47,890 bases of DNA, taken from assembly GCF_009742825.1 (NCBI RefSeq), contig NZ_WPCE01000003.1, forward strand, positions 1 through 47,890, in the 5' to 3' direction. Shown here in pieces: positions 1 to 47,890 of this stretch. The stretch is from Halorubrum sp. CBA1125 (lineage in GTDB: Archaea; Halobacteriota; Halobacteria; Halobacteriales; Haloferacaceae). How positions within the stretch are numbered: the first letter of the stretch is position 1; each line of letters starts with the position of its first letter. The notes below the pieces were generated by a model that searched no databases, was not told where the DNA came from, and worked only from the letters and a program-made list of their open reading frames with translations. The translations under genes and the position numbers were made by a program.

Positions 1-25
1 TTTCCCACCAGGTTTTTCGAGGAAC

Positions 26-59
26 GGTTCTCGAAGCGAACGAAGTGAGCGAGAGAACC
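26..59. repeat. Imperfect hairpin in intergenic repeat-like DNA
   Basis: The arms ggttctc (26-32) and gagaacc (53-59) are perfect reverse complements separated by 20 nt of purine-rich sequence of the gaagcgaacgaagtgagcg type. Such low-complexity stretches are common between haloarchaeal genes. The upstream gene is outside the window, so a terminator role for that gene is possible but cannot be judged. The rest of 1-251 shows no gene. Confidence 0.35.
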
Positions 60-255
60 CGACGGGAAAAAGGTGGATATGCACAGGTAGCGAACGGATA
101 GTTCTGAGAAATATAGCTGAAATAATATCCTTGCGAACCGTTCAACGACGTGTTATGTTCAATCAGACAAAACGCGTTACACTGGCCCTTATTCCGATAA
201 ACGGCAGACCCTACGTTGAATGACCGGCTGACAACGCAACTGTGCCGTTCTATGG

Positions 256-264
256 AATAAAACT
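256..264 (+). promoter_or_regulatory. TATA-like box of the first IclR gene
   Basis: The A/T-rich aataaaact lies 28-36 nt before the ATG at 292. This spacing fits an archaeal TATA box driving a leaderless or nearly leaderless transcript. No Shine-Dalgarno sequence is evident just before the start codon. Confidence 0.35.
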
Positions 265-291
265 AAGTAGGAGTAGACTGACCCGAAAATC

Positions 292-1053
292 ATGAGTGAA
301 GGTAACACCCATGTTCGATCGATAGATCGGACGCTCCGGATCGTGCAAGCGCTTCAAGAGCTCTCACGGGGGACGGTAACTGAGATATCGAACCACGTCG
401 GTCTGCCGAAAAGCACCGTCTACAATCACCTGCAAACGCTCTACGAAAACGAGTACGTCTCCCGGTCGGGAGAGGAGTATCACCTGGGGCTCCGCTTTCT
501 GGAGCATGGAGGGTATATCCGCAACCAGATGGACATCTTTCACGTAGCAAAACCTGAAGTCGAAGAATTGGCTGCAGAAACCGGCGAACTCGTCAACATG
601 CTCGTTGAAGAGCACGGTCGTGGTGTCTATCTCTACCGAGAGCGGGGCGAGCAAGCGGTGAACCTCGACTCGTACATCGGCAAGCGACAGTACCTCCACA
701 GTACCGCCTTCGGAAAGGCGATGCTCGCGTACATGGCTCCCGAGCGAGTGGACGAAATCCTCGATAAACATGGGATGATCAGCCGAACGGAACACACGAT
801 ATCCGACCGGGAAGAGCTGTCCCAAGAACTCGAGACCATCCGCGATCAGGGGTACGCGATAGACGACGAGGAAAGCCTCGAAGGCCTTCGCTGCGTGGCC
901 GCACCGATCTTGACCCAAGACGACGACGTGCTGGGTGCGGTGAGTATCTCCGGTCCAATAAGCCGGATCAGTGGCGACCGGTTCACGAAGGAGATACCGG
1001 AACTACTGCGAAGCACGACTAACGTCATCGAGATAAACATCACGTACTCGTAA
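292..1053 (+). CDS. IclR family transcriptional regulator
   Basis: A 253-residue protein with the IclR layout. A winged helix-turn-helix occupies about residues 14-60 (recognition helix around LPKSTVYNHLQTL), and a GAF-like effector domain runs from about 70 to 250 with the family pattern AKPEVEELAAETGEL and LHSTAFGKAMLAY. Haloarchaeal IclR proteins commonly control sugar-degradation operons as activators or repressors. Its neighbours are the broken ADP-ribosylglycohydrolase gene, which converges on it, and the apionate-type cluster further right, so a role in regulating that cluster is plausible but inferred. It closely resembles the IclR protein at 14495-15250 and looks intact. The ATG at 292 is the only start that keeps the whole HTH, and it fits the TATA spacing. 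Confidence 0.88.
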   Translation: MSEGNTHVRSIDRTLRIVQALQELSRGTVTEISNHVGLPKSTVYNHLQTLYENEYVSRSGEEYHLGLRFLEHGGYIRNQMDIFHVAKPEVEELAAETGELVNMLVEEHGRGVYLYRERGEQAVNLDSYIGKRQYLHSTAFGKAMLAYMAPERVDEILDKHGMISRTEHTISDREELSQELETIRDQGYAIDDEESLEGLRCVAAPILTQDDDVLGAVSISGPISRISGDRFTKEIPELLRSTTNVIEINITYS

Positions 1054-1147
1054 TTTCGTTTCACTTGTCTGAATTGACGTGACCTTGTCGGCGCGTGAGT
1101 TGCCTAGCACGCACCGTACCTAGCCGAGAACTCTCGTACTTTACGTA

Positions 1148-1405
1148 CGTAATATCGTAATTCCACTGCGAGATCTGTTCTGTTCTGCTGAATCTACATT
1201 TCACCTGATGATCTGCGTGCTACTAGTCGGACCTGGATACCCTGAACGTGTGAACTCGCCGTGCGAGCATCGTTCCAGGGGTGCCGTGTGCCGTACACTC
1301 TCATCGATCTCACGGACCTCCCGTCGAACGGCTCGTCGATACTATTGAACCGTTCATCCCTCCGCCTGCACAGCACCTCAATAATTACAATCGTAATCTC
1401 GTAAT
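1148..1405. other. Gene-free gap with two CGTAAT-pair motifs
   Basis: The 361-nt gap between the convergent genes ending at 1053 and 1415 holds no convincing gene. It contains two copies of a doublet, CGTAAT-N2-CGTAAT, at 1148-1161 (spacer at) and 1392-1405 (spacer ct). The 8-nt repeat period inside each doublet suggests a protein-binding site, but both lie downstream of the flanking genes, so a regulatory role is not supported by position. Confidence 0.25.
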
Positions 1406-1414
1406 GGGAATTGA

Positions 1415-2493
1415 TCACAACATCTCGTCGAGCGTCTCCTCGCGCTTGCCTGCTCGGCGACGTTCGTTTTCGAGCGCCTCGACCAGCCATTCGCTCACCG
1501 TCTCGAAGTCGACACCGTCGTGCCCGTGTACCTCCTCGAAGAACTCCGCGTTTGCCGACTCGCACACCTCGACCCAGTCGTCGCGAAGGCTCCCCGCACC
1601 CCGAAGCGCGCCCGTGAGGTTGCCGACGACGGCCGCGATGGTGTCGCAATCCCGTCCGAAGCTCGCAGCCTCGACGATCGATCGGTCGACGTCCCCCTCA
1701 CAGAGCTCCAGCACGCCGACGGCCGCGGGGAGTATCTCGGCGCTGTCTGCGCTGAACACGCGCCCCTCCTCGTACAGCTCTCGGTCCCACTCCACTGCGG
1801 GCCACCGCCAGTCGAGCAGTTCGTCGTAAAACTGCTCGACGAACTCGTCTATCGTCTCGCTCTCCTCGGCGAGCCCCCGCGCCCGATCGACCGCGCGGAA
1901 CACGGCGTCGGACGCCTGATTCTCGATCACCTCGATGACGCTTTCGACGGACGCGTCCGGCGAAAGCGCTTCGGCGACGCCCGCCGCGACGGCCGCCGCC
2001 GCGTCGCGGTTGAATCCGTCCTGGTTCACGGAGGCGATGTTGAACCCGTCCTGGTACGCCTGCCGCGGATCGCCCGCGTTGACGATGCCGACGGGCGCGA
2101 TCGACATCGTCGCCGTGCCGTCGGGACGTTCTCTCTTCCCGCCTCCCAGGGGTTGATTCCCGAAGCCAGTTTGCGTATCACGATCTCTTCCGTGACCCAG
2201 ACCCGTTCGGGGTTGAGGTGTTCCCGCAGCACGTCGGCGTACTCGTCGGGCGTGACGCGTCCACCTCGCTCGGTTATCGCGAGACACAGGTAGTGGCTCA
2301 TGACCGTATCGTCGGTGACCGTCCCCGGCTCCCCCTTGGCGTGGGGGTTATCGTACGCCCGGAACGTTTCGACTTTCCCGTACTCGCGCCGAACTCTGTC
2401 GTACGACCACCCCTCGACGGGTGCACCGAGCGCGTCCCCGATCGCTCCCCCCACGAGGCACCCGTACACGCGGTCCGCGATGGGTCGTGTCAT
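1415..2493 (-). pseudogene. ADP-ribosylglycohydrolase family gene, frameshifted
   Basis: Two overlapping frames together make one complete ADP-ribosylglycohydrolase (DraG/ARH-like) protein of about 357 residues. The 5' part, starting at 2493, has the N-terminal motif [15 protein letters not shown] and the metal-binding [12 protein letters not shown]. The 3' part has [14 protein letters not shown] and the second metal motif GRDCDTIAAVVGNLTGAL. The family hydrolyses N- or O-glycosidic bonds of ADP-ribosyl or related ribosyl compounds; the substrate here is unknown. The frame breaks at 2112-2121, where the 5-mer gccgt occurs twice in tandem. Removing one copy restores [13 protein letters not shown] exactly, and adding a single base would also restore the frame. 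All catalytic motifs survive, so the break is recent, programmed, or a sequence error. It lies downstream of, and on the same strand as, the broken IclR gene, and could be co-transcribed with it. Confidence 0.82.
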
Positions 2494-2623
2494 CGGCCGG
2501 TGTTCGGCTGTTTCGGTGTCTCCGGCCGACCCTGTGGCGATTCTGCCTCGTTTCGTAGTCCGGTCTCGCGATCGGCGGCGGTTCTCGCTCGGTCGTCGTG
2601 GTGGGCCATTGGGAATGTCTTTA

Positions 2624-3417
2624 TCATGAGACCTTGTTCCGGAGGATCTGCGCGTACCGCTTCACTATCGTCGCGGGACTCTCCGCGAACCGCTGGGCTT
2701 TGATGTGGGACCCGGGATTCGGGATCTCCTCTTCCCGTCCGACGATCCCAATAGCGCCGACGGTCTCCCGTCCGCGGTCCAACACGACGGGGGCGGCGAT
2801 ACTGCAGGCTTCGTCACCGGGACCGTCACACCCGTACGCGAACCCCTGTTCGCGTACCTCGGCGAGCGTGGCTTCCAACGCCTCCCGGTCGCCGTCGGCC
2901 TCCGACTGCGCGTCCGGGAGTCCGTGACGGTCGAGGACATCGTCCACGATCTCCGCGGGCAGGTGCGCCAAGAGCGCTCTTCCGAACGCCGTCGAGTGGA
3001 GGTGGTGTTCGGTTCCGAGGTAGTACGCCTCCTCCGCGGCGTCGGTCGCCAGCGACTGGCAGAGAAAGACACACCGTCCCTGCTGTTGGGTGGCGAACAG
3101 TGCGGTCGCGTCGGCCTCTCGAGCCAACTTCTCTACCTCGCTCTCGCGGTTCTGGCGAGTTCGTGGCCGCGAACCGCCCGATTTCCGTAGTGGAGGAAGC
3201 GAAATCCGAGCCGGTATCCGCCGTCACCTCTCGTGAGAAACCGGTGTTTCTCTAGCGTCCGCAGGTAGTAATGTATCGTGCTCCGCGAGTAGTCGATCTC
3301 GTCGGTCAGTCCGCTCGGCGTGACTTCGCCGTGCTGGGCCACCAGTTCGACAATAGTGAAAGCCGTCTCCAGCGACCCGATGGTTTTCCCCCCATTGGTA
3401 CCGTCTGGCGTGCTCAT
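2624..3417 (-). pseudogene. IclR family regulator gene, frameshifted
   Basis: The 5' frame (3417 to 3133) encodes the winged helix-turn-helix, with the recognition region around YSRSTIHYYLRTLEKH and then LGFRFLHYGNRAVRGHELA. The 3' frame, ending at 2624, encodes the effector domain, including EVEKLAREADATALF, LHSTAFGRALLAHLP and EACSIAAPVVLDRG. Adding one base near 3137-3150 joins them into a normal IclR protein of about 264 residues. As sequenced, translation stops at a TAG at 3133-3135, giving a 94-residue DNA-binding fragment with no effector domain. If that fragment were made it might still bind DNA. The gene lies between the F420-dependent dehydrogenase gene and the broken ADP-ribosylglycohydrolase gene, all on the minus strand. 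It could have been the local regulator of the apionate-type cluster. Confidence 0.82.
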
Positions 3418-3490
3418 AGGTCACGTGTCATTGTGGGGTTACTAAAGCCTACTCATGCCGTTCGATACTGTTGACGAACGGGTCGTTGTT

Positions 3491-3520
3491 CGACACGCGA
3501 ATTGACGTCGTCGCGTGTCG
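3491..3520. promoter_or_regulatory. Perfect 10-bp inverted repeat, possible terminator or operator
   Basis: The arms cgacacgcga (3491-3500) and tcgcgtgtcg (3511-3520) are perfect reverse complements around a 10-nt loop. The repeat lies downstream of the dehydrogenase gene ending at 3666 and 74 nt upstream of the IclR start at 3417. It could be a hairpin between the two transcripts or an operator for IclR autoregulation. No poly-T tract follows directly. Confidence 0.4.
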
Positions 3521-3665
3521 TGAGCGGTGATTCGCGAGCGGAGCGACGACCGCGAGGCATTTCGTCGGCGATTCGTTCTATAGTATCGACGTAACGGCCC
3601 CTCACGCTTCCGCTCGGTCGCTCGGCCGCCATCCGTGATACCCACGGAGCAGCCGGTGACGGCCG

Positions 3666-4640
3666 CTAGTATCGCGGCAGGATCTCGTCGGCCATCAGTT
3701 CGACGAACGCGTGTTGATCGGGGCTCGCGGAGTGTATCTCCACCTCGTCGAACCCGGCGTTTCGGGCGTCGTCGAGGGCGGTTCGGAGGTCGTCCGGATC
3801 GTCCGCTATTATCCAGCTGTCTGTCATCTCCTCGAGCGAGAGCTTCCGTCCCGCCTCCTCGATCTCCCGCGGATCCGCGATCGACTGGTCGAATCCCACG
3901 GCCTGCGGTCCCCGCCAGAACCCGACGCTCTCGAGCGCGTTCTCGTAGTCCTCGTCGTACGAGACCAGCAGCTGTTTGATGCGGCGGATGTCGTCGGGGT
4001 CGCGTCCGGCCGCTTCGGCCCCCGCTTCGAGGGCCGGCACGAGCGATTCGCGGTACCGCGCGTTGTCGACGAGCGTGAGGAACCCGTCGGCGTACTCGCC
4101 GGCGACCCGGGTCGTCTTCGGCCCGTTACCGGCGACGTACAGCGGAACCCGCTCGTCCGGGCGCGTGTACAGGTTGAGCGAGTTCGTCTCCCAGTAGTGG
4201 CCCTCGTAGTCGACGACCTCGCCGTCCCAGAGCCGAGTGATGATCTCGCACGCGTCGACCAACCGCCGTCGACGCTCGGGGTACGCGGGCCACTCGTACC
4301 CGAGCGGCACTTCGTTCATCGCCTCGCCCGTGGACAGCGCGAGGTGGACTCGCCCGGGGTACATCGCGCCCAACGTCGCGAACGCCTGTGCGATCATCCC
4401 CGGGTGGTAGCGTCCGATCGGAGGGGTGACGCCCGTACCGATGCGGACCGAGTCCGACCGTTCGAGCGCCGCCCCCAACCACGGCCACGCGGCGCCGCAG
4501 TGCGCGTCCGTGTGCCACCAGGGGTGGATGTGATCGCTCGTCCAGACGGTGTCGAACCCGGCCCCCTCGGCCAGCGACACGTGTTCCAGTAGCGTACTGG
4601 GGTCGTACTCCTCGTGAGCGGTGAACAAACCGATGTCCAT
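3666..4640 (-). CDS. F420-dependent sugar dehydrogenase (Fgd-like, LLM class)
   Basis: A 324-residue luciferase-like TIM barrel that aligns along its whole length with F420-dependent glucose-6-phosphate dehydrogenase (Fgd1). Conserved features are SDHIHPWWH (His37 and Trp41, matching Fgd1 His40 and Trp44), STGEAMNE (Glu105, matching the proton donor Glu109), an N-terminal Glu near residue 10 and IAQAFATLGAMYPGR. By my recollection of Fgd1, its three glucose-6-phosphate phosphate ligands Lys198, Lys259 and Arg283 are replaced here by about Asn, Asp and Ser. I therefore infer a non-phosphorylated sugar substrate oxidised at C1 to a lactone with coenzyme F420. The gene is divergent from the lactonase-RLP-kinase-oxidoisomerase cluster, sharing a 118-nt promoter region, which suggests it supplies the first step. 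Family assignment is firm; the substrate is not. Confidence 0.85.
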   Translation of the reverse strand: MDIGLFTAHEEYDPSTLLEHVSLAEGAGFDTVWTSDHIHPWWHTDAHCGAAWPWLGAALERSDSVRIGTGVTPPIGRYHPGMIAQAFATLGAMYPGRVHLALSTGEAMNEVPLGYEWPAYPERRRRLVDACEIITRLWDGEVVDYEGHYWETNSLNLYTRPDERVPLYVAGNGPKTTRVAGEYADGFLTLVDNARYRESLVPALEAGAEAAGRDPDDIRRIKQLLVSYDEDYENALESVGFWRGPQAVGFDQSIADPREIEEAGRKLSLEEMTDSWIIADDPDDLRTALDDARNAGFDEVEIHSASPDQHAFVELMADEILPRY

Positions 4641-4758
4641 ACCGGTTGTCCTGGTCGCGTGACAATATATCTATCGCGGGGAGCCCCCACCCTTCTCGGG
4701 AACCCCGGCGATGGCAGCGCATGATTTATGTGGATCATCCACGCAGTACCCATTCGAA
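4641..4758. promoter_or_regulatory. Divergent promoter region with operator-like palindrome
   Basis: This gap separates the Fgd-like gene (minus) and the MBL lactonase gene (plus). For the minus strand, aatatat at 4664-4670 lies 24-30 nt before the start at 4640. For the plus strand, tttat at 4725-4729 lies about 30 nt before the ATG at 4759. Between that box and the ATG is a perfect palindrome, gtggat-c-atccac, at 4730-4742, where a bound repressor could block initiation. The regulator is unknown; a nearby IclR protein is the obvious candidate. Confidence 0.5.
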
Positions 4759-5649
4759 ATGATTTGTTCGACCTGGGGCGACTGGTTCGTGTCCGACGAG
4801 ATCGAAGCGACCGATCCCGACGGCCTGTCGATCTGGTACCTCGGCTGTAACGGATTCGTCCTCCGGACCGCGGAGACGACGGTGTACATCGACCCGTACT
4901 TCGGGAACGGCAAGCCGCCGTGGACGATACGGATGATCCCCGTGCCGATGGATCCGGCCGACGCGACGATGTGTGACGCCGTCCTCGTCACCCACGAACA
5001 CATCGATCACATGCACGAGCCGTCGTTCAGACCGCTCGTCGAGAACTGCGGGGCGACGATCTGCGCGCCGGAGGCCTCCTACGAGAACCCCGATCTCGAA
5101 CTGGAACACGAGGTTCCCGCCGAGCAGAAGCGGGTCATCCGCGCCGGCGACACGCTCCAGATCGGCGACCTGACCGTCCACGTTCGGGGCGGAAACGACC
5201 CCGACGCGATCGAAGAGGTCTCCTACGTCGTCGAACACGAGTCGGGGACGTTCTTCAACGGCGGAGACAGCCGGCCGACCGAGGCGTTCTACGATATCGG
5301 CGAGGAGTTCGACATCGACGTCGGCTCGCTCACGTTCGGGACCGCCGGACGCATTCATCATCAAGACGAGGACGAGACGCGCGTCGAGCGGTGGTACAGC
5401 GACGAGAACGACGTCGTCGAGATGGCCACCGCCCTCCAGCTGGATCGGCTCCTCCCCTGCCACCACGACATGTGGAAAGGGGTGCGCGGTGACCCGACGT
5501 CGCTCTTCCAGCACGCGGCGTCGTTCGAGTACCCGACGACGATCGAACCGGTCCAGATCGGAGACCGCGTCACCGTGGGCTCGCCGGGGATCGCCTCGCT
5601 CCGGTCGATCCAAGAGGGCTGGGACGACTCGAAGCGGTGGCCCCGATGA
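4759..5649 (+). CDS. UlaG-like metallo-beta-lactamase-fold hydrolase, probable sugar lactonase
   Basis: A 296-residue protein of the MBL fold in the L-ascorbate-6-phosphate lactonase (UlaG) group. The metal site HxHxDH is visible as THEHIDHMH (residues 78-86), followed by GGDSRPTEAF and a C-terminal PCHHDMWKG. I chose the ATG at 4759 over the in-frame ATG at 4711. It aligns with the paralogue at 10499-11386 (MICSTWGD against MVHSTWGD), it fits the TATA spacing, and the earlier start would cover the palindrome. It is the first gene of a run with the RLP, kinase and oxidoisomerase genes. The best inference is hydrolysis of a sugar lactone, such as apionolactone, made by the divergent dehydrogenase. 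UlaG itself acts on a phosphorylated lactone, so specificity is unproven. Confidence 0.83.
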   Translation: MICSTWGDWFVSDEIEATDPDGLSIWYLGCNGFVLRTAETTVYIDPYFGNGKPPWTIRMIPVPMDPADATMCDAVLVTHEHIDHMHEPSFRPLVENCGATICAPEASYENPDLELEHEVPAEQKRVIRAGDTLQIGDLTVHVRGGNDPDAIEEVSYVVEHESGTFFNGGDSRPTEAFYDIGEEFDIDVGSLTFGTAGRIHHQDEDETRVERWYSDENDVVEMATALQLDRLLPCHHDMWKGVRGDPTSLFQHAASFEYPTTIEPVQIGDRVTVGSPGIASLRSIQEGWDDSKRWPR

Positions 5650-5698
5650 CGGGACACGCGACGCCCCGAACTGGGCTCAGGCACGCGGAAGCGAACAG

Positions 5699-5740
5699 CC
5701 AGACCGACGCGAGACACGACCAGACAGACGCGAGACACCG
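5699..5740 (+). repeat. Imperfect 21-bp tandem repeat between MBL and RLP genes
   Basis: Two copies of a 21-nt unit (ccagacNgacgcgagacac plus two bases) lie head to tail at 5699-5719 and 5720-5740 in the 99-nt gap before the RLP start at 5749. The gap has no clear promoter, so the repeat probably sits in the leader between two co-transcribed genes. Confidence 0.5.
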
Positions 5741-5748
5741 AGAGACAC

Positions 5749-7023
5749 ATGTCACGGTTTAAAGCGACCTACCGAATCGAAACGTCGCACTCGCTCGAGG
5801 AAGCGGCGGAATCGATGGCGGGCGAGCAGTCTTCCGGAACGTTCGTCGACGTTCCGGGCGAAACCGACGAACTGCGCGAGCGACACGGCGCGCGCGTCGC
5901 GCGCGTCACCGAACTCGACACGGTCGACGAGCCGACGCTTCCCGGATCCTCCCCCCCTGACGATGTCGACGAACCCGAGTCGTACACGCGCGCCGAGATC
6001 GACCTCTCCTTCCCGATGAGGAACGTCGGTTCCTCGCTGCCGAACCTGCTGACGACCGTCGCGGGCAACCTGTTCGAACTCAGTCCGTTTTCCGGGCTCC
6101 GCCTGCTGGACATCGACGTTCCGGCGGCGCTGGCCGACGCCTACCCCGGTCCCCAGTTCGGCATCGAAGGGACCCGCGAGATCGTCGATGTCTGGGACCG
6201 CCCGATCGTGGGGACGATCGTCAAACCCAACGTGGGCCTCTCACCGCAGGAGACTGCCGACCTCGTCGAGACGCTGGTCGACGCCGGACTCGACTTCATC
6301 AAAGACGACGAACTGATCGCCGACCCGCCGTACTCCCCCGTGGAAGACCGGATCGAGGCCGTGATGGACGTTATCCACCGTCACGAGGACCGGACGGGCG
6401 AGAAGGTCATGTACGCCTGTAACATCACCGGCGACGTCGACGAGATGCTCGCGCGCCACGACGTCGTGAAGGAGGCCGGGGGCAACTGCGTGATGGTGAG
6501 CGTCAACAGCGTGGGACTCACCGGCCTCACCGAACTCCGGCGCCACGCTGACCTCCCGATCCACGCTCACCGGAACGGCTGGGGAGCCCTCTCGCGCTGC
6601 CCGCAGCTCGGGTTCGAGTACGCGGCCTACCAGAAGTTCTGGCGCCTCGCCGGCGTCGATCACATGCACGTCAACGGGATCCGCAACAAGTTCTGTGAGT
6701 CCGACGAATCGGTGATCAGGTCGGCGCGGACGTGTCAGACCCCTATCGTCGACGAGGGCGACACCGTGATGCCCGTCTTCTCTTCGGGCCAGTGGGCGGG
6801 ACAGGCCCCCGAAACTTACGAGGCGCTCGGCAACGTCGACTGCATGTACCTCGCCGGCGGCGGCATTCTCGGCCACCCCGACGGGCCAGCCGCGGGCGTC
6901 GAACACCTCAAGCAGGGCTGGGAGGCCGCCATGCGGGGCATCCCACTCGAGGAGTACGCCGAGGATCACGAGGAGCTTCGACGGGCGATCGACCACTACG
7001 GCCCCGTCGGGAGTGGTCGCTGA
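5749..7023 (+). CDS. oiaX: RuBisCO-like protein, probable 3-oxo-isoapionate-4-phosphate transcarboxylase/hydrolase
   Basis: A 424-residue RuBisCO large-subunit homologue. Residues matching the RuBisCO active site are visible: Lys159 (VKPN, position 175), Lys185-Asp187-Glu188 (IKDDE, the carbamylated Lys and Mg ligands 201/203/204), His272 and His274 (IHAHRNG), HVNG at 307-310, Lys314 (loop-6 position 334), SSGQWAG, and GGGILGHPDGPAAG (phosphate binding). The second Lys of the usual KPK motif is Asn. The next two genes encode a DUF1537 kinase and an ApnO-type oxidoisomerase, which matches the bacterial OiaX pathway, where the RLP converts 3-oxo-isoapionate 4-phosphate to 3-phosphoglycerate and glycolate. 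There is no mtn-type methionine-salvage neighbour, so an MtnW role is unlikely. The stop overlaps the kinase start (TGATG), implying translational coupling. RLP identity is very secure; the exact reaction is inferred from context. Confidence 0.85.
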   Translation: MSRFKATYRIETSHSLEEAAESMAGEQSSGTFVDVPGETDELRERHGARVARVTELDTVDEPTLPGSSPPDDVDEPESYTRAEIDLSFPMRNVGSSLPNLLTTVAGNLFELSPFSGLRLLDIDVPAALADAYPGPQFGIEGTREIVDVWDRPIVGTIVKPNVGLSPQETADLVETLVDAGLDFIKDDELIADPPYSPVEDRIEAVMDVIHRHEDRTGEKVMYACNITGDVDEMLARHDVVKEAGGNCVMVSVNSVGLTGLTELRRHADLPIHAHRNGWGALSRCPQLGFEYAAYQKFWRLAGVDHMHVNGIRNKFCESDESVIRSARTCQTPIVDEGDTVMPVFSSGQWAGQAPETYEALGNVDCMYLAGGGILGHPDGPAAGVEHLKQGWEAAMRGIPLEEYAEDHEELRRAIDHYGPVGSGR

Positions 7024-8423
7024 TGTCCGACCTCCTGCTCGCCTTCTACGGGGACGACTTCACCGGTTCGACCGACGTCCTGGAGTCGCTGAGCCTCAAC
7101 GGGGTGCCGACCGTCCTCTTCCTCGAGTCGCCGGATCCGGAGGACCTGGAGCGTTTCGACGAGGTGCGGGCGGTCGGGATCGCGGGGACCAGTCGGAGCA
7201 TGACTCCCGACGAGATGGGCGAGGAGTTGCCGGCCGCGTTCGAAGCGCTGCGAGCGTTCGACGCGGAGATCGTTCAGTACAAGGTGTGTTCGACCTTCGA
7301 CTCGGCGCCGGACACGGGGAGCATCGGTCGGGCCATCGACATCGGTCAGGAGGTGTTCGGCTCGCCGTTCGTTCCCGTGGTCGTCGCCGCTCCCTCGCTC
7401 GAACCGCGGGGGCGGTACGTGCTGTTCGGCAACCTCTTCGCGACGCTCGAGGGGACCACCTACCGTCTCGATCGCCATCCCACGATGAGTCAACATCCCG
7501 TGACGCCGATGACGGAGGCGGATCTCACCGAACACCTGAGCGAGCAGACCGACCGGGAGATCGGCCTACTGGACGTCCGAAGCGTCGACGGAAACGCGGA
7601 CGCAGCGCTCCGGGACGACCTCGAGACGGTCGTCGCGGACAACGAGATCGTGTTCTTCGACGGCCTCAACCGCGATCACCAGCGAAAAGTCGGCCGCCTG
7701 ATCTGGGAGTACTGTGAGCGTGACGGTCGTGCCGACCCCCTATTCTCGGCGGCATCGTCGGGGCTCAACTACGCCCTCTCACGGCACTGGCAGGACACCG
7801 GCGTCGTATCCGTCCCCGAGGCGCCCGAGTCGGCGGGTCCGGTGGATCAGATCGTCGTGATGTCGGGGAGCGCTTCGCCCGTCAACCGCGATCAGATAGA
7901 CTGGGCGCTGGAGAACGGATTCGAAGGTGTCCGACTCGACACCCGCCGTCTGGTGGACCCCGACGAGGCCGAAGACGCGCGCGAGGAGGCGATCGACGCC
8001 GCGCTGACCGCGATCGACGACGGCGCGAGCTCGCTCCTGTACTCAGCGCGGGGACCCGACGATCCGGCGATCGAGCGAACGAACCAGCGCCTTCGCGAGC
8101 TGGACGTCGACGGTGAGCGTCTCGGCGCCCTGCTGGGCACCCAGCAGGGCGAGATCACCCGTGCGATCCTCGAGGCGACGGCCGTCGATCGCGTCTGCGT
8201 CGCCGGCGGCGACACCAGCGGCCACGTCGCTCCACACCTCGACGTCTTCGCACTCGAGTTTCTCGTCCCCGTCGGGCCCGGGAGCCCGCTGTGTCGGGCG
8301 GCCTCGCGGACCCAGGCGTTCGACGGACTGGAGATCGCTCTCAAGGGCGGACAGGTCCAGACGACCAACGACGAGGCGGACTTCTTCGGCGCGGTCCGGG
8401 CCGGCGGCGTTCCCCCCGAGTGA
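7023..8423 (+). CDS. oiaK: DUF1537 sugar-acid kinase, probable 3-oxo-isoapionate kinase
   Basis: A 466-residue four-carbon-acid-sugar kinase family protein. The N-terminal domain (about 1-230) carries the substrate motif GDDFTGSTD at residues 10-18 and HPVTPMTEADL. The C-terminal nucleotide-binding domain (about 265-455) carries SGSASPVN and GGDTSGHV. The ATG at 7023 overlaps the stop of the RLP gene by one base, so the two are almost certainly translated together. DUF1537 kinases phosphorylate threonate, erythronate or 3-oxo-isoapionate. The RLP and ApnO-type neighbours favour 3-oxo-isoapionate, giving the 4-phosphate used by the RLP. No PdxA2- or Otn-type partner that would point to a tetronate pathway is present. 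Confidence 0.85.
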   Translation: MSDLLLAFYGDDFTGSTDVLESLSLNGVPTVLFLESPDPEDLERFDEVRAVGIAGTSRSMTPDEMGEELPAAFEALRAFDAEIVQYKVCSTFDSAPDTGSIGRAIDIGQEVFGSPFVPVVVAAPSLEPRGRYVLFGNLFATLEGTTYRLDRHPTMSQHPVTPMTEADLTEHLSEQTDREIGLLDVRSVDGNADAALRDDLETVVADNEIVFFDGLNRDHQRKVGRLIWEYCERDGRADPLFSAASSGLNYALSRHWQDTGVVSVPEAPESAGPVDQIVVMSGSASPVNRDQIDWALENGFEGVRLDTRRLVDPDEAEDAREEAIDAALTAIDDGASSLLYSARGPDDPAIERTNQRLRELDVDGERLGALLGTQQGEITRAILEATAVDRVCVAGGDTSGHVAPHLDVFALEFLVPVGPGSPLCRAASRTQAFDGLEIALKGGQVQTTNDEADFFGAVRAGGVPPE

Positions 8424-8487
8424 TCGCCGACCCCCTCGACTCCCTCCGGCGAAACTACTATTACACTTCACGGAGTGGCATGTGACA

Positions 8488-9336
8488 ATGGCCGTCTCGG
8501 TTACTCTCATGGGCGCCGGTGGCAAGATGGGGTGTCGGATCACCGACCGACTCAAGGACAACGACCGCTACGAGATGCGATACGTCGAGCCCGGCGAGCA
8601 AGGGCGCGAGCGACTCGCCGATCGGGGGCTCTCCGCGCAGTCGACGGACGCGGCGCTCGACGGGACTGACATCGTTGTGATGGCCGTCCCCGACGAACTG
8701 ATCGGGTCGATCACCGACGACGTCGTCCCGAAGGTGGACAGCGGTACGATGATCGTCCTGCTCGACCCCGCGGCCGCCTACGCCCGCGTACTCCACGACC
8801 GCGAGGACGTCACGTACTTCCTCACGCATCCGTGTCACCCCTCGTTTTTCACCGCTGAGACGAGCATGGACGACGAGGACACCGACTGGTTCGGCGGGCA
8901 AGGCCGCGACCGGCAGGATATCGTCTGTGCGCTCCACCAGGGGTCGGACGACGAGTATTCGAAGGGAGAGGCGATCGCACGGGACATGTACGCGCCCGTT
9001 CGGGACGCCCACCGGGTGACGACCGAGCAGATGGCCCTCCTCGAACCCGCACTCGTCGAGACGCTCCTGGGTACCTGCCTCGACGTCATCTGCGACGGCT
9101 ACGAACGCGTCGTCGAGATGGGCGTTCCCGAGGACGCCGCGCGGGCGATGCTGTTCGGCCACCTGCGCATCGAACTGGGGATAACCTTCGGGTACACCGA
9201 CTTCCCGTTCTCCGACGGCGCCCAACAGGCCATCGAGAACGCCAAAAAGGAGATCTTCCAGCCCGACTGGGAAGATCGGGTGTTCGGGACCCAGAACGTA
9301 CGGGAGAGCGCCGAAATGATTGCCGACGCCGACTAG
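8488..9336 (+). CDS. apnO: ApnO-type oxidoisomerase, probable D-apionate oxidoisomerase
   Basis: A 282-residue Rossmann-fold dehydrogenase related to 6-phosphogluconate and hydroxyisobutyrate dehydrogenases. The nucleotide-binding loop LMGAGGKMG is at residues 7-15. Family-typical blocks are VAVP-type strand ends (VVMAVPDE), THPCHPSFF, DIVCALHQG, APVRDAHRVTTEQMALLEPAL and FGHLRIELGI. These match the bacterial ApnO group, which oxidises and rearranges D-apionate to 3-oxo-isoapionate with NAD. The ATG at 8488 places the glycine-rich loop at the expected distance. The gene follows the kinase by 64 nt on the same strand and completes the ApnO-OiaK-OiaX set. Family recognition is from memory of conserved blocks; the substrate is inferred. 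Confidence 0.8.
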   Translation: MAVSVTLMGAGGKMGCRITDRLKDNDRYEMRYVEPGEQGRERLADRGLSAQSTDAALDGTDIVVMAVPDELIGSITDDVVPKVDSGTMIVLLDPAAAYARVLHDREDVTYFLTHPCHPSFFTAETSMDDEDTDWFGGQGRDRQDIVCALHQGSDDEYSKGEAIARDMYAPVRDAHRVTTEQMALLEPALVETLLGTCLDVICDGYERVVEMGVPEDAARAMLFGHLRIELGITFGYTDFPFSDGAQQAIENAKKEIFQPDWEDRVFGTQNVRESAEMIADAD

Positions 9337-10072
9337 CGTCCGGTCGCGGAATCGGAAGGCGAGACCGCGACGGGATGGACTCGGCACCCGATCCTTCAGG
9401 CCCCCGTTGTTGACGGGACGTCCGCCTCACCGACTCTCCGTGGTGGATCGGCTATCGTGTATCGTGAGTGCGGACACTCCGAGAGACCGCCGACGTGGAC
9501 GTGCGTCTCCGCCTGAACGATTATCGCTTTCGAATACTATATAGAACGTTGAAATATCGGTTGAGAGCGTGAGTTCGAATCTCGTTGGGATGGGCAAAAC
9601 GGTGGATCGGATAGTCGCCGATCGATACCTGTCCGGTGCAGTCGATCCACGATCGATTCAACTTCTCTACGAATATCCCGACAATTGACACGGTTCACCT
9701 CGGTAGACCACCGATGACGATCACACATGTCGACTAGTCGGTGGAGCTCGGTGGTCGTCTCCCGGCGACACTCGGGTCTCAGACTCCACTCCCGGGGTAC
9801 CTCCAGGGGAAACAGATGCGTTGTCGAACGTATCTTTCGAGCGGCCAATCGTCGAACATGACTGATAACAAACTAGAACGCGACGCGAACTCTCACCGCC
9901 TCCGCGAGCGGGCAAGGAGCCGACACTCGCTGCCCAGGAGCTATCGACCACGACGCTAGAGGGGGAAAAGCGTCGCTGGCGTCGGTCCGAACGGCGGGCT
10001 GCTGTTTGGTAACCTCTCGTAACTCGATATTGTTCGGTAACTACTAAGTCGACCGAGTTCCTCTCTGGGCGT
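9337..10072. other. Gene-free stretch upstream of the HxlR gene
   Basis: These 736 nt hold only short reading frames of arginine-rich, unrecognisable composition. The sequence is GC-rich to about 9520, then more AT-rich around 9521-9560. Just before the HxlR gene, GGTAAC occurs at 10008-10013 and 10036-10041, with a related CGTAAC at 10018-10023. These could be regulator contacts. Confidence 0.5.
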
Positions 10073-10456
10073 ATGTCGGACCAGACCGACTCGGACGATT
10101 CCATCCGCGAACTCGAAGTCTGGTGTGCCGGCGAGGAGTGGTGTCCGGTGACGACCACGGCCACGCTCATCGGGAAGAAGTGGCACCCGGTCATCATCCA
10201 TCGGCTCCTCGAACACGGTCCCAGCGGGTTCAACGACCTCAAGACGGCCGTCGACGGGATCTCGAGTAAGGTCCTCTCGGACAGCCTCGACGACCTCGCG
10301 GAGAACGACCTCGTCGAGCGAGAGGTCGTAAGCGAGAAACCGTTTCGAGTCCAGTACTCGCTGACTCCTCACGGCCAATCGCTGGAACCGGTGATCGACG
10401 CGATGCGCGACTGGGGGATGCAACACCTGACGGCGCCCGCCGATGCAGATCCGTGA
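10073..10456 (+). CDS. HxlR family winged-helix transcriptional regulator
   Basis: A 127-residue protein with a single HxlR domain. CPVTTTATLIGKKWHPVII (about residues 24-42) is the family signature with the conserved Cys, and the HTH and wing follow at about 50-95 (GFNDLKTAVDGISSKVLSDSL, then LVEREVV and YSLTPHGQSL). HxlR proteins often sense redox or electrophile stress, or control nearby catabolic genes. It converges on the second MBL gene, from which it is separated by 42 nt. Repeated GTAAC motifs lie 30-65 nt upstream of its start. The target is unknown. Confidence 0.88.
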   Translation: MSDQTDSDDSIRELEVWCAGEEWCPVTTTATLIGKKWHPVIIHRLLEHGPSGFNDLKTAVDGISSKVLSDSLDDLAENDLVEREVVSEKPFRVQYSLTPHGQSLEPVIDAMRDWGMQHLTAPADADP

Positions 10457-10498
10457 TCGCGTTCCGCGCCTAACGACGTGAGAACCCCACCACGGGAC

Positions 10499-11386
10499 TC
10501 AGTGTTCACCGAGATTTCGCATCGGTTCGATACCGGGCTCTCGAACGGTCAGCCTATCACCGACCTCCGCCACCTCGAGAACCCGCGGGTAGGCGAACGA
10601 CGCCATGTGTTCGTGGATGGACTTCGCGTCCGCTAACCCTCCCTTCCACATGTCGAAGTGGCACGGGACGAGGCGATTCAACTGGAGTGCGTTCGCCGAC
10701 TCGACCACGTCGTTTTCGTCCATGTACATCTTTCCGGGTTCCGCGTGCGGTTCCTCGTCTTCTGTGATCCAGTCGCCGGTGTAGAAGATCCGCGCGTGTG
10801 TCCCGAACGCAAGCGCGCCCAAATCGATATCGAACTCGCTGCCGATCTCGTCGAATGCGTCGGCAACCCGGCTGTCGCCCGCCGTAAAGAAGGTGCCCGT
10901 CTCGTGCTCGACGACGTACGAGACGTCGCCCGCCGCGTCCGGATCGTTACTCTCTCGGACGTGAACCGTGAGGTCGCCGATGTCGAACGAGGCGCCCGGT
11001 TCGACTATTTGCCGCCGGGATTTCGGTGCCCGCAGGTCGGGATAGTCTATCTGCGGCGATTCGAAACAGGTCGAGGACGCGTACAAGTCCGCGCCTAGGT
11101 CTTCCACCATCGGCCCGTACGAATCGGGGTTGAAGTGGTCGACGTGCTCGTGGGTGGCGAGCACGGCGTCGCAGGCGGTAACGTCTTCCGGATCCAGCGG
11201 AACGGGGATCATCCGATACCACGTGGGCGGATCCCCGTCACCGAAGTACGGGTCGACGTAGATCGTCGCTTCGGGCGATCGAAGCACGAACCCGTTACAG
11301 CCGAGGTACCAGACGGTCAGACAGTCCGGCGTGGTCGCCTCAATTTCTTGCTTGAGGAACGTGTCTCCCCATGTCGAGTGGACCAT
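10499..11386 (-). CDS. UlaG-like MBL-fold hydrolase, second copy
   Basis: A 295-residue paralogue of the protein at 4759-5649, similar along its whole length. It has STWGD, WYLGCNGFVLR, IDPYFG-like YVDPYFGDG, the metal motif THEHVDHFN, AGDSRVADAF, YMDENDVVE and PCHFDMWKG. A longer start at 11401 exists, but the ATG at 11386 aligns with the paralogue. Its distance from the RLP cluster (about 5 kb) and its own convergent HxlR gene suggest separate control, so it may act on a different lactone or be a duplicate undergoing specialisation. It is probably a metal-dependent, cytosolic lactonase. The substrate is not known. Confidence 0.82.
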   Translation of the reverse strand: MVHSTWGDTFLKQEIEATTPDCLTVWYLGCNGFVLRSPEATIYVDPYFGDGDPPTWYRMIPVPLDPEDVTACDAVLATHEHVDHFNPDSYGPMVEDLGADLYASSTCFESPQIDYPDLRAPKSRRQIVEPGASFDIGDLTVHVRESNDPDAAGDVSYVVEHETGTFFTAGDSRVADAFDEIGSEFDIDLGALAFGTHARIFYTGDWITEDEEPHAEPGKMYMDENDVVESANALQLNRLVPCHFDMWKGGLADAKSIHEHMASFAYPRVLEVAEVGDRLTVREPGIEPMRNLGEH

Positions 11387-11483
11387 CGAGATGGCAAACA
11401 CGTGCCGTGGTAATATAGTTGGCTCTCAGGAGTTCCACCTGTTGTTTGATACGTTGGGCTTGCAACGAAGCCGAGGCCGTCAG

Positions 11484-12518
11484 TCATCCCAATTCGACCG
11501 TTTCGACGTATCGGAGACAGGATTCCAGTCCCTCATTCGCCGTGTAACGGACCGTTTCGGACTCGGCGTCATACCGAATGATACCGGCTTCTTGGAGCTT
11601 TGGGAGGTGGATGTGGTGAAGTTCGGTCCGGATCTGCTCGCGTGGCGATCCGTCGCGGATCGGCAGTGATCGATCGATATCGTGAACTTCCTCGACCAGT
11701 CGATCGAGCTGGATCTCCTCTGTCGGCTGGCCCTTCAAGTTGTACAACAGCGTGCGCCGGCGGGGGGACGACAACAGTTCCAGTATCGTATCGAAAGAGT
11801 ACCGCATCGGCACCGTTTCGGGGCGGTCCGGATCTGTCTTCGCCGCTCCGCCTGGGGGTGGCGTCGTCGAACGGAACGTGGGTGTCGTCGTTATCTCACC
11901 TTCCGTTGGGATCCAGCCATCGTCCGGAGTGTACTCGATCACCGCATCGTACAGCGGGCGAAGCATCGTTATCGTCTCTTCGTCGTGTTCGTCCGGATCG
12001 ACGTGATGGTGAGCGGTCACGTCGAGCTGCTCACAGAGGGCGTTGAGGGAGGTGATCAGGCTAATTACTCGCTCGGTGTCGTAGGTGGCAAGCAGCGTCG
12101 TTACCGAGTGGAAGCACACGACCGTCTCTTCGTCGGTGTGTTTCCACGCACCAAGTTGGCTGGCGACAGCGAGACCGACATCGTAGAGGTCCGCATTCTC
12201 AGGAACTCCACGCACCGAGATCGACCCCGCTTCGGAGGTCGGGAGCTTGGCTTTCGTCATATCTCGTCTTGCGTCGACGATCGTCGCCCGTGCTGGAAGT
12301 TCGCTGCCAGCTTCGCGTTGCCAGACCGACAGCCGCTCTGTGGGAGACGCCGAGAGTGTGATGCTCAATACGTTGGTCTCTCCGGGCGGATTGCGAGTCA
12401 ACAGATCGATACAAGCACTGTCGTCGGGAAATTCGTGTGAAGGAGCAAGGAGAAGAACAGACGACGACCTGCCAAAATAATCGTTGAGTCTGTATGGCGA
12501 ACCTGACACTGCCGGCAT
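11484..12518 (-). CDS. Haloarchaeal DUF7504/DUF7344-like regulatory protein
   Basis: A 344-residue protein in two parts. The N-terminal half (about 15-215) resembles the RecA-like DUF7504 family seen in halobacteria, with strands such as SSVLLLAPS and VVCFHSVTTLLATYD but no canonical Walker A. The C-terminal part (about 240-335) is a winged-helix domain of the DUF7344 type (ILELLSSPRRRTLLYNL and LHHIHLPKLQEAGII). This pairing is common in halobacteria and is thought to be regulatory; no specific role is known. The gene stands alone on the minus strand. The inverted repeat tgtaa-ctgaa-ttaca lies at 12521-12535, just upstream of the start. Confidence 0.75.
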   Translation of the reverse strand: MPAVSGSPYRLNDYFGRSSSVLLLAPSHEFPDDSACIDLLTRNPPGETNVLSITLSASPTERLSVWQREAGSELPARATIVDARRDMTKAKLPTSEAGSISVRGVPENADLYDVGLAVASQLGAWKHTDEETVVCFHSVTTLLATYDTERVISLITSLNALCEQLDVTAHHHVDPDEHDEETITMLRPLYDAVIEYTPDDGWIPTEGEITTTPTFRSTTPPPGGAAKTDPDRPETVPMRYSFDTILELLSSPRRRTLLYNLKGQPTEEIQLDRLVEEVHDIDRSLPIRDGSPREQIRTELHHIHLPKLQEAGIIRYDAESETVRYTANEGLESCLRYVETVELG

Positions 12519-12520
12519 TC

Positions 12521-12535
12521 TGTAACTGAATTACA
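12521..12535. promoter_or_regulatory. Short inverted repeat at the DUF7504-like gene start
   Basis: The sequence tgtaa-ctgaa-ttaca forms a perfect 5-5-5 inverted repeat ending 3 nt from the start codon at 12518. It lies between the start and an A/T-rich stretch that could hold the TATA box (about 12536-12545). The position suits an operator for autoregulation, but the arms are short. Confidence 0.3.
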
Positions 12536-12540
12536 TAAGT

Positions 12541-12850
12541 TTGTCGTTCACCCTACACTTTGTCAAACATGACCAATCACGTTCGGAAATGTCTACCATT
12601 CCTCAAAATCCAATCACAACGAACCGGATCTGTTGAAATTCTCAATAGGCCATATGTTCTGACCGAATGAAGAAAATATGGAAAATTACTGAATGTATGG
12701 CTCTTTATCTCTTCTAACGGAGAAAAATACTGCAAAGTATCTCCTCTTTAGAGTAGATCTGATATCAATCTACGTAGCGCTGGATTCACAACGTATTGCT
12801 TACTAAAGTTCCCAAGATCAGTGTAACCATCCTTGTCCATTGGGCGTTTG
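12541..12850. other. AT-rich gene-free segment, possible insertion scar
   Basis: About 310 nt of clearly lower GC than the flanking genes, with no reading frame of note. It separates the DUF7504-like gene from what looks like the 5'-truncated end of a membrane-protein gene. This suggests DNA was inserted or deleted here. No complete transposase or paired terminal repeats were found inside it. Confidence 0.45.
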
Positions 12851-12853
12851 TAA

Positions 12854-13237
12854 TTGCTTCCTCTGTGGGTTCCAAGTCAGCCGCGTGTCTGTCTCGTTCA
12901 CGGTGCGGCCCTTCTTACGGACCTCGCCGAACGACTCGGTGACACGAGCGGGCCGCTCATGATCGGGTATGCTGTCATCATGCTCCTCGATCAGGTGCTG
13001 CTCGGGACCGGAATGACGGCCAATGGTAGTGGTATGGGGATGAGCGGTGAGATGAGCGGCAGCACGATGACGACGGGGACGGGCTGGGATGCGGGAATGG
13101 TCGCTCTCGCGGGACCGATGCTCGTCGGCGGTGTCATCATGACGCGAGATACGACGGAGACCCTCCCGGCGGCACGTACTGGTACGACCCGCACACGGCG
13201 GATTCGAAACGGAGGGCGGCCCCTCAGATTTTATTAG
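12854..13237 (+). pseudogene. Small membrane-protein gene, apparently 5'-truncated
   Basis: The frame encodes two hydrophobic segments: about PLMIGYAVIMLLDQVLLG, then, after a Met/Gly/Ser-rich loop, AGMVALAGPMLVGGVIM. The first recognisable residues are LAERLGDTSG. The only upstream start in frame is a TTG at 12854, followed by an unconvincing leader at the edge of the AT-rich segment, so the true N-terminus appears lost. The tail after residue 105 is arginine-rich. I do not recognise a named family; two-helix proteins of this kind occur in halobacteria. It could also be intact and start at the TTG. Confidence 0.45.
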
Positions 13238-13270
13238 GTCGCGTGGAGTTGGAGGCACCGACGTCGACCC

Positions 13271-14361
13271 ATGACCGAACAGGCCAAGCTCGACCGGCTG
13301 GACGAGTATCTCGCGACGAACGACCTCGCGTCCGTGTGGTTCGCGACGCCGCCAATGTTCGCCTGGCTCACCGGGGGTAGCAACCTGATCGTCCGCGAGG
13401 GAACTGCTGGCATCGCCGCCGCCGGCTACGACGGCGAGGAGGTCACCGTCATCACGTCGAATATCGAGGGGCACCGGCTCCTCGACGAAGAGATCGACGC
13501 CGATGTCACCCTCGTGGAACACCCGTGGTACGAGAGCGGCGTCGCGGATGCGGTTTCGGCGTTCGCACCGACGCCGGCGGCCGCGGACTTCACGTGTAGT
13601 GACTTCGACCGGATCGACCGATCGGCACTGACGCAGCCGTTAACCGACGACGACGTCGAGCGCTATCGGACGCTGAGTCGCGAGACGGCCGCGGCCGTCG
13701 AGGAGGTCGCGCGGGACGTCGCTCCCTCCGACACCGAGCGTGAGGTGGCCGCGCGGCTCCACCACGCGCTCCAACGGCGCGGCATCGAGTCCTCGGTGGC
13801 GCTCGTCGGCGGCGAAGACCGCATCCAGCGGTACCGCCACTTCACGCCGACCGACACCGAAGTGGGCGGCTATGCGGTCCTGACGGTCGTCGGTGTGCGT
13901 CGCGGTCTCAACGCCGCCGTCACGCGAACGGTCGCGTTCGACGCCGCCCCCGACTGGCTGGAAGAACGGTACGAGGACGTCTCCAAGATCGCGGCGACCG
14001 AGGCCGTCACGACGCGGCGCACGGGCGCGACGGTGGCACCGCCGGCGACGTGTTCGAGACGATTCAGACGGCGTACGAAGAACTGGGCTATCCGGCCGAG
14101 TGGGAGAATCACCATCAGGGCGGTGCACTCGGCTACGCGTCGCGGGAGTGGGTCGCGACCCCGGGCGACGAGACGCCCATCGAACTGCCGATGGCCTACG
14201 GCTGGAATCCCTCTGTCGAAGGCGCCAAATCCGAGGACACGGTCCTCGTGACCGACGACGACGTCGAGGTAGTCTCGAACACTGGTGAGTTCCCCACCTT
14301 GACGGCCAACGCCGTCGGCGTCGACGGTACGCTGACGCTCCCCGATATCCTCTGGCAGTAA
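13271..14361 (+). pseudogene. M24 (creatinase / Xaa-Pro peptidase-like) gene, frameshifted
   Basis: Two frames together encode a 363-residue protein of the M24 pita-bread family. The N-terminal creatinase-like domain (about 1-130) includes VWFATPPMFAWLTGG. The catalytic-type domain includes SDTEREVAARLHHAL and, in the second frame, GGTAGDVFETIQTAYEELG and HHQGGALGYASREW. The frame shifts near 14015-14035, and one added base gives ADGGTAGDVF. The two Asp metal ligands of true aminopeptidases (DxG and SD before ITRT) are replaced: the block reads VVGVRRGLNAAVTRTV, with Val at both places. Even when intact this would be a metal-free, creatinase-like hydrolase or a catalytically dead relative. 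It is alone on its strand, upstream of the IclR gene at 14495. Confidence 0.78.
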
Positions 14362-14459
14362 CGGGGTGGCCACCGCCGTTGGGTGACACCCTCCGCTGCA
14401 GGCTCTGGTGTCGGTTCTCGTTCGAAAACGGTCTCCCCACCTTTGAGTATCAGAGAACG

Positions 14460-14466
14460 CTTATTT
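14460..14466 (+). promoter_or_regulatory. TATA-like box of the third IclR gene
   Basis: cttattt lies 29-35 nt before the ATG at 14495, the usual spacing for a leaderless haloarchaeal transcript. Confidence 0.4.
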
Positions 14467-14494
14467 GGTGCGGTACCGATAGGCCAAGCCACGT

Positions 14495-15250
14495 ATGGAC
14501 GCCAAACATCCGGTCCGAACCACCGAGAAGACGCTCACACTCATCGAGGAGTTGAAAGATCGCGGTCCGTGTGGCGTGACGGAGCTAGCAGACGGGATGG
14601 AGATGGGAAAAAGCGCAGTACACAACCACCTCACGACGCTCCGGAAACACGGGTACGTAATCAAGTCCGACGACACGTATCGGTTCGGCTTGAAGTTCCT
14701 CGAAGTCGGGGGTCATGTTCGGAAATCGATGGAGTTCTACCAGGTCGCCGAACCCGAGGTGAAATCGCTCGCGGACGAGACGGACGAACTCGCGAACCTG
14801 CTCGTCGAGGAACAGGGGATGGGCGTGTATCTGATGCGGTCGAAGGGCGACGACGCAGTGGATCTCGACACGTACGCCGGGCTCAGGACCCACCTACACA
14901 CGACGGCGCTCGGCAAAGCGATCCTCGCCCATCTCCCCGATGAACGGGTCGAGGAAATCATCGAACGACGGGGGCTGGAACGCCAGACGCCCCAGAGCAT
15001 CGGCACTGAACCAGAGTTGTTCGAGGCGCTCGAGGAGATCCGTGAACGCGGCTACGCGATCGACGACGGCGAGCGGCTCGAAGGGCTCCGGTGTATCGCG
15101 GCGCCGATCAAACACTCCTCCGGCGACGTTCTCGGATCGATCAGCGTCTCTGCACCGGCGAGTCGGTTCAGTGACGAGGATCTACACGGAGAACCGGCCG
15201 AGCGCGTTCTCAGTGCAGCGAACGTCATCGAACTCAACATCAACTACTGA
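14495..15250 (+). CDS. IclR family transcriptional regulator
   Basis: A 251-residue IclR protein. The winged HTH spans about residues 10-60 ([29 protein letters not shown] split around the turn). The effector domain from about 72 carries [34 protein letters not shown] and GLRCIAAPI. It resembles the regulator at 292-1053 closely, so the two probably arose by duplication. Its divergent neighbours are not obvious targets. Xylose and arabinose genes in Haloferax are controlled by the IclR protein XacR, so this gene may govern the arabinose isomerase or transporter genes 2-5 kb to the right. That assignment is inference. Confidence 0.87.
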
Positions 15251-15779
15251 TCGTTTTATTTCTCAGAACAGTTTGTCATAGACGTAATAAACAATCTACG
15301 AGCAATTAGCGGATGTTTTGTGGTACTCAATTACATATTACAGTAGTATACAGACGATAAAATCGGTCGACCGGGTGAAGACCTATTCTCACATAGGAAA
15401 TAATAGCAATAATGGGCCGACGAATGGGAGACAATAGCAGGCTGATCGTGAGCGATGCAACTCGGTGACTCTCGTCCGCAGTTCGCTTGCGTCGGATTCC
15501 GATACCCTCGTCTCTGCTCACGCCACGTTTCCGAAGATAACGGTTTGATCTCGTCGGCCAGTGATTCGGCGACGAGCCGATCGTCCGATAGATCGCACGT
15601 GCTCTCGGATATACGCCGCTCTCGCCGACCTCCGACGTCGCCGCCGAAGGGACGGTCGCGGTCGACTCCCGCTTCGGTAGCCGCTCGCGAACGCCACCGA
15701 TCCCGTGGCTCAGGGGCTGGTTCGGGCTCACGGACGCCCGACCACAACACCTAATGGAGATTCGGTCGAAGGCCCTGGT
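15251..15779. other. Gene-free stretch between IclR and Usp genes
   Basis: 529 nt without a credible gene. The first 170 nt are AT-rich; the rest is GC-rich with frames that are arginine-rich and unlike known proteins. No hairpin or repeat of note was seen. Confidence 0.5.
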
Positions 15780-16235
15780 ATGGAAACGCTCGAACGCATC
15801 CTGGTGGCAATCGGACCGAACGACCGCGAGTACGTCGACGAGTTCCTCGACGTCGTCGAACCGATCGCCGGACCGTCGGAGGCGACGGTGTTCCTGTTGC
15901 ACGTGTTCTCCCAAGACGAGTATGAGGGGCTGATAGAGCAGCTGGACGCCGACCTGGCGGCGAGCGAGATCGACCCGGACGCGCTCGCGACGCGACACGA
16001 CGACCTCCGAACGCCCGCGGCGCGTCTCGATGAGGTCGGCGTCGACACGGAGATCCGAGGCAGTATCGGCGAGCCGCAGACCGAGATCATCCGTATCGCG
16101 GAGGAGATCGACGCTGACCTCCTATTTATCGGCGGGAGCGGACGTTCGCCGGCTGGCAAGGCCGTCTTCGGCGACAGTGCCCAGCGGATTCTCCTGAACG
16201 CCCCCTGCCCGGTAACGTACATCCGGCGAGACTAG
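15780..16235 (+). CDS. Universal stress protein (UspA family)
   Basis: A 151-residue single-domain Usp protein. The N-terminal strand is ETLERILVAIG, and the C-terminal ATP-binding signature GGSGRSPAGKAVFGDSAQRIL is followed by the NAPCPVTYIR ending. The G2xG9xG(S/T) pattern suggests nucleotide binding. I chose the ATG at 15780 because the longer frame from 15705 adds a tail unlike any Usp. Its role is general stress adaptation or control of a partner enzyme. A second Usp gene lies at 34332-34790. It converges with the Gfo/Idh/MocA gene. Confidence 0.9.
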   Translation: METLERILVAIGPNDREYVDEFLDVVEPIAGPSEATVFLLHVFSQDEYEGLIEQLDADLAASEIDPDALATRHDDLRTPAARLDEVGVDTEIRGSIGEPQTEIIRIAEEIDADLLFIGGSGRSPAGKAVFGDSAQRILLNAPCPVTYIRRD

Positions 16236-16338
16236 CGAGGGCCGACCGACCGCCGGAACGCCCGCTTATCGGAGGGTTCTTTCGGGTGGCGGATCGGCCG
16301 GAAGGTCACCTGGAGGTTCCGGAGACCCTACTCCGGCC

Positions 16339-17316
16339 TTACAAACGCACTTCCTCCCCGGTTTCGACGCTTTCGTAGAGCGCGTCGATCACCCGCATGT
16401 TGTTGATCGAGTCCTGTCCGCCCGTGCGCGGAGTCTTTCCTTCTTCGACGCACTCGGCAAAGTGTTCGACCTCCAGGCAGTACTGGTCGACCGGCTGAAA
16501 CTCCTCGACGCCGTGCCGACCGTCGATCTGATACTCGAGCGTCGTCGACGAATCCGGGGGAGCATTGTAGGTAACCTCCTGTTCGGCCTCGATCCAGCCG
16601 TTTTCCCCCTCGATGCGGTAGCGCTGGACGTCTTCCGTATCGAACGAGCAGTCGAATTGCGCGATCGCACCCGAGTCGTATCTGAGAACGCCGCTCATCT
16701 GGGTGTCGACCCCACAGTCGCGTGTGTCGAGCGCGTAGGCGAACACGCGGTCGGGTTCTCCGAGGATCCATCGTGCCCCCGAGACGGGGTAACAGCCCAG
16801 ATCCATCAGGCTCCCGCCGGCCAACGCCGGGTCGATGCGGATATCCTCGGGATCGGTAAGCGGAAACTTCAGCGTGCCGCCGACCCACGTGACCCGACCG
16901 AGTTGATCACGCGCGAGTTCGCGGATCCGCTGGTTTCGGGGATGGTATCGGTACATAAACGCCTCCATGAGGACGACGTCCCGTTCCTCGCAGTATTCGA
17001 CGAGATCACGGGCCTCTGCGGCATCGGAGGTGAGCGGCTTCTCACAGAGCACGTCCAGGCCGTGGTCGGCCGCCCGCTTGGACCACTCGGCGTGCATCGA
17101 ATTCGGTAACGGGTTGTACACGGCGTCGATCTTCTCCGCCTCGAACATCGCCTCGTAGGAGCCGTAGGCGTCTGGGATACCCAGATCGTCGGCAGCCTCC
17201 TGTGCGCGTTTCTCGTCGCGCGACGAGATCGCCTGGACCGTGTGATCGCTCCGATTGATACCCGGAATGACGTCTTCCGTGGCGATTGCAGCCGTGCTGA
17301 TTATCCCGAATCGCAT
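16339..17316 (-). CDS. Gfo/Idh/MocA family sugar dehydrogenase
   Basis: A 325-residue NAD(P)-dependent dehydrogenase. The Rossmann loop starts at FGIISTAAIA. The catalytic Lys is in CEKPLTSDAAEA (about residues 90-92, EKP), and the substrate domain has EAFMYRYHPRNQ, GGSLMDLGCYPVSGARW and VDQYCLEVEHFAECV. Relatives include xylose, glucose-fructose and apiose dehydrogenases that make aldonolactones. It is transcribed divergently from L-arabinose isomerase, so a role in a pentose route is likely. It is also an alternative candidate for the first step of the apiose/apionate pathway, since the bacterial apiose dehydrogenase belongs to this superfamily. The substrate is unknown. Confidence 0.85.
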   Translation of the reverse strand: MRFGIISTAAIATEDVIPGINRSDHTVQAISSRDEKRAQEAADDLGIPDAYGSYEAMFEAEKIDAVYNPLPNSMHAEWSKRAADHGLDVLCEKPLTSDAAEARDLVEYCEERDVVLMEAFMYRYHPRNQRIRELARDQLGRVTWVGGTLKFPLTDPEDIRIDPALAGGSLMDLGCYPVSGARWILGEPDRVFAYALDTRDCGVDTQMSGVLRYDSGAIAQFDCSFDTEDVQRYRIEGENGWIEAEQEVTYNAPPDSSTTLEYQIDGRHGVEEFQPVDQYCLEVEHFAECVEEGKTPRTGGQDSINNMRVIDALYESVETGEEVRL

Positions 17317-17560
17317 GCGTCGGTTCGTGGTCGGAACCGTATTAAGTGTACTGTGACGGATGAGCCACCACTGAGATCACGACGACGGAACACGGGGACC
17401 CCTCCTACGTGGTTGTCAGGTACGCTCCCGATAGTGGCTTCGCGGACAACCTGTCGAACGGAGCCACCCCGCGTCCTCCGCTCACCAGTGATGAGCAAGC
17501 CCAAGACGGACCAGTGGATTTTTGTATTTACGGTGGAATCCAGCGATCCATGTCCAGTTG

Positions 17561-17627
17561 TATAAAAACAATGATCAGTGCTGCCCCAGACGCTTCGGGG
17601 TTTCAAAATAGGTCCGTCGAGGAGGGA
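17561..17627 (+). promoter_or_regulatory. Promoter and ribosome-binding site of araA
   Basis: tataaaaa at 17561-17568 is a strong archaeal TATA box. Unlike most genes here, a leader of about 40 nt is expected, ending in a clear Shine-Dalgarno tract, ggaggga (17621-17627), 4-10 nt before the ATG at 17632. This fixes the start codon over the upstream in-frame TTG/ATG-like options. Confidence 0.6.
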
Positions 17628-17631
17628 GAAC

Positions 17632-19134
17632 ATGTTTGATTTCGACGACTACGAGCTCTGGTTCGTGACCGGGAGCCAGGAGCTCTACGGCGACGAAGTG
17701 CTGCAAACCGTCGCTGATCACTCGCGAGAGATTGCCGAGTACCTGTCCAACGCCGATGAGATTCCGGTCGACGTCGCCTTCAAGCCGGTGTTGACCTCCC
17801 CTCGTGAGATCGAAGCACTAGTCCACGAGGCAAATGCGGACGCGGACTGTGTCGGACTGATCACGTGGATGCACACGTTCTCACCCGGTCAGATGTGGAT
17901 CAACGGCTTACGGTCGCTCGACAAGCCGTTTGCCCACCTGCACACCCAGTACAACGAGGAGCTCCCGTGGAGCGAGATCGACATGGAGTTCATGAACACG
18001 AATCAGTCCGCTCACGGCGGCCGGGAGTTCGGGTTCACCGCGTCCAGGCTCGGCCTCAACAGGAAGGTCGTCGTCGGGCACTGGAAAGCCCAGCGCGTCC
18101 TCGAGAAACTGGGGACGTGGACGCGGGCGGCGTGTGCCTGGGAAGACATCCGCGGCGCGAAGATCGCCAGGTTCGGCGATAACATGCGTCATGTCGCCGT
18201 TACGGAGGGGGACAAGGTTGAAGCGAAGATGCAGTTTGGGTGTACCGTGAGCGGATACGGACTCGGCGACGTGGTCGAGTACGTCGACGACGTCACCGAC
18301 GACGAGATCGACGCCACCGTCAGCCAGTACGAGACGGAGTACGAACTCGCCCCGTCTCTCCGCGAGGACGGCGATCGGCGTGATTCCCTCAGAGAGGCGG
18401 CCGCCATCGAAGTCGGGATACGTACCTTCCTCGAGGATGGGAACTTCAAGGGGTTCACGACCACCTTCGAAAACCTCACTGGCCTGTCACAGCTCCCCGG
18501 ACTCGCCGTGCAGCGATTGATGGCGGACGGCTACGGCTTCGGTCCCGAGGGCGACTGGAAATCCGCCATGCTGACACGGGCGATCTACGTGATGGGACAG
18601 GGGCTGGAGGGAGGGTCCTCGCTGATGGAGCATTACACCTATCACCTGACTCCCGGAGAGGAGAAAGTACTCGGTGCGCATATGCTGGAGATCAGTGAGT
18701 CGATCGCCACGGACCCGGTCTCCGTGGAGATTCACCCGCTCGATATCGGCGGCAAAGCAGATCCGGTGCGCGCCGTGTTCGACGCCGAGACCGGCCCGGC
18801 CGTGAACGCGTCGCTGGTCGATCTCGGAGACAGGTTCCGTCTCGTGGTCAACGAGGTGGAATCTGTCGAACCGGACGAACCGTTGCCCGAACTACCGGTC
18901 GCGAGAGCCGTCTGGAAGCCGAAGCCGGACTTCGAAACCGCAATCGAAGCCTGGATCCGCGCGGGCGGCGCGCATCACACGGGATACAGCCAGGCGATAA
19001 CCTCCGAACACCTGAAAGACTTCGCCGATATCGCGGACGTCGAGTTCCTCGTGATAGACGAGGACACCGAGATTGCGGCGTTCGAGAAGGAGCTCGACTG
19101 GAACGAGATTCGATGGCGGCTCGATAACACGTAA
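17632..19134 (+). CDS. araA: L-arabinose isomerase
   Basis: A 500-residue protein, the usual AraA length, similar throughout to bacterial L-arabinose isomerase. It opens with [12 protein letters not shown] and keeps [23 protein letters not shown] and [15 protein letters not shown]. The active-site residues correspond to E. coli Glu306 (TTTFENL), Glu333 (GFGPEGDWK), His350 ([10 protein letters not shown], with His where Asp is usual before the Tyr) and His450 (GAHHTGYSQ). It isomerises L-arabinose to L-ribulose in the cytoplasm using a divalent metal. Most haloarchaea degrade L-arabinose oxidatively, so AraA is uncommon; it is known in Halorhabdus. No AraB or AraD gene is in the window. A single gene behind a strong promoter, divergent from a sugar dehydrogenase; transfer from bacteria is likely in its history. 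Confidence 0.93.
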
Positions 19135-19337
19135 CTCGGTCAACGGAGCGTGGTTCGGCACGTGAACGTTCCGGACCAGATCTTCTATTACCGAGTCCTA
19201 GCAGCGTATTGCCATCTCACGCCGTTCGTGGCTCACAGCCCGTCGCCGCTTTCGCACTGCCGCGCGTTATCTTTGTTCTTTGATATCCGTTGTCAATCAC
19301 CGAAACGTTAATGATATCCCGCTATTCTAACCTTACC

Positions 19338-20483
19338 ATGGCATCCATCGAGCTGGATAACCTACGTAAGGTATTCAACGAAGGCGGTGGTGATCTCGTC
19401 GCCGTCGACGACTTAAGTCTCAAAGTTGACGACTCCGACTTCCTCGTGTTAGTCGGTCCGTCTGGCTGTGGGAAGTCAACGACGCTTCGTACGATCGCCG
19501 GGTTGGAACAGCCGACCGATGGGCAAATCCTGTTCGACGGGGAGGACGTCACGGACATGGGCCCCCAGGAACGTCGGGTCGCAATGGTGTTCCAGGATTA
19601 CGCGCTGTACCCCCATATGACGGCACGGGAGAACATGTCATTTGGGCTGAGATACGGTTCGGACCACGACGACGAGGAGATCGATCGGCGCGTGAACGCG
19701 GCCGCCGAGATGATGGGTATTGAGAACCACCTGGAGAGCAGGCCGAATGAGCTTTCGGGCGGGCAACAGCAGCGTGTGGCGCTGGGACGGGCTATCGTCC
19801 GTGAGCCGGAAGTCTTCCTGATGGACGAGCCGCTCTCGAACCTGGACGCGAAGCTCCGCGCGCAGATGCGGACGGAACTCCAGGAACTTCACTCGAAGCT
19901 CGATATCACCACGGTGTACGTCACCCACGACCAGGAAGAGGCGATGACGATGGGCGACCAACTCGCCGTCCTCAACGACGGAGAGCTCCAGCAGATCGGG
20001 ACCCCTCTCGAGTGTTACCAAGAACCGGCCAATACGTTCGTCGCCGGGTTCATCGGCTCGCCCCGTATGAATCGGTTCGAGGGTCGCCCCAACGGGAACC
20101 TCCTCGAGACCGACGCGTTCGACTACCACCTTCCGGACGACGTCGCCGGGCAAATTCCGACGGGCACCGACGAGGTCATCCTGGGCATCCGTCCGGAGGA
20201 CGTCAAAGTCGTCGATTCCCCGACGGAAAACAGTCTCTCGACCGAGATAAACGTCGTCGAACGAATGGGAGACCTCACCCACATCTACACCACTGTCGGG
20301 GACGACGAGTGTATCATCACGCTCTCCGGACAGGCGGAGGTCGCCCAGGGAGACGAGATCGAAATCGAGTTCCCCACGGCCCGCATTCACCTCTTCGACG
20401 GGAAGACCGGAGACGCGCTCAAGAACCGCGATTCAGACGTGAGTATCGGCGAATCCGCCTCGATCAGCTCGGGGATCTCGTAA
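19338..20483 (+). CDS. Carbohydrate ABC transporter ATP-binding protein (UgpC/MsmK/XacJK-like)
   Basis: A 381-residue ATPase of the CUT1 type. Motifs are Walker A GPSGCGKST, Q-loop FQDYALYPHMT, signature LSGGQQQRVALGRA, Walker B VFLMDEPLSNLD and the switch His in VTHDQEEAM. The C-terminal 130 residues form the regulatory TOBE domain (GIRPEDV). The ATG at 19338 gives the standard N-terminus MASIELDNLRKVF; earlier TTG and ATG codons add an atypical leader. No permease is adjacent. The nearest CUT1 binding protein and permeases are at 25980-29323, and this ATPase probably energises them, like the shared XacJ/XacK ATPases of Haloferax xylose/arabinose uptake. Confidence 0.9.
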   Translation: MASIELDNLRKVFNEGGGDLVAVDDLSLKVDDSDFLVLVGPSGCGKSTTLRTIAGLEQPTDGQILFDGEDVTDMGPQERRVAMVFQDYALYPHMTARENMSFGLRYGSDHDDEEIDRRVNAAAEMMGIENHLESRPNELSGGQQQRVALGRAIVREPEVFLMDEPLSNLDAKLRAQMRTELQELHSKLDITTVYVTHDQEEAMTMGDQLAVLNDGELQQIGTPLECYQEPANTFVAGFIGSPRMNRFEGRPNGNLLETDAFDYHLPDDVAGQIPTGTDEVILGIRPEDVKVVDSPTENSLSTEINVVERMGDLTHIYTTVGDDECIITLSGQAEVAQGDEIEIEFPTARIHLFDGKTGDALKNRDSDVSIGESASISSGIS

Positions 20484-20639
20484 GTCGATCCAGTTCCGGG
20501 CGTATCCCTCTCCGATCGTATACTCTCGGTTTTTCTCGGTTCCACTCGAACAGTCGTTCCCTGTCGCCGATCTCCACTGCGGGTTCTCCGCCTGGAGCTG
20601 CGCGTCGTAACGTCGTTCGGAACGGATTGGTGACAGTAG

Positions 20640-21140
20640 AGGGTGTCATAGAACGCTTCTCACGCCGTGTTATTTCAGAGCGGAACTGGAGAATCAGCTG
20701 GTAGAGTCGGCGTGCTAGTGGTACGATATTCCGGGTGGAACTGCTCGATACGAGATTGTCGTCAACGCGGAGAACATCTGTAAAGCCCTCGGCGATACGT
20801 GGTCGATAGTTCCACGGCGAATACGTCCAAAGCCCCAGCCGGGAGGACTCGGGGGCCTTGCTGCGCGCCTTGGTCACTCGTTTCACTCGCTCCCTGCGGT
20901 GCTTACTGCGGCCGCCGTCGTCCTCCTGGCTGCCCTTTTGAATCCCACCCCGCACCGCACAGCCCCGCCTCAAACCTCCCCAGCCTCGCGGTTCGCGCTC
21001 TTCGAGCGCTCACCGCATCCCTCGCGCTCCGTCTCGCGCCCTACCGGGCGCTCGCGGGAGCGCGCCACCACAGAATCGCTCACTCCTTGACCTGTACTGA
21101 GCGAATCCTGTACAGGCGTGTGAACCCTTCTATGACACTC
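20640..21140. mobile_element. MITE-like element with imperfect terminal inverted repeats
   Basis: The left end (about 20642-20666, ggtgtcatagaacgcttctc then acgcc) matches the reverse complement of the right end (about 21116-21140) at roughly 21 of 24 positions, including an uninterrupted gtgtcatagaa. The roughly 0.5 kb between them has no transposase; it is a low-complexity, GC-rich mix with frames that make no sense. The central 20691-20916 segment is repeated near the right end of the window. I infer a non-autonomous insertion element or a decayed insertion sequence. Target-site duplications were not identified. It lies between the ABC ATPase gene and a convergent SDR gene. Confidence 0.55.
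20691..20916 (+). repeat. Long direct repeat, copy 1
   Basis: This 226-nt segment aligns from end to end with 47658-47890. Shared blocks include gaatcagctg, cggcgtgctagtggtacga, ctcgatacgagattgtcgtc, gcggagaacatctg and tgcggtgcttactgcggccg. The two copies have the same orientation, 27 kb apart, so recombination between them could remove or amplify most of the second sugar island. Sequences of this style are widely dispersed in some haloarchaeal genomes as far as I recall. Confidence 0.8.
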
Positions 21141-21189
21141 TATGAAGTATCTTTCAGCCTCTCTTGACTGCACGGTGACCCGTCTCCAC

Positions 21190-21978
21190 TCAGATGATCT
21201 GCCAGCCGCCGTCGACGGTCAGGAGTTCGCCGGTCACGTACGAGGCGGCGTCACTCGCCAGGAACAGCGCGGCCGGCGCTACCTCGTCGGGGTGGCCCGC
21301 GCGGCCCATCGGTACGGGCTTGATAAACTCGTCTTGTTCGGCGCCCTCGGTCGCCTCTTCCGTCCATCCCTCGACCATCTCCGTCGCGGTCTGTCCCGGG
21401 GCGACGGCGTTGACCCTGATTCCGTGCTTCGCGAGCTCGAGCGCGCTGCCGCGCGTGACCATCCGGACCGCACCCTTCGTCGCGTCGTAGTGAACCTGAT
21501 TGAACTGTGCGAGGTGTGAGCTGGTCGAGGCCGTGTTGACGATCGTCCCCGGACTCTCGCGGTCGAGCATGTCGTTGGCCGCGGCTTGACAGCCGAAGAA
21601 CACCCCTTTGACGTTGACCTCGAAGATGCGGTCGAACTGTTCGGGGTCCAGCTCGCGCATCGGACTCGACATGATCATGCCGGCGTTGTTGACCATCACG
21701 TCGAGGCCACCGAACTCACGCGCGGCCTCGACCACAGATTCGATTTCGGACGGTTCGCTCACGTCGGTTTCCACGTAGTGACCGTCTCCAGCGGTTTCGG
21801 TTATTCGCTCGTGCGTGGGCGTGTTTGCGTTGACGTCTTTCGGTTCCTCGTCGACGTCTGCGTTGATCACCGTTGCACCGGCACGGCCAAACGCGAGCGC
21901 AATCGCCCGACCGATTCCGGAACTCGCTCCCGTCACGATCACCGTCTCATCACTAAAGTCGAAAGTGAGCGATCCCAT
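21190..21978 (-). CDS. SDR family oxidoreductase
   Basis: A 262-residue classical short-chain dehydrogenase. The cofactor loop is TGASSGIGRAI (residues 17-27), and the acidic NADVDEE after the second strand suggests NAD preference. NNAGMI, the catalytic Ser in NTASTSSH, and the YxxxK pair in HYDATK are present, and the protein ends in the family-typical YVTGELLTVDGGW. Substrate classes for such SDRs include sugar alcohols, aldonates and sugars. It converges on the MITE-like element and is divergent from the next SDR gene, with about 217 nt between them. It is only distantly related to the three other SDR genes in the window. Confidence 0.88.
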   Translation of the reverse strand: MGSLTFDFSDETVIVTGASSGIGRAIALAFGRAGATVINADVDEEPKDVNANTPTHERITETAGDGHYVETDVSEPSEIESVVEAAREFGGLDVMVNNAGMIMSSPMRELDPEQFDRIFEVNVKGVFFGCQAAANDMLDRESPGTIVNTASTSSHLAQFNQVHYDATKGAVRMVTRGSALELAKHGIRVNAVAPGQTATEMVEGWTEEATEGAEQDEFIKPVPMGRAGHPDEVAPAALFLASDAASYVTGELLTVDGGWQII

Positions 21979-22195
21979 ACGTATCCGCTTTTGTGGGCGA
22001 ACTTAGCTCTTTCTCAGCGGTCGGCGTCGCAGGTTCGCCTCACAGCGGTACCAAGAGAGACCTCGTCCAGCCTGCGATCGGTCTCGCCCGTCCTCGTCGT
22101 CCCTTCGTCACGATTCGAGTTCACGTGCAAACCTGTGTCGCCGGTCGGCGTGTTGGCGAAATGTTTTTGGTCGGAGGGTCTGGTTGGTAATCTGC

Positions 22196-22963
22196 ATGTC
22201 CGTACTCGATCGGTTTCGATTAGACGGCGACACGGCGATCGTAACGGGTGGTAACCGCGGTATCGGAAAGGGGATTGCGACGGGATTGGCCGAGGTGGGA
22301 GCCGACGTCGTGATCGCGAACCGAACGGAATCGGCCGGCCGGGAAGCGGCCGAGGATATCGCCGACGAAACCGGCGCCGAGACGGCGGCGATCCCGACGG
22401 ACGTAACCGACGAAACGGAGGTGCAGAACCTCGCCAGTGAGACCGTCGACCGGTTCGGGAGCGTCGACGTGCTCGTCAACAACGCCGGTGTCGCGATCCA
22501 CGAACCGGCCGAAGAGAAGCCGCTCGACGACTGGCAGAAGACGTTGAATATCAACCTGACGGGCGCGTTCAACTGTGCGAAGTTGGTGGGTCGGGAGATG
22601 ATCGACGGCGACGGCGGCTCCATCATCAACATCTCCTCGATGTCCGCCTTCATGGCGAACTACCCGCAGTGTCAGGTCGACTATCAGGCTTCGAAGGCCG
22701 GTCTGGAAGGATTCAAGTTCCAGTTGGCCTCCGAGTGGGCCGAACACGGCATCCGGGTGAACAACATCAACCCCGGCTACATCCGCACGGACATCCTGGT
22801 CGAGGACGAGGAGATGCTCCAGACCTGGAAAGACGAGATGCTGATGGACGAGTTCGGGACGCCCGAAGACATCGCGCCGCTGGCGGTGTACCTCGCGTCG
22901 GACGCTTCTTCGTACGTCACCGGCGCCTCGTACCTCATCGACGGCGGGTATCTCGTCCGCTGA
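22196..22963 (+). CDS. SDR family oxidoreductase (gluconate/polyol dehydrogenase-like)
   Basis: A 255-residue SDR with TGGNRGIGKG (cofactor loop), VIANRTESAG, NNAGVA, catalytic Ser in NISSMSAF, YQASK (Tyr and Lys), and the ending YVTGASYLIDGGY. The ATG at 22196 is preferred over 22184 because it aligns with the paralogues (MSVLDRFRLDG). It forms a family with the genes at 37986-38752 (broken) and 39041-39820, and all share the insert QLASEWAEHGIRVNNINPGY. Similar proteins are annotated as gluconate 5-dehydrogenase or tetritol dehydrogenase. It is upstream of, and on the same strand as, the SAF-domain oxidoreductase gene, 139 nt away. Confidence 0.9.
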   Translation: MSVLDRFRLDGDTAIVTGGNRGIGKGIATGLAEVGADVVIANRTESAGREAAEDIADETGAETAAIPTDVTDETEVQNLASETVDRFGSVDVLVNNAGVAIHEPAEEKPLDDWQKTLNINLTGAFNCAKLVGREMIDGDGGSIINISSMSAFMANYPQCQVDYQASKAGLEGFKFQLASEWAEHGIRVNNINPGYIRTDILVEDEEMLQTWKDEMLMDEFGTPEDIAPLAVYLASDASSYVTGASYLIDGGYLVR

Positions 22964-23102
22964 ACGGCCATTACAACCACTAGCTCGGTATCGGAGGCGG
23001 CTCGGATCTGCGGCGGGCTTCTCCGAGGTGTTCACGTGAGACCGGAGGGGTCCGACGTGTGGGTCCCGGAGCGTCTGATATCGAGCCTATTCCAACAAAC
23101 CA

Positions 23103-24455
23103 ATGTTAAACATACCTGCGAAACTCGGCAAACTGGACGAACCGATCCGCGTCGGCGTCATCGGGGCGGGACTATTCGGAACGAAACTCATGGACCAGAT
23201 CGAAGTGGTCGATGGGATGACGACGTCCGTCGTCGCAGACATCAACGAACAGGCCGGGAGGTCGGCGTTCGAGGAGGCCGGTGTCCCGGACGATGCCGTA
23301 CGGACGGCCGACGATCCGGCCGAGATCGAGGCTGTTCTCGACGACGGGGACCGAGCACTCACGACGGACGCCAACGCGCTGATCCGGAGCGACGTTGACG
23401 TGGTCGTCGAATCGACGGGCGTTCCCAACGTCGGCGCCAAGAACGCGTACGAGGCGATTCGACACGGTAAACACGTCGTGATGGTCACCGTCGAAGCGGA
23501 GACCGTCGTCGGCCCGATTCTCGCCGAGACTGCCGAAAAACACGGCGTGACCTACTCGATGGTGTACGGCGACCAGCCATCGGTGATCGTCGAGCTGTAC
23601 GACTGGGCCCAGACCGTCGGGCTCGAAGTGGTCGCTGCGGGGAAGGGGAATCCATACGTCGAAGAGTACCAGTACGGTACCCCCGACGACATCTTCGACC
23701 GGTTCGGGTTCTCCGAGGAGTACGTCGAGGAATCCGAACTCAATCCGTATATGTACAATTCCTTCCTCGACGGTACCAAGCCCGCGGTCGAAATGTGTGC
23801 GGTCGCGAACGCGACCGGTCTGAAACCGGACGTTCCCGGTATGCACCTCCCGTCCGCAGAGATACCGGAGATACAAGAAGTTCTCCGGCCGAAAGAGGAC
23901 GGGGGGATCCTCGAGAACACCGGCGTCGTCGATACGGTGAGTTCACTCTATCCGGACGAGTCCGAAGTCGACGACGACATCTCCTTCGGGGTCTTCATCG
24001 TGACCCGCGCGCAGAACGTCGACGTACAGCAGTATCTCGACCAGATGGGCGGTTCGGGAATGTACGTGGCAAACGAGGGGAAGTACCAGCTCTTCTATCG
24101 TCCCTACCATCTCCCCGGGGTCGAGGCGACGGTCAGCATCGCGAACGCCGCCCTGCGCAACGAACCCACCGGCGCGCCGAGGGATCATGTCGCAGAGGTG
24201 GTCGGCCGGGCCAAGCGCACGCTCGAGCCGGGTGAAACGCTCGACGGGGGCGGTGGATACACGGTGTACGGGTCCCTGGAAGACGCCGAGACCGCCAAAG
24301 AGCAAGATCACGTCCCGTTCGAACTGCTCGACGATGCCGACGTCACCGCGACTATCGAACGGGACGAGGTCGTGACGTTCGATCAGGTCGATCTCGACGA
24401 GGACACGTTCATCTACAAGCTCCGACAGGTACAGGACGAACTCTACGGGAACTGA
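23103..24455 (+). CDS. SAF-domain oxidoreductase (COG4091, DXP-reductoisomerase-like family)
   Basis: A 450-residue protein. An N-terminal Rossmann domain begins at VGVIGAGLFGTKL (about 17-29), with the NAD-pocket region VVVESTGVP and the central blocks YSMVYGDQPSVI and VVAAGKGNP. The C-terminal part from about 350 fits a SAF domain (GETLDGGGGYTVYG and the following strands). COG4091 proteins are labelled predicted homoserine dehydrogenases, and some, such as DRL of Brucella, act as 1-deoxy-xylulose-5-phosphate reductoisomerases. Haloarchaea make isoprenoids from mevalonate, so here an oxidoisomerase or dehydrogenase acting on a branched or keto sugar acid is more likely. It follows an SDR gene and is convergent with the hydroxyacyl-CoA-dehydrogenase-like gene. 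Its function is not established. Confidence 0.75.
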   Translation: MLNIPAKLGKLDEPIRVGVIGAGLFGTKLMDQIEVVDGMTTSVVADINEQAGRSAFEEAGVPDDAVRTADDPAEIEAVLDDGDRALTTDANALIRSDVDVVVESTGVPNVGAKNAYEAIRHGKHVVMVTVEAETVVGPILAETAEKHGVTYSMVYGDQPSVIVELYDWAQTVGLEVVAAGKGNPYVEEYQYGTPDDIFDRFGFSEEYVEESELNPYMYNSFLDGTKPAVEMCAVANATGLKPDVPGMHLPSAEIPEIQEVLRPKEDGGILENTGVVDTVSSLYPDESEVDDDISFGVFIVTRAQNVDVQQYLDQMGGSGMYVANEGKYQLFYRPYHLPGVEATVSIANAALRNEPTGAPRDHVAEVVGRAKRTLEPGETLDGGGGYTVYGSLEDAETAKEQDHVPFELLDDADVTATIERDEVVTFDQVDLDEDTFIYKLRQVQDELYGN

Positions 24456-24634
24456 TCGGGACTAGCGATCTCGACTGGCGTCGTCGCTATCTCTTTTTCG
24501 ACAGACGACCGGAGTCACACCCGCCGGTATCGACTCGCAACCGGACGACGTTCTTCGGACGAACAACCAGTCTCCTGTGACGGCCGTCAGCCGAACGCGG
24601 TGAGGGAAAACGGAGGTGTGTTTCGCCGTTTTCG

Positions 24635-25576
24635 TTACTCGTCCGTCGACAGCGACTTTCTGATGGCCGCGACCTTCTCGTCGCGATTCGCACGGACCGC
24701 TTCGGGCGGGGCGTCGTACTCGAGGAAGCCGGCGCCGTCTTCGATACCGCCGCGTCCCTCTTCGATCAGTTCGTCGAAGATCGGATCTGCCTCGTCGGCG
24801 TTACAGAGGTGGGGGAACAGATCGTCGGATACCGTCTGTACGAGGTCTAATCCAGCGATATCCATCGTCTCGAACGGGCCGATAGCGGCGGTTCTCGTGG
24901 CGTATCCGTCACGGATGGCGCGGTTGATGTCCTCGATCGAGGCGACGTCTTCTTTCGCGAGGTAGACACACTCGCGAATCAACGCGTGTTGGATCCGGTT
25001 CCAGACGAATCCCGGCACGTCGCGTTTGACCTCGATCGGGTCCCGATCGACGGACTCGACGAACGTCTCCAGCTTCTCGAACGCCCAGTCTTCCGTCTGT
25101 TCGCCGTGGATCACCTCGACCGGCGTCAACAGGTACGGCGGATACCACCAGTGACAGCCGACGAACTGTCCGGCGCGTTCTGGGGTCCCAGCGGCGATGT
25201 CAGTGATGGGAATGCCGGACGTGTTCGAGGACAGGACCGTGTCGTCGGAGACGTGGGGCACGATCTCCTCGAAGACGGCCTGTTTCGTCTCGAGTTCTTC
25301 GGGGACCGTCTCTATCACCACGTCTGCACCCTCAACGCCGCCCGGCGCGTCGGTCGTAAAGGAGATGTCTCGAAGAGTGTCCGCGGGCGATCGATCCGCC
25401 ATCCCTTCGTCGTCGAGGAACCTCACGACCTCCTCGATGTCCGACTCGGCTCGGTCCAAGTTCGACTGTTTGTGGTCGCTCAGTGTCACCTGGTGACCGT
25501 GTAAGGCGAACTGCGCGGCGAACCCGTGACCCATGTCTCCTGCTCCGATAACCGTTACCTCGTATGACGGTGCCAT
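24635..25576 (-). CDS. 3-hydroxyacyl-CoA dehydrogenase-like / hydroxyacid dehydrogenase
   Basis: A 313-residue two-domain NAD-dependent dehydrogenase. The Rossmann loop is VIGAGDMGHGFA, with DVVIETVPEEL, SSNTSGIPI and the His-containing block HWWYPPYLLTPVEVI in place of the common HFFNPP. The C-terminal helical domain starts at VPGFVWNRIQHALIREC. Relatives include L-gulonate 3-dehydrogenase (lambda-crystallin) and carnitine dehydrogenase, so with sugar-catabolism neighbours an aldonate or hydroxyacid substrate is more likely than an acyl-CoA. No thiolase, hydratase or CoA ligase is nearby. It is divergent from the ABC binding-protein gene across a 403-nt gap. Confidence 0.83.
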   Translation of the reverse strand: MAPSYEVTVIGAGDMGHGFAAQFALHGHQVTLSDHKQSNLDRAESDIEEVVRFLDDEGMADRSPADTLRDISFTTDAPGGVEGADVVIETVPEELETKQAVFEEIVPHVSDDTVLSSNTSGIPITDIAAGTPERAGQFVGCHWWYPPYLLTPVEVIHGEQTEDWAFEKLETFVESVDRDPIEVKRDVPGFVWNRIQHALIRECVYLAKEDVASIEDINRAIRDGYATRTAAIGPFETMDIAGLDLVQTVSDDLFPHLCNADEADPIFDELIEEGRGGIEDGAGFLEYDAPPEAVRANRDEKVAAIRKSLSTDE

Positions 25577-25947
25577 TGCGCCCGGTAGATTCTGTCATAA
25601 TGGTAAAACAGTTCGGGTCTCGCATTCGACCGCTGTTGTTTGACACGAGTAGCGCCCGTGAGACCGAAACACAAACCCGTGAACTCAAAAACTCACGTGC
25701 GTTGACGTACTACTGTGCGTTGCCGTCGCAGAATGCGTGTTCACGTCGCCGTGTCGGTCTCCTCATCCGGCGATGGTACCGGATCTTCACTGCCCTCGTG
25801 TGGACCGAACCGTATACTCACCAAATTATCTGAAATAATAAGACGGATGAATCAAATTCTGTTTACTCATCGGGCAGTCCTCGTCTAAAATTCGTCGATT
25901 TCGGCCACGAGAAACCTTCTGTGTCACCATCAGCGTAATCCCATTAA

Positions 25948-25956
25948 TTATAAATA
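25948..25956 (+). promoter_or_regulatory. TATA box of the sugar ABC transporter operon
   Basis: ttataaata lies 24-32 nt before the ATG at 25980, the canonical spacing for a leaderless archaeal transcript. The rest of the 25577-25979 gap is moderately AT-rich and shows no gene. The in-frame GTG at 25968 is disfavoured because it would fall before the expected transcription start. Confidence 0.6.
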
Positions 25957-25979
25957 CGATTACTACGGTGTACACTGAT

Positions 25980-27488
25980 ATGGGTCAGGATAACAGACTC
26001 ATGCCTGACGAACAGCGACGTAAACTACTCAAGGCAGTTGGTGTCGGGGGTCTTGCCGGCTTAGCCGGTTGTAGCGGCGGTGGCGGTGACGGCGGTGACG
26101 GCGGCGACGGCGGTGACGGTGGCGACGGTGGCGACGGCGGTGACGGCGGAGATGGTGGCAGCGGCGACGGTGGAGACGGCGGCGACGGCGGCGGTGGTAC
26201 TACCGTCCAGTACATGCAGTTCCAGGAGGGGACGAATCCCGACTACGTACAGGACACGATCCTCCCCGGGATCGAGGAAGAGACGGACATCACCGTCGAC
26301 TCGACGTTCATGGCGACGAACCGGTACCAGAGTGCACTTGGGAGCTATCTCGGTACCGACCAGGCTCCGGACCTGTTCATGATGTGGTCCGGGCCGGGCC
26401 GAGCGGGCAACTGGGTCGCCAGCGGTAACGCACTCGAAATCGTCGAGAGCGGTATCCTGCCCGACGATATGGTCGAGCGGTTCCGTCCGGGCCTGTACGC
26501 GTACCAGTTCGCGAACGGTAACCCGGTCGAGTTCACGAGCGGGGACCAGTACTACGGCATCAGCCGCGACTACGGCGGTTACCCGGTCTGGTTCAACGAG
26601 CCCGTGCTCGAGGACGCCGGGATCGATCCCGACAACCTTCGTCGCCGAAAGGACGTCACGATCGGGGAGTTCGAACAGCTCCTCGCGCAGGTGACCGAGG
26701 CGGGCTACGAAGGGATCGCGGCCGGGAACGCGGTCGGCGGCAAGAACGCGTACTGGGGAGCCGGACTCATGTACAAGGCGGCCGGCGGCCAGGCTTTCGT
26801 TGACGCCGCGTTGGGTCGCGAGGGCGCGTCGTTCACCGACGATGAGTTCGTGAACGCCATCAGCAAACTCAAGGAGTGGTACGACCAGGGATACATTATT
26901 CCGGACACCAACTCCCTCGAGGAACACCCCGCGAACCAGCTGTTCTTCCAGAACGAAGCTGCGTTCATCTGTGACGGATCGTGGGCCACGGCCGAGTATC
27001 AGCAGTACGCGGATCCGGACGAACTGGCCGGTATGGGCCAGGACGGCGGCTGGGACTACTTCTGGCACCCGATCTGGCCCGACAATTCCGCGAGCTCCGA
27101 GAACCACCTCGGCGCCGTCAACTTCAGCGGGTTCCAGATCACGACCGCGGCTGAGGAGCGCGGCCGGCTCGACGCGACGGTCACCGTGCTCGAACACTTG
27201 CTGAGCGAAGAGGCCCTACAGGAGAACTTAGATACGGCGAACGTCATCCCGTTCGTGAGCAATCCGGAGGCCTACGACTGGCCGAACGACGCGATCCAGC
27301 AGATGGCGAACGACGTCGTCAACGCGGACATGGTCCTCGAGAAGTGCGACCGGATGCTCCTCCCGGAGGCGGCCTCGGTCTACTACGAGGAATCGCAAAG
27401 CCTGTACCTGGATGGGACCGCCGAGGAAGTGCTCCAGGCCACTCAGGAGGCGACGGAGCGCGAGCGCGAACGGCTCAGCACGGCATAA
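25980..27488 (+). CDS. Carbohydrate ABC transporter substrate-binding lipoprotein (family 1)
   Basis: A 502-residue secreted protein. The N-terminus has a Tat-type signal (QRRKLLKAVG) and a lipobox ending LAGLAGC, so it should be exported folded and anchored as a lipoprotein. A (Gly-Gly-Asp)n linker of about 40 residues follows. The mature family-1 binding domain includes PDLFMMWSGPGRAGNW, a Trp/Tyr-rich binding region (NAYWGAGLMYKAAGG) and QLFFQNEAAFICDGSWA. It is the first gene of an operon with two permeases (30 nt to the next), and the probable ATPase is at 19338-20483. It resembles the XacG-type xylose/arabinose binder in layout. The sugar is unknown but probably a pentose or other plant sugar, given its neighbours. 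Confidence 0.9.
   Translation: MGQDNRLMPDEQRRKLLKAVGVGGLAGLAGCSGGGGDGGDGGDGGDGGDGGDGGDGGDGGSGDGGDGGDGGGGTTVQYMQFQEGTNPDYVQDTILPGIEEETDITVDSTFMATNRYQSALGSYLGTDQAPDLFMMWSGPGRAGNWVASGNALEIVESGILPDDMVERFRPGLYAYQFANGNPVEFTSGDQYYGISRDYGGYPVWFNEPVLEDAGIDPDNLRRRKDVTIGEFEQLLAQVTEAGYEGIAAGNAVGGKNAYWGAGLMYKAAGGQAFVDAALGREGASFTDDEFVNAISKLKEWYDQGYIIPDTNSLEEHPANQLFFQNEAAFICDGSWATAEYQQYADPDELAGMGQDGGWDYFWHPIWPDNSASSENHLGAVNFSGFQITTAAEERGRLDATVTVLEHLLSEEALQENLDTANVIPFVSNPEAYDWPNDAIQQMANDVVNADMVLEKCDRMLLPEAASVYYEESQSLYLDGTAEEVLQATQEATERERERLSTA
26075..26198 (+). repeat. (GGD)n-coding microsatellite in the binding protein
   Basis: A run of 6- and 9-nt variants of ggcggtgac encodes the Gly-Gly-Asp linker just after the lipobox of the binding protein. 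The reading frame is kept throughout. A similar tract occurs in the other binding protein at 45715-45827. Confidence 0.75.
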
Positions 27489-27518
27489 CTGCCTAACCTC
27501 CAGTTACCATTATTCGAC

Positions 27519-28454
27519 ATGAACGCAAGGCAAGTATCAAATACTGTTCAAGAGTTCGCACCGGAAGTCAACATTCCGAAACCGATCAAGTCAATTCTTT
27601 TCATTACTCCGCTATCTGTATTTTATATTCCGTTTCTGATCCTCCCGGCGTGTATGCTCATCGGGATGAGTCTGTTCTCCGGATCGACGTTCCAAAACCT
27701 GGAATACGTCGGGTTAGCGAATTACCAGTATCTCTTCGATCGGGGAACGATCTGGCTGGCGCTTCAGAACTCGCTCATCTACACGATCGGTCACACGGTG
27801 ATCTGTGTCGGCGGCGGCCTGCTCGTTTCGCTGGCGATTATGAGGGCCTACTCGTTCATCCAGCAGTACCTCCGTTTCCTTTACATGGTCCCGCTGGCCA
27901 TGATGGGAGTGGCAGTGGGGTTCATCTGGGGGTACATGTACAACCCGCGATCCGGAGCGATTCCCGCTCTGATCGAGATGGTTCGTCCGGACATGTTCCT
28001 CAATATCCTCGGTAACCCCGACCTCGCTCTCCTGGCGATAATCATCGTCGGTGGCTGGCGGGGGCTCGGCTTCTACACGACGATCTGGGTGATCGCGCTG
28101 TTGAACGTCGACGAGCGCTACTACGAGGCGGCGAGACTCGACGGGGTGGGCGCTTGGGCCACCTTCCGTCACATCACGCTCCCCCTCACCAAGTCCATCG
28201 GGATGTTCCTCGTGCTCCACTCGATGATCGGTTCCATGAAGATGTTCGCGTACTTCTGGGTGCTGACCCAGGGCGGACCCGCCCGTGCGACTGAAGTTCT
28301 GATCACCTATATGTACAAGCTGGCCTTCATGCAGAACGCGCTCGGGAGAGCGGCGGCGGTCGGCGTCTTCCTCTTCCTGGCCGTGCTGGTGATGACGATC
28401 GGCATCGAACGAGTGTTCGGACTCGAACCGGAATACGAGAGAGGTGTCCAATGA
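27519..28454 (+). CDS. Carbohydrate ABC transporter permease (MalF-like)
   Basis: A 311-residue inner-membrane permease with about six transmembrane segments, the first near FITPLSVFYIPFLILPACML. The EAA loop that docks the ATPase reads EAARLDGVGAWATFRHITLPL (about residues 205-225). It lies 30 nt after the binding-protein gene and overlaps the next permease gene by 4 nt (ATGA), so the three are one operon. It forms half of the membrane channel for sugar import with the next gene product. Similar in arrangement to XacH of Haloferax. Confidence 0.9.
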   Translation: MNARQVSNTVQEFAPEVNIPKPIKSILFITPLSVFYIPFLILPACMLIGMSLFSGSTFQNLEYVGLANYQYLFDRGTIWLALQNSLIYTIGHTVICVGGGLLVSLAIMRAYSFIQQYLRFLYMVPLAMMGVAVGFIWGYMYNPRSGAIPALIEMVRPDMFLNILGNPDLALLAIIIVGGWRGLGFYTTIWVIALLNVDERYYEAARLDGVGAWATFRHITLPLTKSIGMFLVLHSMIGSMKMFAYFWVLTQGGPARATEVLITYMYKLAFMQNALGRAAAVGVFLFLAVLVMTIGIERVFGLEPEYERGVQ

Positions 28455-29323
28455 GCGGAATCACCGATTCCTTCCAGGAGATCAAAGGCGTCTTCCGGAC
28501 GTTCAGTACGTTCTTCACGACGGTCATCTCCGTGGCTGTGTTGGCGTTCGTCCTCTATCCCATCGTGATTCTCCTCAGCGCGTCGCTGCGCACGACGAGA
28601 GACGTCGCGCAGAACCCGATCGCGCTGCCGGATCCGACTAACCTGCAGTTCGACAATTACGTCCAGGCTTGGGTCGAGGGCGGCTTCGGGCACTACTTCA
28701 TGAACAGCGTCATCGTCGTCATGATAACGCTGGCCATTCTCCTGGTCATCTGTTCGCTGGCGGCGTACGGCCTCGTCGAACTGGACATTCCCGGTAGTCA
28801 CCTCCTGGTTCTGTCCGTCATTCTCGGCTTTATGGTGCCGGCACAGGCGCTGTTCATCCCGAACTTCGCGTTGTTGAACATCCTTGATCTCTTGGACACG
28901 CGAGCGGGGCTCATCCTCACCTACACCGGCTTCTCTATCCCGTTCACGTTCTTCCTCATATATCAGTCGTTCAATACCCTTCCAGCGGGGTTCGCCGACG
29001 CCGCTCGCGTCGACGGCGTCTCGGAACTGACGATATTCAGCCGGGTCTACGTTCCGCTGACCCTTCCCTCGATAATGGCCGCCGCGGTGGTTCAGTTCGT
29101 GCTGAAGTGGAACGAGTTCCTCTACGCGCTGACGTTCATCACGACCGACGAGAAGCGAACGATCCCGGCCGGCTTGATGCAGTTTAACAGCTTCTTCACC
29201 AACGAGTGGAACCTGTACACTGCGGGGATCGTCATCGCGGTCGCGCCCGCCATCGTGATCTTCTACTTCTTCCAGAACTACTTCATCGAGGGGATCACTC
29301 GCAACCGTGTCGACGTCGAATAG
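28451..29323 (+). CDS. Carbohydrate ABC transporter permease (MalG-like)
   Basis: A 290-residue permease with about six membrane segments (first near TVISVAVLAFVLYPIVIL). The EAA-type loop is DAARVDGVSELTIFSRVYVPL split across about residues 176-196. It ends in the short C-terminal tail YFIEGITRNRVDVE common in MalG-type subunits. The start codon overlaps the stop of the MalF-like gene, indicating translational coupling. It ends 34 nt from the convergent zinc dehydrogenase gene. Confidence 0.9.
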   Translation: MSGITDSFQEIKGVFRTFSTFFTTVISVAVLAFVLYPIVILLSASLRTTRDVAQNPIALPDPTNLQFDNYVQAWVEGGFGHYFMNSVIVVMITLAILLVICSLAAYGLVELDIPGSHLLVLSVILGFMVPAQALFIPNFALLNILDLLDTRAGLILTYTGFSIPFTFFLIYQSFNTLPAGFADAARVDGVSELTIFSRVYVPLTLPSIMAAAVVQFVLKWNEFLYALTFITTDEKRTIPAGLMQFNSFFTNEWNLYTAGIVIAVAPAIVIFYFFQNYFIEGITRNRVDVE

Positions 29324-29357
29324 TATCTGATACGAATCTCTCCCGGCTTCCTTATTT

Positions 29358-30401
29358 TTACTCGCGGAGGACGGAGACGTCGAAGAGGGGCTTGCAGGTA
29401 CCGCCCGCGAGGAACGTCTCGAACGCCTCGTCGGCCTCCAACAGACTGAACCGCTCGTCGAGGAACGTCGCGTGATCGACGTCGCCTGAGTCGATCAGCC
29501 GGAGCGAACGCTCGAAGTCCTCGTACATCGAGGCGTACGAGCACTGGAGGTCGATCTCCGCGCGCACGAGCGGCGAGTAGGGCATCGTCGTCTCCCCGGT
29601 CTGGCCCACCAGGACGATCTGTCCGCCCTTGCGGACCTCGTCGACGGCCATCGTCAGCCCCGACGGGTGACCGGTCGTGTCGAAGACGACGTCGTAGCCC
29701 ACGCCGTCGGTCAGCGCGTCCCGACGGACCTCGAGGTCGTCGGCCTCGACGTTGATCGTTTCGAACCCGAGGTCCTCCGCGAGCGGCAGACGGTACTCCG
29801 CGTCCTGCCCGACGCCGGCGACGACGACCTCGCCGCCCTGAGCCCGCGCGATCTGCGCCGTGAGCTGTCCGATCGGACCCGGTCCGGCGACCATCACCCG
29901 GTCGCCCGGCCCGACGCGTGAGTTCTGGATCACGGCGCGCGCTCCGATGCTCGTCGGTTCGACGAGCGCGGCGTGTTTCGGTTCGACGCTGTCGGGGACC
30001 GGGTGGAGCGCCGTCTCCGGGACCGCGATGTATCCCTCGTAGGCCCCGTCGTGGTCCACGCCGGTTATCACGGCGTTTTGACACACGTTCTCCTCCCCGA
30101 TTTCACACTGGTAACAGTCGCCGCAGCCGCGGATCGGCCGCTCGACGACGCGATCGCCGACCGAGAACTTCGTCACGCCCTCGCCGGTCTCGACGATCCG
30201 TCCGGTGTACTCGTGACCGATGACGGTCGGGAGGTCCATCCGCTCGAACGCCGATTCGAACTCGTAGATCCCCGCGTCGCTGCCGCAGAGTCCCGCGTAG
30301 TCGACCTCGATCAGTGCCTCTCCCGGCCCGGGCTCCGGTCGGTCGCGGTCGACGATCTCCATGGCACCGTGGGTTCGACTGGTCTTGGCTAATCCACGCA
30401 T
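29358..30401 (-). CDS. Zinc-dependent alcohol / sugar-alcohol dehydrogenase (MDR family)
   Basis: A 347-residue medium-chain dehydrogenase. The catalytic zinc ligands are in GLCGSD and GHEYTG, the four-Cys structural zinc lobe in GCGDCYQCEIGEENVC, and the NAD loop in VAGPGPIGQL. The start at 30401 (MRGLAKTS) is preferred over the upstream one at 30488, since that would add an unusual basic leader and cover the promoter. TATA-like gttataatac is at 30422-30431. Similar enzymes oxidise sorbitol, threonine, L-fuconate-like or other polyols. It is divergent from the XacA-like gene, so both may serve the same sugar pathway under shared control. Confidence 0.87.
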   Translation of the reverse strand: MRGLAKTSRTHGAMEIVDRDRPEPGPGEALIEVDYAGLCGSDAGIYEFESAFERMDLPTVIGHEYTGRIVETGEGVTKFSVGDRVVERPIRGCGDCYQCEIGEENVCQNAVITGVDHDGAYEGYIAVPETALHPVPDSVEPKHAALVEPTSIGARAVIQNSRVGPGDRVMVAGPGPIGQLTAQIARAQGGEVVVAGVGQDAEYRLPLAEDLGFETINVEADDLEVRRDALTDGVGYDVVFDTTGHPSGLTMAVDEVRKGGQIVLVGQTGETTMPYSPLVRAEIDLQCSYASMYEDFERSLRLIDSGDVDHATFLDERFSLLEADEAFETFLAGGTCKPLFDVSVLRE

Positions 30402-30431
30402 ACTCGCGAGTATCCTGCGACGTATTATAAC
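30400..30431. promoter_or_regulatory. Palindromic operator and TATA box, divergent promoter
   Basis: atactcgcgagtat at 30400-30413 is a perfect 14-bp palindrome that touches the start codon of the zinc dehydrogenase gene (30401, minus). The minus-strand TATA box (gttataatac) is at 30422-30431, so the palindrome sits where transcription should begin, a typical repressor site. The XacA-like gene on the plus strand has a tttttta run at about 30497-30503, 26-32 nt before its ATG. Confidence 0.5.
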
Positions 30432-30528
30432 TCCTGTGGAGCGGGTCGGATCGGGTTCGATCTCTCCCCAGGGAAAGATGTGCGGCACCCACTGGGTTTT
30501 TTTACCGGTCGAGTCGGTAGCTGATCAC

Positions 30529-31608
30529 ATGCTGGAGTGGATAGACGGATACGAGGATCGCACGTGGCAGACGACTACCGACGGCACCGTCAGGTACGCC
30601 CTGATCGGGTTGGGATGGTGGACGCTTGACGTCGCCCTCCCGGCGATCGAGTCCTCGGATCTCGGCGAGGTCAGCGTCCTCGTCAGCGGTTCACACGAGA
30701 AGGCCGAGCGGTTGGCCGAGGAACACGGGGTCACCACGGGCATCAGTTACGAGGCGTTTCACGACGGGGCCGCGAGCGAGGCGTACGACGCCGTCTACGT
30801 CGGAACGCCGAACGCGTTCCACCTCGAGTACGCCGAGACTGCGGCCCGACTGGACAAGGCCGTGCTCTGTGAGAAGCCGATGGAGGCCACCGTCGACCGC
30901 GCCGAGCGGCTCGTCGAGGCCTGCGAAGCCGGCGACGTCCCGCTGATGATCGCCTACCGGATGCACACGGAACCGGCGGTTCAACGCGCTCGCGAACTGA
31001 TCGCCGACGGCTTCCTCGGCGAACCGGTCTCGGTGTACGGTCACAACAGCCAGCCGCTCTTGGAGATGATACCCGACCCCGATCAGTGGCGACTCGATCC
31101 GGATCTCACCGGATACGGCGCCTCGGTGATGGATCTGGGGATCTACTCGATAAACACCACGCGGTACCTCCTCCGGCGCGAGCCCGTGACCGTCCAGTCG
31201 CGAATGACCTCGGACCACGAGGCGTTCGGCGACGTGCCGGACCAGTGTGCGTCCTCGCTGTTCCGACTCGAGGGCGACGTGCAGATGATCTCGACTTCGA
31301 GCCAACACGCACAGGAGGACACACACCTCAAGATCACCGGCACGGAGGGACAGATCGACCTCCGCCCGGCGTTCCACGGGGAGTGTTCGCTGCGCCTCTC
31401 GCGCGGCGACGTCTCGGTGACGGTCGAGCACGCGTCCTTCGACGCCGAACGGGAAATGCGCGAGGAGTTCGACTACTTCGCCGACCGGCTGCTCGGGAAC
31501 GAGACGATCTACCCCGACGGTCGACACGGCCTGCAAGATATGCGGATCATCGAAGCCGTCCACGAGTCGGCCGAACGCGGCGAATCGGTCGACATCGATC
31601 CGGTCTGA
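30529..31608 (+). CDS. XacA/Gfo6-like D-xylose (sugar) 1-dehydrogenase
   Basis: A 359-residue Gfo/Idh/MocA dehydrogenase very like haloarchaeal D-xylose 1-dehydrogenase (XacA/Gfo6) in length and layout. It has the N-terminal extension MLEWIDGYEDRTWQ, the Rossmann region YALIGLGWWTLDVALPAI, VSGSHEKAERLAEEHGV, the catalytic CEKPMEATVDRAERLVEAC, AYRMHTEPAVQRARELI and YGASVMDLGIYSINTTRYLL. It should oxidise an aldopentose at C1 with NADP to the lactone. The ATG at 30529 gives the XacA-type start. In Haloferax this enzyme starts the oxidative xylose/arabinose route, whose later enzymes (XacB-E) are not in this window. The exact sugar is unproven. Confidence 0.85.
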   Translation: MLEWIDGYEDRTWQTTTDGTVRYALIGLGWWTLDVALPAIESSDLGEVSVLVSGSHEKAERLAEEHGVTTGISYEAFHDGAASEAYDAVYVGTPNAFHLEYAETAARLDKAVLCEKPMEATVDRAERLVEACEAGDVPLMIAYRMHTEPAVQRARELIADGFLGEPVSVYGHNSQPLLEMIPDPDQWRLDPDLTGYGASVMDLGIYSINTTRYLLRREPVTVQSRMTSDHEAFGDVPDQCASSLFRLEGDVQMISTSSQHAQEDTHLKITGTEGQIDLRPAFHGECSLRLSRGDVSVTVEHASFDAEREMREEFDYFADRLLGNETIYPDGRHGLQDMRIIEAVHESAERGESVDIDPV

Positions 31609-32033
31609 CCGGTCGGATCGGTCCCTCGTATCGCCGACTAGACTCTCCCCAACTGTTCTGTATGTGGAAACAAAATCCCAACGTTACCGAGACGCACTGG
31701 GATTCCGCCGCCCGATTCGAGTGATAGTGACCAACTATCATGGATATCCACGCTGTTCGTTGACACGTACTTCTGATATAGAGAACAATTGTTGGTGATC
31801 GATGCGGGTCGATCTCACGCGGTTTGAAGAGAACCTTACAATAGTATCTCTGTAATTTCTCTTCCGGGATTCGAACGGGTCAGAGAGACGTTCGTTCAGC
31901 CGGCGGATCGACCTGGATGTGTCCCACTCACCGAGTCGTCACATGCCGTCGTCTTCCTCATCTATTCTCTATCACAGAATGGTTATTCCGACATCCGTGT
32001 GTCCGTCCGGTAATACGATGGCGGGACCGCCCC
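31609..32033. other. Gene-free stretch with a 7-bp inverted repeat
   Basis: 425 nt between the convergent XacA-like and PfkB-kinase genes with no credible gene. It contains tgatagt-gacca-actatca at 31722-31740, a perfect 7-5-7 inverted repeat 114 nt after the XacA-like stop, which could be a terminator hairpin although no T-run follows. The part from about 31740 to 31860 is AT-rich. A short motif at 31861-31880 resembles a tRNA T-arm but does not pair. Confidence 0.45.
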
Positions 32034-33161
32034 TCAGAACCGCTCCAGATAGGCATCGACGAAGTCGGCGAGGTCGGCGTGTGTGGGCGGTTCGGCGGTC
32101 CGGACGAAGTGACCGGCGACGGCGTTGCCGAGCACCACGGCGGCCTCGGCGTCGAGCCCTTCGAGTAACGCGAGCACGAGGCCGACGTTGAAATGATCGC
32201 CCGCGCTCGTGGTCAGTTCCGGGTCGGACGTCCGGGGGACCTGTGCCCGACCGGTCGATTCCGCCGTCACGACGACGGACTCCTCGGCGCTGTGGGCGGC
32301 GAATCGGGAGACGCCCAGTGCCTCCCGGACGCGTTCGGCCGTCTCCCGGAGATCGCGGCCCGGTTCCGCGACACCGCTCAGTTCGGCTATCGCGGTCGTC
32401 TCGGACCGATTCGCGGAGACCGTGACCGGAACGGCCCCGTCGAGCGCTCGTATCGACTCGACGCCCCTCCGGAACCGATCGCGATCCAGATCGCCGATGT
32501 CCGCGGGATCGACGAGCAGGTGCGACGGTGGCTCCGACAGCGACGGCAGGAGGTCCGTCCGGATGCCGTCGAGAACCGACGGGAAATCGCCGATTTCGGC
32601 CCAGTACCCGATCCCGAACAGGTCCCGACCGTCCGCGAGGTCGACCAGGCGATCGAGGTCGACCCGTTCTCGGAGGTAGTGCCAGTCGAGCGCGCCGATC
32701 GACCCGGAGTCGACCAGGAATACCTTCCCGTCCACGAACTCGATCGCGTCCACCACGCCTGGTTCGCCGATCGAGACTAGCTCCGCCGGGTCGACGTCGC
32801 GGCGGAAGATATCCTCGGGCGGTTCCCCGAACATGCCGACCATCGCCGGTTCGTACCCCAGGCGACCCGTCCCTCGCGCGAGGTGACACGCGTGACCGCC
32901 CGTACGCGTCCCCGTCTGGTCCCACTCGATGATGATCGAACGTTCCATCTCGCCAGCCTCGAGAATTTCGGTCCCCATCGACGAGACCGTTCGATCGGTC
33001 TCCCGGGCGTCGTCGTTCACTCCTTCGACGATTTCCCTGATTCGGTCGATGTATCCGTCGAACCCGAAGAGGAGCTCCGCCGAGGCGATCGCGTCGGGGA
33101 ACTGATCGCGACACGAACGTACCGCCGACGTGGTATCGGCGTCGGGCGTTCCAGATTTCAT
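32034..33161 (-). CDS. PfkB family sugar kinase
   Basis: A 375-residue kinase of the ribokinase/PfkB superfamily. The N-terminal part has FGFDGYIDRIREIV and GGHACHLARGTGRLGYEPAMVG, matching the first PfkB signature. The C-terminal catalytic motif is TTSAGDHFNVG (about residues 327-337), with Asp as the expected base. It is longer than typical ribokinase, and the acceptor sugar is not obvious. It is divergent from a DhnA-type aldolase gene across 186 nt. I infer that it makes a phosphorylated ketose or deoxy-sugar acid for that aldolase, for example L-ribulose 1-phosphate from the AraA product. KDG-kinase or ketohexokinase roles are alternatives. Confidence 0.8.
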   Translation of the reverse strand: MKSGTPDADTTSAVRSCRDQFPDAIASAELLFGFDGYIDRIREIVEGVNDDARETDRTVSSMGTEILEAGEMERSIIIEWDQTGTRTGGHACHLARGTGRLGYEPAMVGMFGEPPEDIFRRDVDPAELVSIGEPGVVDAIEFVDGKVFLVDSGSIGALDWHYLRERVDLDRLVDLADGRDLFGIGYWAEIGDFPSVLDGIRTDLLPSLSEPPSHLLVDPADIGDLDRDRFRRGVESIRALDGAVPVTVSANRSETTAIAELSGVAEPGRDLRETAERVREALGVSRFAAHSAEESVVVTAESTGRAQVPRTSDPELTTSAGDHFNVGLVLALLEGLDAEAAVVLGNAVAGHFVRTAEPPTHADLADFVDAYLERF

Positions 33162-33347
33162 ACGGTGTACATCGGCGTAAGGCTACAAAAAAACTCTCCG
33201 GCGACCTGGGCCGACTCGCCGCCTCGATCGAGGAGGCGATCCGGTGACACACCGGATCGATCGTCTCTCGTGTCGCCGTTGGTGTCTGTCTGCGAGCACG
33301 TTACCATAAATTTACAACGGCCACCCCTGAACTACGTATCGGATACG

Positions 33348-34157
33348 ATGACCGACTACGATCTACTCGCGACAGAATCGGGGAACGCCGTCGTGGTGGC
33401 GATGGACCACGGACTGGCACTGGGCGCCGCCGAGGGGTTCGAGAACCCGGGACAGACGCTCTCGACGGTACTCCAGAGCGACCCCGACGGCGTGCTCGTC
33501 GGGCCACACTTCGCGCGCCGGTTCCGCGATCAGCTGGTCGACGCGGACGTCGACGTCGTACTCACGGCCGATGTCGTGACCTTCTCTCGTCACCCCGGCC
33601 TCAACGAGGGCGAGACCGTCTGGACGCCGGCGTTCGACACGGAGCTGCTTTTGGACCTGGACCCCGCCGGCGTCAAGGCGTTGCTCGTGTTCGGGCGCGA
33701 AGACCCCGACATGTACCAGCGCAACATCGAGTACGTCGCCTCGCTCGCCGAGGAGCTACGGGGAACTGGCGTACCGTTCGTGGTCGAACCGGTGCTGTGG
33801 GGACCGCGCGTCCCGGACCAGTTCGAGGTCGACCCGGACTTGGTCGCGAACGCACAGCGGATGGCCTGGGAGTACGGCGCGGACATCCTCAAAGCGCCCT
33901 ACACGGGCACTCCCGACTCCTTCAGTGAGATCGTCGACAACTCGCCCGTGCCGCTCATGATTCTCGGCGGCCCCGCCTCGGGATCGACACGAGCCATGCT
34001 ACAGGACGTCGCCGAGGCGATCGAAGCGGGGGCACGCGGAGTGATGATCGGTCGGTCGATCTGGCAGACCGACGATCCGGCCGCGGTCGTCTCGGCGATG
34101 AACGAGATCGTCCACGAGGGTGCGAGCGTCGACGCGGTCTGGGACGACTCATCGTAA
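33348..34157 (+). CDS. DhnA/LsrF-type class I aldolase
   Basis: A 269-residue TIM-barrel protein of the DeoC/LacD/DhnA group. It has the early AMDHGLALG block, VEPVLWGP, the Schiff-base Lys in ADILKAPYTG (about residues 184-193), the phosphate-binding ILGGPASG and MIGRSIWQ. Members cleave or form C-C bonds of phosphorylated sugars, including archaeal class I fructose-bisphosphate aldolase, LsrF and ADH synthase. The divergent PfkB kinase suggests a kinase/aldolase pair. With AraA in the same island, cleavage of a ketose 1-phosphate to dihydroxyacetone phosphate and an aldehyde is attractive but unproven. The ATG at 33348 gives the normal length. It could instead be a second fructose-bisphosphate aldolase. 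Confidence 0.83.
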   Translation: MTDYDLLATESGNAVVVAMDHGLALGAAEGFENPGQTLSTVLQSDPDGVLVGPHFARRFRDQLVDADVDVVLTADVVTFSRHPGLNEGETVWTPAFDTELLLDLDPAGVKALLVFGREDPDMYQRNIEYVASLAEELRGTGVPFVVEPVLWGPRVPDQFEVDPDLVANAQRMAWEYGADILKAPYTGTPDSFSEIVDNSPVPLMILGGPASGSTRAMLQDVAEAIEAGARGVMIGRSIWQTDDPAAVVSAMNEIVHEGASVDAVWDDSS

Positions 34158-34331
34158 CGCTCCTGAACGCGGCGTTGGCCTCGCCTGCCGGTAAGCGAGT
34201 GCCTTTCGCTCGCGGGCAGCGGGAAGACGGCGACCGAACAGTTCCCGGCGTCGCTTGTCGTCTTGACGCGTGAACGGCGGGGACGTTTTCTCCGGTTCTG
34301 TCTATAATGATTGAACGATACCGACGCGGCG

Positions 34332-34790
34332 TTACTCCGTGGTGACGGTGACGAACCCGTCGTAGTTGAGGATGACGTTCTGAGCGAAGTCGCCGAAGAG
34401 GGCCTTGCCCGTCGGCGAGCGGTGACGCCCGTGGATGTAGGCGTGGTCACAGTTCTCTTCGGTGCCGGCCTCCACGACTGTCTCGGCGCGCTCGCCCTCC
34501 TCGATGACATCGACCCGCACGTCGTATTCCACGTCGAGGTCGCCGAGGACCTCCGCCGCGAGTTCCCTGGTTTCTTCGGCCTCGCCCTCGATGACCGTGT
34601 CCTTGCTGTAGCTGACACCTTCCTCGCTGGCGAACTCCTCGAGGGTCTCGATATCGTGTTCGTACTCGGCCTCGTCGAGCAGGTCCAACAGGACGAGGTC
34701 CGCTCCCGTGCCGACGGCGTTCTCGGCGGCCTCCCTGAGTAGTTCGCGATGCGCGTCGGAGTCGCCGGTGACAACGAGTCCGCGTTCCAT
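34332..34790 (-). CDS. Universal stress protein (UspA family)
   Basis: A 152-residue Usp protein. It starts MERGLVVTGDSD at 34790; the longer frame from 35066 adds an unrelated arginine/serine-rich leader. The C-terminal ATP-binding signature is HGRHRSPTGKALFGDFAQNVIL, read as G-x2-R-SPTGKALFG with FAQ. TTATTA-like sequence 30-35 nt before the start (about 34819-34826, minus strand) may be its TATA box. It is downstream of the lutCB genes on the same strand but 391 nt away, so it probably has its own promoter. Confidence 0.9.
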   Translation of the reverse strand: MERGLVVTGDSDAHRELLREAAENAVGTGADLVLLDLLDEAEYEHDIETLEEFASEEGVSYSKDTVIEGEAEETRELAAEVLGDLDVEYDVRVDVIEEGERAETVVEAGTEENCDHAYIHGRHRSPTGKALFGDFAQNVILNYDGFVTVTTE

Positions 34791-35181
34791 GTCACCAGCT
34801 ACGGTGAGCGTATCGTAATAAATCCACCGGGAGCGTCGGCATTCCACGACCGTCGGACGGAGCTCGTTCAAGACCGGATGCGACGACGAATGCGAGGTAT
34901 AGCGGCTGTACCCGCATCGTTCGGGCAGAACCGTGCTATCTTGGATCTCGGATCGCTTCGAAAATCGTTCATTATTGTTGGACGATCTCGGAGACGGTTT
35001 CGGGTGCGGCCCTCGAAGTTCTCGATAGGCGGTCGCTGTCGAAGGTGTTCTCGCCGTGGACCTCATCCGCGGGCGGTGATGTGGGGCGTTTTACCGGCGA
35101 CGTCCCGTCCGGACACCGAGGTGGGTGCTCCGATCCACGCGACTCCGTTCGGATCAAACGAACGAGAGCGTCGTGACCGTC
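34791..35181. other. Gene-free gap between lutB-type and Usp genes
   Basis: 391 nt with only arginine/serine-rich shadow frames. It should contain the Usp promoter near its left end. No repeat or strong hairpin was seen. Confidence 0.45.
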
Positions 35182-37386
35182 TCAGCGATCGGGCGCGACC
35201 GTCTCGATGGGGTGAGTCACGTCGCGGGCGAAGAGGTCAGTCATGTGCTCCGTACAGGAGGTGCCGCTGGCGACGAGCTTTCGATCGCCCTCGTCGGCGA
35301 ACTGCTCTTTGAGATCGCCGCCGACGTCCATCGAGAGCTCGTAGTACTCGCTTTTGTACCCGAAGCTCCCGGCCATGCCACAACACTCCACGTCGGAGGT
35401 GACGAAGTCGAAGCCGAGATCGGTGAGTACCGCCTCCGTGTAGGCCTCGACGCCGAGGGTCCGCTGCTGACAGTGGCTGTGGTACGCGAGGGGGGCGTCG
35501 GGCTCGGCGAGGACGCCGGGGTCGGCACCGTTCTCGATCAGGCCGTAGACGTACTCCATCACGTCGTAGCTGTTCTCCGAGAGCCGCTCGTGTGTGCCGG
35601 CGTCGAGGAGCTTGCCGTACTCGCGGCGCATCATCGCCAGGTCAGACGGCTCGATGACCACCGTGTCGAAGCCGGCGTCGAGGTACGGCGCGAGGTCGTC
35701 CGCGACGCGCTCGGCGTGTTGCTCGGCCGTGGCGATCATCCCCTGAGAGAGCGGTGCGCGCCCGCTCTCGATGGGAGCGGCGAGTTCGACGTGCGCGCCG
35801 AGGGCCTCGAGCGTCCGGACGGCGGCCTTGCCGCGCTCGACGAGCACGTAGTTCGTGTACGCGTCCGGGTAGAGGACGACCTTCCGATCGGCGTCGGCGT
35901 TCGGCGCCGTGGGCTCGCGGGCGTCGAACCAGTCGACGAGGGTCGTGCGCTCGAATTCCGGCAGGTCGCGGTCGGGCGCGACGCCGAGGAAGCGATCCAT
36001 CAGCGAGCGTACCGGCCCGAGCCGCGTCGTCCAGTTCGAGAGGGGGGCGGTGGCGCTCCCGATCTTGGCGAGCGTGTCGAAGTTCCCGAACAGCCGCTTC
36101 TGGAGGCTCACCGTTCCCTCGGCGTCGGGCGTGAGCCCCTCGACGAGGAACTCGAACTCCGAGGGCGCCGATTCGCCGTTGAGCCGGTCGCGTACGACGG
36201 TGTTTATCCACGGGATGTCGATCTTCACCGGGCAGGCGTTCACGCACCGCGAGCACCCGGTACAGAGGTCGTTGAACTCGCCCGCCGCGTCGAGGCCGTG
36301 GACGCCGGCCTCCCAGCCGGTGGCGATGCCGCCGGTGTAGGTCTCGCCGCCGAAGGCGTGGCCGCCGACGTGCTGGAAGTTCCCACACGAGTTGGCACAG
36401 GCGCCACACCGGATGCAGTAGAGGGTCTCCTTGAGGTGTTCGTCCTCGCGCATCTCCGTCCGCCCGTTGTCCACGAGCACCAGGTGGAACTCCCGCTCGC
36501 CGTCGCCGCTCCCCAGGGGTTCCTCGGGGTTCTCGAAGTCGATCGTGGGCGAGTCGACCGGCGGCGTGAGCATCGAGACGTACTGGGAGATGTCCTGGCC
36601 CGTCGCCGTCTTCGAGATGAGCTCCACGAAGGGCTGGAGCCGTTCGGCGTCGGGGATGATCTTCTCGATGCCCGCCACGGCGACGTGCGTGTCGGGCGTG
36701 ACGGCGCTCTTTCGGGCGTTCCCCTCGTTCGTGATCAGCGCGATCGTCCCCGAGTCCGCGAGCACGAAGTTCGCGCCCGTCATCCCGATGTCGGCCTCGC
36801 GGATGCGCTCGCCCAGGTAGTCCCGGGCGAACTGCGTGAGTTCCTCGGCGGTCTCGAATGGCTCCTCCGGGTCGAACACTTCGTTGAACAGTTCCGCGAC
36901 GTCCTCGCGGCTCCGGTGGAGAGAGGGACCGACGATGTGGGAGGGACCCTCGTCGGCGATCTGGACGACGAACTCCCCGAGGTCCGTCTCCCAGACGTCG
37001 ACGCCGGCCTCCTCTAAGGCCTCGTTCACCTCGAGTTCCTCGGTCGTCATCGACTTCGATTTCACGAGCGTTTCCGCCTCTTCGTCCTCGGCGAGCTCCG
37101 TGATGTAGCGGTTCGCGTCCGCGGCGTCGTCGGCGAGGTAGAGGTGCCCGCCGTTCGCCTCGACGCTCTCTCGGAGCCGTTCGACGAGTTCCGGGAGGTT
37201 CTCGATGGCCTCCTCTTTGATGCGGCGAGCCTCCGTGCGGAGGTCCTCGTACTCGTCGAAGCCCTCGAGGACGTCGTAGCGGGCCTGGTTCATGTGGGTG
37301 ACGTTCTCCTGGATGGCGTCACCCTCGGTCTCGAGCAGCGTGCGTATCTTCTCGGCCTTCCGTCGGCGTTCGCGTTGGGCGCTCAT
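35182..37386 (-). CDS. LutB-LutA-like fused iron-sulfur lactate utilisation protein
   Basis: A 734-residue fusion. An N-terminal LUD domain (about 60-300, as in LutB/YkgF) is followed by two ferredoxin-like clusters, CIRCGACANSCGNF (about 315-328) and CTGCSRCVNACPVKIDIP (about 368-385). The C-terminal GlpC/LutA-like part from about 470 ends in a cysteine-rich CCG motif (HSHCQQRTLG and then ECCGMAGSFG). The first CCG repeat looks degenerate (YPDAYTNYV with no Cys). With LutC this should oxidise L-lactate or a similar 2-hydroxy acid to the keto acid and pass electrons onward. It overlaps lutC by 4 nt. In this setting it might oxidise lactate from deoxy-sugars, or glycolate. The activity on glycolate is speculation. 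Confidence 0.87.
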   Translation of the reverse strand: MSAQRERRRKAEKIRTLLETEGDAIQENVTHMNQARYDVLEGFDEYEDLRTEARRIKEEAIENLPELVERLRESVEANGGHLYLADDAADANRYITELAEDEEAETLVKSKSMTTEELEVNEALEEAGVDVWETDLGEFVVQIADEGPSHIVGPSLHRSREDVAELFNEVFDPEEPFETAEELTQFARDYLGERIREADIGMTGANFVLADSGTIALITNEGNARKSAVTPDTHVAVAGIEKIIPDAERLQPFVELISKTATGQDISQYVSMLTPPVDSPTIDFENPEEPLGSGDGEREFHLVLVDNGRTEMREDEHLKETLYCIRCGACANSCGNFQHVGGHAFGGETYTGGIATGWEAGVHGLDAAGEFNDLCTGCSRCVNACPVKIDIPWINTVVRDRLNGESAPSEFEFLVEGLTPDAEGTVSLQKRLFGNFDTLAKIGSATAPLSNWTTRLGPVRSLMDRFLGVAPDRDLPEFERTTLVDWFDAREPTAPNADADRKVVLYPDAYTNYVLVERGKAAVRTLEALGAHVELAAPIESGRAPLSQGMIATAEQHAERVADDLAPYLDAGFDTVVIEPSDLAMMRREYGKLLDAGTHERLSENSYDVMEYVYGLIENGADPGVLAEPDAPLAYHSHCQQRTLGVEAYTEAVLTDLGFDFVTSDVECCGMAGSFGYKSEYYELSMDVGGDLKEQFADEGDRKLVASGTSCTEHMTDLFARDVTHPIETVAPDR

Positions 37387-37892
37387 TGGTCTGTCAGGAG
37401 GATGACGTGGACGTGCTTCGGGCCGTGGACGCCCTCGACCAGCGCCCCCATGTCGCCGGTCGAACTGACGCCGGTCGCGATGACGGAGGATCCCCCGGCG
37501 GCGAACCGGTCGTCGAGGTAGCCGGTCGCGTCCGTGACGTCGGCGAGCACGTCGCTCTCGCGGAGCACGGCGACGTGGGTCGGACAGTACAGGCTGACCG
37601 GTTCCGTGCCCGCGGCGTCGCTGTCGACGACGACCGAACCGTATTCCGCGATGGCCTTCCCGACGGGCGTGACACCCGTCTCGGCTCGTTCGAGGAGGCC
37701 GGGCGTCGGCGGCGTTTCGACGGCGGTGTCATCTAGCGAGATCCCCTCGTACCCTTCGAGAGGAACGCCCACCGCCGGTTCCTCGACGACCGCCGAGAGC
37801 GCGTCCGCGAACCCCTCGCTTTCGGTCCGAGTGAGCCCGACGTTCAACTCGTCGAGAGACGCTTCGAATGTCGATACTGCAGTACCTGCCAT
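37383..37892 (-). CDS. lutC: LutC-like LUD domain protein
   Basis: A 169-residue protein with a LUD (DUF162) domain, matching LutC/YkgG. It has TAVSTFEASLDELNV near the N-terminus, EPAVGVPLEGYEGISL, EYGSVVVDSDAAGTEPVSLYC in the middle, and the C-terminal GVSSTGDMGALVEGVHGP, which matches the family GPSRTADIE-VLGVHGP pattern. The ATG at 37892 (MAGTAVSTF) is favoured over the frame start at 37940. Its stop overlaps the start of the LutB-LutA fusion gene (ATGA), so they are co-translated. It acts as the third component of the lactate oxidation complex. Confidence 0.85.
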   Translation of the reverse strand: MAGTAVSTFEASLDELNVGLTRTESEGFADALSAVVEEPAVGVPLEGYEGISLDDTAVETPPTPGLLERAETGVTPVGKAIAEYGSVVVDSDAAGTEPVSLYCPTHVAVLRESDVLADVTDATGYLDDRFAAGGSSVIATGVSSTGDMGALVEGVHGPKHVHVILLTDQ

Positions 37893-37985
37893 GAGATACT
37901 GTATTGGCCAGCCGCGTGTTAACTCTTTTTCAGTCGGCACGCTCTCCGACGGTGTCCTCTCCTGACAGGTCGGGACGAGCGGCGC

Positions 37986-38752
37986 TCAGCGGACGGTGTA
38001 GCCGCCGTCGATGAGCACGGACGTGCCCGTCACGTAGGAGGAGGCGTCGGAGGCGAGGTACGCCGCCAGCGGCGCGATGTCCTCGGGATCGGCGAAGGAG
38101 TCCTGGAGCATGCGCTTTTTCCACGCCGCCCGCATCTCGGGGTCGTCAGAGAGGATCTCGGTGTCGACGTAGCCGGGGTTGATGTTGTTCACCCGGATGT
38201 CGTGTTCGGCCCACTCGGAGGCGAGCTGGTTCTTCAGTCCCTCCATCCCGGCCTTCGAGGCTGGTAGTCGGCGTGTTTCTGCGGGTAGTTGGCGATGAAG
38301 GCGGACATCGAGGAGATGTTGACGATGGAGCCGCCGTCGGAGTCCATCATCGCGAGGCCGGCGTACTTCGAACAGAGGTAGGCGCCGGTGAGGTTGATGT
38401 CGAGGGTCTTCCGGAACTCCTCGACGGACTTCTCCTCGGCGGGGGTGAGCAGCGCGACGCCCGCGTTGTTGACGAGCACGTCCACGTCGCCGAACTCCGA
38501 GACCGTCTCCGCCATCAGATCCTGGACCTCGTCCTCCTCGGTCACGTCGGTGGGCACCGCGAGCGTCTCGGAGCCCGTCTTCGCCGCGATCTCGTCTGCG
38601 GCCTCTCGACCCGCCTCAGCGTCGCGGTTTGCGATGACGACGTTCGCGCCGATATCGGCGAGGCCCTCGCTGATGGCGTAGCCGATGCCCCGGTTCCCGC
38701 CCGTCACGACTGCGGTCTCGCCGTCGAGTTTGAATCTGTCGAGTAGCGACAT
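37986..38752 (-). pseudogene. SDR family oxidoreductase gene, frameshifted
   Basis: Two frames together encode a 255-residue SDR nearly collinear with its paralogues at 22196-22963 and 39041-39820. The 5' part, from 38752, has TGGNRGIGYAI, NNAGVALL, NISSMSAF and the start of HADYQ. The 3' part resumes with MEGLKNQLASEWAEH and ends VTGTSVLIDGGYTVR. At 38258-38264 the plus strand reads gaggctgg where the paralogue-like gaggcctgg would restore YQASKAG, so one C (one G on the coding strand) is missing. The catalytic Lys is lost in the frame as sequenced. The rest of the gene looks well preserved, so this may be a very young mutation or a consensus error. It lies 93 nt upstream of lutC. Confidence 0.85.
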
Positions 38753-39040
38753 CGAGTGGCGATTCCCCGGTGTATATCATAAATGTTGTGCCAGAATTCG
38801 CCCGTCGGGACGGTCGGAGACCGAACGCGATGGTTCGACGGGAATTCCGACCCGTCAGTCGTCAGATCACAGCGACTCGACACCCACCACTCGGTCGTCG
38901 AGAGCGACCCGTTCGGTAGCGGTACCGATCCATCGCAGGCGCCGTGGCTCTCGGCAGCTCGGAGCGCTGGAGGGCACGTGCCGGAAGGGTCGGTACGTTC
39001 GGGATCGATTCGACGCGACGCTCGTACTGTGAGGAATCGG

Positions 39041-39820
39041 TTACCGAACCAGGTACCCGCCGTCGATGACGACGGATTCGCCGGTCATGTACCACGAGGC
39101 GTCGGAGGCGAGGAACACGGCGAGCGGACCGATGTCCTCGGGACGAGCCATCTCGTCGAGGAGCATCTCGCGGCGCCACTCCTCAACCATCTCGGGGTCC
39201 TCCTCGATGACCTCGTCGATCAGATCCGTGCGGACGTAGCCGGGGTTGATGTTGTTCACCCGGATGCCGTGTTCGGCCCACTCGGAGGCCAACTGGAACT
39301 TGAATCCCTCGACGCCGGCCTTCGAGGCGTTGTAAGACACCTGCGGTTGGGGGTGATTCGCCATGAACGCGGAGATGGACGAAACGTTGATGATGGACCC
39401 CCCATCCGAGTCGATCATCTCGCGGCCGGCGGCGCGAGAACACCGGAAGACGGCGTCGAGGTTGAGGTCCATCACTTTCCGCCACTCCTCCATCGTCATC
39501 TCTTCGGCCGGGATATTGAGCGTCCGCCCGGCGTTGTTCACCAACACGTCGAGACTCCCGAACTCCTCGACCGTCGCGTCGACGAGCGCCTCCACGTCGT
39601 CGTCGTCGGTCACGTCCGTCGCGACCGCCCGCACCTCGGCGCCCGTCTCATCGCTGATCTCTTCGGCGGCAGCCTCTCCGGCGGCCTCGTCCCGGTTGGC
39701 GATGACGAGGTTCGCGCCGGCAGCGGCCAGCGAGTCGGAGATGCCGCGGCCGATACCGCGGTTCCCGCCGGTGACAATCGCCGTCTTTCCGTCCAGTCGG
39801 AAGCTGTCTAGCGTAGACAT
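39041..39820 (-). CDS. SDR family oxidoreductase
   Basis: A 259-residue short-chain dehydrogenase. It has TGGNRGIGRGI (cofactor loop), VIANRDEAAG, NNAGRTL, catalytic Ser in NVSSISAF, YNASK, and the ending YMTGESVVIDGGYLVR. It is closely related to the SDR genes at 22196-22963 and 37986-38752 (the last broken). Three tandem or dispersed copies suggest related sugar or polyol substrates, or gene amplification. It is transcribed leftward, toward the broken copy, with 288 nt between. The substrate is unknown; gluconate or polyol dehydrogenase is a fair guess. Confidence 0.9.
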   Translation of the reverse strand: MSTLDSFRLDGKTAIVTGGNRGIGRGISDSLAAAGANLVIANRDEAAGEAAAEEISDETGAEVRAVATDVTDDDDVEALVDATVEEFGSLDVLVNNAGRTLNIPAEEMTMEEWRKVMDLNLDAVFRCSRAAGREMIDSDGGSIINVSSISAFMANHPQPQVSYNASKAGVEGFKFQLASEWAEHGIRVNNINPGYVRTDLIDEVIEEDPEMVEEWRREMLLDEMARPEDIGPLAVFLASDASWYMTGESVVIDGGYLVR

Positions 39821-39979
39821 CGATCGGAGGTACAGAAGAGCGGGTACTAAAACTAGTGATTCCCATCGGGAGCACGCGGACGAACCGCCGGGAACAGGCG
39901 TTGTCCTCCGTCAGCCTGTCACTCTAGTCACTCGCGATAGATCGGAACGCACGTCGTGGAAAAACGAGGCGGACCGTTC

Positions 39980-41029
39980 TCAGTCAGACGTCGCCTGCGC
40001 CCCGCCGACGCTCACGTCCTTGTCGGCGTGCGCCTCGTCGTGGAGGATGCACCGCGCCTCCTGTTCCTCTGCGACGTCGTACATCCGGGGTTCCTCGTCC
40101 CAACACTCGTCCATCACCTTCGGACACCGTGGGGCGAACCGACATCCCGACGGGAGGTTTATCGGGTCGGGAACCTCTCCCTCCAGTCTGATCCGCTCGC
40201 GTTCGACGTCGGGATCGATGATCGGCGTCGAGGAGACGAGCGCCTCGGTGTAGGGGTGTTGCGGGTCGTTGATGAGCTGTCGTGCCGGCCCGACTTCCAC
40301 GATCTGCCCGAGGTACATGATCGCGATGCGGTCGCACATGTGCTTGAGCAGCGAGAGGTCGTGGCTGATGAACAGCGTCGTCAGTCCACGCTCCTCTTTG
40401 AGCCTGTTCAGCAGTTCGAGCACGCTCGCCCGAACGCTCACGTCCAGCATGCTCACGGGCTCGTCGGCCACGAGGAAAGACGGGTTGAGCACCAGTGCCC
40501 GCGCGATGCCGACGCGCTGGCGTTCCCCGCCGCTGAGTTCGGTGGGGTACTCGGAGGCGTAGGCCTCTGCCGGCCGCAGGCCCACCTCGTTCAGCGTCTC
40601 CATCACGAGGTCCGTCCGCTCGTCCCGGGTGCCGAGGGAGTGTACGTCGAGCGGCTCTTTCACCCAGTCGAACACCTTGTACCGCGGGTTGATGGAGTTG
40701 AAGGGGTCCTGTTGGATGAGTTGTGCCTCGGTCCTGAACGCGATGTCCTCCCGGCCGGTCTGGGTGGTGATGTCCGCGTCGTCGAAGTAGATGCTCCCGT
40801 CGGTCGAATCGTGGAGGTTGAGCAGGGTCTTTCCGAGCGTGGACTTCCCACAGCCACTCTCCCCGGCGAGGCCGAAGGACTCGCCTTCCCTGATGTCGAA
40901 GTTGACGCCGTCGACCGCCTTCACGACCTCCCGGTCGCCCCGGGAGAGCAGGCGGTCGAGCAGCCCCTGGTTCGCGGTGAAGTGCTTCTTCAGGTTCTCC
41001 ACCCGCATCTTCGACTGGTGGCTACTCAT
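39980..41029 (-). CDS. Opp/Dpp-type ABC transporter ATP-binding protein (OppF-like)
   Basis: A 349-residue ATPase, last gene of the five-gene importer. Motifs are Walker A GESGCGKST, signature LSGGERQRVGIARA, Walker B FLVADEPVSMLD and switch His in ISHDLSLL. The oligopeptide/dipeptide C-terminal domain starts at HPYTEALVS and contains CRFAPRCPKVMDEC, a cysteine cluster typical of the family. The ATG at 41029 has a ggtggg ribosome-binding-like tract just upstream and overlaps the OppD stop by 8 nt. A GTG at 41038 is the alternative. The Opp family imports peptides, metals or oligosaccharides. Confidence 0.9.
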   Translation of the reverse strand: MSSHQSKMRVENLKKHFTANQGLLDRLLSRGDREVVKAVDGVNFDIREGESFGLAGESGCGKSTLGKTLLNLHDSTDGSIYFDDADITTQTGREDIAFRTEAQLIQQDPFNSINPRYKVFDWVKEPLDVHSLGTRDERTDLVMETLNEVGLRPAEAYASEYPTELSGGERQRVGIARALVLNPSFLVADEPVSMLDVSVRASVLELLNRLKEERGLTTLFISHDLSLLKHMCDRIAIMYLGQIVEVGPARQLINDPQHPYTEALVSSTPIIDPDVERERIRLEGEVPDPINLPSGCRFAPRCPKVMDECWDEEPRMYDVAEEQEARCILHDEAHADKDVSVGGAQATSD

Positions 41030-42080
41030 CGGTCCCACCGTCCGTTGCGCTGATGAGGTCGCCCTGGTCGTCTTTCATCTCGGCCCACGTCTCCCGCTTG
41101 CTGGCCTCCTCCTGGAGGTACTCCACCTCGTCCGCGCGGTGACACCGGACGACGTGGCCTTCCTCGAACTCCTCTGGCTCGGGAGTGACCTCTCGGCACT
41201 CGTCCTGTGCGAACGGACAGCGCGGGGCGAACTTACACCCCTCCTCCGGTTCGATCAGGTCCGGCGGCGACCCGGGAATCGAGATGAGTTCCTGGGTGTC
41301 CTTCGAGATATCCGGGAACGCGTTGCGCATTCCGAGCGTGTAGGGGTGGCGGGGGTTCTTGATGATGGTCTCCGAGTCGGCGTACTCGGCCACGTTCCCC
41401 CCGTACATGACCGCGATCTTGTCGCAGGTCTCGGAGACGACGGACATGTCGTGGGTGATCATGATCATCGAGCTGTCGATCTCGTCTTGGAGCTCGCTGA
41501 CCATGGTCAGTATCTGGTCTTGCACGACCACGTCCAGCGCGGTCGTCGGCTCGTCGGCCAGGATGAGCGCCGGTTCGAGACACAGCGCCAGTGCGATGGC
41601 CGCGCGCTGTGCCATCCCGCCGGAGAACTGGTGCGGGTAGTCTTTCACCCGGTTTTCGTCCAGACCGAGCTCTTCGAAGAGTTCCCGCGTCCGGTTCCAC
41701 GCCTCCTCTTTGGAGCAGTCTTCGTGGGTCCGGATGGCCTGAACGATCTGCGCCCCGACCGTGTGAACGGGGTCGAGGGAGTTCATCGCGTTCTGGGGGA
41801 TCATCGAGATCTCCGTCCAGCGGATCTGCTTGCGGAGTTCCTCGTCGGAGAGTTCGGTCAGGTCAGTCTCCTTGAAGTTGACGCTGCCGTCGACGATCTC
41901 GCCGTTGGTCGGGAGCAGGCGGATGAGCGCCTTCGCGAGCGTCGTCTTGCCACAGCCGCTCTCCCCGACGAGCCCGAGGGTCTCGTTCGAGCCGACCTCC
42001 AAGTCGACGCCGTCGACGGCGTGGACGTCGGTGCCTTCGTCGGTATGGTAGTGTGCGTGTAGGTTTTCGATGTTTAACAT
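41022..42080 (-). CDS. Opp/Dpp-type ABC transporter ATP-binding protein (OppD-like)
   Basis: A 352-residue ATPase paired with the OppF-like protein. It has Walker A GESGCGKTT, signature FSGGMAQRAAIALAL, Walker B LILADEPTTALD and ITHDMSVV. The C-terminal oligo-HPY domain (RHPYTLGMRNAFPDI) is followed by CKFAPRCPFAQDEC. It begins 4 nt after the OppC-like stop and overlaps the OppF-like gene, so the operon is tightly coupled. It would drive uptake through the OppB/OppC-like channel. Confidence 0.9.
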   Translation of the reverse strand: MLNIENLHAHYHTDEGTDVHAVDGVDLEVGSNETLGLVGESGCGKTTLAKALIRLLPTNGEIVDGSVNFKETDLTELSDEELRKQIRWTEISMIPQNAMNSLDPVHTVGAQIVQAIRTHEDCSKEEAWNRTRELFEELGLDENRVKDYPHQFSGGMAQRAAIALALCLEPALILADEPTTALDVVVQDQILTMVSELQDEIDSSMIMITHDMSVVSETCDKIAVMYGGNVAEYADSETIIKNPRHPYTLGMRNAFPDISKDTQELISIPGSPPDLIEPEEGCKFAPRCPFAQDECREVTPEPEEFEEGHVVRCHRADEVEYLQEEASKRETWAEMKDDQGDLISATDGGTDE

Positions 42081-42084
42081 TGTA

Positions 42085-43014
42085 TCAGTGTCGGAGCTCG
42101 GGGTTGGTGAACTTTTCCAGTGTCCGGCCGATGAAGAACACCGACGAGACGAGGAACATCAGCAGGATTCCCGGCGGGATCACCCACCACCAGGCGAAGC
42201 GAATGGCGCCGAACGTGTACGCCTGGTAGAGCATCTTCCCCCAGGAGATGAGCTCGGGGTCACCGTAGCCTAGGAACGCGATGCTCGCCTCGAAGATGAC
42301 CGCGTACGCGATGGCGAACGCGATGTAGAGGAAGGCTATCGGGAGCACGTTCGGCAGGATGTGTCGGTACAGTATCCTGAAGTCGCTCGCGCCGATGGCC
42401 TCGGCGGACTCGACGTAGTCGCGCTCCTTCTGTGTGAGCACCTCCGCTCTGACGACCCGTGCGGAGTCACGCCACAGCAAGGCGGCGATCACCAACACGA
42501 TGTTGAACAGATCTGCCCCGAAGATGAACACGAGGACGATGACGAAGGGTAAGAACGGCAGCCCGTAGGCGATGTCCACGAGCCGCATCAGGATATCGTC
42601 TACCAGTCCCCCGTAGTAGGCGGTTATCAATCCTACGTTCGTCCCGATGAACACCGCGATTAGCGCCGCGAACAGGCCGACGAACACCGACACCTGGGTG
42701 CCGTAGAGGACCTGTGAGAGCACGTCTTGTCCTTCGTGGTTCGTTCCCAACAGGTGGTCTCCCGACGGCTCGGCGAGTCGCAGTAGCGAGCCGTCTTCCG
42801 CCTCGTGACGCGTGTCGGGGTTGTACGGCGCGAGCAACGGCGCCGTCATCGCGAGGAGGATGAACGTGATGAGCAGGAAGACGCCGAACTGACCCATCCG
42901 CTCGCCGGAGAACAGGTCGACGGTGCTCTGGAACGCCTCCCGGATCCGCTGTCCGATTCCGACCCCGGACGGGGTGTCTGAACCGCCTCGGTTGAGTATG
43001 TCTGAGAAGCTCAT
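42085..43014 (-). CDS. Opp/Dpp-type ABC transporter permease (OppC-like)
   Basis: A 309-residue membrane permease. The N-terminal OppC extension contains the first membrane segment (FGVFLLITFILLAMTAPLLAP). A periplasmic-type loop has HLLGTNHEGQDVLSQVLYGTQVS, typical of OppC/DppC, before the later five segments. The EAA-type loop is near YVESAEAIGASDFRILYRHILP. Its start overlaps the OppB-like stop by 4 nt (ATGA). Confidence 0.9.
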   Translation of the reverse strand: MSFSDILNRGGSDTPSGVGIGQRIREAFQSTVDLFSGERMGQFGVFLLITFILLAMTAPLLAPYNPDTRHEAEDGSLLRLAEPSGDHLLGTNHEGQDVLSQVLYGTQVSVFVGLFAALIAVFIGTNVGLITAYYGGLVDDILMRLVDIAYGLPFLPFVIVLVFIFGADLFNIVLVIAALLWRDSARVVRAEVLTQKERDYVESAEAIGASDFRILYRHILPNVLPIAFLYIAFAIAYAVIFEASIAFLGYGDPELISWGKMLYQAYTFGAIRFAWWWVIPPGILLMFLVSSVFFIGRTLEKFTNPELRH

Positions 43015-43994
43015 TGTTCGTCGAACCTCACTCTCGGGTCTAGGTACACGTACGCGATGTCAGCCACTAGGTTCATGAATATCACTACCGACCCCATCAG
43101 GAAGAAGATGGCCTGTGAGACGTTGTAGTCGTTGTACGTCACGGATTGGACCATCTCACGCCCCATGCCGGGCCAGTTGAACACCGTCTCGATGACGAGC
43201 GAGCCGCCGATGGTGAGACCGATGACGATGGCCACGACGGTCGTCACCGGGAGGATGGAGTTTCGCGCCGCGTGCTTGTAGAGGATGATGTACTCGGGAA
43301 TTCCCTCCGCCTTCTTCATCTCGACGAAGTCCGAGTTGAGGACGCTGATCATGCTACTGCGCATGAGCAACGTCGGGGTCGCCATGTAGAAGATCACCCC
43401 TGTGAGCAAGGGAAGCGCCAGGTGATGGAGGAAGTCCCAGGCGAGGTACCGTCCCCAGAAGGAGTTGATCTCGGCGCCCGGCGCCCGGATACCCCCGGAG
43501 GGGAACCAGCCGAGTTGGAAGGTGAACACCATCAGCACGATGATGCCGATCCAGAACTCGGGCGAGGAGCGCGCGAACAGCGTGAGGATGAGACCGCCCT
43601 TCTCCTTTTTCGTGCCGCGAACCCAGCCCATGAACGCACCGAAGATGATGCCGATGGCGAACGCCAGGAAGAACGCGGGGCCCATGAGCAGCACGGTGTT
43701 CCAGAACTTTATCACGATGATGTCCATCACCGGCTCACCGTACCGGAAGGAGTCTCCCCAGTTCCCGGTGATGAAGTCAACCATGAAACGCATGTACTGG
43801 ACGTGGAGCGGGTCGTTCAACCCGAGCCGTTCCAGTATCTGTTGTCTCGCCTCCGGGGAGAGGCCGTCCATCTGGTACATCGACGTCGGATCACCCGGGG
43901 CCAACCGGAAGATACCGAAAAGAAGTGTCAGGAATACCCAGTAGGTAATCACGAGCTGTACCAGCCGTCGTCCAACGTAGCGTTGCAGTCCCAT
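43011..43994 (-). CDS. Opp/Dpp-type ABC transporter permease (OppB-like)
   Basis: A 327-residue membrane permease with about six segments. It starts with the family-typical GLQRYVGRRLVQLVITYW and FRLAPGDPTSMY, and carries LGLNDPLHVQYMRFM and GDSFRYGEPV. The ATPase-docking loop is at FVEMKKAEGIPEYIILYKHAARN. The gap of 138 nt to the binding-protein gene holds a T-rich stretch, possibly an mRNA processing or partial termination site that lowers permease expression relative to the binding protein. Confidence 0.9.
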   Translation of the reverse strand: MGLQRYVGRRLVQLVITYWVFLTLLFGIFRLAPGDPTSMYQMDGLSPEARQQILERLGLNDPLHVQYMRFMVDFITGNWGDSFRYGEPVMDIIVIKFWNTVLLMGPAFFLAFAIGIIFGAFMGWVRGTKKEKGGLILTLFARSSPEFWIGIIVLMVFTFQLGWFPSGGIRAPGAEINSFWGRYLAWDFLHHLALPLLTGVIFYMATPTLLMRSSMISVLNSDFVEMKKAEGIPEYIILYKHAARNSILPVTTVVAIVIGLTIGGSLVIETVFNWPGMGREMVQSVTYNDYNVSQAIFFLMGSVVIFMNLVADIAYVYLDPRVRFDEQ

Positions 43995-44132
43995 AATGTC
44001 AGTAACGCGGTCCTCCGTCGCCGGATCGCGGCGAGACGGGCGGCGTTCTATCAGTTTGTGTTAGCATGTGTCTTATCGGGTCTGTTTTTATCCGTAAAAA
44101 ACGTTACGGTCAGGGGGTCGGTGCGTCCGAAC

Positions 44133-45932
44133 TCAGGCCGGCCACTGGATGCGGCCCTCGTCGTTCCACGTGAACCCGGCGGACTCGAGTTCGGAACGGG
44201 CGGCCTCCAGGTCCAGGTTGAACGTCTCGACGTCCTCGTTGTACCAGAAGCTCAGCCCCGGCGAGAAGCACGTCTGGATCTCCTGTGCGGTACCGCCGGT
44301 CGCCACCTGAATGGCCTCCTGCTTGGGCACGGCGTAAGCCATCGCGCGGCGGACAGCCCGGCCCATGTCGTTGTCCGCGAACAGGTCGCGGTTCATGTTG
44401 TAACACGCGTAGTGGATGGAGGTCATCAGCGAGTCGGCCAGCCCGTAGCGGTCGTTCTGCTGGAAGCGCTGAACGTCCGTGACCTGGATCTCGTAGGGGA
44501 TGAAGTCGACCGTGCCGTCTTCGAGCTGGCGAACGGTCGTCCGGATGTCGGGCGCCTGGAGCCGGACGCTGGTCTCGAAGTTCGGCGTCTCGAAGCCGGC
44601 GTCGCCGTAGGCGTCGAAGCGGCTGAGTTCGAGTTCCTCGCCCAGGGTGAACGATTCGACCTGCCACGGACCGCTCCCGACGGGCTCGGGGTTGACCCAC
44701 TGCGTGGCCGACTCGGCGTCGACCGAGTCCGGGACGTCCTCCCAGACGTGCTGGGGGATGATGTTCGCGGAACGCCCCGCCATCGCCACCGTCTGGAAGG
44801 AGGCGGTGGGCTCCGACAGGTTGAACGTGAGGCTCCGCTCGTCGTGGACCTCGATGTTGTCGATGGGTTCCGCGATCCCCGACACGTTGGGCGACACCTC
44901 CGCGCCGTACGTGTAGGTGAAGCGAACGTCCTCGGCGGTGACTGACTCGCCGTCGTGCCACTGGAGGCCCTCGCGGAGCGTGACGTCGATGGTGGTTTCG
45001 TCGGTCTGGTCGACGGTCTCGGCCATCCACGGGACCGGCTGTGCGTCGTCCGGGGAGATCCGCATCAACCGGTCGTAGACGAGACGGTTGATCTGCCGCT
45101 CTGCCCGACCGCGCTCAGGGTTGATGGGGTTGAGCGTCGTCAGGTCCTCAGAGAGCGACCAGGTGAGCTGACTGGAGTCGTTGCCCTCGGCGGGCTCCAT
45201 GCTCGAGAAGTTGTGGATGTTCCCGAGGCCGTACTCCAGCATCGTGGTCGTGTTGGTGACCTTCTGGGTGTCGTAGGGCATCTGCCGGTTCTGGACCATC
45301 ACCGGCGTGATGACCTGCTTGTCCATCAGCATCTCCTGGATGTCGTAGACGATCTGCTGACGCTCGTCCGGATCGGTGGCGTTCGACTGCTCCTGGTACA
45401 TCTGGTCGAACTCGTCGCTCTGGAAGAGCGAGCAGTTCCCGCCGCCCTCCGCCGTGGAGTCGGAGTGGAACCCCGTGTAGAGCGGGCCGCTCGGGTCGAA
45501 CCCGTCCAGGTACCGGAGGATGTAGATGTCGTGGTCGCGCTGGTTGAACCCCCGGTCGATGTAGTCCGGAATCGAGAGCGCGTGGTACTCGATGTCGAAG
45601 CCGAGCTCTTCGAGCTGTTCGGCGTGCATCTGTCCCCAGGTGAACCGGATCGGGTGAACCGACTCCGAGAGGGAGACGTAATCGAGCGTGCGGATCGTCT
45701 CGCCCGCGCCTCCGGATCCACCGTCGCTGCCGTCTCCGCCGTCGCCACCATCGCCGCCGTCGCCGCCGTCTCCGCCGTCGCCACCGTCTCCGCCGTCGCC
45801 ACCATCGCCGCCGTCGCCGCCGCCCATACAGCCGACGACCGACATCGTGGCGCCGGTGGCGCCGAGTGCTTTCAGAACCTTCCGTCTGTCCGTGTTCGAT
45901 ACCCCTTGCTGGTCCTGGCCTTGTCGAGCCAT
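44133..45932 (-). CDS. Opp/Dpp-type ABC transporter substrate-binding lipoprotein (family 5)
   Basis: A 599-residue secreted binding protein. The N-terminal Tat signal DRRKVLKALGATG and lipobox SVVGC predict a Tat-exported lipoprotein. An approximately 40-residue (Gly-Gly-Asp)n linker follows. The family-5 domain then spans to the C-terminus, with LTWSLSEDLTTLNPI, REGLQWHDGESVTAEDVRFTY read in two parts (REGLQWHDG and VTAEDVRFTY), and GSGPWQVESF. It is the first gene of the importer. The ligand could be a peptide, nickel or an oligosaccharide; in this catabolic setting an oligosaccharide or glycoside is a reasonable guess. TATA-like AT-rich sequence lies within 30 nt upstream of 45932. Confidence 0.9.
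   Translation of the reverse strand: MARQGQDQQGVSNTDRRKVLKALGATGATMSVVGCMGGGDGGDGGDGGDGGDGGDGGDGGDGGDGGDGSDGGSGGAGETIRTLDYVSLSESVHPIRFTWGQMHAEQLEELGFDIEYHALSIPDYIDRGFNQRDHDIYILRYLDGFDPSGPLYTGFHSDSTAEGGGNCSLFQSDEFDQMYQEQSNATDPDERQQIVYDIQEMLMDKQVITPVMVQNRQMPYDTQKVTNTTTMLEYGLGNIHNFSSMEPAEGNDSSQLTWSLSEDLTTLNPINPERGRAERQINRLVYDRLMRISPDDAQPVPWMAETVDQTDETTIDVTLREGLQWHDGESVTAEDVRFTYTYGAEVSPNVSGIAEPIDNIEVHDERSLTFNLSEPTASFQTVAMAGRSANIIPQHVWEDVPDSVDAESATQWVNPEPVGSGPWQVESFTLGEELELSRFDAYGDAGFETPNFETSVRLQAPDIRTTVRQLEDGTVDFIPYEIQVTDVQRFQQNDRYGLADSLMTSIHYACYNMNRDLFADNDMGRAVRRAMAYAVPKQEAIQVATGGTAQEIQTCFSPGLSFWYNEDVETFNLDLEAARSELESAGFTWNDEGRIQWPA
45715..45827 (-). repeat. (GGD)n-coding microsatellite in the Opp-type binding protein
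   Basis: A run of 6- and 9-nt units of the ggcggcgac/ggcggagac kind encodes a Gly-Gly-Asp spacer after the lipobox. It mirrors the linker in the family-1 binding protein at 26075-26198 although the two proteins are otherwise unrelated. Confidence 0.7.
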
Positions 45933-46531
45933 AGCGCACCATTATATTCTAAGCATATAATTGTGAGGGTATGAAAACGAGCGATTCGAGAGCGTCGATC
46001 GAGACACACAGTATCCGATCTGTATCAAAAACCAAACTTTATGGAGATATAAATTGAGGAATATCTGTTTTCGCAAATGTATTCGACTTATCTTTGTCTT
46101 AAACACCGATAAAAGTGATCTAATAGAATACTTATATTATAGTGTCTGAATTAATATTACACACCGATACGAACACGAATCAATATATGTATCATTCTCA
46201 TGAAGCTATTGGATAAATTGGCTTCTCCAGCGTGCATGTCTCTGACTGCGTACCACGGTGGTACGCGAGACGCAACCGATTCCTTCTATTTCTGACTGCG
46301 CCTTCTCCCTCGTGTCGGCTGACGTCGACGAACGCGACTTCCCCGCCACTCAACGACCGAGCGGTCTCGGGTCTCGCGAACGGCGCCGTGGCGAGTGCTT
46401 GGATCGAACATTTGGTAGTGCAGAACGACGAACGATCTGTGAGGTCGATCCTCAGCGACGAGTCTTGGGGGAGATCCTCCACGAGGGACGGTGTCGAAAG
46501 GATTTTGCTGTTCTGTCGTGACGTACTCTGC
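45933..46531. promoter_or_regulatory. AT-rich divergent intergenic region
   Basis: 599 nt between the Opp-type binding-protein gene (minus) and the zinc dehydrogenase gene (plus). Positions 45940-46200 are markedly AT-rich and include several TATA-like elements, for example tataatt near 45955-45961 for the minus-strand operon. From 46201 the sequence is GC-rich, and an open frame continues into the dehydrogenase gene, but its leader looks non-coding. The size and composition suit a regulated divergent promoter. No clear palindrome was found. Confidence 0.45.
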
Positions 46532-47596
46532 ATGCGTGCTGCGCAATACTACGGCAAGAAGGACGTCCGCGTCGAGGAGATAGACGACCCGCCCGTGGGC
46601 GAGGGCGAAGTCGAGATCTCGATCGCGTACGCCGGCATCTGTGGCACCGACCGCCACGAGTACGTCGCCGGACCCATTCTCATTCCCGACGCGGAGCCTC
46701 ACCCGGCGACGGGCGAGCGGCTCCCGGTCACGCTCGGCCACGAGGTGAGCGGCACCGTCGAAGCCGTCGGCGAGGGGGTCACCGCCGTCGAACCGGGCGA
46801 CCGGGTGACGGTGAACCCGATGTTGCCCTGCGGGGAGTGTCAGTACTGCCTGGCGGGCAAGCACAACGTCTGTGTCGACCTCGGGTTCGTCGGGCTCTCC
46901 GGTGGCGGCGGCGGATTCGCGGAGCGTCTCGTCGTCGACGAGGACAACGCCGTCCCCATCCCCGACGACGTGTCCCTGAAGGAGGCCTCGCTGGTGGAGC
47001 CGTTCTCGGTCGGGCTCCACGCGGTCAGGCACTCGCCGGTGCGGACCGGGGACTCGGTCGCCGTCTTCGGGACCGGCCCCATCGGGCTGACGGTCATCCA
47101 GGCCGCCCGCGCGGCGGGTGCGCGCCGGATCCTCGTCTCCGAGCCTCAGGCGGGCCGCCGCGAGATCGCCGAGGAGATCGGCGCCGACGTCACCCTCGAT
47201 CCGACGGAAGTCGACCCCGTCGAGGAGATACGCGAGCGCACCGAGGACGGCGTCGAGGTCGCCTTCGAGGTCGCGGGCGTGGACGCCTCCTTCTCGCAGG
47301 CGCTTCGCTCCACGCAACACGACGGCCACCTCCGGGTCGTGAGCGTCTACGAGGATGACGTGACGTTCAACCCGAACGAGGTCGTCACCGTCGAGCGGAC
47401 CATCAGCGGGACGAACGTCTACACCGGCGGCCCCCGCTCGGGCGAGGAGTACGGGATGACGCTCTCGATGATAGAGAGCGGCGCGTTCGACCCCTCGGCG
47501 CTCATCACCGATCTGGTCGACCTCGACGACGTGGTCGCGGGCTTCGAGTCGCTGCTCTCGGACGACGGACAGGTCAAGATCCTCGTCGAACCGTAA
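46532..47596 (+). CDS. Zinc-dependent (R,R)-butanediol dehydrogenase-like alcohol dehydrogenase
   Basis: A 354-residue medium-chain dehydrogenase. The catalytic zinc site is in GICGTDRHEY and GHEVSG, the structural zinc lobe in PCGECQYCLAGKHNVC, and the NAD loop in VFGTGPIGLTV. The spacing and the AGPILIP insert match the butanediol/sorbitol dehydrogenase group. The start at 46532 (MRAAQYYGKKDVRVEEI) is standard; the frame upstream to 46232 is not supported. It is divergent from the Opp-type importer, so it may oxidise an alcohol or polyol released from the imported compound. It is only distantly related to the dehydrogenase at 29358-30401. Confidence 0.88.
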   Translation: MRAAQYYGKKDVRVEEIDDPPVGEGEVEISIAYAGICGTDRHEYVAGPILIPDAEPHPATGERLPVTLGHEVSGTVEAVGEGVTAVEPGDRVTVNPMLPCGECQYCLAGKHNVCVDLGFVGLSGGGGGFAERLVVDEDNAVPIPDDVSLKEASLVEPFSVGLHAVRHSPVRTGDSVAVFGTGPIGLTVIQAARAAGARRILVSEPQAGRREIAEEIGADVTLDPTEVDPVEEIRERTEDGVEVAFEVAGVDASFSQALRSTQHDGHLRVVSVYEDDVTFNPNEVVTVERTISGTNVYTGGPRSGEEYGMTLSMIESGAFDPSALITDLVDLDDVVAGFESLLSDDGQVKILVEP

Positions 47597-47611
47597 CCGT
47601 CTCCGGGAGAG

Positions 47612-47890
47612 GACTCAGCGAACGATTCACGACGGATTTTTCGATCTGTTATCTGGTGAATCAGCTGTTTAGCGTCGGCGTGCTAGTGGTACGAGATCTC
47701 GGATGGAACCGCTCGATACGAGATTGTCGTCACCGCGGAGAACATCTGCAAAGCCCCAGCCGTTCGGCGATACGTGGTCGACAGTTCCGCGACGAATACG
47801 TCCAAAGCCCCAGCTGCGAGGACTCGGGGGCTTGCTGTGCGCCTCGGTCACTCGTTTCACTCGCTCCCTGCGGTGCTTACTGCGGCCGCC
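47612..47890. mobile_element. Second copy of the MITE-like element, cut by window end
   Basis: From about 47612 the sequence resembles the left end of the element at 20640-21140: aacgattcacgacg corresponds to aacgcttctcacgccg. From 47658 to 47890 it is collinear with 20691-20916, in the same orientation. The right terminus lies beyond the window. The left terminus is weaker than in the first copy, so its exact start is uncertain. Confidence 0.45.
47658..47890 (+). repeat. Long direct repeat, copy 2 (truncated by window)
   Basis: This segment aligns over its whole length with 20691-20916, with a few indels, including about 11 extra nt around 47750-47762. Minus-strand frames in both copies share a short peptide (DDNLVSS and VPLARR), which follows from the nucleotide identity and is not taken as evidence of a gene. 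Confidence 0.8.

Follow-up and report, generated by a model that had tools for sequence, protein, structure and literature searches.

Why does a haloarchaeon carry, side by side, the genes of a RuBisCO-like protein (RLP), a DUF1537 kinase and a homologue of the D-apionate oxidoisomerase ApnO? An earlier, sequence-only reading of this locus proposed a haloarchaeal route for the degradation of apiose or a similar sugar acid. In the OiaT branch of the bacterial D-apiose/D-apionate pathway, reportedly described by Carter et al. in 2018, degradation proceeds through ApsD, ApnL, ApnO, OiaK and an RLP. Our analysis of the window (the whole stretch of 47,890 nucleotides) suggests that the cluster is probably a haloarchaeal D-apionate degradation module. 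Its genes belong to the families of this branch, are co-localised, share common ancestry with genes of bacterial apiose clusters and have kept their active-site residues.

Locus organization

The gene order, strands and family types given by the sequence-only reading were all borne out by ORF coordinates, Pfam and NCBIfam (Table 1). The gene of the LLM oxidoreductase is divergent from the first metallo-beta-lactamase-fold (MBL) gene, which is followed on the plus strand by the RLP, kinase and ApnO-like genes. The single-base overlap between RLP and kinase is equally real, the TGA stop of the former and the ATG of the latter sharing one base in TGATG (7021-7025). The ORF of the first MBL hydrolase opens at 4711, and the start retained here was picked by comparison with its paralogue (55% identical), whose position shows that the cluster extends past 3666-9336. 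The source contig comes from a fragmented assembly (84% complete). Contamination is unlikely since the encoded proteins are acidic (D+E 17-20%, K+R 7-9%), as is usual in haloarchaea.

Table 1. Features of the cluster and candidate functions
Feature	Position	Strand	Evidence and candidate role
IclR-family regulator	292..1053	+	PF01614/PF09339; possible cluster regulator (weak)
F420-type LLM oxidoreductase	3666..4640	-	PF00296; TIGR03557 above cut-off; candidate aldose 1-dehydrogenase
UlaG-like MBL hydrolase (first)	4759..5649	+	PF12706/PF13483; candidate aldonolactonase; opens probable operon
RLP, OiaT-like	5749..7023	+	PF00016+PF02788; trees; active-site residues; putative 3-oxo-isoapionate-4-phosphate transcarboxylase/hydrolase
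DUF1537 kinase, OiaK-like	7023..8423	+	PF07005+PF17042; putative 3-oxo-isoapionate kinase
ApnO-like protein (PGDH_C family)	8488..9336	+	PF16896; PDB 5t57 (E=1e-66); tree 100/98; putative D-apionate oxidoisomerase
HxlR-type regulator	10073..10456	+	PF01638; between core and second MBL gene
UlaG-like MBL hydrolase (second)	10499..11386	-	Paralogue of the first; candidate lactonase of the same pathway

The ApnO-like protein and the kinase

A strong link to apiose clusters is provided by the ApnO-like protein (PF16896, 164 bits). The haloarchaeal members form one clade in the ApnO tree (100/99), whose sister group consists of exactly four bacterial proteins (L053, L054, L056 and L111) with a joint support of 100/98. 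All four originate from full apiose clusters that encode an ApsD-like protein, ApnL (recognised in L053 by NF049900), OiaK, an RLP and ApnO, and the window protein is a putative D-apionate oxidoisomerase. The kinase, a putative 3-oxo-isoapionate kinase, has OiaK (NF042436) as its best NCBIfam model with 510.1 bits, versus 180 for 3-oxo-tetronate kinase and 64 for D-threonate kinase. It thereby stays under the curated OiaK cut-off of 700, as do the kinases of the bacterial apiose clusters L053 (520) and L202 (498). The haloarchaeal kinases also form one clade (support 94). The earlier proposal of an apionate-type core coupled to other upstream enzymes is upheld, with strong values in the ApnO tree.

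The same core might also act on another branched or related sugar acid. Indeed, a D-hamamelose pathway that likewise includes an RLP was reported from Ochrobactrum anthropi (Kim et al. 2018, as cited in PMC10176493), with 3-phosphoglycerate and glycolate as products according to PMC8914248. In addition, many RLP-kinase clusters, some of them haloarchaeal, lack ApnO and instead encode SDR and alpha/beta-hydrolase enzymes. However, the window does have an ApnO tied by its tree to apiose clusters, its core includes no SDR, and the bacterial RLPs of the SDR type make a clade of their own in a large RLP tree (O. anthropi RLP not in it). The O. anthropi pathway differs by its title as cited in PMC10176493, with a different branched sugar and an RLP acting as an oxygenase. 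Another sugar acid, for example in a hamamelose-type pathway, is an unlikely substrate of the window core.

Identity of the RuBisCO-like protein

Although its RuBisCO fold domains are common to the methionine-salvage enolase MtnW and to genuine RuBisCO, it is highly improbable that the window RLP has either function. Its best NCBIfam model is OiaX (NF042437) with 531.7 bits, versus 290 for RuBisCO III and 163-219 for the MtnW models; the equivalent of RuBisCO K177 is replaced by N, and the large tree separates the protein from haloarchaeal RuBisCO III. Judged by these scores and this tree, the window RLP is neither a true RuBisCO nor MtnW, the latter being a clade that the sequence-only reading had named as one that would count against it.

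Whether the RLP is a decarboxylase or a transcarboxylase is a finer question. OiaT is a transcarboxylase/hydrolase whose products are 3-phosphoglycerate and glycolate, and NCBIfam names OiaX a 3-oxo-isoapionate-4-phosphate decarboxylase. The sequence-only reading had assigned the former products to OiaX; these products are probably right, whereas the enzyme name is wrong. A simple decarboxylase with true OiaX activity would yield erythrulose 4-phosphate and CO2 from the same core. The window RLP has with OiaX a common superfamily, presumably a common substrate and the best-scoring model, on which it surpasses every non-OiaX bacterial RLP that we have seen. Nevertheless, it falls under the curated cut-off of 700, whereas true OiaX members score 757-791 and form a narrow rhizobial clade, separate and on a long branch, in the large tree. 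Joining the window RLP and this clade in one group was rejected (p-AU 0.0085), and we place it, by score and tree, outside the OiaX family as NCBIfam defines it. The active site points in the same direction. The window RLP retains the RuBisCO equivalents E60, T65, N123, K175, K201, D203, E204, H294, R295, H327, K334 and S379. In the OiaX clade, by contrast, positions 60, 123 and 327 are occupied by D, G and Q, and of the two columns that could correspond to S379, one holds C or G. No erythrose-phosphate isomerase gene was recognised in the haloarchaeal clusters, and we consider a decarboxylating RLP quite unlikely. On the OiaX side, the suspected isomerase gene between RLP and ApsD proved to be an antisense artefact, the real gene on the opposite strand being GntR-regulator-like, so the context of OiaX clusters leaves the decarboxylase product unsettled.

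Because the RLP misses the OiaX cut-off, is rejected from the OiaX clade and keeps E60, N123 and H327, it most likely works like OiaT and would form 3-phosphoglycerate and glycolate. The NCBIfam search with this protein returned no OiaT model, so that the assignment rests on the residues, the exclusion from OiaX and the nomenclature in use. Characterised RLP references come from A. radiobacter K84 and X. autotrophicus Py2, and we take the characterised OiaT to be the Xanthobacter protein. An Ancylobacter RLP, used as a proxy from the bacterial family of Xanthobacter, falls in the same broad non-OiaX group as the haloarchaeal RLPs. The latter are a single clade (support 100) in the large tree, where the apiose-cluster bacteria of the ApnO tree are nearest; in a smaller and more careful tree, their sister group has a bootstrap of only 42-66 and a grouping with apiose-cluster bacteria is not rejected (p 0.39). 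Trees of the three core proteins, which the sequence-only reading had suggested, thus give one haloarchaeal clade each and place ApnO with apiose clusters, while the RLP lies outside the OiaX clade.

Upstream steps and proposed pathway

The haloarchaeal core resembles the bacterial OiaT branch by its conserved cluster of ApnO, OiaK and RLP homologues, its RuBisCO-type active site and its closest bacterial relatives, which lie in such clusters. It differs by its archaeal host, by an RLP and a kinase under the NCBIfam cut-offs, and by its surroundings, where F420-type dehydrogenase and UlaG-like MBL genes are found. The lactonase ApnL had no match in 12 haloarchaeal genomes, the window's own (84% complete) among them, with two bacterial controls being positive. 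The Gfo-family genes of the window include no ApsD-like protein, since they score 35-73 bits against ApsD-like proteins that reach 275-476 among themselves. Either apionate uptake or an oxidation by the F420 and MBL enzymes must consequently be assumed.

We infer substrates and products from these homologies, those of the upstream dehydrogenase and lactonase above all. An aldose, most likely D-apiose, would be oxidised at C1 by the LLM enzyme with coenzyme F420, and the resulting lactone would be opened to D-apionate by the UlaG-like MBL enzyme(s); alternatively, apionate may be imported as such, TRAP or GntP permeases being present in other haloarchaeal clusters. The ApnO homologue would convert apionate into 3-oxo-isoapionate and the OiaK homologue would phosphorylate it at C4. 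Finally, the OiaT-like RLP would decarboxylate this intermediate, return the CO2 to the neighbouring carbon and split the product by hydrolysis into 3-phosphoglycerate and glycolate, putting the carboxylation machinery of RuBisCO itself to a new use.

The LLM protein passes the F420-dependent model TIGR03557 (221.9 versus a cut-off of 210.4). It resembles F420-dependent glucose-6-phosphate dehydrogenase (FGD) in fold, F420 family model and equivalents of the catalytic H40, W44 and E109, whereas the phosphate-binding K198, K259 and R283 correspond to N, a gap and S (alignment to 5lxe), and the FGD model TIGR03554 gives 254 bits for a cut-off of 420. An F420 dehydrogenase of free sugars would, to our knowledge, give this coenzyme a new physiological role in haloarchaea. 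The two MBL proteins reach 83 and 75 bits on the UlaG model NF008688 (cut-off 306) and are, by this measure, relatives and not members of UlaG; the first matches UlaG 2wyl (E=1e-16), carries the HEHIDH metal motif and has relatives beside sugar dehydrogenases.

It is a serious possibility that the LLM and MBL enzymes stand outside the pathway and act on a different sugar, for instance ribose or arabinose, apionate being imported. Halegenticoccus, the closest relative in culture (RLP of H. tardaugens 83% identical), possesses the core but neither LLM nor MBL genes with it, and in no other haloarchaeon seen do the LLM and first MBL genes adjoin it. LLM homologues do adjoin MBL relatives in other haloarchaea, and equivalents recur in haloarchaeal sugar clusters. 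The neighbours of such pairs are nucleoside hydrolases (three of them for a Natrinema pair with identities of 69% and 63%) or inositol genes, and the pair may thus oxidise other sugars. The window itself is rich in pentose genes and encodes an L-arabinose isomerase as well as an ABC transporter for sugars, and the above-mentioned permeases also fit import. On the opposite side, the first MBL gene lies 100 bp upstream of the RLP gene on the same strand, an orthologue of the second (75%) is inside the RLP cluster of the haloarchaeal genome G302, and an LLM orthologue (69%) is located directly upstream of a second ApnO gene in G099. Two apparent parallels were discarded: the LLM gene near the Ancylobacter RLP shows only generic family distance, and that near an OiaX-clade RLP is unrelated. 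With due caution, we propose as conceivable that haloarchaea evolved their own apiose entry. In this scheme, ApsD and ApnL would be replaced by a dehydrogenase that oxidises free sugars with F420 and by a lactonase of the UlaG type, which together would supply an ApnO-OiaK-RLP core gained by horizontal transfer. The RLP of this core would still carry out the carboxylation and hydrolysis steps of RuBisCO, using CO2 that is released internally.

Distribution and significance

RLP and kinase genes are adjacent in 16 of the 17 haloarchaeal loci examined (fused in a single reading frame in one of these) and 11 of the 17 have an ApnO gene no more than 9 kb away, so the grouping is not due to chance; in five, no ApnO was found nearby or on the replicon. 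About 2-3% of Halobacteriales genomes, from at least ten genera, have the core, which is often plasmid-borne. Some ten haloarchaeal genera besides the source genus carry it, and it is not unique to this organism. In line with the sequence-only reading, we found no description of an ApnO-OiaK-RLP core in archaea. If our proposal is true, a recently discovered pathway for a branched plant-cell-wall sugar reaches this domain, and a set of haloarchaeal genes with generic RuBisCO-family annotation gains an identity. Besides, RuBisCO positions 60, 123 and 327, which correspond to E26, N107 and H307 of the RLP, offer a clear sequence test to discriminate decarboxylating from carboxylating RLPs. This bears on the evolution of RuBisCO chemistry and on erroneous counts of carbon fixation by RuBisCO in metagenomes from salt lakes.

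Finally, the genome of the window encodes a GlcD-like oxidase (under cut-off), which we count in favour of an apionate module. IclR genes are found near the RLP in several other haloarchaeal loci, as in the window. In Haloterrigena KLK7, enolase and pyruvate kinase genes lie beside the cluster, which fits 3-phosphoglycerate as a product.

A core found in some haloarchaea

All genes listed by the sequence-only reading were recovered with the positions and strands it gave, and the 1-bp overlap it described between the genes for the RuBisCO-like protein (RLP) and the kinase is borne out, the RLP stop and the kinase start having one base in common (TGATG). Family searches revealed a luciferase-like domain in the F420-type oxidoreductase (LLM, above the cut-off of the F420-specific model TIGR03557), an MBL hydrolase, a RuBisCO large subunit, a DUF1537 kinase and PGDH_C (ApnO-type). 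The top NCBIfam model of the kinase is OiaK, at 510 bits against a cut-off of 700. The cluster proteins are acidic, in keeping with haloarchaea.

Across 17 distinct haloarchaeal loci (genomes, plasmids and named genome contigs), RLP and kinase genes adjoin in 16, in one of them fused into a single reading frame, while ApnO lies at most 9 kb away in 11 and farther off on the same contig in one more. Of 392 genomes sampled across the order, 10 carry the RLP, spread over 9 of the 95 genera; the other members of the window's own genus in that sample lack it. Another sample, of 146 relatives, contained four carriers, the window counted. Since many copies are plasmid-borne, horizontal transfer is the likely route of spread. 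The core (ApnO, kinase and RLP) is already known from bacteria; new here are the archaeal host, the plasmid spread and the different upstream enzymes. No description of an archaeal version was found in the literature searched, a weak absence as subscription papers lay mostly outside it, and public annotation of haloarchaeal RLPs is generic ("ribulose-bisphosphate carboxylase large subunit family protein" or similar).

Chemistry of the RuBisCO-like protein

The transcarboxylation/hydrolysis activity is named OiaT (EC 3.7.1.28). The sequence-only reading had tied OiaX to 3-phosphoglycerate and glycolate, which has to be revised, as NCBIfam names OiaX the decarboxylase. A review (PMC6302742) assigns decarboxylation and transcarboxylation/hydrolysis to the RLPs of A. 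radiobacter K84 and X. autotrophicus. The window RLP has OiaX as its top NCBIfam model, at 532 bits against a cut-off of 700, and no OiaT model was returned for it. In 347 Hyphomicrobiales genomes, the OiaX model retrieved 24 proteins at 757–791 bits, the next match scoring only 488; neither 200 genomes from Caballeronia's order nor 392 haloarchaeal genomes yielded a match above the cut-off. These true OiaX members stand apart in a long-branched clade of their own, and grouping haloarchaeal RLPs with them was rejected (p-AU 0.0085), so that the window RLP is not a member.

Residues 60, 123 and 327, whose chemical meaning in RuBisCO is well established, are D/G/Q in all 16 aligned OiaX proteins and the RuBisCO-like E/N/H in haloarchaeal RLPs and nearly all other non-OiaX members. 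K175, the carbamylation lysine K201, D203, E204, H294, R295 and K334 are retained in both, and K177 is substituted in all aligned RLPs. On these residues, the simplest reading would be that carboxylation was lost in OiaX and not in the haloarchaeal RLP, which therefore probably works like OiaT, a likeness rather than family membership. It would decarboxylate, recarboxylate at the adjacent carbon and hydrolyse. The combination E60D, N123G and H327Q offers a clean diagnostic of decarboxylating RLPs.

Substrate and upstream steps

Bacterial RLP–kinase clusters are of several types: full apiose clusters with ApnO, ApnL and a Gfo-type ApsD-like gene, and others that encode SDRs and hydrolases and lack ApnO. 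The ApnL of two of these loci (L053 and L205) was recognised through NF049900 at scores below the cut-off. In the ApnO tree, haloarchaea form a single clade (100/99) whose sisters (100/98) are exactly L053 (Anaerolineaceae), L054 (Bacteroidetes), L056 (Opitutales) and L111 (Opitutaceae). The clusters of all four contain ApnL and Gfo genes. Haloarchaeal kinases form one group (support 94). A large, quick RLP tree places the haloarchaea in one clade (100) beside the same four bacteria; in a smaller, more careful one their sister is not fixed and grouping with apiose-cluster bacteria is not rejected (p 0.39). Because three genes have matching histories and one enzyme is substrate-specific, apionate is the best-supported candidate substrate.

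How apionate would arise is less firm. LLM could oxidise a sugar to a lactone with F420, and MBL could open it to D-apionate. ApnL was detected in none of 12 haloarchaeal genomes tested and in both bacterial controls; the Gfo proteins encoded in the window do not resemble ApsD and were ruled out for that role. Aligned with FGD, LLM retains the catalytic His, Trp and Glu and misses all three phosphate-binding residues (roles as in FGD1). A sugar phosphate is therefore less likely as its substrate than a free sugar or alcohol. MBL relatives sharing about 47–61% identity are neighbours of the D-xylose dehydrogenase Gfo6 in Haloarcula litorea and, in Haloterrigena turkmenica and H. salifodinae, of an LLM. 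On a Natrinema gelatinilyticum plasmid, LLM (69%) and MBL (63%) homologues lie among three nucleoside hydrolase genes, which suggests pentose oxidation, possibly F420-dependent oxidation of ribose. A link to the core is favoured by the presence, within the RLP cluster of one haloarchaeal genome (G302), of an orthologue 75% identical to the window's second MBL, and by an LLM orthologue (69%) directly upstream of a second ApnO gene in another (G099). However, the core occurs in Halegenticoccus and Halalkalicoccus with no LLM/MBL beside it, and other haloarchaeal clusters carry TRAP or GntP permeases, consistent with direct sugar-acid uptake; on this balance, the two LLM/MBL steps are a hypothesis with at best an even chance. 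In G099 that second ApnO gene is followed by a mandelate-racemase-family gene, and RLP and kinase are absent from the locus; from this arrangement, ApnO-like proteins may have another role.

Products and neighbouring genes

One plasmid cluster includes pyruvate kinase and enolase genes, as if for processing 3-phosphoglycerate, and the window's genome has a GlcD-like gene, below cut-off; both fit 3-phosphoglycerate and glycolate as products.

Coordinates of neighbouring and comparative features
Sequence	Position	Feature
Window	1415-3417 (-)	ADP-ribosylglycohydrolase and IclR genes, split
Window	16339-33161	Pentose-use region around the cluster
Window	17578-19134	L-arabinose isomerase
Window	19290-20483, 25968-29323	Sugar ABC transporter genes
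Window	30361-31608	Gfo6-like xylose dehydrogenase
Window	32034-33161	Ketohexokinase-family gene
L035, Haloterrigena KLK7 plasmid	9121-9927	Conserved ~267-aa protein
L035, Haloterrigena KLK7 plasmid	13734-16783	Pyruvate kinase and enolase genes
L216, N. gelatinilyticum plasmid	6266-16461	LLM, MBL and nucleoside hydrolase genes
L221, G099	9577-13036	LLM orthologue, second ApnO, mandelate-racemase-family gene

The two split genes are each broken over two reading frames, either from recent decay or from errors of assembly. The assembly to which the window belongs is fragmented, with 379 contigs and a completeness of 84%. Just upstream of RLP, seven loci (L035, L036, L037, L038, L040, L138 and L139) encode a conserved protein of ~267 aa with an apparent internal duplication (GSHG...GVGKDDAGI...SARIGD...SHVN, twice) and no match in Pfam or PDB. 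Weaker relatives of it occur near bacterial RLPs.

Follow-up and report, generated by a model that had tools for sequence, protein, structure and literature searches.

Two UlaG-like metallo-beta-lactamase-fold paralogues as candidate aldonolactonases in an apionate-type gene cluster of a haloarchaeon

The 47,890-nucleotide stretch of Halorubrum sp. CBA1125 DNA analyzed here (the window) encodes two proteins of the metallo-beta-lactamase (MBL) fold, MBL1 (4759..5649, plus strand; 296 aa, N-terminus MICSTWGDWF) and MBL2 (10499..11386; 295 aa, N-terminus MVHSTWGDTF). The first-pass annotation of this DNA had recognized the gene pair correctly, leaving unmentioned that MBL2 lies on the minus strand. 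The two sequences are 54% identical across 294 residues with an E-value of 7e-117, so that the likeness is clearly not due to chance and they are confirmed as true paralogues. The features by which they had been paired, namely similar length, an STWGD start, an HxHxDH site (HEHIDH and HEHVDH, respectively) and a C-terminal PCHxDMWKG (PCHHDMWKG and PCHFDMWKG), are present in both, although HxHxDH and PxHxDMWKG are common to the entire haloarchaeal UlaG-like family, including the core copies described below, and are thus not specific to the pair. Across 23 aligned sequences, H79, H81, D83, H84, D170 and H235 (MBL1 numbering) are invariant.

MBL1 is located between the gene for an LLM-class F420-dependent oxidoreductase (3666..4640, minus strand), from which it diverges with 118 bp in between, and three genes with OiaX-, OiaK- and ApnO-like products, which bears out the earlier placement of one MBL in an apionate-type cluster with RuBisCO-like protein (RLP), kinase and PGDH genes. 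The RLP (5749..7023, plus strand) belongs to the 3-oxo-isoapionate-4-phosphate decarboxylase family and is OiaX-like, scoring 531.7 bits with NF042437, below the equivalog cut-off of 700 and far above all other RuBisCO models. The start codon of the next gene, encoding a four-carbon acid sugar kinase (7023..8423, plus strand), overlaps the RLP stop codon; OiaK (NF042436) is by far its best model, with 510 bits against a cut-off that is likewise 700. The third product is a PGDH_C protein (PF16896; 8488..9336, plus strand), which shares 41.5% identity with its PGDH_C counterpart in a Roseibium RLP cluster and is a candidate aldonate oxidoisomerase of the family that we take to be ApnO. An HxlR-family regulator (PF01638; 10073..10456, plus strand) does lie beside MBL2, as had been noted, but the two genes run tail-to-tail, which makes the suggestion that it is MBL2's own regulator a weak one. 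MBL2 more probably belongs to the same cluster as MBL1 than to a separate one, since its closest orthologue (75–76% identical) is also found in an OiaX cluster, locus L124. MBL2 orthologues occur in two of 392 genomes, both are among the 10 of 392 that encode OiaX, and both lie near it (chance probability 6e-4). The location of this nearest relative had been overlooked in the first-pass annotation.

The predicted structure of MBL1 (mean pLDDT 80.7) aligns with E. coli UlaG, an L-ascorbate-6-phosphate lactonase (PDB 2wyl and 2wym), and with the Vibrio protein 3bv6 at VIA Z-scores of 31.1–31.3 over 268–274 residues, the next match being at Z 24.4; in Foldseek, ranks 1–12 are all UlaG or 3bv6. 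Sequence and predicted structure therefore uphold the original UlaG-type assignment, and both the fold and the HxHxDH motif with a downstream Asp and His place the proteins in the UlaG-like (UlaGL) metallo-hydrolase family. In a Pfam scan, MBL1 and MBL2 match Lactamase_B models only, with no match to the SGL domain (PF08450) of the SMP-30 pentonolactonases. The resemblance to UlaG comprises a nearly full-length fold, the HxHxDH, GD(S/T) and PxHxDxW motifs and, as proposed here, a lactone-opening reaction. In contrast, sequence identity is only about 25%, the neighboring genes differ, the substrate would be unphosphorylated and the chains are shorter than the 360 residues of UlaG; the relevant section of a 2011 survey describes the hexamerization termini as absent from halophilic UlaG-like members (PMC3219644).

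That section treats the same haloarchaeal family and its lineage-specific duplications, deriving the halophilic proteins from one shared origin without assigning them a function (PMC3219644), whereas here a core gene is separated from a catabolic clade, to which we propose to assign a role. In our tree, from which four MBL rows were dropped as at least 97% identical to another row, the haloarchaeal copies divide into a near-universal core gene located beside dph2 and a catabolic clade of 49 rows. MBL1 and MBL2 both fall in the catabolic clade (support 100/99), apart from the core copies; a third paralogue of the same genome (contig C40, 4652–5539) branches with the core type, outside that clade. 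Gene neighborhoods were compared between 47 catabolic loci and 16 core loci (13 hand-picked, the C40 copy and two plasmid loci), both scored with the same set of neighbor queries; MBL1, MBL2 and two outgroup sequences from bacteria were kept out of these counts. A dehydrogenase-family gene, a count that includes the broad SDR family, lies within 3 kb in 44 catabolic loci as opposed to one core locus (Fisher p 1e-10), and an MR_MLE dehydratase accompanies 27 of the former and one of the latter (Fisher p 3e-4). These absolute frequencies lean upward because the queries were partly drawn from the same neighborhoods (L084, L089 and the window). Some genomes entered as two loci, near-identical MBL rows alone having been removed. 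The dehydrogenases near catabolic MBLs span several folds (Gfo, SDR, LLM and extended SDR). Conversely, 11 of the 16 core loci have dph2, identified by Pfam as Diphthamide_syn, no more than 3 kb away, and the core paralogue was rejected as a functional model since it adjoins dph2 and not sugar genes. Another core neighbor had been guessed to be hisG; Pfam gives it no family.

These contexts make it quite likely that the MBLs of the catabolic clade are, in general, aldonolactonases. The lactone would be produced by a sugar dehydrogenase and hydrolyzed by the MBL, whose metal site we infer to consist of HxHxDH together with residues Asp170 and His235 of MBL1; for the majority of relatives in the clade, the resulting aldonate would go into the Weimberg route. 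Complete Weimberg gene sets with an MBL in the lactonase slot are present in Haloarcula japonica (L084) and Halorussus vallis (L114); in the latter, the annotation of the stretch includes no SMP-30 gene. A search for neighbors that would exclude sugar-lactone chemistry, the idea put forward by the first-pass annotation, pointed the opposite way, to sugar dehydrogenases and aldonate dehydratases. By its locus numbering, the pentonolactonase of Haloarcula may be this MBL. Pentonolactonases of Haloferax volcanii and Haloarcula have been reported (cited in passages of PMC8551123 and PMC9795676); they act between a pentose dehydrogenase and a pentonate dehydratase, the place that the Haloarcula MBL occupies, but are assigned in PMC9795676, in the passage concerned, to the SMP-30 superfamily, to which the MBLs do not belong. 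No support emerged for equating the MBL with Haloferax XacC (HVO_B0030), since the copy in Haloferax sulfurifontis (L101) lacks a Gfo6 neighbor and the same SMP-30 assignment speaks against it.

In the window, the aldonate would pass through the ApnO-like oxidoisomerase, the OiaK-like kinase and the OiaX-like RLP. Overall, we favor as the probable best explanation that the clade of MBL1 and MBL2 opens unphosphorylated aldonolactones and here feeds an apionate-type route. The lack of a phosphate on the substrate, already suggested, fits the gene order because the kinase would act after ring opening. The substrate itself has about even prospects of being apionolactone or a closely related lactone of branched or pentonic type. 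The bacterial oxidative D-apiose pathway comprises five activities, as outlined in the part of PMC11747546 that deals with it. Counterparts of its OiaX, kinase and PGDH_C genes are present in the window, but its Gfo-type dehydrogenase and a 609-aa lactonase candidate (probably ApnL, judging by its place beside the Gfo gene) are absent from the cluster, which has the FGD-like F420-type protein and an MBL instead. No Gfo/Idh/MocA apiose dehydrogenase is encoded in the cluster; the window has such proteins only outside it, namely GFO1 and GFO2, which are 23–24% identical to the Roseibium protein. The 609-aa query matches 236 bacterial plasmid records but has no homologue in any of the ten haloarchaeal OiaX genomes (E 0.01), in agreement with the predicted replacement of the bacterial lactonase. 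The anticipated co-occurrence of the MBL clade with RLP genes holds only in part: an MBL lies in the fetched stretch of two of ten haloarchaeal OiaX loci, the window included, and is absent from those of the other eight and from three further annotated OiaX plasmid loci. This speaks against a role confined to apiose, as does the presence of an SMP-30 gene next to some MBLs. A 266-aa protein encoded upstream of OiaX in other genomes may be a substitute lactonase; its L124 copy has no Pfam or NCBIfam family. Among the matches listed from the open-access literature, which leaves most subscription papers outside, there was no paper on haloarchaeal apiose degradation.

An identity of MBL1 and MBL2 as plain UlaG orthologues with L-ascorbate 6-phosphate as substrate would agree with UlaG being their best match both in fold and in NCBIfam, but they score 87.2 and 74.7 bits against the UlaG equivalog NF008688, whose cut-off is 306, the window ORFs scanned with Pfam (a part of all ORFs) include no ula-type PTS and no UlaD/E/F, and the survey section terms the halophilic proteins functionally unrelated to the bacterial ones (PMC3219644); we regard this as highly improbable. 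It is less far-fetched, yet still unlikely, that the MBLs perform other chemistry, for example by hydrolyzing a phosphodiester or an acyl sugar formed as a side product, and that lactones are left to an SMP-30 enzyme or to spontaneous opening. Passages of the cited papers record that lactones undergo slow spontaneous ring opening (PMC9795676) and that UlaG retains a side phosphodiesterase activity (PMC3219644); in addition, the near-universal core paralogue has a housekeeping-like context, and the window genome carries an unlinked SMP-30 gene, another possible lactonase. However, no more than three of the 47 catabolic loci have an SMP-30 gene at 7 kb or less from the MBL (L066–L068, where L066 is MBL1's nearest relative in the tree), and the MBL follows sugar dehydrogenases whatever their fold. 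A point against the favored explanation is that clusters L185 and L186, with LLM, MR_MLE, FAA hydrolase and aldehyde dehydrogenase genes, lack an MBL across the 16 kb fetched for each, which shows that such clusters can do without a lactonase gene close by.

A more serious competitor, albeit one to which we give clearly less weight than to an apionate-type route, retains aldonolactonase activity and lets the window RLP, kinase and PGDH_C protein act on a different aldonate, either branched or with four to five carbons, with MBL1 and MBL2 serving two sugars. The OiaX and OiaK scores below the curated cut-offs are compatible with it, as are the 46% difference between MBL1 and MBL2, whose nearest relatives lie in different contexts, and the TRAP transporter, SDR and aldolase genes found in place of an MBL in several haloarchaeal OiaX loci. 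On the other hand, no other RLP model comes close to OiaX, and the OiaX, kinase and PGDH_C genes co-occur in both bacteria and haloarchaea, which argues for the apionate-type assignment.

Should that assignment of the clade and cluster be correct, a family placed in haloarchaea without a function by the 2011 survey would acquire one, a UlaG-type lactonase would act on free aldonolactones, and an archaeal RLP-based route for branched sugars would be suggested. More tentatively, haloarchaea may possess an oxidative pathway of the apiose type in which steps one and two have been taken over by enzymes unrelated to the bacterial ones: an F420-dependent, FGD-like dehydrogenase that oxidizes the free aldose, and a lactonase of the UlaG type. 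On this view the catabolic clade would be a general family of aldonolactonases, with pentoses, branched sugars and uronates as the sugars served, and F420 would take part in haloarchaeal sugar oxidation.

The F420-type gene at 3666–4640 had been overlooked in the first-pass annotation. Its product, a candidate aldose 1-dehydrogenase of the glucose-6-phosphate dehydrogenase-like family, scores 221.9 bits with TIGR03557, above the cut-off of 210.4; in an alignment with FGD1 (3b4y) and Adf (1rhc), the compared positions are Asn, a gap and Ser. This divergently encoded protein could be the dehydrogenase that makes the lactone of the window pathway, a role for which we see arguments of roughly equal weight on either side. 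A 2021 review, in its section on halophilic archaea, notes a single reported F420-dependent reaction and calls the importance of the coenzyme there enigmatic (PMC8305020), a matter that the association with LLM proteins turns into a testable question. Close homologues of the 3666–4640 protein occur in oxidative sugar clusters; L085 and L111 each have an LLM gene close to an MBL, and in L188 such a gene adjoins the one for the PGDH protein.

The two UlaG-like metallo-beta-lactamase-fold (MBL) paralogues of the window, MBL1 (4759-5649, + strand) and MBL2 (10499-11386, - strand), are alike, as the first-pass annotation had proposed: they are 54% identical over 294 residues, and the sequence motifs it listed are present in both. 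Each matches Pfam Lactamase_B_2 and Lactamase_B_3, and the top NCBIfam model is UlaG, with scores of 87 and 75 bits that are far under the cut-off of 306. The closest sequences of solved structure are 3bv6 and UlaG (2wyl), and the same two proteins are top-ranked by a clear margin in Foldseek and VIA comparisons with an AlphaFold2 MBL model (23-row alignment, pLDDT 80.7, pTM 0.85) that is of low confidence near positions 50-58 and 81-85, adjoining the metal site.

Of 195 genomes in the order, 189 encode an MBL1 homologue. Among those listed, 29 besides the window genome have a copy at least 59% identical; in 28 of the 29 short loci around these copies, the SDR (21190-21978) or Gfo (30361-31608) gene of the window has a homologue. 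In a maximum-likelihood tree of 67 MBL sequences, with bootstrap values incompletely settled, both MBL1 and MBL2 belong to a 49-row, "catabolic" clade (support 100/99), within which 19 rows form a group linked to Gfo6, a Gfo/Idh/MocA-type sugar dehydrogenase (99/98); the third copy of the window genome, on another contig, and the near-universal core copies fall outside. The core paralogue adjoins dph2 (diphthamide synthesis) in most loci (L128-L140, G000:C40:4652-5539).

The neighbourhoods of 47 catabolic loci outside the window were compared with those of 16 core-type loci, scored with an identical query set. Within 3 kb of the MBL there is a dehydrogenase-family gene (Gfo, SDR, LLM or extended SDR) in 44/47 catabolic versus 1/16 core-type loci, an MR_MLE dehydratase in 27/47 versus 1/16, and an aldehyde dehydrogenase in 21/47 versus 1/16, the absolute counts being biased upward because the queries were drawn partly from catabolic neighbourhoods. 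The single core-type locus positive for all three classes is L146, a plasmid copy amid inositol genes, and dph2 is found within 3 kb in 11 of the 16. A gene of another lactonase family, SMP-30, occurs within 7 kb in three of the 47 catabolic loci.

Given gene context and family, catabolic-clade MBLs are best read as aldonolactonases. The MBL is found with FAA hydrolase, aldehyde dehydrogenase, Gfo6 dehydrogenase, MR_MLE dehydratase and nucleoside hydrolase in Haloarcula japonica; with alpha-glucuronidase, GH3, aldehyde dehydrogenase, D-xylose 1-dehydrogenase Gfo6, MR_MLE and FAA hydrolase on a Halorussus vallis plasmid; with pectinesterase, two MR_MLE, a dihydrodipicolinate-synthase family protein, extended-SDR oxidoreductase and aldehyde dehydrogenase on Haloterrigena turkmenica pHTUR02, in what looks like an oxidative uronate route; and with nucleoside hydrolases, LLM, aldehyde dehydrogenase and FAA hydrolase in Natrinema gelatinilyticum. 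In all four, it occupies the slot where a lactonase is expected. At the seven Gfo6-MR_MLE-type loci from named Haloarcula (L083, L084, L087, L088, L092, L105, L110), the MBL is the gene in the lactonase position. PMC8551123 cites, as Johnsen 2020, a promiscuous pentonolactonase of Haloarcula; this step may therefore already be published for the genus, and the assayed protein may be the MBL. The pHTUR02 MBL (L144; 50% identical) is possibly a galactarolactone hydrolase. A bacterial relative (~25% identical) follows MR_MLE and sugar ABC transporter genes on a Thermomicrobium roseum plasmid (L142:3956-4792).

In the window, which comes from a haloarchaeal assembly 84% complete, MBL1 is followed by genes for a RuBisCO-like protein (RLP; 5749-7023, +) and a kinase (7023-8423, +) whose ATG overlaps the RLP stop codon. 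The by far top models are OiaX and OiaK, respectively, but as the scores (531.7 and 510) fall under the curated cut-offs of 700, we refer to the proteins as OiaX-like and OiaK-like. Next come a PGDH_C protein gene (8488-9336, +; 41.5% identity to its counterpart in the Roseibium RLP cluster) and then an HxlR gene and MBL2, arranged tail-to-tail. Apionolactone is the leading candidate substrate of the window MBLs, given the OiaX-, OiaK- and ApnO-like genes further down the cluster.

OiaX orthologues were detected in 10 of 392 genomes, seven of which encode PGDH_C homologues, and an MBL is present within the fetched stretch at two of the ten OiaX loci, the window and L124. The latter encodes the sole close MBL2 orthologue (76% identical, the next match being 60%; 2/392 genomes including the window), placed between an SDR gene and OiaX; three further OiaX loci, in annotated plasmid records, contain no MBL. 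Judged by position, a 609-aa protein encoded next to Gfo in the Roseibium cluster was taken as the bacterial lactonase. No homologue of it was detected in the 10 haloarchaeal OiaX genomes, and the identical query matches 236 bacterial plasmid records, mainly of Rhizobium and Sinorhizobium. A ~266-aa protein is encoded upstream of OiaX in several haloarchaeal clusters (L065:7497-8297, L124:8483-9286, also L122 and L123); Pfam gave no match for the L065 and L124 copies, nor did NCBIfam for the L124 copy.

Divergently transcribed from MBL1, 118 bp away, is an LLM-class gene (3666-4640, -) whose product scores above the cut-off of the F420 glucose-6-phosphate dehydrogenase family. When aligned with FGD1 (3b4y), the LLM protein retains the catalytic residues His40, Trp44 and Glu109, and the three phosphate-binding residues of FGD1 (Lys198, Lys259 and Arg283) align with Asn, a gap and Ser. 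Among five close relatives (69-73% identity), those in L185 and L186 occur with MR_MLE, FAA hydrolase and aldehyde dehydrogenase genes and without Gfo6; that in L188 adjoins a PGDH_C protein gene in an OiaX genome; that in L187, on the same contig as L085, is near an MBL and FAA hydrolase; and the fifth, on the contig of L183 and L184, shares it with Weimberg-type genes, an MBL being ~17 kb off. Neighbourhoods of remoter relatives (61-66%, L189-L197) lack the sugar-oxidation pattern. Together with the presence of cofD (F420 synthesis) in the window genome, the FGD1 alignment and the relatives' loci make it plausible that the LLM protein is an F420-dependent free-sugar dehydrogenase. FGD-like LLM genes are found within oxidative sugar clusters in the window, L085, L111, L185, L186 and L188, some of which lack the usual Gfo6 dehydrogenase, and these genes are candidates for the same activity.

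Elsewhere in the window, a ketohexokinase-family gene and a DeoC/LacD aldolase ORF overlap on opposite strands (32034-33161, 32883-34157), and the true start of the aldolase ORF is probably further in. In L081, Gfo6-MBL-MR_MLE is followed by a second Gfo gene (11575-12672) that shares 76% identity with the window gene at 30361-31608.
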